This document shows positions 1 to 29,703 of a stretch of DNA of 29,703 nucleotides, piece by piece. The first letter of the stretch is position 1; each line of letters starts with the position of its first letter. The stretch comes from Agrococcus beijingensis (GTDB taxonomy: Bacteria; Actinomycetota; Actinomycetes; Actinomycetales; Microbacteriaceae), in contig NZ_CP132360.1 in assembly GCF_030758955.1 (NCBI RefSeq), positions 2,193,461 through 2,223,163 of the forward strand, in the 5' to 3' direction. The notes below the pieces were generated by a model that saw only the letters and a program-made list of their open reading frames with translations, ran no database searches and had not been told where the DNA came from. A program made the position numbers and the translations under genes.

Positions 1-2
1 CC

Positions 3-875
3 CGGACGTTCGGCTTCGAGCCTTTAGTGGCTCGAAGCCGAACTTTTCGTACCGCTGGCCCGATCTCCGCAGAAGACTGCGCGAGGCTGATCTTCGTGCG
101 TGCCGGATCGGTTCTGTTGCACAACGAGCTGGGTGTGCAACAGGCGAACGTTGGAGACGTCATCACATTGGGGTCAAATGCCATGTTCGGCTATGAACCG
201 GAAGGCTTCGTGACCGTGACAACGATCTGCCTTGATCTCGACTACGTTATCGACCAAGTGTTCTGGCAACATGCCGCCAAGTTCACCGACCGGCTGGAGG
301 CAAGAACCTTTTACGAACTGGAGTATGTCAAGCCTGCTCAACTTCTTCGGATTGGCGAACATCGAACGGAAATGCTCGCGCCTTGGCTGGACAACCTTGT
401 TGCGTTGAGTCTCGACGGGTTGTCGTCAGACCGCTTTCACCGGGCGCAATCGTTGCTTTCCGCAATCCTCGACGTCGTCTTTACTTACCACAACATGGAG
501 ACTGAACCTGTCGGCGCCGTCCGGCCTGCGCGTCGCGAAGCCCTACATGTTTCGGGCCTACTCGCCTCTGATCTCTCGCGCCGCTGGTTAGCCTCTGAAC
601 TTGCTGAGGCGGTGTACCTCTCAGAATCACAGCTGCGACGGGTGTTTTCAGAAGCCTTTGGGAAACCACCGCTTGCATACTTGACGACACTCCGAACGCT
701 CAGAATGGCGCAGCTGCTGAGAGACACGGCTATGCCGATCGCAGAGATTTCTTTCACGGTGGGGTGGAGTGATCCTGACTTCGCTGCCCGTCAGTTTCGT
801 CGGTATGTTGGGCGTTCACCAAGTGAGTACCGACGATTCGAGCAGAGCCGAAACTCGCAACCGTACCCGGAGTGA
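3..875 (+). CDS. AraC-family transcriptional regulator (5' end uncertain, possibly truncated by window edge)
   Basis: The frame is open from the window edge; the first in-frame start is GTG at 27, so the gene may begin upstream. The protein has a cupin-like N-terminal sensing half (roughly the first 100 residues, containing the GDVITLGSNAMFGYEPEG stretch). The C-terminal DNA-binding half has two helix-turn-helix motifs: one around LASELAEAVYLSESQLRRVF and one around IAEISFTVGWSDPDFAARQF. That is the usual AraC/XylS order and length (about 280-300 residues). It should bind DNA near its own promoter or near the transfer genes. Base composition is visibly less GC-rich than the genes downstream. 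A strong inverted repeat with a T tract (8-47) overlaps the first codons. Either coding runs through it, or the true start is later and the hairpin ends an upstream gene. Family resemblance before residue 20 favours coding through at least position 60. The ligand is unknown. Confidence 0.8.
   Translation, partial: RTFGFEPLVARSRTFRTAGPISAEDCARLIFVRAGSVLLHNELGVQQANVGDVITLGSNAMFGYEPEGFVTVTTICLDLDYVIDQVFWQHAAKFTDRLEARTFYELEYVKPAQLLRIGEHRTEMLAPWLDNLVALSLDGLSSDRFHRAQSLLSAILDVVFTYHNMETEPVGAVRPARREALHVSGLLASDLSRRWLASELAEAVYLSESQLRRVFSEAFGKPPLAYLTTLRTLRMAQLLRDTAMPIAEISFTVGWSDPDFAARQFRRYVGRSPSEYRRFEQSRNSQPYPE
8..43 (+). repeat. 15-bp perfect inverted repeat followed by TTTT (terminator-like)
   Basis: Arms at 8-22 and 29-43 are perfectly complementary (GTTCGGCTTCGAGCC and its reverse complement) with a 6-base loop, followed by TTTT at 44-47. 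This has the form of an intrinsic terminator on the + strand. It overlaps the beginning of the AraC reading frame, so it could be a terminator of a gene left of the window, an operator, or a junction created by recombination. Confidence 0.55.
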
Positions 876-1101
876 ACACGCAATCCCGCACGGCGAAACG
901 ATCGTACTTACAGAGTGGCTCAGTGGGATCACCGCTTATGCGATAGACCAAGTCTGACCACGTCGGGTTCAGTGATGCACCTGGCGGTCGCACACTTTAA
1001 TGTCCGTCGTCCGTCTCGATTTCGTTTCCTGAGCTCCTTCGCGCACCTTCTGGTCGCAGAGGTCACCCGTCGTGTGTGGGTGTCTGCGGGAGGAGGATGC
1101 A
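876..1101 (+). promoter_or_regulatory. Regulatory gap before ardC-like gene with two copies of the GCACCT motif
   Basis: This 226-base non-coding gap separates the AraC gene from the start of the DNA-handling block. It holds two related motif copies, around 975-991 (TGCACCTGGCGGTCGCA) and 1040-1057 (GCGCACCTTCTGGTCGCA). Both belong to the recurring CACCTG element found before other genes of the element. A strong Shine-Dalgarno (GGAGGAGG, 1089-1096) precedes the ATG at 1102. The likely main promoter of the block lies here, but I cannot identify -35/-10 boxes with confidence; TTTAAT near 996-1001 is a weak candidate. Confidence 0.45.
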
Positions 1102-2184
1102 ATGACAACGGTCGAGGAGGCGCGGGCGGCGCGGGATGCGAAACTCGACGCCCTGCACGAACAGCTCACTGGCGCGGTGGAGTCGTTGGTATCGGGCGAG
1201 GATTGGAAACGAGCGTTGGAGTTCGCGGCTCGGTTCCGTGCCCGGTCGTTCAACAACACGCTGCTGATCTTCGTGCAGCATCAGGCGGCGTTCGAGTCGG
1301 GCCGGGTGCCGGAACCGGTGCCGTCATATGCGGCGGGCTTCAAGCAGTGGCAGGCACTTGGCCGGCAAGTCTCAAGGGGCCAGTCGGGGTACATGATCCT
1401 CGCCCCTGTGACGGGCCGGTTCGCGTCGTTCACGCCGAAGGTGGCGGAGTCGTGGCGCAGGCTCGGCCGGTTCGAGAAACCGAAACCGGGTGAGGCAGTG
1501 CGCTCCCGCATGGTCGGCGTCCGCCCCGCCTACGTCTGGGATGTCTCCCAAACTGCCGGCGACCCGATTCCCGCGCCGCCATCACCGCGGCTGCTGGAAG
1601 GCGAAGCGCCCGACGGGCTGTGGGAGGGCATCGCACGTCTCGTGGAGGCGGAGGGTTTCAGCGTGTTGCGGGTGCCGCATGAGGGCATGATCCACGGTGC
1701 AAACGGTCTCACTGACTTCGGTGCGCGGTCGGTGGCGGTTCGGGAGAACATGCCCGAGGCGGCACAGGTGAAGACTCTCGTGCACGAGCTCGCCCATGTG
1801 CTGCTGCACGGGCCGGACAACGTGGATGCGACGGGGCATCGCGGGATTGGTGAGGTGGAGGCGGATTCGGTGGCGTTGATGGTCGCCGCAGCGCACGGCA
1901 TGGACACCAGCGACTACACGGTCCCGTATGTGTCGGGGTGGGCGGCGACAGTGCCGGAGAAGTCTCCGGTCGAAGTCGTCCAGGCCACCGGCGAACGAGT
2001 CCGAAAAACCGCAGCTAGCATTCTTGATCAGCTCCCCACCGTGCAGATCGGCAACGGTGACCCTCCTGGCCTCACCCGGGACGCCCCAGCGAACAAACGC
2101 TCCGATCCGGTGGTCGAGGCGACTGCTGATCCGTTGGCGGAGGGACCGCGCCGCGCGGTGGCGTCGTCGGTGAGGAGCCTGTGA
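1102..2184 (+). CDS. ArdC-like antirestriction protein with ImmA/IrrE-type zincin domain
   Basis: The protein has 360 residues. Residues ~15-115 resemble the ArdC/LtrC N-terminal ssDNA-binding domain (FAARFRARSFNNTLLIFVQ, then a GRQVSRGQSGYMILAP segment). Residues ~215-265 carry a zinc metallopeptidase signature, HELAHVLLH with H228, E229 and H232, and a downstream EADSVAL with E253 as probable third ligand. ArdC proteins coat or protect incoming single-stranded DNA against restriction during conjugation; that role is known for the family and inferred here. The ATG at 1102 is chosen over the upstream GTG at 1072 because GGAGGAGG lies directly before it. It opens a block of translationally coupled genes: its TGA overlaps the start of the primase gene. 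This suits a protein made early in a new host. Confidence 0.85.
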   Translation: MTTVEEARAARDAKLDALHEQLTGAVESLVSGEDWKRALEFAARFRARSFNNTLLIFVQHQAAFESGRVPEPVPSYAAGFKQWQALGRQVSRGQSGYMILAPVTGRFASFTPKVAESWRRLGRFEKPKPGEAVRSRMVGVRPAYVWDVSQTAGDPIPAPPSPRLLEGEAPDGLWEGIARLVEAEGFSVLRVPHEGMIHGANGLTDFGARSVAVRENMPEAAQVKTLVHELAHVLLHGPDNVDATGHRGIGEVEADSVALMVAAAHGMDTSDYTVPYVSGWAATVPEKSPVEVVQATGERVRKTAASILDQLPTVQIGNGDPPGLTRDAPANKRSDPVVEATADPLAEGPRRAVASSVRSL

Positions 2185-3092
2185 TGGGTGCCGCCGATCT
2201 GTTCACCGAAGTCGGCGGGATGCCGCTCTCGGAGGCAGCGGCGCGGTTCGCTGCGGCGGGGGTGCCGGTGTTTCCATGCTTGCCCGGTGAGAAACGCCCT
2301 TTGGTGCTCCGCGGGTTTCATGATGCCACCGCTGATCCGGCGCAAGTCGCGGAATGGTGGTCAAGGTGGCCGTCCGCGAACATCGGCATCCCCACCGGTG
2401 CCGTGTCCGGGGTGGAGGTTGTCGATGTCGACGTGCATCCGACTGGCACCGGATTTCCTGCTTTCCGCGAAGCGCACCGTCAAGGCCATGCCGCGGGGTG
2501 GGCTGCGCTCGTGCGCACCCCCTCCGGTGGCCTCCACGCTTACTACCCGGTGAACCCTGACCGTGCGCAGTCGTCCTGGCAGGCCGCGCGGGCGCATGTT
2601 GATTTCCGTGGTGACGGCGGCTACATCATCGCGCCGCCGTCGAAGGTGCTGCGCCCCGGCGGGGTGCGGGCAGCGTACCGGCTCATCGTCGCATCAGGTG
2701 ATACCCCGGTGCCAGTGGATGCGGTGCGGCTGCGCGAGTTTCTGGACCCGCGCACTCCGATCTCTATCGACCGTGTGCGTGCTGCTCGGTTTGAGCGGCG
2801 GGGGTCGGATGCGAAGGTGCTCGCCGGCTGGGTGGCGGGGCGTGGTGAGGGTGAGCGGAACCGGGGCCTGTTCTGGGCCGCGTGCCGACTCGCAGAATCC
2901 GGCACCCCACTCGACGCAACCCTCGACGCCCTGGGCCCTGCGGCGGAGCACGCGGGACTGGGGCCGCGGGAGATCATGGCGACGATCCGATCCGCCTACC
3001 GCACCACCCACCCCACACCGCATACGTCTGTAGAGCCCGGAGCGGACGAGCGGCGTGTGGTGCGCGGATCACCAGGGCGGGTGATCTTATGA
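2184..3092 (+). CDS. Bifunctional primase/polymerase (Prim-Pol) domain protein
   Basis: About 302 residues. The N-terminal two thirds match the archaeo-eukaryotic-type Prim-Pol domain: GEKRPL near residue 36, an acidic D81-V-D83 metal-binding pair in EVVDVDVHP, and SGGLH at 114-118 followed by YY. The C-terminal third (residues ~200-280) is a short helical domain, RGEGERNRGLFWAACRLAE, as seen after Prim-Pol domains in mobile-element replication proteins. No helicase domain is attached, so it probably works with another replication protein. It would prime synthesis on the transferred strand or during element replication. The ATG at 2184 has GAGGAG six bases upstream; GTG at 2181 is an alternative. 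The start overlaps the previous stop, and the stop overlaps the next ATG (ATGA), so translation is coupled on both sides. Confidence 0.88.
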   Translation: MGAADLFTEVGGMPLSEAAARFAAAGVPVFPCLPGEKRPLVLRGFHDATADPAQVAEWWSRWPSANIGIPTGAVSGVEVVDVDVHPTGTGFPAFREAHRQGHAAGWAALVRTPSGGLHAYYPVNPDRAQSSWQAARAHVDFRGDGGYIIAPPSKVLRPGGVRAAYRLIVASGDTPVPVDAVRLREFLDPRTPISIDRVRAARFERRGSDAKVLAGWVAGRGEGERNRGLFWAACRLAESGTPLDATLDALGPAAEHAGLGPREIMATIRSAYRTTHPTPHTSVEPGADERRVVRGSPGRVIL

Positions 3093-3769
3093 ACACCACC
3101 GAGGCTGTTTCGCCGCGGGGTCGCCGGTTGGCGGTGGTGACGGCGATCACGGGCACGGTGTTCATCGCAGCCGGCGCGTTCTGGCTCAGCTTTACGGCGC
3201 TTGCCGACCTTGCCCGCCGGTCTGGGATCGATGCGGGGCAGGCGTGGGCGTGGCCGTTGATCGTGGACGGCATCATCGTCGTCGCAACTGTCGCCGTCGT
3301 CGCCCTCGCCAGCCAGTCCCGCCCGACCTGGTACCCCTGGACGCTTCTCGCCGCCGGCGCCGTCGTGTCGGTGACGGCGAATGCGATCCACGCGATCATC
3401 GCCTCAGACACCGACGTCCCGCCGGTGCTTGCCGCATCGGTCGCGGCGATCCCGCCGCTGGTGCTGCTGTCGATCACACACCTCACCGTCTTCCTCACCC
3501 GCCCCACCACCACACCGGGCGCAGACGTGATCGAGGCCGCTCCTGCCGAGACGGTCGCCCCGTCTCAAACGGTCGCCGTACGAGAAATGGAGCCGAAATC
3601 GGCAATGGAGTTTCCGGTGGTATCGGTGAGTGAGCGGCGGGCGGAGGCGACGCAATTGCGGGACGTGGAGGGGTGGTCGAACAAGCAGATCGCCCGGCAC
3701 CTGGGCGTGCACCCCTCCACCGTCGGCCGCTGGTTCACCCCAGCCATCAGCAAGGAGGAAACCCCATGA
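3089..3769 (+). CDS. DUF2637-type membrane protein with C-terminal helix-turn-helix
   Basis: 226 residues. Four hydrophobic segments are visible (about residues 16-36, 50-70, 77-97 and 112-134), matching the DUF2637 family of actinobacterial plasmids and ICEs. After a hydrophilic linker, residues ~183-217 (AEATQLRDVEGWSNKQIARHLGVHPSTVGRWF) form a clear helix-turn-helix of the resolvase/sigma-like kind. The protein therefore combines a membrane anchor with a probable DNA-binding tail. It could tether element DNA at the membrane, act as a membrane-bound regulator, or serve in plasmid-spread-like functions reported for Streptomyces membrane proteins; the last is an analogy only. It is coupled by ATGA overlaps to both neighbours, with GCAAGGAGG serving the next gene. 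Confidence 0.8.
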   Translation: MNTTEAVSPRGRRLAVVTAITGTVFIAAGAFWLSFTALADLARRSGIDAGQAWAWPLIVDGIIVVATVAVVALASQSRPTWYPWTLLAAGAVVSVTANAIHAIIASDTDVPPVLAASVAAIPPLVLLSITHLTVFLTRPTTTPGADVIEAAPAETVAPSQTVAVREMEPKSAMEFPVVSVSERRAEATQLRDVEGWSNKQIARHLGVHPSTVGRWFTPAISKEETP

Positions 3770-4200
3770 ACGACCACACAGAGACACACCGCACTGAGCT
3801 ACCGGAGACGCGGCCAGAAATGGTCGAGGGTGCGGAGGCGGAGCGGTCTGCGTTCGCCGTGCACCGCGACCCCTCACTCACCAAAGTAGGCGCTGATCCT
3901 GGTTCGCTGGTGGGGCGCGGGATCGCGTGGGTGCGTCCGACTGATCTGATCGCGTCGAGCACCGCCAGGATCGCGGGCCGCGGCATCAACTTTCAGACCG
4001 CCCTCGCGCACCGTGCCCGCCGCGCGCCAGGTCACGCCTACCGTGCGACCCGGGATCATGCGCGCGACATTCGGGATCGCCGAGCCGAACGAGCGGCACC
4101 CGCGGGGCCGGCAGTATTCGAGTCATTCGATGTGTTCGAGCCACAGGATCGTCCGCGCTCGTCGTCGTGGGTGCGGCCGTCCGGGATCGGGCTGGGGTGA
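3766..4200 (+). CDS. Hypothetical element protein, arginine-rich
   Basis: 144 residues with no family I recognise. The ATG at 3766 overlaps the previous stop (ATGA) and is preceded by AAGGAGG (3752-3758), so the shorter start is preferred over upstream in-frame starts. The N-terminal 60 residues are acidic and polar. The middle (GRGIAWVRPTDLIASSTARIAGRGINFQTALAHRA) is mildly amphipathic, and residues ~85-115 are strongly basic (RATRDHARDIRDRRAERAA). A basic patch of this sort could bind nucleic acid or the acidic face of a partner. There is no membrane segment or signal peptide. Its place in a run of coupled genes suggests a role in DNA handling or regulation. Confidence 0.65.
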   Translation: MNDHTETHRTELPETRPEMVEGAEAERSAFAVHRDPSLTKVGADPGSLVGRGIAWVRPTDLIASSTARIAGRGINFQTALAHRARRAPGHAYRATRDHARDIRDRRAERAAPAGPAVFESFDVFEPQDRPRSSSWVRPSGIGLG

Positions 4201-4244
4201 ACGGCTATGCGCAGAAGACGGTGGTGGGGTGGCGGTGGGGAGCC

Positions 4245-4275
4245 GGTGCGCACCTGCCTGTCAGGAGGTGCCACC
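4245..4275 (+). promoter_or_regulatory. CACCTG motif with hairpin covering the ribosome-binding site
   Basis: The sequence GGTGCGCACC (4245-4254) is a perfect palindrome. CACCTGCCTG at 4251-4260 can fold back on CAGGAGGTG at 4262-4270, which contains the Shine-Dalgarno of the gene at 4276. The loop would be very short for full pairing, so partial pairing is more likely. CACCT mimics the anti-Shine-Dalgarno of 16S rRNA, so masking of the ribosome site is plausible. It is one of several related sites in the window. Confidence 0.45.
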
Positions 4276-5145
4276 ATGCCACAACGAAACACTCCACGTC
4301 GCGATGGTCGCGGGCGTGGGTTCGAGAACTCAGAACGACTCCGCGAACTCCTCACCCGCCTCGACGCTGAGGGGCCGGACGCCTGGCGGAATGACCCGGT
4401 CGCTACCGAACTCATGCGGTACGCGGCCGACAAGTACGCCGCGCTCGCGCGCAAGCACGGTCTTGATCCGTGGGAGGCGGCGACCGCGGCGTTCGAGGCG
4501 ATGCGTGCGCCCTCGGTGCGGCGGGCGGATGATCCGTGGGCGGTCATCACCCGTGCCGTGCAGATCACCTGCATCGCAGAAAACCGCGCCAACGGACTCC
4601 TGTGCTCCGTGCACCAGGCACGCAGACCCAGATACTCGAGTTTCCATGACGCCGAACGCTTCTCCGACCGCGAAAACCTCCTCACCGACTACCACCCCGC
4701 ATTCCGCGCCGACCCCTTCACTGACGACGACGAAGACGACGCTGACGACGAGGTGGAAGCGTCAGGGGCGACGGGAGTGGAGTCAGCGGTCGAAGACACA
4801 ATCGCACTGCTGTGCTGGTACGGGTGGGAACCAGTGGTCGCCCGCGCGGCGATCGAGTGCATCTGCGCACGCCTCGCAGAATCCGTCTCACGAGCGGGAG
4901 CATATGAATCGCTGCGGCGTGATCGTCACGCCCGGGCACTCCTCGATATCCCCGCACCGTCCTGGTATCGGCTGCTGCGCATCGTCCTCGGATCACCAGA
5001 CGCAAGCCTGACCGGTACGAATGCGAGCCGTGGCGTGCTGCTGCGGCTCCTGATTGGCGAATCACTCCGGCATCTCCTCACTGATGTTGACCTCGCGGTC
5101 GCCGTCACGGTTGCCGCGCCCGGGGTGATGCGAGACCGGCCATGA
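4276..5145 (+). CDS. Hypothetical protein with faint sigma-70-like regions
   Basis: 289 residues. The ATG at 4276 follows CAGGAGG, so it is preferred over the in-frame ATG at 4207. Residues ~35-110 (LMRYAADKYAALARKHGLDP, then EAATAAFEAMR and PWAVITRAVQ) recall the helical arrangement of sigma-70 region 2. A very acidic linker follows (residues ~152-175, rich in D and E). The C-terminal helical part (ARAAIECICARLAES, then YRLLRIVLGSPD) could correspond to a region-4-like or other helical domain. No family is recognised with certainty. It may be an element-specific transcription factor; the evidence is resemblance only. It ends in an ATGA overlap with the ParB-like gene, so the two are likely expressed together. 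Confidence 0.65.
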   Translation: MPQRNTPRRDGRGRGFENSERLRELLTRLDAEGPDAWRNDPVATELMRYAADKYAALARKHGLDPWEAATAAFEAMRAPSVRRADDPWAVITRAVQITCIAENRANGLLCSVHQARRPRYSSFHDAERFSDRENLLTDYHPAFRADPFTDDDEDDADDEVEASGATGVESAVEDTIALLCWYGWEPVVARAAIECICARLAESVSRAGAYESLRRDRHARALLDIPAPSWYRLLRIVLGSPDASLTGTNASRGVLLRLLIGESLRHLLTDVDLAVAVTVAAPGVMRDRP

Positions 5146-6218
5146 CCACGCCGGGGCATATCGAGCTGGAGCGGGCCGTCGAGTCGATCTGGTCCGGCCG
5201 CCGCCACCGCGAGGACTACGGCGACATCGACGCGCTGGTGGAGTCGATCACGCGGGATGGGCTGTTGCAGCCGATCACGATCACCCCGGACGGGATGCTG
5301 ATTTGCGGTGCCCGCCGTTTGGCTGCGATCCGCAGGCTCGGGTGGAAGACGGTGAACGTGTGGGTGCGCTCCGGTATCTCCACCACCCTCGGGCAGCTCC
5401 TCGCCGAACAGGACGACAATCTCCTGCATAAGCCCCTCACCCGTACCGAGGAAGCCGCTCTCTATGCCGAATTGAAAGCGCTCATGGTCGAGGATGCGAC
5501 GGGCCGACAGGAAGCGTCACGGTTCACCTCGAAACAAGAAAACCCCAGGTCACACGGTGGGGCCACGGTGGCCCCACCGTCGGCCGGGAGTATCGGGAAG
5601 ACCCGCGAGCAGGCCGCGCTCATGGTCACCGGCCGCAACGCCTATACCTCGCTCGAACGCATCAACGAGTTGCAGAACCTTGCCGCTGACCCGGCACAGA
5701 CCGACGACGTACAGCAGCGGGCACGGGAGGAACTTGACCGGATCGACGCGGGCGGGTCGATCACCGGAGCGCAGCATCGCATCAAAGCCGCGCAAGCCCT
5801 CGCCGAACTCGACACCCTCGCGGGCGACCTCGCACAACCGGCAGGCATCCGCGACACCGCAGCCGCAGGCGCGACCCGGATCCGGGAGCTCGAAGACACG
5901 GCACGGCCGGCCGATCTGGAACGGCTCGCGGTACTCGCTGTCGAGCGTGCGAGGACTGCGACGAAGAAGCGCCCCTCCCAGCTCGCATCCGCACGCCTTC
6001 ACGCGGTTGAGGAGCAGCCGCGGGAGTTCCTGCCGGTGCGGTCGTTCGTCTACCTCTGGGATGAACTCTCCACCTGGACCGAACGCTACGACCCCGAAAC
6101 CATCGGCCCAGCCCTGTCTGGTGAGCAGTGGGCGATGTTCGAGAACGCCGTCACTGCAACCGTCGCGTTCCTGGATGCCGCCCGCACTGCACGAAACGTG
6201 CGCCGCGAAACCGCCTGA
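5142..6218 (+). CDS. ParB-like (ParB/Sulfiredoxin N-terminal domain) protein
   Basis: 358 residues. Residues ~5-95 form a ParB N-terminal domain: the start HIELERAVESIW, then DALVESITRDGLLQPITI, then MLICGARRLAAIRRLGW with the GxRR motif. After it come TRTEEAALYAELKALM and a HTH-like stretch near AGSIGKTREQAALM (residues ~146-160). The rest is a long helical, charged region. ParB proteins bind centromere-like DNA, and many stray ParB-domain proteins in mobile elements act as regulators or nucleases. No ParA partner is present in the window, which argues against ordinary partitioning. Its start overlaps the stop of the previous gene (ATGA), and it is the last gene before a gap with a CACCTG motif and the secretion genes. 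Confidence 0.82.
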   Translation: MTTPGHIELERAVESIWSGRRHREDYGDIDALVESITRDGLLQPITITPDGMLICGARRLAAIRRLGWKTVNVWVRSGISTTLGQLLAEQDDNLLHKPLTRTEEAALYAELKALMVEDATGRQEASRFTSKQENPRSHGGATVAPPSAGSIGKTREQAALMVTGRNAYTSLERINELQNLAADPAQTDDVQQRAREELDRIDAGGSITGAQHRIKAAQALAELDTLAGDLAQPAGIRDTAAAGATRIRELEDTARPADLERLAVLAVERARTATKKRPSQLASARLHAVEEQPREFLPVRSFVYLWDELSTWTERYDPETIGPALSGEQWAMFENAVTATVAFLDAARTARNVRRETA

Positions 6219-6248
6219 CCCTCCGCCGCCTCCCTGCCCTGAATGCTG

Positions 6249-6295
6249 TGGTGCACCTGTCTGGTGATCCGAATCTCGTCGGGAAGGACACCAGG
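6249..6295 (+). promoter_or_regulatory. CACCTG motif and inverted repeat before the secretion gene block
   Basis: TGGTGCACCTGTCTGGTGA (6249-6267) is the best-conserved type of the recurring motif. CTGGTG at 6261-6266 is complementary to CACCAG at 6289-6294, which ends one base before the ATG at 6296; flanking ATCC/GGA adds imperfect pairing. The Shine-Dalgarno (GGAAGGA, 6282-6288) lies in the loop and 3' arm. Confidence 0.45.
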
Positions 6296-6982
6296 ATGGA
6301 CCCCACCGCTCGCCGCCGCCGCACCGTGCTCATCGCCGCCACAGCTGTCGGCCTGATCCTGCTCCTCCTCATCGGCGTCGGGGTCTACGGACTCACCCGC
6401 GGCCCCCAGACCACCGAACCCGCCCGTCCCGATGGGCCGACGGCAACGAACCCGGCACACGTCCCGGCAGAACCGGAAGCCGTGGTCACCCTCGGTGGGT
6501 CGGAAAAGTTCGCAGGCGCGGTTGCGGAAGCGCTGTTTACCTGGGATACGACCAGTGGGTATGGGCCTGCCGATTACGCGCAGATGCTCGCCGATGTAAC
6601 CGCCGACACGGAAGCCGACGCGGCTGCATCCGATGTCCGTTCCTATCTGCCGACCCAGGAGGCATGGACGCAGCTCCGCACGCATCAGACGCGGCAGTGG
6701 CTCACCATCGACACGATCGAGATCCCTGCCGCGTGGGAGGATGCGGTGGTGCAGGCGGCGCCGGGGCAGATTCCTGACGGTGCGGTCGCGTATACGATCA
6801 CCGGCACCCGCCACCGCACCGGCTACTGGGGCACCGACCCGGTCACGACAACGCACCCGGTCGCGTTCACCGTGTTCCTCACCTGCACACCCGAACGCAC
6901 CTCCGCACCGGCGCCTGCCGCTCCAATCACTGAAACGTGCGCGGTGTTGCGGTTGTCGCAGCTCGACAACCCGCTGCGGTGA
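6296..6982 (+). CDS. Membrane-anchored type IV secretion subunit, probably VirB8/TcpC-like
   Basis: 228 residues. The ATG at 6296 has GGAAGGA upstream. A short basic N-terminus (TARRRR) is followed by one transmembrane segment (residues ~11-33) and a Pro/Thr-rich linker to ~60. The soluble outer domain (about residues 65-228) has the length and layout of an NTF2-like fold, as in VirB8 and TcpC; I infer this from architecture and operon position, not from clear sequence motifs. Two cysteines near the end (FLTCTP and ETCAVL) could form a disulfide outside the membrane. It leads the block of secretion genes and is followed six bases later by the cell-wall hydrolase, consistent with an envelope-spanning complex. 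Confidence 0.7.
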   Translation: MDPTARRRRTVLIAATAVGLILLLLIGVGVYGLTRGPQTTEPARPDGPTATNPAHVPAEPEAVVTLGGSEKFAGAVAEALFTWDTTSGYGPADYAQMLADVTADTEADAAASDVRSYLPTQEAWTQLRTHQTRQWLTIDTIEIPAAWEDAVVQAAPGQIPDGAVAYTITGTRHRTGYWGTDPVTTTHPVAFTVFLTCTPERTSAPAPAAPITETCAVLRLSQLDNPLR

Positions 6983-6988
6983 CCGGCC

Positions 6989-8170
6989 ATGCTCAAGAAA
7001 CTCCTCGCCGCCCTCACCGTCGCCGCCGTCTGTTTCGGCCCCGCGACCGTGCTCCTGTCCGTCGCTGTCCTCGTCAATCCTGCTGTCGCTGCGTGCGCGC
7101 CGGGGTCGTTGATCGTCGGGCCGATCCCGGACTCGCTCACTGCGACGACGCGCAATGGTGAGACGGTGACGTTGAATCGTCAGCAGCTCACCCACGCTGC
7201 GACCGTCATCACGGTTGGTGGGCAGACGGATGGGGTGGGGCGTCCGGGGGTGGTGATCGCGTTGATGGCGGCGCTCACGGAGTCGCACCTGCGGATGCTC
7301 GCCAACACCGGCACCTACCCAGAATCCGCGAACTACCCCAACGACGGGGATGCGTCCGATCACGACTCTCTCGGTCTGTTTCAGATGCGCCCGCAAGCAG
7401 GGTGGGGCTCTGTCGCGGAACTCATGGACCCGAACTATCAAGCCCGCGCCTTCTACGGCGGACCCACCGGACCCAACTACCCCTCACCGCGCGGGCTGCT
7501 CGACATTCCGGGGTGGCAGCAGCTCGACCCAGGCGAAGCGGCGCAGGCCGTTGAGGTGTCGGCGTTCCCGGACCGGTATCAGAACTATCAGCCCGTCGCC
7601 GAAGCGATCCTCACCGCACTCACCCGCCCCGCGCCATCAACCGGCGGCGGTGGAGGCGGTGAGGTGGTGGTGCCGGAGACCACCAGGGTCGTGTTCCCGT
7701 TGCCGGAGGGCTCCTGGGTGCGGACCAGCCCGTTCGGGTGGCGCACCGACCCGATCACCTTCGAGACCGCGTTCCACTCGGGCAGCGACTTCGCCGCGCC
7801 TGACGGCACCCCGATCTACGCTGTCGCCGATGGGATCGTCACCCAAGCCGGATACACCGGCTCCTGGGGTGGGCTCATCATCGTGGAGCACACCGTCGGC
7901 GGAGAGCGGGTCGCGTCCTATTACGCGCATATGTGGGAGCACGGCATCCACGTCACCGAAGGCATGACCGTCACCGCCGGGCAACACATCGGCGATGTCG
8001 GCTCCTCCGGAAAATCCACCGGGCCCCACCTCCACCTCGAAATCCGGCCCGGAGGTCAAGGGCAGCCCGCGATCGACTCCGACCAATGGCTCACCGACCA
8101 CGACGCCGAAGGCATCACCGGCGGCAACACCTCCCGTGCATCCTGCACCCTGAACGGAGGTGGGCGCTGA
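6989..8170 (+). CDS. Cell-wall hydrolase: lysozyme-like domain plus M23 endopeptidase
   Basis: 393 residues. A hydrophobic N-terminus (residues ~5-32, ending PAVAAC) is a signal peptide or anchor. Residues ~60-205 resemble a transglycosylase/lysozyme-like domain: IALMAALTESHLRMLAN with the probable catalytic Glu in TESH, then DHDSLGLFQMRPQAGWG. A Gly/Pro/Ser linker follows. The M23 (LytM-type) domain covers ~230-370, with zinc ligands H263 and D267 in HSGSD and H349 in HLHLE, plus H347. Such two-headed hydrolases open the peptidoglycan for the conjugation channel of Gram-positive bacteria (VirB1-like role). The gene starts six bases after its neighbour and overlaps the next start by one base, so it is in the same operon. 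Confidence 0.9.
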   Translation: MLKKLLAALTVAAVCFGPATVLLSVAVLVNPAVAACAPGSLIVGPIPDSLTATTRNGETVTLNRQQLTHAATVITVGGQTDGVGRPGVVIALMAALTESHLRMLANTGTYPESANYPNDGDASDHDSLGLFQMRPQAGWGSVAELMDPNYQARAFYGGPTGPNYPSPRGLLDIPGWQQLDPGEAAQAVEVSAFPDRYQNYQPVAEAILTALTRPAPSTGGGGGGEVVVPETTRVVFPLPEGSWVRTSPFGWRTDPITFETAFHSGSDFAAPDGTPIYAVADGIVTQAGYTGSWGGLIIVEHTVGGERVASYYAHMWEHGIHVTEGMTVTAGQHIGDVGSSGKSTGPHLHLEIRPGGQGQPAIDSDQWLTDHDAEGITGGNTSRASCTLNGGGR

Positions 8171-8436
8171 TGGACGTGTTCCCTGACTTCGGCGGCGTCG
8201 GCGCAGCCGACGACCTCCGCACGGTGATCGGTGCGCTACTGATGTTCGTACTCATCATCGCCGTACTGATGCTGATTATCTCCGCGATCATCTGGGCCAT
8301 CTCATCTTCGACCGGTAACCCGCACACCGCCACAAAAGCCCGGCTCGGGGTCTGGGTGGCACTCGGCACGGCAGCCCTCGCCGGAGCCGGTGTCGCCTGG
8401 GTCAACTTCCTCCTGGGCGTCGGCGACCGCTTGTAG
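8170..8436 (+). CDS. DUF6112-like small membrane protein (first copy)
   Basis: 88 residues with two transmembrane segments (about 21-45 and 60-82) around a short loop, SSSTGNPHTATKARLGVW. It is clearly paralogous to the protein at 9937-10206: both share the SNPH/GNPH loop, a GVW/GVL second helix start and a NFxxGVG end. The size, two-helix hairpin and location between the hydrolase and the TrbL-like gene suggest a VirB2/VirB3-like pilin or channel subunit; this is inference. Its ATG overlaps the A of the previous TGA. After its stop, a GACAGGAGGTTGCGAG sequence (8448-8463) looks like an unused ribosome site, perhaps left over from the gene order before the minus-strand gene was inserted. Confidence 0.8.
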   Translation: MDVFPDFGGVGAADDLRTVIGALLMFVLIIAVLMLIISAIIWAISSSTGNPHTATKARLGVWVALGTAALAGAGVAWVNFLLGVGDRL

Positions 8437-8474
8437 GCGTGTCGGTGACAGGAGGTTGCGAGGTACCAGTCTTC

Positions 8475-9833
8475 CTAGAACGGGAGTGCGGGCGAGGATG
8501 CATCTGAAGCGGTCTGTGCTCGTTCGTCTTCGGTGTCGTTCTGCCACTCAGTTTTGATCGCGATGATGAGTTCACGGTCGGAGCCCAGTTTTGCCATTGC
8601 CTTCTTGAACGCCTGAGAACGCGTGCTTGCTGTTCCGATGAATCCGCGTGAGATGAGCTGGGTGAAGGCCCCTCGCCCGAGGTACTTGGTGTTGTTGTAG
8701 GTCACTCGGAAGCCAGATCGTGGGCCGGCTTTGAACGTCGAATCAGTCATGGCGAGCCGCATCCAGTCAGCGGAGACATACATGCCTTTGAGCGTCTTCC
8801 CGTCGAGTTTTCGACCAGCGTCTCCGCGCACGAACTTGAACCAAAATGGGGTATCGAAAGCTCGCCAGTCGATGGTCTTCCTCGGGACTTCACGGCCTTT
8901 CGGCATGAGATTGAGTTGTTTCTCTATCTCGTTCTTACGTCGATAAACCCACTCGTAGCTGCCGCTCCCGTCGCCGCTGTCAGCTCGTTCCAGTCTCTTG
9001 TATTGAACGAAGGTGAAAGCGTCGTGAACCTGATCCCAGTAGAGAAGGTCGACACCAAGCTCTTCCTCTATGGGTTTCTTGTTGACAGACATGACGAGGA
9101 GCTTCCGTTGGCCGCTGCGATCCTCGAACACGGCGAGGCTGGCCGCCCGTTGATCGGCGATCAGCTTGCCATCGAAACGTTGAAGATCGAGCGGCAGAAG
9201 CTCCTCCTCCATATCTCGCTCATACCCAGCGTTTAGCACGGTATCGAGAAGTGTCTCTTTTTCCTCGACGCTGGGCGGCTCGCTGAAAGCATCCGCGGGC
9301 AACGGAATCTCAGCAATCTGCGAAGCCAGCAAGACCGCATCACGCGCTTCAACTCTCGATTGCTGCACCTCGTCATCGAAGGTGCGCGGCGATCTGAATA
9401 CGGAATCCAGCCACGGTCCGACCGTTGGGTCAACCTGTCTGAGATGTTCGAGGAGAGCTCTTGCTGTAGGACTATCGAGTCGACGTGCGTAGAAGCGCTG
9501 CGGCATTGACGGCATCGAGACTGCCTGTTCTCTCAGTTCTCCGAACTCAAGAGGCGCGAGCAGACGAAGGATCGGCGACAAGGTCGCGCGTAGCGTTCCG
9601 CTCGCAATGCCGGCGACGCCGCGCGTGACAGCCAACCCGATCAGATAGTCCCCGGTGCCGAGTTCTTCATCTCCTTCGCGCACGATGGCGCAGAGGGAAC
9701 CGAAGGTCGGGGTGGATTCTTTGTCGAACGCTTCGCTGATTTTCTCGACGCTCAGATAGCTGATCCGGTTCGCGCCCTTCGCGTGGACGACGTACATCAC
9801 TAAAGGCGGCATCGTCTCGGTGCGTCCGGTCAT
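8475..9833 (-). CDS. Unknown cargo protein with a PD-(D/E)XK-like (QxK) nuclease signature
   Basis: 452 residues, the only minus-strand protein gene within the element, placed between two DUF6112 paralogues. I do not recognise the whole protein. Residues ~218-282 show a beta-strand-rich core: a hydrophobic strand (KLLVMSV), then GVDLLYWD with D262, and FTFVQYKRL with Q277-Y-K279. The D...QxK spacing (about 14 residues) fits the active site of Mrr-like restriction endonuclease folds; E256-E258 precede it. The N-terminal half is mostly helical; the C-terminal third (residues ~320-430) is basic. GC content is visibly lower than in flanking genes. The start at 9833 has no usable spacer after AGGAG, but TAAAAT lies six bases upstream, typical of a leaderless transcript. 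I infer an accessory defence or anti-competitor function; a non-nuclease role is possible. Confidence 0.72.
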   Translation of the reverse strand: MTGRTETMPPLVMYVVHAKGANRISYLSVEKISEAFDKESTPTFGSLCAIVREGDEELGTGDYLIGLAVTRGVAGIASGTLRATLSPILRLLAPLEFGELREQAVSMPSMPQRFYARRLDSPTARALLEHLRQVDPTVGPWLDSVFRSPRTFDDEVQQSRVEARDAVLLASQIAEIPLPADAFSEPPSVEEKETLLDTVLNAGYERDMEEELLPLDLQRFDGKLIADQRAASLAVFEDRSGQRKLLVMSVNKKPIEEELGVDLLYWDQVHDAFTFVQYKRLERADSGDGSGSYEWVYRRKNEIEKQLNLMPKGREVPRKTIDWRAFDTPFWFKFVRGDAGRKLDGKTLKGMYVSADWMRLAMTDSTFKAGPRSGFRVTYNNTKYLGRGAFTQLISRGFIGTASTRSQAFKKAMAKLGSDRELIIAIKTEWQNDTEDERAQTASDASSPALPF

Positions 9834-9845
9834 CTCCTCATTTTA
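9834..9845 (-). promoter_or_regulatory. Probable leaderless -10 promoter element of the cargo gene
   Basis: On the minus strand, TAAAAT (9840-9845) is followed by six bases (GAGGAG) and then the ATG at 9833. This is the spacing of a -10 box to a transcription start at the A of the start codon, as in actinobacterial leaderless mRNAs. No convincing -35 box is seen. The GAGGAG is too close to the ATG to serve as a Shine-Dalgarno. Confidence 0.45.
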
Positions 9846-9876
9846 GGTGAGCTCCCAGATGCGCGATGGGGGCGCG

Positions 9877-9936
9877 GGTGCACCTGGCTGGCAAGTTCGC
9901 CATTCCCTGGCGTTTGTGAGCTGAAGGAGCATCCCT
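9877..9936 (+). promoter_or_regulatory. CACCTG motif in leader of second DUF6112 gene
   Basis: GGGTGCACCTGGCTGGCAA (9877-9895) matches the recurring motif. It lies 40-60 bases before the GTG at 9937, whose Shine-Dalgarno is GAAGGAG (9922-9928). Only short local complementarity (TGGC with GCCA, 9889-9902) is visible. The site also lies just upstream of the divergent minus-strand gene. Confidence 0.4.
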
Positions 9937-10206
9937 GTGATTGATATTGACCCGAACGGTACCGGGCTTCCCGGTATCGAGCAGTTGCGCATCATCGTCG
10001 GCGCGGTGATGACCGTCGGCCTGATCCTCTCCGTCCTCGCCCTGATCGTCTCCGCGATCGTATGGGGCTTCGGCGCGAACAGCAGCAACCCGCATCTCGC
10101 TTCGCGCGGGAAGGTCGGCGTGCTCGTGTCCTGCGGCGCGGCGATCATCTGCGGCGCGTCGGTGACGCTCATCAACTTCTTCTGGGGCGTCGGCCAAGCC
10201 GTCTAA
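9937..10206 (+). CDS. DUF6112-like small membrane protein (second copy)
   Basis: 89 residues, starting at GTG 9937 after GAAGGAG. Two transmembrane helices (about 18-45 and 58-82) flank the loop ANSSNPHLASRGK. It is a diverged paralogue of the protein at 8170-8436, with the same length and loop. Members of this family stand next to TrbL/VirB6-like genes in actinobacterial ICEs, so a structural role in the mating channel is likely. The two copies have drifted enough that they probably do not replace each other. The next gene begins 30 bases later behind GGAAGGAGG. Confidence 0.8.
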   Translation: MIDIDPNGTGLPGIEQLRIIVGAVMTVGLILSVLALIVSAIVWGFGANSSNPHLASRGKVGVLVSCGAAIICGASVTLINFFWGVGQAV

Positions 10207-10236
10207 CCCCACCACGGACGAGGGAAGGAGGATGCG

Positions 10237-11625
10237 GTGAGTGTGTGTGATGTGCCGGTGATCTCGGCCGTATGCGACACCGTCGGGCAAGGAGCAGCGA
10301 CGTTGATCGCGGCCCCGTTCGACTGGCTCGCCCAGGCAATGGGCGGGGCGGCGGCGTGGCTGTTCGAGGCGGTCTGGACGGTATTCGACACCACTACCCT
10401 CGTCGACGTCACCGACGAAGGCTACGTCGGAGTCTACAACATCCTCTTCGGGGTCGCAGTGTTCGTGGTGCTGATCTTCTTCTGCCTGCAACTGATCACC
10501 GGCCTCGTCCACCGCGACCCCACCGCCCTCACCCGCGCCGCCCTGGGAGCTGCGAAAAGCATCCTCGGCTCGTTCGTCGCGATCGGTCTCACGGGGCTGT
10601 TGTTGGAGATCACGGATCAGCTCGCGGTCGGGATCGTGCAGGCCACGGGGAACACGATGGAATCTATCGGCGACCGCATCACCCTCCTCGCGGCAGGGTT
10701 CGCGGGGATCAACATCGCCGCCCCCGGTGTCGGGGCGATCGTCACGATCTTCCTCGCAGGACTCGCCATCAGTGCGGCTGCGATCGTGTGGTTCTCCCTC
10801 CTGATCCGCAAAGCCCTCCTCCTGGTCGCGATCGTATTCGCCCCGATCGCTCTCGCGGGGTTCTCGTGGGATGCGACCAAGGGGTGGTTCGGGAAATGGG
10901 CGACGTTCGTGATCGCGTTGATCTTGTCGAAGCTCGTGCTGGTGGTGATCTTCCTCGTCGCGATCACCCAAGTGTCTGCGCCGATTGAGCTTGATCTGGC
11001 GTCGATCAGTGATCCCATCGCAGGTGTGGTGTTGATGTTCATCGCTGCGTTCGCCCCATACATGACGTACAAGTTCGTCACGTTCATCGGCTTCGATATG
11101 TATCACTCGATGAGCGCCGAACAAGAAGCCAAATCCGCCCTCAACCGCCCCATCCCCGTCCCGTCAGCACCGAAGGCGGACGGGACGAAGAAGGTACTCG
11201 ACGGCGCCGACAACGGCGGTGGTGCGGCACCACCCAGTGAAGGCACCCCACCCGCAACGACGGCCACTCCCGCTACAGGAGGGGGCGCAGCGGGTGGTTC
11301 TGGTGCCGCAGCTGGTGCGGGGGCTGGGAGTGCGGGCGGCGGTGCTGGCGCAGCTGGTGCCGGGGCCGGCGGGGCTGCTGCTGCGGGGCCTGCGGCGGCG
11401 GTCGTTGTCGGGGCTCAGGTGGTCGGTGCGGCAGCGACCGCGGGGCCGAAGCTCGGTGGCAAGGTCGGCGGTGCTGCGGAAGGGCACGCGGCCGGGGCCG
11501 GTGAGACCGTGCAACCCGCACCACCACCTGCGCCGAATCACACACCGACCGCACCACCGGCACGACCTACACCCTCGACGCCGCCGCCTGTGCCGTCACC
11601 GAAGCCGTCTGCCGGGAAGGAATAA
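10237..11625 (+). CDS. TrbL/VirB6-like conjugal transfer membrane protein
   Basis: 462 residues, GTG start preceded by GGAAGGAGGATGCG. The N-terminal 290 residues contain about six to eight hydrophobic helices (for example IAAPFDWLAQAMGGAAAWLF, YNILFGVAVFVVLIFFCL, AGLAISAAAIVWFSLLI, FVIALILSKLVLVVIFLVAI and VVLMFIAAFAPYMTYK). This is the polytopic core of TrbL/VirB6 inner-membrane channel proteins. A motif KALLLVAIVFAPIALAGF precedes the W-rich segment typical of this group. The last ~150 residues are low-complexity: Gly/Ala runs and then Pro/Thr/Ser, probably a flexible cytoplasmic tail. It is followed by the SCO6880-type gene after three bases, so the two are co-translated. Confidence 0.85.
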   Translation: MSVCDVPVISAVCDTVGQGAATLIAAPFDWLAQAMGGAAAWLFEAVWTVFDTTTLVDVTDEGYVGVYNILFGVAVFVVLIFFCLQLITGLVHRDPTALTRAALGAAKSILGSFVAIGLTGLLLEITDQLAVGIVQATGNTMESIGDRITLLAAGFAGINIAAPGVGAIVTIFLAGLAISAAAIVWFSLLIRKALLLVAIVFAPIALAGFSWDATKGWFGKWATFVIALILSKLVLVVIFLVAITQVSAPIELDLASISDPIAGVVLMFIAAFAPYMTYKFVTFIGFDMYHSMSAEQEAKSALNRPIPVPSAPKADGTKKVLDGADNGGGAAPPSEGTPPATTATPATGGGAAGGSGAAAGAGAGSAGGGAGAAGAGAGGAAAAGPAAAVVVGAQVVGAAATAGPKLGGKVGGAAEGHAAGAGETVQPAPPPAPNHTPTAPPARPTPSTPPPVPSPKPSAGKE

Positions 11626-11628
11626 TCG

Positions 11629-13098
11629 ATGTCGACTCAGCAGAACACGAGCAGTGCAGGGTTTGGGCTGCGGGCGGTGCAGTTCTCCCGCCTCACCCGC
11701 CGCGGCATCCTCCTCGGCCTCTCCCTCCCGCAACTCATCGCCCTCGCCACAGGCGTCCTCTCCATCGTCGGCGCCCTCTACGCCGGCGGCGGGATACTGC
11801 TGGCCTGGACCGCACCCATCTGGCTCCTCTCCGCCGTCCTCGCCTGGACCCCGGTCGGGGGCCGGAAACTCATCGAATGGGTGCCCGTCACCTTCCGGTG
11901 GGTTGCCCGCACGCAGGCACGGCAGACGGTGTTCCGGCGGCGGGTCGTGAAACCGCGTCCTGCGGGGACGCTCGCTCTTCCAGGTGATGCGGCGTCGCTT
12001 CGGGAGTGGGAGGACCCGGAGACCGGGGCGGCGATGATCCACGACCCCCATCACCAGACCCTCACCGCGATCGTCGGCGTCTCACATCCCGCGTTCGTGC
12101 TCCTCGACCCCGGAGAGCAGGAACGCCGCGTCGCCACCTGGGGGCGCGTGCTCGCCACCACCTGCCGGTCCGGGCGGATCGCCCGCCTGCAAGTGTGCGA
12201 ACGCACCCTCCCCGATGGGGGTTCCGGGCTGGTCGAATGGTGGCAACGCCACGGCACCGATGACGGTTCCTGGACCTCCACCGTGTACCGGGAACTCATC
12301 GACCGTGCCGGTCCCGCCGGGGAACGCCACGCCACCACCATCAGCCTTGCCCTCGACCTCAAAGCCTCAGCCCGACAGGTACGCACCAACGGCGGCGGAA
12401 TCAAAGGTGCCGCCGCCGTCCTTCGCCAAGAGATGACAACGCTCGTGACCGCGTTTCGGGCGGCGGAGCTCACGATCACCGGGTGGCTCACCCCCGCTCA
12501 GGTCGCGGTGATCCTCCGCTCCGCCTACGACCCCGCTACCGCGGCGATCCTCGAACGGAACACCGACATCGGGCGTTCCCTTGCGACTGCGGGGCCGGTC
12601 GCGGTCACCGAGTCGTGGGATCGCCTGCGGTCGGATTCCGCGCACCATGCGGTGCTGTGGGTGTCGGAGTGGCCGAGGTCGCAGGTGTATCCGGGGTTTC
12701 TCGCCCCGGTGTTGTTGTCGTCGGGGATTCAACGTTCGTTCTCGCTGGTGTGCACGCCGATCCGGTCGGATCAAGCAGCCCGTGACATCAGGAAGAAGAA
12801 GACCGAACTGATCTCAGATGCGGCGCAGCGGCAGAAAATGGGGCAGATCGAAGACGCCTCTCAAACCGCCGAATACGGTGATGTCCTCCAACAAGAAGCC
12901 GACCTCACCGCCGGCCACGGTGTGCTCCGCTACACCGGCCTCATCAGCGTCAGCGCGCCGTCCCCGGAAGAACTCGACACCGCGGTCGCGGCGATCGAAC
13001 AGGCCGCGATCCAAGCGTCTTGTGAGACCCGCCGTCTTGTTGGGCAGCAGGCGCAAGCCTTCACGGTCGCAGCGTTGCCGCTGTGCCGCACCGTCTGA
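11629..13098 (+). CDS. SCO6880-type type IV secretion protein (VirB3/VirB4 N-terminal half)
   Basis: 489 residues. Two hydrophobic segments near the start (about 28-50 and 55-75: GILLGLSLPQLIALATGVLS and GGILLAWTAPIWLLSAVLAW) resemble a PrgI/VirB3-like membrane part. The remainder matches the actinobacterial SCO6880 family, which corresponds to the N-terminal non-ATPase domain of VirB4 and lacks a P-loop. The ATPase part is encoded separately at 13894-15372, so VirB4 function is split between two proteins. Landmarks include HDPHHQTLTAIVGVSHPAF and WVSEWPRSQVYPGFLAPVLL. It probably docks the ATPase to the membrane channel. The next gene starts 19 bases later. Confidence 0.85.
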   Translation: MSTQQNTSSAGFGLRAVQFSRLTRRGILLGLSLPQLIALATGVLSIVGALYAGGGILLAWTAPIWLLSAVLAWTPVGGRKLIEWVPVTFRWVARTQARQTVFRRRVVKPRPAGTLALPGDAASLREWEDPETGAAMIHDPHHQTLTAIVGVSHPAFVLLDPGEQERRVATWGRVLATTCRSGRIARLQVCERTLPDGGSGLVEWWQRHGTDDGSWTSTVYRELIDRAGPAGERHATTISLALDLKASARQVRTNGGGIKGAAAVLRQEMTTLVTAFRAAELTITGWLTPAQVAVILRSAYDPATAAILERNTDIGRSLATAGPVAVTESWDRLRSDSAHHAVLWVSEWPRSQVYPGFLAPVLLSSGIQRSFSLVCTPIRSDQAARDIRKKKTELISDAAQRQKMGQIEDASQTAEYGDVLQQEADLTAGHGVLRYTGLISVSAPSPEELDTAVAAIEQAAIQASCETRRLVGQQAQAFTVAALPLCRTV

Positions 13099-13117
13099 GA
13101 GCAAGTAGGAGCCCGTC

Positions 13118-13897
13118 ATGCCGACCTTCCAGAACCCGACCGCCGACGCCGCGGAAGCGTCCGAAGCGCTCCGCGGCCTCGCACATGCGACCCGTACGTT
13201 TGAGAACCCCGCCGACACCTACACTGTGCTCGGTGATCTCCTTGCCGGGGTGCGATCCCTCCGGCAAGTGCTCGACCAGCTCGCCACCGCCCACTCCACG
13301 AACCAAGTGCGCGCTTATGACGACGCCGGGAACCAAGGTGTCGGCGCAAGTCACGCTTTCACCGCGGCCGCCGAACTGCGGCAGGCCGCGGCGTTGCTCG
13401 ATGGGGTGCACGACCAGGTGGATGCCGCCATGGGCGCCTCGGGGCGTATCGCATGGCGCCCCGCCCCTTCAGACTCTGTCCCTGCCCGGCGGGTGGGGAT
13501 CGTGTTCCTGCAAGGACAGGACGCCGACGAGGTGCTGGCCATCATCGACCGTGACGGCACTGATGCGGCGATCGAGCACCTGGCCGGGTTCGACATGGGC
13601 GAAGAGACCACACAGGCGGCGCTCGTCAACGGATACGTCTACGACACCATCCCCGCCGGCCCGCTCGACCGCACCACCACCGCAGGCATCTACACGCTGA
13701 CGTACAACCATGACCACGGGCACGTCTCCCTCCTCCGCACGCACCCGGAGACACGAGAACCGGATGCCGGAGCTCCGGCGACGCGGACTGCGCCGAGCCA
13801 TCCACAGCCACGCCGCCAAGCGCCCGTGGTCGAAGACGAGGATGACTGGTTCGCACCGTCGCAGTCCTCCTCGGTGTCTCGGGGGCGAGCGCTGTGA
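13118..13897 (+). CDS. Hypothetical element protein between the two VirB4 halves
   Basis: 259 residues, family not recognised. Residues ~1-115 look all-helical, with heptad-like hydrophobic spacing (LAGVRSLRQVLDQLATAH, AAELRQAAALLDGVHDQVDAAM) and could form a helical hairpin. Residues ~125-210 look like a compact alpha/beta domain (VGIVFLQGQDADEVLAIID, EHLAGFDMGEETTQAALVNG, GIYTLTYNHDHGHVSLLR). The tail is Pro-rich and acidic (VVEDEDDWFAP). There is no signal peptide or membrane segment, so it should be cytoplasmic. Its stop overlaps the GTG start of the VirB4-like ATPase (GTGA), and coupling to that gene suggests the protein works with the ATPase. The ATG at 13118 is preceded by AGTAGGAG. 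Confidence 0.7.
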   Translation: MPTFQNPTADAAEASEALRGLAHATRTFENPADTYTVLGDLLAGVRSLRQVLDQLATAHSTNQVRAYDDAGNQGVGASHAFTAAAELRQAAALLDGVHDQVDAAMGASGRIAWRPAPSDSVPARRVGIVFLQGQDADEVLAIIDRDGTDAAIEHLAGFDMGEETTQAALVNGYVYDTIPAGPLDRTTTAGIYTLTYNHDHGHVSLLRTHPETREPDAGAPATRTAPSHPQPRRQAPVVEDEDDWFAPSQSSSVSRGRAL

Positions 13898-15372
13898 CCG
13901 ATCGGCAGAAGCTCCATACCGCGGCGTTGGTCGAACCGGCCGGGGAACGCCGCCGGCAGCGGAAAGCACGCAAGCACGCGGCCACGAAGATCGAGACCAA
14001 CGCACGCCGCACTGAGCAGTCGGCAGAGCGTGAACGGGTGGCCGCTGAGCGTGCCGAACGCCGAAACACCACCTACCTGCCCGCCGCAGGCGAACCAGGG
14101 GCAGCGGCGTTACGGACGCCGGGCAGGTTGCGATTGCCGCGGCATCAGGACACGTCCGCGACGCTCGCGGGCGCCTACCCGTTCCTCGCCGAAGGTGGCC
14201 TCGGTGCTGACGGCGTGTTCATCGGCCAGGACCTGTACTCGGGTGGCTCGTTCGTCTACGATCCCTGGACTCTGTACGCCCGCGGGGTCATCACCGCACC
14301 CAACATTGTCCTCGCTGGCATCGTCGGGTCCGGTAAATCCTCACTCGCGAAATCGCTCTATGCGCGGTCGATCCCGTTTGGTCGCCGTGTGTATGTGCCC
14401 GGCGATCCGAAGGGTGAGCATACGGCGGTGGCGGAGGCTGTTGGTGGGCGAGCGATCGTGCTCGGGCATGGGCTTCGCAACCGGCTCAACCCGCTCGATG
14501 AGGGCCACCGCCCGTCCGGGGTGAGCGATGCGGAATGGGCGGCGCAAGTCGCGTCCCGCCGCCGGGAACTCATCGGCGCGCTCGCAGAAACCGTGCTGGA
14601 TCGGGTGCTGTCGCCGTTGGAGCACACCGCGATCGACCTCGCTCTCCAAGACAGCGTCCGCACCGCTGACGTGCCGATCCTGCCTATGGTGGTCGACCGC
14701 ATCCTGAGCCCCGATCCTGCGACCGACACGGATGGCCGGCTGGCAGAAGACGGCAGGCTCGTCGGCCACGCCCTCCGCCGCCTCGTGGCGGGCGATCTTG
14801 CCGGATTGTTCGATGGGCCATCGACGGTCAGGTTCGACCCATCGCTCCCGATGGTGAGCTTGGACCTGTCCCGCGTCGCGGAGAACTCGACGCTGATCTC
14901 CGTGCTGATGACCTGCTCCAGCGCGTGGATGGAGTCGGCGTTGATGGACCCGAACGGCGGGCACCGGTGGGTGATCTACGACGAAGCCTGGCGACTCATG
15001 GCCTACCCAGCTCTCCTGCGCCGTATGGACGCGCAATGGCGGCTCGCCAGGCATTACGGGATCGCGAACATGCTGATCTTCCACAAACTCACCGACCTCG
15101 ACAACGTCGGCGACCAAGGCTCCGCGATGCGCGCCCTCGCCAACAGCCTGTTGGCGAATGCGGAGACCAGGATCATCTACCGGCAAGAACCCGACCAGCT
15201 CGGAGCCACCGCCGCAGCCCTCGGACTCACCGGCACCGAACAGAAACTCCTCCCAGGACTCGGCACCGGGCAAGGACTCTGGCGCATCAAAGAACGCTCC
15301 TTCGTCGTCCAGCACCAACTTCACCCGGCCGAGCTCGCCGCGTTCGACACCACCGCGAGGATGAAGGGCTAA
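13894..15372 (+). CDS. VirB4-like type IV secretion ATPase (C-terminal half)
   Basis: 492 residues. A highly basic, Arg/Ala/Glu-rich N-terminus (residues ~1-60, possible coiled coil) precedes the ATPase domain. The Walker A motif is G142-I-V-G-S-G-K148-S-S, and Walker B is RWVIYDEAW with D363-E364. The order and spacing (GQDLYSGGSFVYDPW before the P-loop; RRMDAQWRLARHYGIANML and a LLANAETRIIYRQ after Walker B) match VirB4/TraE-type ATPases. It should power assembly of the conjugation channel and substrate transfer at the inner face of the membrane. It pairs with the SCO6880-type protein as the other half of VirB4. The GTG start overlaps the preceding stop. Confidence 0.9.
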   Translation: MTDRQKLHTAALVEPAGERRRQRKARKHAATKIETNARRTEQSAERERVAAERAERRNTTYLPAAGEPGAAALRTPGRLRLPRHQDTSATLAGAYPFLAEGGLGADGVFIGQDLYSGGSFVYDPWTLYARGVITAPNIVLAGIVGSGKSSLAKSLYARSIPFGRRVYVPGDPKGEHTAVAEAVGGRAIVLGHGLRNRLNPLDEGHRPSGVSDAEWAAQVASRRRELIGALAETVLDRVLSPLEHTAIDLALQDSVRTADVPILPMVVDRILSPDPATDTDGRLAEDGRLVGHALRRLVAGDLAGLFDGPSTVRFDPSLPMVSLDLSRVAENSTLISVLMTCSSAWMESALMDPNGGHRWVIYDEAWRLMAYPALLRRMDAQWRLARHYGIANMLIFHKLTDLDNVGDQGSAMRALANSLLANAETRIIYRQEPDQLGATAAALGLTGTEQKLLPGLGTGQGLWRIKERSFVVQHQLHPAELAAFDTTARMKG

Positions 15373-15532
15373 ATGCTCAGGTTCAGGATTTCTGAACTCT
15401 GATTCCGCGTGATTCTGCGGGTTTTGGCCGATCTGTGGGGTGTTGTGAGGGTGCAAGTTCCCGCGCCCACCGATCCTCTCGTAATGACTGTTTCGGCGTG
15501 CCGGTTCGCACCTATCCCTCGATTGACACGCC
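15373..15532 (+). promoter_or_regulatory. Regulatory gap between VirB4-like ATPase gene and dprA
   Basis: This 160-base gap is less GC-rich than its surroundings. It contains a small hairpin GTTCAG/CTGAAC (15381-15386 and 15392-15397), then CCGC/GCGG followed by GTTTT (15405-15425), which together could terminate transcription weakly. A degenerate motif copy, GGTTCGCACCTATCC (15503-15517), sits between GGCGTG (15495-15500) and CACGCC (15527-15532), complementary arms whose 3' half abuts the ATG at 15533. TTGACA at 15524-15529 resembles a -35 box, but no -10 follows. Confidence 0.4.
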
Positions 15533-16567
15533 ATGACCGAGGGAGCAGCACTGATGGACACGATCAACGAACTGGCAGCAGATGAGAGCACCGCGAGGAT
15601 CATCCTCGCTATCGCGTCCGAACCAGGAGATGCGGTGACGGGGCGGATGATTCGCACCGTCGGCGCATCCGAAACGGTCGCCCGCGTCCTCGCCGATGAA
15701 GTCCCGGCAGGGCCCGACGGTGACACCTGGCAGCGCCGCCTCGCACCACGCCTCGACGCCGCACAAATCCAGCGGGTGCTTGCTGAGACAGAGCGGCACG
15801 GGATGCGGGTGCTGATCCCCGGCGATGCTGAATGGCCTGCCGGGATCGACGCGCTCGGTGATGGCGCGCCGGTGGCGTTGTGGGCGAAAGGCAACCCAGG
15901 GCTGCTGACCGGACCGATGTGGGATCGCCTCACCATCACCGGAGCCAGGGCGTCCACCGCCTACGGGGAACACGTCACCACGGAGCTGGTGCAGTCGGCG
16001 GTCGCCGACTCCCGTGTGGTGTTTTCGGGCGGCGCGTATGGGATCGATGGTGCCGCGCACCGTGCCGCACTCGCCTCGAATGGCTCAACGGTCGCCGTGC
16101 TCGCAGGCGGCTTGGATCGGCTGTATCCGGCAGGGCACACTGATCTGCTGACCCGTGTCGGCAAGGACGGCCTGTTGCTGTCGGAGTTGCCGCCGGGTGC
16201 GGCGCCGACGAAGTGGAGGTTCCTGCAACGAGGCAGGCTCCTCGCCGCGCTCTCCGGCACCGTCCTCATCGCCGAGGCCGGGTACCGTTCCGGCACCCTC
16301 CACACCGCCGCCCGCGCCGCCGAACTCGGCCGCCCGGTCGGGGCTATCCCCGGGCCGATCACGAGCGCCACCTCTACGGGCTGTCATCGGTTGCTGCGTG
16401 ACGGCCTCGCCACGGTGGTGACTGGCTATGAAGATGTGCGCGAGTTGCTGCATGGGGTTCGTGACCGGGCTCACCGTGCCGTGCGGGAGCGTGCGGGACT
16501 CGAGTCCGACCCGCTCGAGGCTGGGCCGTCGGCGCAGGGGCGGGATTTGAGGGGGCCGGTGTTGTGA
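15533..16567 (+). CDS. dprA: DprA/Smf-family DNA-processing protein
   Basis: About 344 residues; ATG at 15554 (behind GAGGGAG) is an alternative start that would drop seven residues. The central Rossmann-like domain shows the DprA hallmarks: LTITGARASTAYGEHVTTELV, then VVFSGGAYGIDGAAHRAAL, TVAVLAGGLDRLYPAGHTDL, LLLSELPPGAAPTKWRF, RGRLLAALSGTVLIAEAGYRSGTL and VGAIPGPITSATSTGCHRLL. DprA binds single-stranded DNA and loads RecA during natural transformation. On a conjugative element it may protect or process the strand entering the recipient; that role is inferred. An N-terminal part of ~75 residues is helical and not conserved in my memory of the family. It lies alone between two regulatory gaps, so it may have its own expression control. 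Confidence 0.9.
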   Translation: MTEGAALMDTINELAADESTARIILAIASEPGDAVTGRMIRTVGASETVARVLADEVPAGPDGDTWQRRLAPRLDAAQIQRVLAETERHGMRVLIPGDAEWPAGIDALGDGAPVALWAKGNPGLLTGPMWDRLTITGARASTAYGEHVTTELVQSAVADSRVVFSGGAYGIDGAAHRAALASNGSTVAVLAGGLDRLYPAGHTDLLTRVGKDGLLLSELPPGAAPTKWRFLQRGRLLAALSGTVLIAEAGYRSGTLHTAARAAELGRPVGAIPGPITSATSTGCHRLLRDGLATVVTGYEDVRELLHGVRDRAHRAVRERAGLESDPLEAGPSAQGRDLRGPVL

Positions 16568-16573
16568 GGCGGG

Positions 16574-16631
16574 TGGTGCACCTGGTGTGAAGGCGGCCGG
16601 CTCTGGTCGCTGATGAACACACACCAGGAGG
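16574..16631 (+). promoter_or_regulatory. CACCTG motif with 9-bp hairpin overlapping the ribosome-binding site
   Basis: TGGTGCACCTGGTGTG (16574-16589) carries the recurring motif. CCTGGTGTG (16581-16589) is perfectly complementary to CACACCAGG (16620-16628), and the Shine-Dalgarno AGGAGG of the surface-protein gene spans 16626-16631. The pairing would hide the start of the ribosome site. The ~30-base loop contains GGCGGCCGGC. The start codon GTG is at 16638. Confidence 0.55.
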
Positions 16632-16637
16632 TATCTC

Positions 16638-19600
16638 GTGTCAGGATCACTCGCCCACATCACGCAGCCGGAGGCTGCGCCACCCAGAACGGGGGTGCGG
16701 CGCTGGCTGTCAGCGCTGCTCGCGCTCCTGGTCATCGCGGGTTCGTTCGCGCTTGGCTCCCAGGCTGCCCATGCGGGCAGTGAAGGGGTCGGGTACTGGT
16801 CAGATGGTGCGTTCCTCGGCGCGTACAACACGGATGTGGACGGCCGGCAGGCGTATTGCGCGGACCTGGACGCGGACCCGCCCTACGGCAACACATCGGG
16901 GCCGGAACGGATCACGGCGTTGGATTCGCTGTCGCGGCAGCAGCTTGCCGAGTTGAACTATGTGATGGACCGGTGGGGGCAGTCGGGCGATCCGAACGTC
17001 ACCGCCGCGGTCGCGCTGCATGTGTGGTCGGTGGCGAGCCCTGGCCGGTATAACTCGCACGGCATGTCCGGTGACGACTACTACGTTGCCCGAGCCCCCG
17101 CGTCGGAGCGGGGAACGATCCTCGCGAACCTCGCCGCGATGCGGCAGGAGGCCGCAGCAAACGCGGTCACCGACCCGTCACTGTCGCTATCGCTTGAGAT
17201 GTCGGATCAGTACGCGGGCACGCTCACCGTCGCCACCCACCCCGCAGGCCTCACCGGTGCTGCGACCTTGTCGGATGCGGTCTTCGCTAACGGTTCCTCG
17301 GCGCGCACGATCGGCTCCGGGGCGCACCCGATCACCGGCACCCCCGCAGTCGGTGTGCCGTCCTACCGGGTTGGCGCGTCGATGAGCATCGATGCGGCCG
17401 GGTATGGTGCGGCGCTTGATCTCTACACGACTCCTGGGAAGCAGCGTTTGATCGCCGCCGTCGCAGGGTCATCCACCGGGTTGTCGGCGTCGGTGGAGTC
17501 GCCGGTGATTGAACTGGATTTCCAGCCGGAGATCACCACCCAGGTCGCCTCCCGCTACGTCGCGGAGGGTGATGCGTTCGTGGATGGGCTCACGGTGTCG
17601 GTGTCGAAGGGTACCTGGATTCACCTGGACGGCAACCCGATTGAGGTGACCGCGACCGGCACCTTGTATGGGCCGTTCGATGAGCAGCCTGCCGAAGCCG
17701 ACACCCCACCTGCCGGAGCCCTCGTCGCAGGCGTCGAGACGGTGACGTTGACGGGTGCGGGGTCGTATACATCGCCGGGCACGATCGTTGCGCCGGAGTC
17801 GGGGTTCTACACGTGGGTGTGGAGCATCGACAAGACCGCGCACGGTGAGAACGCGAAGTACCTCACCGACTCGTTCACCGACCGCTTCGGCCAAGTCACT
17901 GAGACGTCGGTGGTGCCGTTCCAGCCCGAAGCTGTCTCCAAGGCGGATCAGCGTCTCGCTGTCCCCGGTGATGCACTCACGGACACGATCACCGTTAGTA
18001 GCAGTAATGGTGCGTGGTTGAAGAAGGACGGCGCGCACATTCCGGTGGTGTTCGAGGGCACCGCCTACCAGGTGCCCGGCACGCTGCCCCCGGCGCAGAA
18101 CGCCGCGATCGACCCGAACGCGGTGCCGCTCGGTACCGTGACGGTCACCGCAGACGGCCCCGGCGTCTACACGTCCCCGTCGGTGGTCGCGCCGACGGGC
18201 GGGTTTGTGACCTGGGTGTGGGAGGTTCGGAAGACTACGCAGCCGGAGTGGGTGCGCGACTACCTCGCGAACGACTGGCAGGACGAGTACGGGATCACGG
18301 TGGAGACGACGTCGGTGCGGTGGCCGGTCACGGTGACCTCGCTGATGCGGGAGTACAACGTGCACCCCGGCGGACGCGCCTTCGATGTGATCACCGTCAC
18401 CGGGTTCCCGGCGAACCACGGCGATTTCACCGGCGACGGCTACTGGAACGCCGATGTCGATGAACTGCATCACACCGTCTACGGCCCCTTCGCGTCAGAT
18501 ACGGAACTCACCGACGATCTCGACCTCACCAGCGCGCCGGTGCTGGCGGAACTGATGACGCCGGCACGCAATGGGGTCTACAAGCTCGGGTACACGGATG
18601 ACGACAAGATCGTGCCGACCGAGCCCGGCTTCTACGTCCTCGTCACCACCTTCACCGGCGACGACCGCGTGCAGCCTTACTCCTCGTCTCCGGTGGACGT
18701 GCTGGAACGCTTCTACGTCCCACCCACCGGCAGAGAGGTGCCTGTGTCCGTGGTGACGCAGGCGACACCGGAAGCGTTCGTCGGCGAGCCGTTCTCGGAT
18801 ACCGCGCTCGTGCAGGGCACGAAGATTCCCGACGGTTCCTACCTGGTGTTCCGTGCCTACGGACCCCACCTGGCAGACGCGGAAGCCCTGTGTGAGGCGC
18901 CGTTCTACGAGAGCGAGGAGATCCCGGTCACCCAGGCCGGTGTCTACCGTTCCGGCACCACCACCGTCGATACCGCGGGGAACGTGTACTGGGTCGAATC
19001 CCTCTACAACGCCGACGGCGAGATCATCGCCGAGGGTCTTTGTGGGGCGTCGGGTGAGACGACGGTGGTGAAGGAGCAGCCGGAGGAGCTGATCGTGAAG
19101 ACGAACGCCATGGCGAACGTGAAGCTGGGTGATCCGGCGCATGATGTTGCGACCGTCACCGGCACCGTCCCCGACGGGGCACGCCTGATCTTCGAGGCGT
19201 ACCGGCAGGACAGTGACACCGCGACCTGCACCCCGGAAGAACTCGTCTTCACCTCCACCACGATTGATCTCGATGGGCCAGGTGAGTATCGCTCCGACGA
19301 GGTGATCTTCGACACGGTCGGCATCTACTACTGGGTGGAGACCGTCACCGATGAGGACGGCACGATCCTGCACCGTGGGGTCTGCGGTGCACCGGATGAG
19401 ACCACCACCGTCACCGACACCCCAGACGTAGCAGGCACGCCGGGTGAGCTCGCGCACACCGGCGGCGGTGACTGGTGGCCGATCGGTCTCGCTGGTGGGC
19501 TGATCGCTGCGGTTACCGGTGGGGTGTTGCTGTTCGGGCGTCGCCTCGCGATCACGCGCGACCGCGCCGGGTACGTCCGTGACGAGGACCTGTCGTTCGA

Positions 19601-19640
19601 GGAGTTCAAGGCCCAGTTCGAGGGAGCAAAGGAGGACTAA
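16638..19640 (+). CDS. Large cell-surface protein: thioester-adhesin-like head, repeats, LAHTG and C-terminal anchor
   Basis: 1000 residues, GTG start behind AGGAGG. A signal peptide occupies ~21-46 (RRWLSALLALLVIAGSFALG, then AHA|G). Residues ~50-150 resemble a thioester domain: QAYCADLD with C74 and AAVALHVWSV near 123-132. The usual glutamine of the second motif seems replaced. Residues ~290-700 hold beta-rich repeats (VTLTGAGSYTSPGTIVAP and VTADGPGVYTSPSVVAPTGG recur). Two ~112-residue repeats follow (about 701-930), each with PDG, YRS, YYWVE-type and GLCGA/GVCGA elements and paired cysteines. LAHTG at 938-942 fits class E sortase signals, then a transmembrane helix and an unusually long acidic tail of ~30 residues. 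It is probably an element-encoded adhesin aiding mating contact. A strong terminator-like hairpin follows. Confidence 0.82.
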   Translation: MSGSLAHITQPEAAPPRTGVRRWLSALLALLVIAGSFALGSQAAHAGSEGVGYWSDGAFLGAYNTDVDGRQAYCADLDADPPYGNTSGPERITALDSLSRQQLAELNYVMDRWGQSGDPNVTAAVALHVWSVASPGRYNSHGMSGDDYYVARAPASERGTILANLAAMRQEAAANAVTDPSLSLSLEMSDQYAGTLTVATHPAGLTGAATLSDAVFANGSSARTIGSGAHPITGTPAVGVPSYRVGASMSIDAAGYGAALDLYTTPGKQRLIAAVAGSSTGLSASVESPVIELDFQPEITTQVASRYVAEGDAFVDGLTVSVSKGTWIHLDGNPIEVTATGTLYGPFDEQPAEADTPPAGALVAGVETVTLTGAGSYTSPGTIVAPESGFYTWVWSIDKTAHGENAKYLTDSFTDRFGQVTETSVVPFQPEAVSKADQRLAVPGDALTDTITVSSSNGAWLKKDGAHIPVVFEGTAYQVPGTLPPAQNAAIDPNAVPLGTVTVTADGPGVYTSPSVVAPTGGFVTWVWEVRKTTQPEWVRDYLANDWQDEYGITVETTSVRWPVTVTSLMREYNVHPGGRAFDVITVTGFPANHGDFTGDGYWNADVDELHHTVYGPFASDTELTDDLDLTSAPVLAELMTPARNGVYKLGYTDDDKIVPTEPGFYVLVTTFTGDDRVQPYSSSPVDVLERFYVPPTGREVPVSVVTQATPEAFVGEPFSDTALVQGTKIPDGSYLVFRAYGPHLADAEALCEAPFYESEEIPVTQAGVYRSGTTTVDTAGNVYWVESLYNADGEIIAEGLCGASGETTVVKEQPEELIVKTNAMANVKLGDPAHDVATVTGTVPDGARLIFEAYRQDSDTATCTPEELVFTSTTIDLDGPGEYRSDEVIFDTVGIYYWVETVTDEDGTILHRGVCGAPDETTTVTDTPDVAGTPGELAHTGGGDWWPIGLAGGLIAAVTGGVLLFGRRLAITRDRAGYVRDEDLSFEEFKAQFEGAKED

Positions 19641-19650
19641 CCACAGGCTG

Positions 19651-19725
19651 CCGACCCTCCGGCACCCCCACCCCAGGGCGGGTCGGTATGGGAGGGCACG
19701 AACCACCCCAGGTTCGTGCCCTCCC
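19651..19725 (+). terminator. Strong hairpin terminator after the surface-protein gene
   Basis: A perfect 15-bp stem, GGGAGGGCACGAACC (19690-19704) with its complement at 19711-19725, closes a 6-base loop. It is preceded by a smaller repeat CCGACCC/GGGTCGG (19651-19657 and 19680-19686). There is no long T tract, which is common for high-GC actinobacterial terminators. Because the secretion genes continue beyond it, it may limit read-through from the surface gene. Confidence 0.65.
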
Positions 19726-19747
19726 ACCTGCGTTTCGGGGGCGGTGC

Positions 19748-19795
19748 TAGTGCACCTGCCTGGCGACACCCCTGCACTCCACGGAGAGGAACCCT
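19748..19795 (+). promoter_or_regulatory. CACCTG motif with flanking inverted repeat
   Basis: AGTGCACCTGCCTGGCGA (19749-19766) matches the recurring motif. AGTGCA (19749-19754) is complementary to TGCACT (19773-19778), enclosing the motif core. GGAGAGGA (19783-19790) serves as Shine-Dalgarno for GTG at 19796. Confidence 0.45.
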
Positions 19796-20392
19796 GTGAC
19801 GCCGAAGCCTCGCTACCGCCGCACCCACCCCGACCACCAACCCCCGAAAGCGCCGAAGCCACCGAAGACTGAGCCCGGTGGACCGGTCGTCGTGCCGGTG
19901 GTGGAGTTCACCATCACCGCTGATGGTGCGATGACGGTCACGGTCGACGGGCGCCCGTATCTCCCGGAGCCGTTCGCTCCGGGATGGCGGCGCGAAGCGT
20001 TCCCGACCATCCTCGACGCCCTCACCGCCCAGTACCGGTCGCCGCTGCGCGTGCAGGTACACGAGGCCGACGGGTCAACGTTCACCGACATCATCACCCC
20101 GCCCCGCGAACGCACCACCCCAAAGCCCTGGGAAGCATCAGCACCGGCACCGGTGGCTGTGGTGTCGCCTCCGGTGCCAGCCGCGCAGCCGGTGCTGCAT
20201 CAGGTGGCAGGGGCAGGGTTCGTTGCGGGTGAGGATGTCGCCGTCGCGATCATCCACGCCCACACCGACGCCAGCAGCGACGGCACCGCCCGCACCCTCC
20301 TCACCGCAGAGCAAACCGCGCTTGCGGTGACGGGTGAAGTGATCCTCCTCGGCCGCATCTCCGGCACCCTCACGGTCGGGAGAATCCAATGA
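19796..20392 (+). CDS. Hypothetical protein coupled to the conjugation coupling protein
   Basis: 198 residues, GTG start after GGAGAGGA; family not recognised. The N-terminus is basic and Pro-rich (residues ~1-35: KPRYRRTHPDHQPPKAPKPP). Residues ~38-105 look like a small beta-rich domain (VEFTITADGAMTVTVDGRPY, then LRVQVHEADGSTFTDIITPP). After a Pro/Ala linker, residues ~140-198 form a second small domain, GAGFVAGEDVAVAIIHAHTD to LLGRISGTLTVGR. No signal peptide or membrane segment is seen. The stop overlaps the ATG of the TraG-like gene (ATGA), suggesting a cytoplasmic partner of the coupling protein, for example an adaptor for the DNA substrate. This is inferred from context only. Confidence 0.7.
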   Translation: MTPKPRYRRTHPDHQPPKAPKPPKTEPGGPVVVPVVEFTITADGAMTVTVDGRPYLPEPFAPGWRREAFPTILDALTAQYRSPLRVQVHEADGSTFTDIITPPRERTTPKPWEASAPAPVAVVSPPVPAAQPVLHQVAGAGFVAGEDVAVAIIHAHTDASSDGTARTLLTAEQTALAVTGEVILLGRISGTLTVGRIQ

Positions 20393-22206
20393 GCACCCCG
20401 CGGCAGGGTGGGGCGCTTGGGGATGAGCTGGCGAACCTCGGAATCATCGCCCTCATCGCCGCCGCCGTCCTCGCCGTCATCCTCCGCGTTGCGGGAACGA
20501 TCACCGCGTGGGTTACCGGGATTGCGCAGCCGCCGGGCGGGATCGAAGCCGGCCTCGGCGTGCTCCTGCACCCCTCCGACCCCGGTAGCGCACTCGCTGC
20601 CGACGAGCTGAACCCGGTCGCGTACTGGATCGTCACCGGCATCCTCATCGTCGCGGTCGGGAGTGCGGGGTGGTGGGTGTGGCGGTTCTTCCGCGAGCAC
20701 GCACGACAGACGAAGGTCGACCCGTACCGGATCGTCGGGATCGCCACCCGCACCGACGTCACCACCGCCGCATCAGAGAAAGCACTGCTGCGTCGGGCCG
20801 GGCAACTCCGCCCCTCCATCCAGCAGCCTGCGGTCACCGATGTCGGATACCTCCTCGGCGCATCGAGGAACGTAAACGTGTGGGCGAGTGTGGAGGATTC
20901 GATCCTGCTGATCGGGCCACCACGATCGGGGAAGGGGTTGCATGTGGTCATCAACGCGATCCTCGACGCCCCAGGCGCCGTCGTCACGACCTCCACCCGC
21001 CCCGACAACCTCACTGCCACTCTCACAGCACGCCGTGCGGAGGGGCGGCCAGTGGCGGTGTTCGATCCGCAGCACCTCGCCGAAGGCGTCCCCGCAGGCT
21101 TGCGGTGGTCACCGATCCGGGGATGCGAAGACCCGCTGACTGCGATGATCCGCGCCACCGGCCTCGCCGCAGGCACCGGCCTGTCCGCTGGCGGTGTCGA
21201 GGGCGGGGATTTCTGGGAAGGGAAAACCCGCACCGCCCTCCAAGCACTCCTCCATGCCGCAGCCCTGGACCAGCGTGCGCCTGCCGAGTTGTTCCGGTGG
21301 ACCCTGGACCCGGCTGCGGCGTCCGATGCGGTCGCGATCCTTACCGCGAACCCTCGGGCGGCGACGGGGTGGGCGGATTCGTTGCAGGCGATGATCGACT
21401 CAGACCCCAGAACCCGCGACTCCATCTGGCAAGGCGTGTCCCTGTCTCTTGCCGCGCTCGCAGATCCCCGCGTCCTCGACGCGGTCAGCCCAGGCCCGGA
21501 GGAGCGGTTCGATCCGGAGGAGTTTCTGCGCAAGCGCGGCACCGTGTATCTGCTCGCGACAGGCGCCGGGGCGAACAACAGTGCCGCACTGGTGTCAGCG
21601 TTCGTGGAAGACCTCGTCGAAGCCGCCCGTCGCCTCGCCGCACGCTCACCGTCAGCACGTCTCGACCCGCCGCTGCTGCTGGCGCTGGATGAGATCGGAA
21701 ACCTCGCCCCACTGCCATCGCTCCCGACGTTGATGGCAGAAGGCGGAGGTACCGGGATCACGACCATGCCGGTACTGCAATCCCTCGCACAGGCACGCGA
21801 GAAGTGGTCGGATAACGCTGCCGGCGCGATCTGGGACGCATCGATTGTGAAGATCATCCTCGGTGGCGCATCCAACTCCCGTGACCTTCAAGACCTCACC
21901 ACCCTCATCGGTGAACGCGACGAGATCACCGACTCCACCACCATCGGCGACCACGGCTCCCGCACCGCACAACGCTCCATCCGCCGGGTAGCGATCATGC
22001 CTCCCGACGTGATCCGCACCCTCCCATTCGGTACCGGACTGATCCTGCTACGCGCCGCGCCACCGATCGTCGCGAAACTGCGTGCTTGGACGCGCCGCAA
22101 GGGCGCGAGCGACCTGCAGGGTCAGCGGCGCGTGGTGGAGAAGCTGCTACAAACCGGTTCTCCGGCATCCGCGGGTGATGAGGGGCCGGTGGGCGCACCT
22201 GAGTGA
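20389..22206 (+). CDS. TraG/VirD4-family type IV coupling protein
   Basis: 605 residues. Two N-terminal transmembrane helices (about 17-37 and 78-100: GIIALIAAAVLAVILRVAG and YWIVTGILIVAVGSAGWWVW) anchor it. Walker A is G176-P-P-R-S-G-K182-G and Walker B is LLLALDEIGN with D434-E435. It is followed by the TraG/VirD4 signature LPTLMAEGGGTGITTMPVLQSLAQAREKW and ASIVKIILGGASNSRDL. It is the ATPase that brings the relaxase-DNA complex to the secretion channel. The relaxase itself is not in this window. The ATG overlaps the preceding stop. The TGA of this gene lies within the 5' arm of a strong hairpin (22203-22238), so termination of translation here may affect folding of the ssb leader. Confidence 0.92.
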   Translation: MSTPRQGGALGDELANLGIIALIAAAVLAVILRVAGTITAWVTGIAQPPGGIEAGLGVLLHPSDPGSALAADELNPVAYWIVTGILIVAVGSAGWWVWRFFREHARQTKVDPYRIVGIATRTDVTTAASEKALLRRAGQLRPSIQQPAVTDVGYLLGASRNVNVWASVEDSILLIGPPRSGKGLHVVINAILDAPGAVVTTSTRPDNLTATLTARRAEGRPVAVFDPQHLAEGVPAGLRWSPIRGCEDPLTAMIRATGLAAGTGLSAGGVEGGDFWEGKTRTALQALLHAAALDQRAPAELFRWTLDPAAASDAVAILTANPRAATGWADSLQAMIDSDPRTRDSIWQGVSLSLAALADPRVLDAVSPGPEERFDPEEFLRKRGTVYLLATGAGANNSAALVSAFVEDLVEAARRLAARSPSARLDPPLLLALDEIGNLAPLPSLPTLMAEGGGTGITTMPVLQSLAQAREKWSDNAAGAIWDASIVKIILGGASNSRDLQDLTTLIGERDEITDSTTIGDHGSRTAQRSIRRVAIMPPDVIRTLPFGTGLILLRAAPPIVAKLRAWTRRKGASDLQGQRRVVEKLLQTGSPASAGDEGPVGAPE

Positions 22207-22238
22207 CAGAGCACCCTGACCGGGGGTGCCGCTGTCAC
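22191..22238 (+). promoter_or_regulatory. Motif copy plus strong two-part hairpin before ssb
   Basis: GGGCGCACCTGAGTGACA (22191-22208) carries the motif at the end of the TraG-like gene. GTGACAG (22203-22209) pairs with CTGTCAC (22232-22238), and GCACCC (22211-22216) with GGGTGC (22224-22229), giving a 13-bp interrupted stem. The Shine-Dalgarno GAGGAG (22239-22244, roughly) follows immediately, and ATG is at 22251. It could be an attenuator or translational control element, or a terminator without T tract. Confidence 0.6.
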
Positions 22239-22250
22239 GAGGAGTGTCCA

Positions 22251-22715
22251 ATGGCTATCCACACACAAGAGTCCCTGTCCGGGTTCATCGCTTCCGAACC
22301 GCACCTGTCGTTCACCGAGAAAGGTGACGCACGACTGTTCGTGAAGATCGGGCAAGAACACTACCGCCGCGAAGACGATGGCTCGTTCACGCAGACCGAG
22401 ACCACCTTCCACGACCTCGTCGCGTTCCGGAAGACCGCCGAACGCGCCCACCAGCGCTTCGCGAAAGGCGACAAGTTCGTCGCCGAGGGCTACACCCACC
22501 ACTACGACCGCACCGACGACACCGGGCAGACCGTCAAGGCAGAAGAGTTCATCGCGAAGAAAATCGGGCACGACCTCGCCCGCACCCGCTACACAGTCGA
22601 CCGTCCCCGACGCACACAAGCAACCGACTCATTGGATGCCGGACTCGAGGACGCTGCACTGTCACCCGGCGCACCACGCCGCGCGCCCGCTGGTGCAACC
22701 GCGGTCGGAAGGTGA
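22251..22715 (+). CDS. ssb: Single-stranded DNA-binding protein (SSB-like, OB fold)
   Basis: 154 residues. The ATG at 22251 follows CGAGGAGTG and is preferred to the in-frame start at 22203, which lies inside the hairpin. The OB-fold region spans ~1-115: SGFIASEPHLSFTEKGDARL, then ETTFHDLVAFRKTAERAHQR, FAKGDKFVAEGYTHHY and KAEEFIAKKIGHDLARTRY. This matches SSB proteins (TxFHxVVxFxxxAE pattern, a hydrophobic strand after GDxVxxEG). The C-terminal tail is short, rich in Ala/Pro/Arg, and lacks the acidic DDDIPF-type tip of chromosomal SSBs, so it may not recruit host replication partners. It probably covers transferred single strands together with the ArdC-like protein. Confidence 0.85.
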   Translation: MAIHTQESLSGFIASEPHLSFTEKGDARLFVKIGQEHYRREDDGSFTQTETTFHDLVAFRKTAERAHQRFAKGDKFVAEGYTHHYDRTDDTGQTVKAEEFIAKKIGHDLARTRYTVDRPRRTQATDSLDAGLEDAALSPGAPRRAPAGATAVGR

Positions 22716-22724
22716 GGACGGATC

Positions 22725-23333
22725 ATGGTCGATGAACTGCCCGACACGGGCGAAGTTGATCCGGGCGAAGTGGCGGAGGACGAGTTCGATGAGAGCTACG
22801 ACCCCGACACCGAACCCTCCACCGCGGAGGATGAGGGGATGGCGGGTCCGCCGGGGCCGGTGAACTGGAATCTCCTCACCGCCGACGCCGCAGAAGAAGA
22901 ATGGCTCGCGCTCAACGAATGGGTGCACTGGCTTCGCCACACCTACGGCCTCTCTGTCGCCGTCTGCCCGCCGTTCTGGCACCGCCACCCGGCACTGGTG
23001 TGGGAACTGTCCGCGTTGCACATCCACTGGCTGTGCGCGATCCACCCCGAAGCCAAGGGCTCCGCCATGCTCATCTGGCATCGCGACTTCACCGAAGCCC
23101 AAGAACGCCTCCGGCACTGGACCGCAGCCTGCGGCACGCGCCTGACCACCGACCGCCCCACCCGCCGCATCGCCTGGCCCGGAGAATCCGACACCGACAC
23201 CATCGATGACATCGTGATCCCGAACCGCGAGGAAGACTTCGTGGAATACATGCACGCTGATGTGGAAGCGCGGCGACGTGCCGAGGACCAGTTCATCGCA
23301 GGTCTCGTCCTGAGCACGGGAGAAGTACCATGA
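22725..23333 (+). CDS. DUF4913-type element protein
   Basis: 202 residues, nine bases after ssb. The first ~45 residues are very acidic (DPGEVAEDEFDESYDPDTEP). Residues ~60-150 match what I recall of the DUF4913 family: LNEWVHWLRHTYGLSVAVCP, PFWHRHPALVWELSALHIHW, then SAMLIWHRDFTEAQERLRHW and TAACGT. Function of that family is unknown; it is common near conjugation and replication genes of actinobacterial plasmids and ICEs. Conserved His, Trp and Cys residues could form a metal site, but this is speculation. The C-terminus is helical and charged. Its stop overlaps the ATG of the next small gene (ATGA). Confidence 0.75.
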   Translation: MVDELPDTGEVDPGEVAEDEFDESYDPDTEPSTAEDEGMAGPPGPVNWNLLTADAAEEEWLALNEWVHWLRHTYGLSVAVCPPFWHRHPALVWELSALHIHWLCAIHPEAKGSAMLIWHRDFTEAQERLRHWTAACGTRLTTDRPTRRIAWPGESDTDTIDDIVIPNREEDFVEYMHADVEARRRAEDQFIAGLVLSTGEVP

Positions 23334-23521
23334 ACCGGCGTGAGCGCAGGCGGGGTGAGGATCGACGCTTCACCGTCAAAGCAGTGCCACGCAGTCAACC
23401 TGACCTGCACAAGCTCGCGCAGGTGTTCCTCGGCATGGCGGTCAGCAGATCGAAGGCGAACGACGCGCCCACGCCGGATGACGCCGATCCTGGGCGTTCT
23501 GAGCCCGACAAGGTAGAATAG
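23330..23521 (+). CDS. Small basic hypothetical protein next to the recombinase
   Basis: 63 residues, ATGA-coupled to the DUF4913 gene. The N-terminal half is strongly basic (NRRERRRGEDRRFTVKAVPR), followed by a short hydrophobic helix (LHKLAQVFLGMAV) and an acidic tail. No family is recognised. Small basic proteins beside a large serine recombinase sometimes act as recombination directionality factors; nothing in the sequence proves that here. It is the last gene of the transfer operon. Confidence 0.6.
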   Translation: MNRRERRRGEDRRFTVKAVPRSQPDLHKLAQVFLGMAVSRSKANDAPTPDDADPGRSEPDKVE

Positions 23522-23684
23522 AACCCGACGCCGCGGCCTTACCGGGCCGGGTGCGCAGTCTCTTTGCCCTTGTGGCTTACCCCGGTTCCTTTCCGGCGGA
23601 CGTGTTTCCCGTTTACGAGTCGCACCGCGTGACGCTTCGCCGTCGCGTTGGCTCCCACCCTTCCGGTGAGAGGAAACAAGACTC
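23522..23684 (+). promoter_or_regulatory. Leader region of the serine recombinase
   Basis: This 163-base gap precedes the recombinase. It contains short GC-rich complementary segments: GGCC/GGCC near 23537-23551, and CGCG-GACG/CGTC-GCG around 23627-23647, with one bulge. CACC/GGTG near 23656-23669 lies close to the GTGAGAGGA ribosome site. These may fold into a structured leader. I see no confident -35/-10 pair and no clear copy of the GTGCACCTG motif (only GGGTGCGCAG at 23551-23560). Confidence 0.35.
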
Positions 23685-25406
23685 ATGACTCTGGCACCCC
23701 CAGCGCCACCCACCAGCATCGACCGACTCGGTGAGACCACCACCCTCGCCGTCTCCTACCTCCGCGTCTCCACCAAGGAGCAGGCAGAGCGCGGCGGCCG
23801 CGACGAGGGATTCTCGATCCCCGCGCAACGCGACGCGAACCTCCGCAAGGCCCGTGATCTGAACGCGATCGTCGTGGAGGAGTTCATCGACGCAGGCGAG
23901 TCCGCACGCAAGGCCGACCGGCCAGAACTGATGCGGATGATCGAGTACGTCAAGACCCACCAGGTCGCGTACTGCATCGTCCACAAAGTCGACCGGCTCG
24001 CCCGCAACCGTGCCGACGACGTAGCGATCCACCTCGCGCTTAAAGACGCCGGCGTGATCCTCGTGTCCGCGACGGAGAACATTGACGAGACCCCGTCAGG
24101 GATGCTGCTGCACGGCATCATGTCCACGATCGCGGAGTTCTACTCCCGCAACCTCGCCAACGAGGTCGCCAAGGGCATGACCCAGAAAGCCGCCATCGGC
24201 GGCACCGTCGGTCGCGCCCCCATCGGCTACCTCAACGTCCACAAGCGCGACGAACTCGGGCGCGACATCCCCACCGTGATCCCTGACCCCGACCGCGCTG
24301 CTTTGGTGCGGTGGGCGTTCGAGGCGTACGCGACGGGGAACTACTCGACCTCGATGCTGCACAGAGAACTTGTCGACCGTGGCCTCACGACCGTGCCGAC
24401 CCCGAAACGGCCTGCGAAGGCTCCGGGACTGTCCACGATCCAGCAGATGCTCTCCAACCCGTACTACAAGGGCGACGTGATCTTCCGTGGCGCCCGCTAC
24501 GACGGACTCCACGAACCGCTGGTGAGCGCGGAGCTCTGGTACCGGGTGCAGAACGTCCTCACCGCGCACCAGGTGTCCGGGGAGAAGACGCAAACCCACG
24601 AGCACTACTTGAAAGGCTCGGTGTACTGCGGCGATTGCGGCTCCCGTCTGATGGTCACCCACGCGAAAAACGGCAAAGGCATCGTCTACCCATACTTCAT
24701 CTGCGCAGGCCGGCACTCCAAGCGCACGAACTGTGTCCGCCAGGCCATGCCGATCGAGCACATCGAACGACAGGTCGAGGACTACTACCGGCGCGTGCAG
24801 ATACCCGAGCACATCGTCACCGCGCTGCGGCACATGCTCGTGCGCCAGTTCGATGACCTCCACGCCGCGAACAAAGCAGAACGGCACACCCACGCCGTCG
24901 AGCGCGACTGGCTCCGTGACGAACGCCGCAGCCTGCTCCACGCCCACCACGCCGGAGCCGTCCCGCTGGACCTCCTCAAAGAAGAACAAGACCGCATCGC
25001 ACGCCGGCTCGCGTTCCTCGACGCGCAGATCGATGCAGGGCAGATCGAGTACGATCAGGCCAAAGCACACCTCGAAGACTGCCTCGCTCTGGCCGGTGAC
25101 ATGCACGCGATCTACATGAGCATCGATGACTCACTCCGGCGCATCTGCAACCAAGCGTTCTTCGAGCGCATCCATGTCTACGAGGTCGAGAACGCCGATC
25201 GGGTGGAAACGGAGCCGGGTGAGCCGTTCGACACGCTGCTCGATCCGGCAGTCCACGCGGCAGCGCTGGCCTATGAGGCCAGCGTGCGCGCGGGGAAGGA
25301 TGTCAAACCTGCGGATGTCGCATGTTTGAACATCGACACTTGGGTGGGCCCGGTGGGGCTCGAACCCACGACCAGCGGATTAAAAGTCCGACGCTCTACC
25401 GACTGA
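23685..25406 (+). CDS. Large serine recombinase (integrase) of the element
   Basis: 573 residues. The N-terminal resolvase domain (about 20-165) has Y-L-R-V-S with nucleophile S29, and KVDRLARN near 101-108. The recombinase domain follows (about 185-300; LVRWAFEAYATGNYSTSMLHRELVDRGL, then IQQMLSNPYYKGDVIFRG). A zinc ribbon has C315, C318, C340 and C350. A long coiled-coil region spans ~375-465. The last ~20 residues (WVGPVGLEPTTSGLKVRRST) are encoded by the antisense of the tRNA-Lys gene, so the gene's 3' end is completed by the attachment site. It should catalyse integration at, and excision from, the tRNA-Lys 3' end. Most large serine recombinases use protein-gene targets, so a tRNA target is less usual. 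The ATG at 23685 is preceded by GAGAGGAAACAAGACTC. Confidence 0.93.
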   Translation: MTLAPPAPPTSIDRLGETTTLAVSYLRVSTKEQAERGGRDEGFSIPAQRDANLRKARDLNAIVVEEFIDAGESARKADRPELMRMIEYVKTHQVAYCIVHKVDRLARNRADDVAIHLALKDAGVILVSATENIDETPSGMLLHGIMSTIAEFYSRNLANEVAKGMTQKAAIGGTVGRAPIGYLNVHKRDELGRDIPTVIPDPDRAALVRWAFEAYATGNYSTSMLHRELVDRGLTTVPTPKRPAKAPGLSTIQQMLSNPYYKGDVIFRGARYDGLHEPLVSAELWYRVQNVLTAHQVSGEKTQTHEHYLKGSVYCGDCGSRLMVTHAKNGKGIVYPYFICAGRHSKRTNCVRQAMPIEHIERQVEDYYRRVQIPEHIVTALRHMLVRQFDDLHAANKAERHTHAVERDWLRDERRSLLHAHHAGAVPLDLLKEEQDRIARRLAFLDAQIDAGQIEYDQAKAHLEDCLALAGDMHAIYMSIDDSLRRICNQAFFERIHVYEVENADRVETEPGEPFDTLLDPAVHAAALAYEASVRAGKDVKPADVACLNIDTWVGPVGLEPTTSGLKVRRSTD

Positions 25407-25417
25407 GCTACAGGCCC
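25343..25417. other. Right attachment junction of the element within tRNA-Lys
   Basis: The element's recombinase gene ends inside the tRNA, and everything to the right is ordinary chromosomal content. The crossover core must lie within the tRNA 3' half or just beyond it. No second copy of the tRNA 3' end is visible elsewhere in the window, so the opposite end of the element lies left of position 1. The exact core cannot be set from one end. Confidence 0.6.
25345..25417 (-). tRNA. tRNA-Lys (anticodon UUU)
   Basis: Read on the minus strand, the 73-base gene folds into a full cloverleaf: 7-bp acceptor stem GGGCCTG/CGGGCCC, D arm GCTC-AGTCGGTA-GAGC, anticodon loop CTTTTAA with anticodon TTT, and T arm GTGGG-TTCGAGC-CCCAC. 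The top pair of the anticodon stem (T·C) is mismatched. The bases after the discriminator A read CCCA rather than CCA, so CCA is not encoded exactly. The 3' end faces the element and overlaps the last ~62 bases of the recombinase gene. Confidence 0.95.
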
Positions 25418-25454
25418 GTGCGACAAGCGTAACCTCGCGAACGGGGGTCATCCT
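25418..25454 (-). promoter_or_regulatory. Possible tRNA-Lys promoter
   Basis: On the minus strand TACGCT (25426-25431) ends eight bases before the tRNA 5' end and fits a TANNNT -10 box. The expected -35 zone holds only weak matches (AGGATG/ATGACC). The assignment rests mainly on position. Confidence 0.35.
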
Positions 25455-25540
25455 CCAGACGGACTCCGGGAACCCGCCCTGTTGCCGAGGCCGCGCATCC
25501 GCCAATGTGGGGTCGTCCCTCCCCGCTGACAGGAACCCGC

Positions 25541-28096
25541 ATGACCGCTGACACCCCCGCGCGCACCACCGAGCCGTCGACTGAGGCGGTCATCGGGGCT
25601 CCCACGGGGGCGGCGGTCGGCGAGGTCGAGCAGCAGCGGCTGCTGACCACCACCGACCCGCGCACCGGCCTCAGCGACGCCGAGGTGGCGGCGCGGGTCG
25701 CCGACGGCCGCGTCAACCGCATCCCGGGCGCGAGCAGCCGGTCGCTGTGGTCGATCCTGCAGGCCAACCTCTTCACCCTCTTCAACCTGGTGATCGCGGT
25801 CTGCACGGTGGTGCTGCTCGTCCTCGGCCGCTGGCAGGATGCGCTGTTCTCGTTCGCGGCCATCTCGAACGTCGTGATCGGCGTGGTGCAGGAGTACAGC
25901 GCGAAGCGCAAGCTCGATCGGCTCGCGCTGCTGCACGTGTCGCGCTCGACGGTGCTGCGCGAGGGCGAGCAGCGCGACATCGCCATGGAGCAGCTCGTGC
26001 AGGACGACATCCTGCTGCTGCGCCGCGGCGACCAGGTGCCCGCCGACGGCGTGATCGTCGAGAGCACGGGGGTCGACCTCGACGAGTCGCTGCTGACGGG
26101 GGAGTCGGAGCCGCAGCTGAAGCACGTCGGCGACGGCGTGCTGTCGGGCTCGGCGGTCTCGTCGGGCTCGGCGTCGGTGCAGCTCACGAGCGTCGGCGGC
26201 GACTCGTTCGCGGCTCGGCTCACCGCCGAGGCGCGTCGCTTCTCGCTCGTGCACTCCGAGCTGCGCAGCGCCCTCGACCGGGTCGTGCGCTGGATCTCGC
26301 TCGCGCTCATCCCGCTCATCGCGATCGTGCTGAACGGCCAGATGCAGGCGCGCGGCGGCTGGCAGGCGGCCATCGAGACGGGCGCCTGGGAGGAGGCGGT
26401 CGTGCTCGCGGTCGCCGCGATCTCGGCGTCGGTGCCGCAGGGCCTCATCCTGATGACCTCGATCGCGTTCGCGGTCGCCGCCGTCAAGCTCGCGCGCAGC
26501 CAGGTGCTCGTGCAGGAGCTCGCCGCCGTCGAGGGCCTCGCCCGCGTCGACGTCATCTGCCTCGACAAGACCGGCACGCTCACCGAGGGCGACATCGAGC
26601 TGCTCGACGCCACGCCCGTCGATGCCGACGGGGTGGTGGCGGATGCGGTGCGCGCCGACGCGCTGCACCTCCAGTCGGGCGCATGGCTGGCGGCGCTCGG
26701 CTGGTTCGGGCACGACCCGAACGCCAACCCCACCGCGCTGGCCGTGCGGCCCCACGTCGCCGATCCATCGATCGGCGACCCGGCGCTGCGCACCAGCTCC
26801 CAGATCGGCTTCTCCTCCGCCCGCCGCCTCAGCGCGGTGGCGTTCGCCGACGGCGCGCTGCGCGGCACCTGGATCCTCGGCGCGCCCGAGTCGCTGGTCA
26901 CCGAGGAGGCCGCGCACGCGGCGGTGGTCGAGCGCGCGCTCGAGACCGCCGCGATGGGGCGCCGAGCCCTCGTGCTCGCGCACGCACCGCATCCGCTCTC
27001 TCCTGCAGAGGCCGAGCGGCTCGAGCTGCCGGAGGCGCGACCGGTGGCGGTGCTGGGCTTCGGCGAGCACGTGCGCGACGACGCGGCCGAGACGCTCGAC
27101 TACTTCCGCGACCAGGGCGTGGAGGTGCGCATCATCTCGGGCGACCACCCGCGCACGGTCGGCGCCGTCGCCCGCCAGGTGGGCATGCCGCTCGTCGGCG
27201 ACGCCTTCGACGCGCGGCACCTGCCGAGCGATCCGGAGGCGCTCGCGACGGTGCTCGTCGACCACCACGTGCTCGCCCGCGTCACGCCCGGCCAGAAGCG
27301 CGGCATCGTCGAGTCGCTGCAGGCGCTCGGCCACACGGTCGCGATGACCGGCGACGGCGTCAACGACGCGCTGGCGCTGAAGACCGCCGACCTGGGCATC
27401 GCGATGGGGGAGGGCGCCGCCGCGACGAAGGCGGTCGCGCGGCTGGTGCTGCTCGACGGCCGCTTCTCGCACCTGCCGCGGGTGGTCGACGAGGGGCGGC
27501 AGGTGATCGCGAACATCGAGCGGGTCTCGCGCATCTTCCTGACGAAGACCACCTACGCGTTCACGATGGCGCTGCTGTTCGGCGTGCTGCTGCTGCAGTA
27601 CCCGTTCCTGCCGCGCCAGCTGTCGGCCACCGACGGGCTCACCATCGGCATCCCCGCGTTCTTCCTGGCGCTGATGCCTGCCGCCACCCGCTACGTGCCC
27701 GGGTTCCTGTTCCGCAGCCTGCGCTTCACGGTGCCCTCGGGCGTCACGGTCGCGGTGGCGATCCTGGCGACCACGATCCTCGGCCGCTCGATGCAGCTCG
27801 ACGAGCGGCAGGTGCAGACCGCCGCGGTGCTCGCGCTGACGGTCGCCGGCCTGTGGGTCCTGGGCATCGCATGCCGCCCCTTCACGCCGGTCCGGGCGCT
27901 CATCATCGTGGTGATGGTCGCGGCGCTGATGGTGGCGGTGACGGTGCCGCTCATTCGCGACTTCTTCGAGTTCCAGCTGCCGCCGGCCGACATGATCGGC
28001 TGGGCGGTGGGCATCGGCCTGGCCGCGAGCGCGCTGATCGAGGTCTGGCACCGGCTCGCGCCCAAGCTGCCGCCGGCGGTCGTCCGCACCACCTGA
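25541..28096 (+). CDS. CtpE-like HAD P-type cation-transporting ATPase
   Basis: 851 residues from ATG 25541, which has AGGA upstream; ATG at 25505 is an alternative. All P-type landmarks are present: actuator TGES (186-189), phosphorylation site D342-KTGTLTEG, and hinge T603-G-D-G-V-N-D609. Hydrophobic helices lie near the start (LFTLFNLVIAVCTVVLLVL), before the phosphorylation site, and in a C-terminal group of six. The stretch VLVQELAAVEGLARVDVICL before DKTGT and the overall length resemble mycobacterial CtpE, a calcium-related transporter; specificity here is inferred. The M4 motif reads V-P-Q-G-L (298-302), with Gln where many cation pumps have Glu, which may affect ion binding. Codon use is more GC3-rich than in the element, and it is host chromosome. 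Confidence 0.9.
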   Translation: MTADTPARTTEPSTEAVIGAPTGAAVGEVEQQRLLTTTDPRTGLSDAEVAARVADGRVNRIPGASSRSLWSILQANLFTLFNLVIAVCTVVLLVLGRWQDALFSFAAISNVVIGVVQEYSAKRKLDRLALLHVSRSTVLREGEQRDIAMEQLVQDDILLLRRGDQVPADGVIVESTGVDLDESLLTGESEPQLKHVGDGVLSGSAVSSGSASVQLTSVGGDSFAARLTAEARRFSLVHSELRSALDRVVRWISLALIPLIAIVLNGQMQARGGWQAAIETGAWEEAVVLAVAAISASVPQGLILMTSIAFAVAAVKLARSQVLVQELAAVEGLARVDVICLDKTGTLTEGDIELLDATPVDADGVVADAVRADALHLQSGAWLAALGWFGHDPNANPTALAVRPHVADPSIGDPALRTSSQIGFSSARRLSAVAFADGALRGTWILGAPESLVTEEAAHAAVVERALETAAMGRRALVLAHAPHPLSPAEAERLELPEARPVAVLGFGEHVRDDAAETLDYFRDQGVEVRIISGDHPRTVGAVARQVGMPLVGDAFDARHLPSDPEALATVLVDHHVLARVTPGQKRGIVESLQALGHTVAMTGDGVNDALALKTADLGIAMGEGAAATKAVARLVLLDGRFSHLPRVVDEGRQVIANIERVSRIFLTKTTYAFTMALLFGVLLLQYPFLPRQLSATDGLTIGIPAFFLALMPAATRYVPGFLFRSLRFTVPSGVTVAVAILATTILGRSMQLDERQVQTAAVLALTVAGLWVLGIACRPFTPVRALIIVVMVAALMVAVTVPLIRDFFEFQLPPADMIGWAVGIGLAASALIEVWHRLAPKLPPAVVRTT

Positions 28097-28146
28097 GCCG
28101 CGATCGGCCGCGCCGCGCACCGCGCGGGTTTGGGATGATGGAGGCC

Positions 28147-28776
28147 ATGGCTGACGACTTCCACCGCCCCACCCGCTTCTCGAACGACTGGTTCGAGCGC
28201 GTCGAGGGCGACGTCGACCCGCTGCTGCGCCTGCAGCTGGCGAGCGAGACCGCACAGGCGCTGCTCGCGCGCGTGCGCACCGGCGCCGACCCCGAGGTGG
28301 TCGAGCGGCTGCTGCGCCTCGCGAAGGTCGACGGCATAGACACGGTCGCCGAGCTCTGGTCGCACGCGCGCCCCCACTCGCTGCCCGGCGCGCTCTGGCG
28401 GGTGCACCTGCTGCACGCGCTCGTGTCGCAGCGCGCCGACGAGGCGGCGCTGCTGTACCAGCGGGGGGCGGATGCGCTCCACACGGCGGCACCGGTGGTC
28501 GCGGGAGTGCCGGCGCCGGCGAGCCCCGCTGAGCTGCGGGCGCTCACCGAGACGATCCTGCGCGGGGTCTTCGCGGGCGACTTCGCGCTCGCCCTCGAGC
28601 GCGCCGCCGCCTTCGCGGTGGTGACGGCGGCGGGCGCGGTGGAGGCCGCGCACCTGGACGAGGCGACGCATCCGGAGCGCGCCATCGATCGCACGCGGCT
28701 CGCGGCCTCGCTGACCGACATCGCCGGAGACCTGACGGTGTGCGCGCGGATGTGGCGCTCGGACAGCCTGGACTGA
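28147..28776 (+). CDS. Conserved actinobacterial protein of unknown function (often mislabelled RNA polymerase subunit)
   Basis: 209 residues, mostly helical. The opening (MADDFHRPTRFSNDWFERVE) and the stretch ELWSHARPHSLPGALWRVHLLHALVSQ are characteristic of a small protein that, from memory, is conserved in Microbacteriaceae and relatives and is sometimes automatically named a DNA-directed RNA polymerase beta subunit. The sequence shows no RNA polymerase motif, so I would not use that name. There is no signal peptide or membrane helix. Starts at 28135 and 28138 (ATGATG) are possible; GGAGG at 28139-28143 is rather close to the ATG at 28147. It stands 50 bases after the ATPase gene and may be cotranscribed. 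Confidence 0.78.
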   Translation: MADDFHRPTRFSNDWFERVEGDVDPLLRLQLASETAQALLARVRTGADPEVVERLLRLAKVDGIDTVAELWSHARPHSLPGALWRVHLLHALVSQRADEAALLYQRGADALHTAAPVVAGVPAPASPAELRALTETILRGVFAGDFALALERAAAFAVVTAAGAVEAAHLDEATHPERAIDRTRLAASLTDIAGDLTVCARMWRSDSLD

Positions 28777-28865
28777 CGGCGGGTTCCGCGCGCCGGCGGG
28801 CGCCGCGCCGTAGGCTCACAGCGGCCGGTGTGCTGTCCCGGCGTCGCTGAACAAGGAGATCCGCC

Positions 28866-29471
28866 ATGGCCCGCCGCCCGCTCGCAGCCCTGCTCGTCGC
28901 CGGAGTCGGTGCTCTGACGCTCTCCGGCTGCCTGATCCTGCCGCCGCCGATCCCCGAGGCGCCCGTGCTGCCGACCGCCGCACCGCTCGAGCCGACCGTC
29001 GAGCCGCTCGACCCCAGCGAGTCGGGCGAGGCCGACCCGGGGCAGCCCGTCGACGACCTGGCACCCACCGCCGGCTTCGGCGAGCCGGTCACGATCGACG
29101 ACGGCGCGGGCGACGCCTGGACGGTGACCGTGACGCAGCTCGAGCCCGACCCGCCGCTGCAGGGCGGTGGCGCCGAGCCCGGCACGCGCATCGTCGCCGT
29201 GGTGCTCGATGCCCAGCGCGTGGAGGGCGACTTCGCGTTCCTCGACCTGTTCGAGATCTTCGTGGTCGGCAGCGACGGCGTGGCGTACGACTACTTCGAC
29301 ACCATCACCGAGATCACGCCCGAGAACGACGTCTACCTCGAGGAGGGCGACAGCTTCACGGGTGCCCGCGCGGCGGTGCAGCTGCCCGAGGGCGTCGACC
29401 CCACCCACGTGGTGGTGCGCTCGTACTACGGCAGCCCGGAGGTCGCCGACACGGTCATCGCCGTCCAGTAG
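28866..29471 (+). CDS. Predicted lipoprotein of unknown function
   Basis: 201 residues, ATG after AAGGAGATCCGCC. The N-terminus is a lipoprotein signal: RRPLAALLVAGVGALTLSGC, with lipobox L-S-G-C (Cys at about residue 21). A Pro/Glu-rich linker (to ~60) leads to a beta-rich domain, ITIDDGAGDAWTVTVTQLEP-like, then GTRIVAVVLDAQRVEGDFAF and EGVDPTHVVVRSYYGS. This resembles immunoglobulin-like extracytoplasmic lipoproteins (for example the DUF4352 type), but I cannot assign it firmly. It is anchored on the outer face of the membrane. It has its own 89-base upstream gap and is followed by a strong terminator. Confidence 0.85.
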   Translation: MARRPLAALLVAGVGALTLSGCLILPPPIPEAPVLPTAAPLEPTVEPLDPSESGEADPGQPVDDLAPTAGFGEPVTIDDGAGDAWTVTVTQLEPDPPLQGGGAEPGTRIVAVVLDAQRVEGDFAFLDLFEIFVVGSDGVAYDYFDTITEITPENDVYLEEGDSFTGARAAVQLPEGVDPTHVVVRSYYGSPEVADTVIAVQ

Positions 29472-29526
29472 CGACGCGGCCGGCACGCTGGCCCGGCATC
29501 CTGGCCCGGCATGCTGGCCGCAGCGT

Positions 29527-29554
29527 GGAACGCCCGGCCCCGGCCGGGCGTTCC
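29527..29554 (+). terminator. GC-rich hairpin terminator after the lipoprotein gene
   Basis: GGAACGCCCGGC and its complement form a 12-bp stem with a CCCC loop, 56 bases after the lipoprotein stop. No T tract follows. It could work in both directions. Confidence 0.7.
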
Positions 29555-29582
29555 CGCGTTCGCGGGGAGCGCATCCGCCGTA

Positions 29583-29654
29583 GTGCCTCACGTCAAGATG
29601 CTCGCGAACGTTGATCGCGTGCCTCATCTGGTTTTGCTCGCGAAACGGTCTTGT
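29583..29654. repeat. Imperfect 36-bp tandem repeat near the window end
   Basis: GTGCCTCA occurs at 29583-29590 and 29619-29626, and TGCTCGCGAA at 29599-29608 and 29635-29644. Both pairs are exactly 36 bases apart with the same internal spacing. Bases between are not conserved. This layout suits paired protein-binding sites, such as transposase sites at an insertion-sequence end. Base composition drops here compared with the preceding chromosome. Confidence 0.5.
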
Positions 29655-29703
29655 TGAGGACGTCGGTCTTGGCGGCGGCGAGGTGGATGAGGCGGGTCTG
29701 GAT
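29593..29703 (-). CDS. Possible 3' end of a minus-strand gene running in from the right edge
   Basis: A reading frame enters from the window edge on the minus strand (IQTRLIHLAAAKTDVLNKTV...) and stops at 29593. Thirty-six codons are too few to identify it. A transposase or other mobile-element gene would fit the repeats that overlap it. It may also be non-coding. Confidence 0.3.
   Translation of the reverse strand: MQTRLIHLAAAKTDVLNKTVSRAKPDEARDQRSRAS

Follow-up and report, generated by a model that had tools for sequence, protein, structure and literature searches.

A 452-residue protein of Agrococcus beijingensis, encoded on the minus strand between two DUF6112 genes of an ICE, is likely to be a modification-dependent (type IV) restriction endonuclease that works as a single chain and independently of NTP, and that serves as exchangeable defense cargo of that element. 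The window (the whole stretch of 29,703 nucleotides that was analyzed) belongs to a host genome of 2.89 Mb in one contig, and family scans of its open reading frames (ORFs) identify it as part or all of an ICE with plus-strand genes for ArdC-like, PrimPol, ParB-like, M23 peptidase, DUF6112, SCO6881-like, SCO6880, VirB4-like, DprA-like, VirD4-like, SSB, and serine-recombinase proteins. The SCO6881-, SCO6880-, VirB4- and VirD4-like genes lie 3' of the DUF6112 pair on the same strand (a literature search on DUF6112, SCO6880 and SCO6881 pointed to PMC2782261). The features of the region are as follows.

8173..8436, plus strand: DUF6112 paralogue a, bounding the slot on the left, start codon chosen by the analyst
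8436..9875, no strand: cargo slot
8475..9833, minus strand: 452-residue gene, predicted to encode a PUA/EVE-like sensor joined to a PD-(D/E)XK nuclease (from the ORF, family alignments and models)
8622..9215, minus strand: predicted core of the PD-(D/E)XK nuclease, roughly residues 207-404
8997..9005, minus strand: Q277-Y278-K279, QxK half of the predicted active site, 95/95 rows
9048..9050, minus strand: D262, predicted metal-binding Asp in a GxD motif, 95/95 rows
9066..9068, minus strand: E256, invariant, 95/95 rows
9207..9209, minus strand: E209, invariant, 95/95 rows, where the first helix of the nuclease core begins
9393..9803, minus strand: predicted PUA-superfamily (EVE/ASCH/YTH-like) domain, residues 11-147
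9876..9936, plus strand: conserved leader 5' of DUF6112 paralogue b, bounding the slot on the right
9937..10206, plus strand: DUF6112 paralogue b (E 1.6e-21)
10237..11625, plus strand: SCO6881-like transfer-operon gene (92 bits, under the curated cutoff of 325)
11629..13098, plus strand: SCO6880-family transfer-operon gene (461 bits, cutoff 60), bait for related elements

The gene itself starts with ATG and is the sole opposite-strand gene between the two DUF6112 genes, the first of which is matched within ORF 7933-8436 (E 4.2e-40). Its GC content is 0.575 (GC3 0.664) versus 0.669 for the remainder of the element within the window, and none of 20 neighboring genes (0.639-0.692) falls below 0.639. 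An earlier note, made from the letters alone, had described just such a lone minus-strand gene of lower GC splitting two DUF6112 paralogues, and this description holds. A promoter scan found no sigma-70-like promoter in 8300-10300, and the single terminator-like site in that interval is about what shuffled sequences give. Besides the putative restriction enzyme, the ICE has genes for an anti-restriction protein of ArdC type (window 1072-2184) and for a DprA-like protein (15533-16567).

The prediction of a nuclease begins with residues kept across a divergent family. The alignment used (A4) has 95 rows, i.e., the C-terminal part of the window protein, 45 relatives retrieved by the first two protein searches, 13 proteins of fetched loci, and 36 found in a proteobacterial search, the latter hand-picked down the best 120 of 845; short partial proteins, many near-duplicates, L014, and a Pseudorhizobium ORF (in L027) that ends just after QYK were excluded. 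With identity to the window protein as low as 18%, E209, E256, G260, D262, Y265, Q277, Y278, K279, and K333 are kept in all 95 rows. The D262...Q277-Y-K279 pattern that the earlier note had read after an EEE/GVD segment is present as described, and its three residues belong to the 15 that are invariant (in the window protein and every other row) among 303 C-terminal residues; the probability that three randomly drawn residues would all fall among those 15 is 1e-4. A D-x(8-20)-QxK string occurs once each in three of 20 neighboring proteins and has four starting positions in the window protein, such that the string alone is weak evidence, whereas the conservation of D262, Q277 and K279 is strong evidence. 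Conserved acidic residues combined with a D-(x)n-(E/Q/D)xK motif, the sequence mark of PD-(D/E)XK nucleases, were found in 95 of 95 rows.

Structural modeling points in the same direction. The C-terminal model resembles PD-(D/E)XK nucleases with modest Z and has an alpha-beta-beta-beta-alpha-beta core carrying the catalytic residues; nucleases make up 47 of its best 50 structural rows, with RecU and Hjc at the top, and a C-terminal PD-(D/E)XK nuclease domain is predicted from this model. A plain Foldseek search with the C-terminal model returned no row at E<=0.001. The formamidases listed first in that search (probability 0.05-0.15) were set aside because of their TM-scores of 0.14-0.18 and the 47 of 50 nucleases in the structural second look. 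Searches of solved structures with the single sequence and with profiles gave weak matches alone, the best being a potassium-binding protein (E 0.042).

No model in Pfam, PADLOC, NCBIfam, or PHROGs matched the window protein, the Pfam scan being run at E<=10 with filters that drop most matches above about 0.1. The Mrr active site has the QxK form, and in this respect the designation "Mrr-type" in the earlier note is apt; however, the Mrr catalytic-domain model (Mrr_cat) was not reported by Pfam at E<=10, so that the likeness extends to the active-site form and not to a model match.

The same note's reading of the gene as PD-(D/E)XK cargo is supported, none of the three contrary outcomes that it had named having been observed, but it missed an N-terminal PUA-superfamily domain, which is predicted from a modeled PUA-like beta-barrel fold. 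The best structural rows for this domain are EVE and ASCH proteins, with Z values within 1 of each other, and none of the family models tried matched it. Plain Foldseek with the full-length model likewise gave no row at E<=0.001 (ASCH came first, E 0.002), and there was none at this threshold against viral models. Going by the models, then, a modification sensor and a nuclease would be joined in one chain, and the N-terminal PUA-superfamily domain is the reason that modification-dependent restriction is suggested.

Enzymes of this general plan have been described. EVE-PD(D/E)XK fusions are predicted to be type IV restriction enzymes in PMC7641849, and going by the description given there they have the core plan of a reader plus PD-(D/E)XK in common with the window protein, whose sensor differs in that ASCH and EVE fit it about equally (Z within 1) and that it matches no family model. 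According to PMC7897488, SRA-PD-(D/E)XK and PD-(D/E)XK-SRA enzymes include MspJI and PvuRts1I, which by description also place a PUA-superfamily reader and PD-(D/E)XK in one chain, but their readers are SRA domains, whereas EVE and ASCH proteins are the best sensor rows here. MspJI, PvuRts1I, and Mrr are absent from the best 50 structural rows listed for the full-length and C-terminal models, an absence that does not amount to exclusion. VcaM4I and other EVE-HNH modification-dependent enzymes carry an HNH nuclease in contrast to the predicted PD-(D/E)XK, and VcaM4I is 10% identical to the window protein over the aligned domain. The BisI family (Eco15I, NhoI) gave low Z in a comparison that covers the C-terminal half of the window protein only.

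Under the favored reading, the PUA-superfamily domain would detect base modification in DNA entering the cell, the base read being probably a cytosine or adenine derivative that flips into a pocket, and the PD-(D/E)XK domain (E209, D262, Q277, K279) would then cut the DNA near that base. Binding and cleavage of modified DNA, the modification read, and protection of the host or element are all inferred. Type IV enzymes have no cognate methyltransferase next to them, and scans of 29 window ORF entries (two ORFs twice) found no methyltransferase family, in a window that may hold a partial element.

PUA and ASCH domains often bind RNA, and the same domain order could instead describe a PD-(D/E)XK nuclease whose PUA-like domain reads RNA or structure, i.e., an RNA- or DNA-degrading abortive-infection effector. 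This alternative is unlikely, though it is the foremost of those considered; the proximity of some relatives to Gabija-type and other defense genes would suit it as well. The closest structural rows also include ZmASCH, reported as a ribonuclease (PMC5615036).

The relatives of the window protein form a family whose own name appears in none of Pfam, NCBIfam, PADLOC, and PHROGs, although its kind is already known or predicted. A protein search scoring 7,997 candidates returned 83 proteins, one of them (P0002) identical to the window protein; all 83 lack a Pfam domain and are named "hypothetical" or "uncharacterized", and 52 of them were taken into an alignment (A1). A further search, seeded with eight aligned relatives that are mostly proteobacterial, gave 845 proteins at E<=0.001, partly overlapping the earlier finds, and the best 120 of these contained no Pfam domain; Pfam scans of ten distant relatives produced one match, at chance level. 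The earlier note had recognized no named system; the PADLOC models matched neither the window protein nor, at E<=1, any of 33 members of a second alignment (A2). Profile comparison of the actinobacterial and proteobacterial alignments matched 409 columns with a probability of 100, N-terminal domain included. In a sample of the host order, 4 of 396 genomes contain a match, counting the window's own. The window protein had no match in 50,697 phage records; viral contigs yielded no relative with the actinobacterial alignment and one, at 24% identity, with the proteobacterial alignment (IMG/VR contig, L097:1993-3438). Searches of open-licence PMC articles found no literature on the slot or the family.

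The neighborhoods of distant relatives add to the domain architecture as grounds for inferring a defense role. Eight distinct plasmid loci of the proteobacterial branch were read, with ten chosen genes of five loci (L021-L024, L026) scanned by PADLOC and the others assessed by annotation. In Dinoroseobacter (L024), GajA and GajB come immediately after the relative; in Pelagibacterium (L022) a GajA-type gene follows it, with GajB about 3 kb further, past two transposase genes. The Novosphingobium relative (L026) precedes PDC-M01A/B, whereas that of Paracoccus (L023) comes after IetS. In L021, an annotated restriction endonuclease without a PADLOC match is found two genes upstream of the relative on the other strand, and no defense genes were annotated near relatives in L025, L027, L096, or Kocuria (L020). 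On the Dinoroseobacter plasmid (L024:5512-12012), a 621-residue gene, the QxK gene, GajA, and GajB are consecutive, a row that is possibly an extended Gabija locus.

Such arrangements raise the question of whether the protein is a subunit of a multi-gene defense system (e.g., a third Gabija partner), acting alone only where its partners come from elsewhere. The Dinoroseobacter, Pelagibacterium, and Novosphingobium loci would fit this idea, but the neighbors differ by lineage, being transfer genes in the ICE slot (L001-L007, L011), and no such partner is annotated in Kocuria; a subunit role is accordingly rated as improbable.

All seven fetched loci with copies of at least 88% identity (L002-L007, L011; hosts include Leucobacter luti, Gulosibacter chungangensis, and Mycetocola reblochoni) have it inside the operon in the same place and orientation. 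Window positions 1-19833 are 99.98% identical to the Leucobacter luti locus (L002) over 19.8 kb, and the Gulosibacter locus is 98.1% identical over 19.2 kb; this near-identity suggests that the ICE moved recently between genera. The copy of Actinomyces provencensis (L007) is broken after residue 307 by an insert of ~1.2 kb (L007:10922-12089) containing a 342-residue ORF, which presumably encodes an IS630-type transposase.

The site occupied by the gene is variable among related elements. In three elements whose cargo is different or absent (L058, L059, L061), homology to the window ends at 8426-8435 and resumes at 9869-9876, and because the breaks coincide in all three, the slot borders are placed where one DUF6112 gene ends and at the leader that precedes the other. 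Of 199 genomes of the host family, 45 have SCO6880 or a relative, and the slot survey, confined to this one family, considered places where identity to the SCO6880-family gene was 63% or more across 420 residues or more; 38 of 40 other places were fetched, leaving out two at contig starts. Both DUF6112 genes were found in 31 of the 38 upstream regions (one or both were missing in seven), and the gap between them measures 79-176 bp in 16 elements, 300-347 bp in three, and at least 495 bp in 12. The window gene is present in one of these 31 (L060, evidently the same record as L005, both being on a 50,440-base contig), so that 11 elements hold other DNA of at least 495 bp in the slot.

Names can be given to part of the alternative cargo: L094 has the pair AbiEi/AbiEii, L092 a nuclease gene of CoiA type together with an HTH gene, L065 a NUDIX gene, L059 an alpha/beta-hydrolase, and L076 (2364-5561) a 1,065-residue protein with weak STAND NTPase and LmuA signals that may be another defense gene. 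Other contents, such as the L058 gene described below, are without a name. Slot ORFs were scanned by Pfam (20) and PADLOC (10), including two of L085, which lacks DUF6112a and is outside the slot counts. The cargo opposes the operon in L058, L059, L065, and L084 (by ORF score or family match) and is co-directional with it in L070, L076, L092, and the AbiE pair of L094. A different lone minus-strand gene of 380 residues, with no Pfam or PADLOC match and a weak PHROGs match, fills the slot of the closely related element L058 (L058:3009-4151; slot GC 0.59 versus 0.65 for the stretch), and the L094 region (L094:1305-3985) also holds a 418-residue ORF whose start resembles that of a 464-residue ORF in L086. 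Comparison of related sequences thus shows the 452-residue gene to be cargo within these borders, in keeping with the expectation that it is no fixed transfer component.

This distribution also bears on a Holliday-junction or recombination nuclease (Hjc/RecU-like) aiding recombination or replication of the element, an idea prompted by the RecU and Hjc rows and by the DprA-, SSB-, and PrimPol-like proteins encoded alongside. The absence of the gene from 30 of 31 sampled related elements, the atypical PUA-type domain, and the defense contexts of some relatives make this role very unlikely; to our knowledge, a PUA-type domain is not part of Hjc/RecU-like resolvases. A transfer-operon component or regulator needed for conjugation, as the intra-operon position in all seven close-copy loci (one interrupted) might imply, is the least credible reading and is largely refuted by empty and swapped sites, given that the gene is inverted, is missing from 30 of the 31 comparable elements in which the two flanking genes are present, and has relatives (L008-L010, L012-L019, L016 apparently being the same locus as L009) in whose fetched flanks, ~1.5 kb for L016-L019, none of 22 window genes tested was found.

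The restriction enzyme would therefore be exchangeable ICE defense cargo, with its gene placed, on the opposite strand, in a fixed slot that two genes of the transfer operon enclose. A broader proposal is put forward tentatively, as something that could well prove otherwise: a widespread, unnamed PUA-PD-(D/E)XK defense family (in Actinomycetota and Pseudomonadota, in places beside Gabija) together with one fixed operon slot that swaps defense and other cassettes, which would turn the conjugation operon into a landing pad for a rotating immune repertoire. Since the window cassette has no integrase, swapping perhaps proceeds via recombination in the conserved flanks.

If the favored reading is true, a sizeable unannotated family, with a sensor domain that escapes the family models tried, joins the single-gene modification-dependent restriction enzymes, with relevance both to phage defense in actinobacteria and as a source of enzymes specific for modified bases. 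The transfer operon, in accommodating interchangeable cargo at a single internal site, would also be a hunting ground for further defense genes (e.g., the 380-residue gene of L058), and the 452-residue enzyme probably provides defense against viruses with altered DNA.
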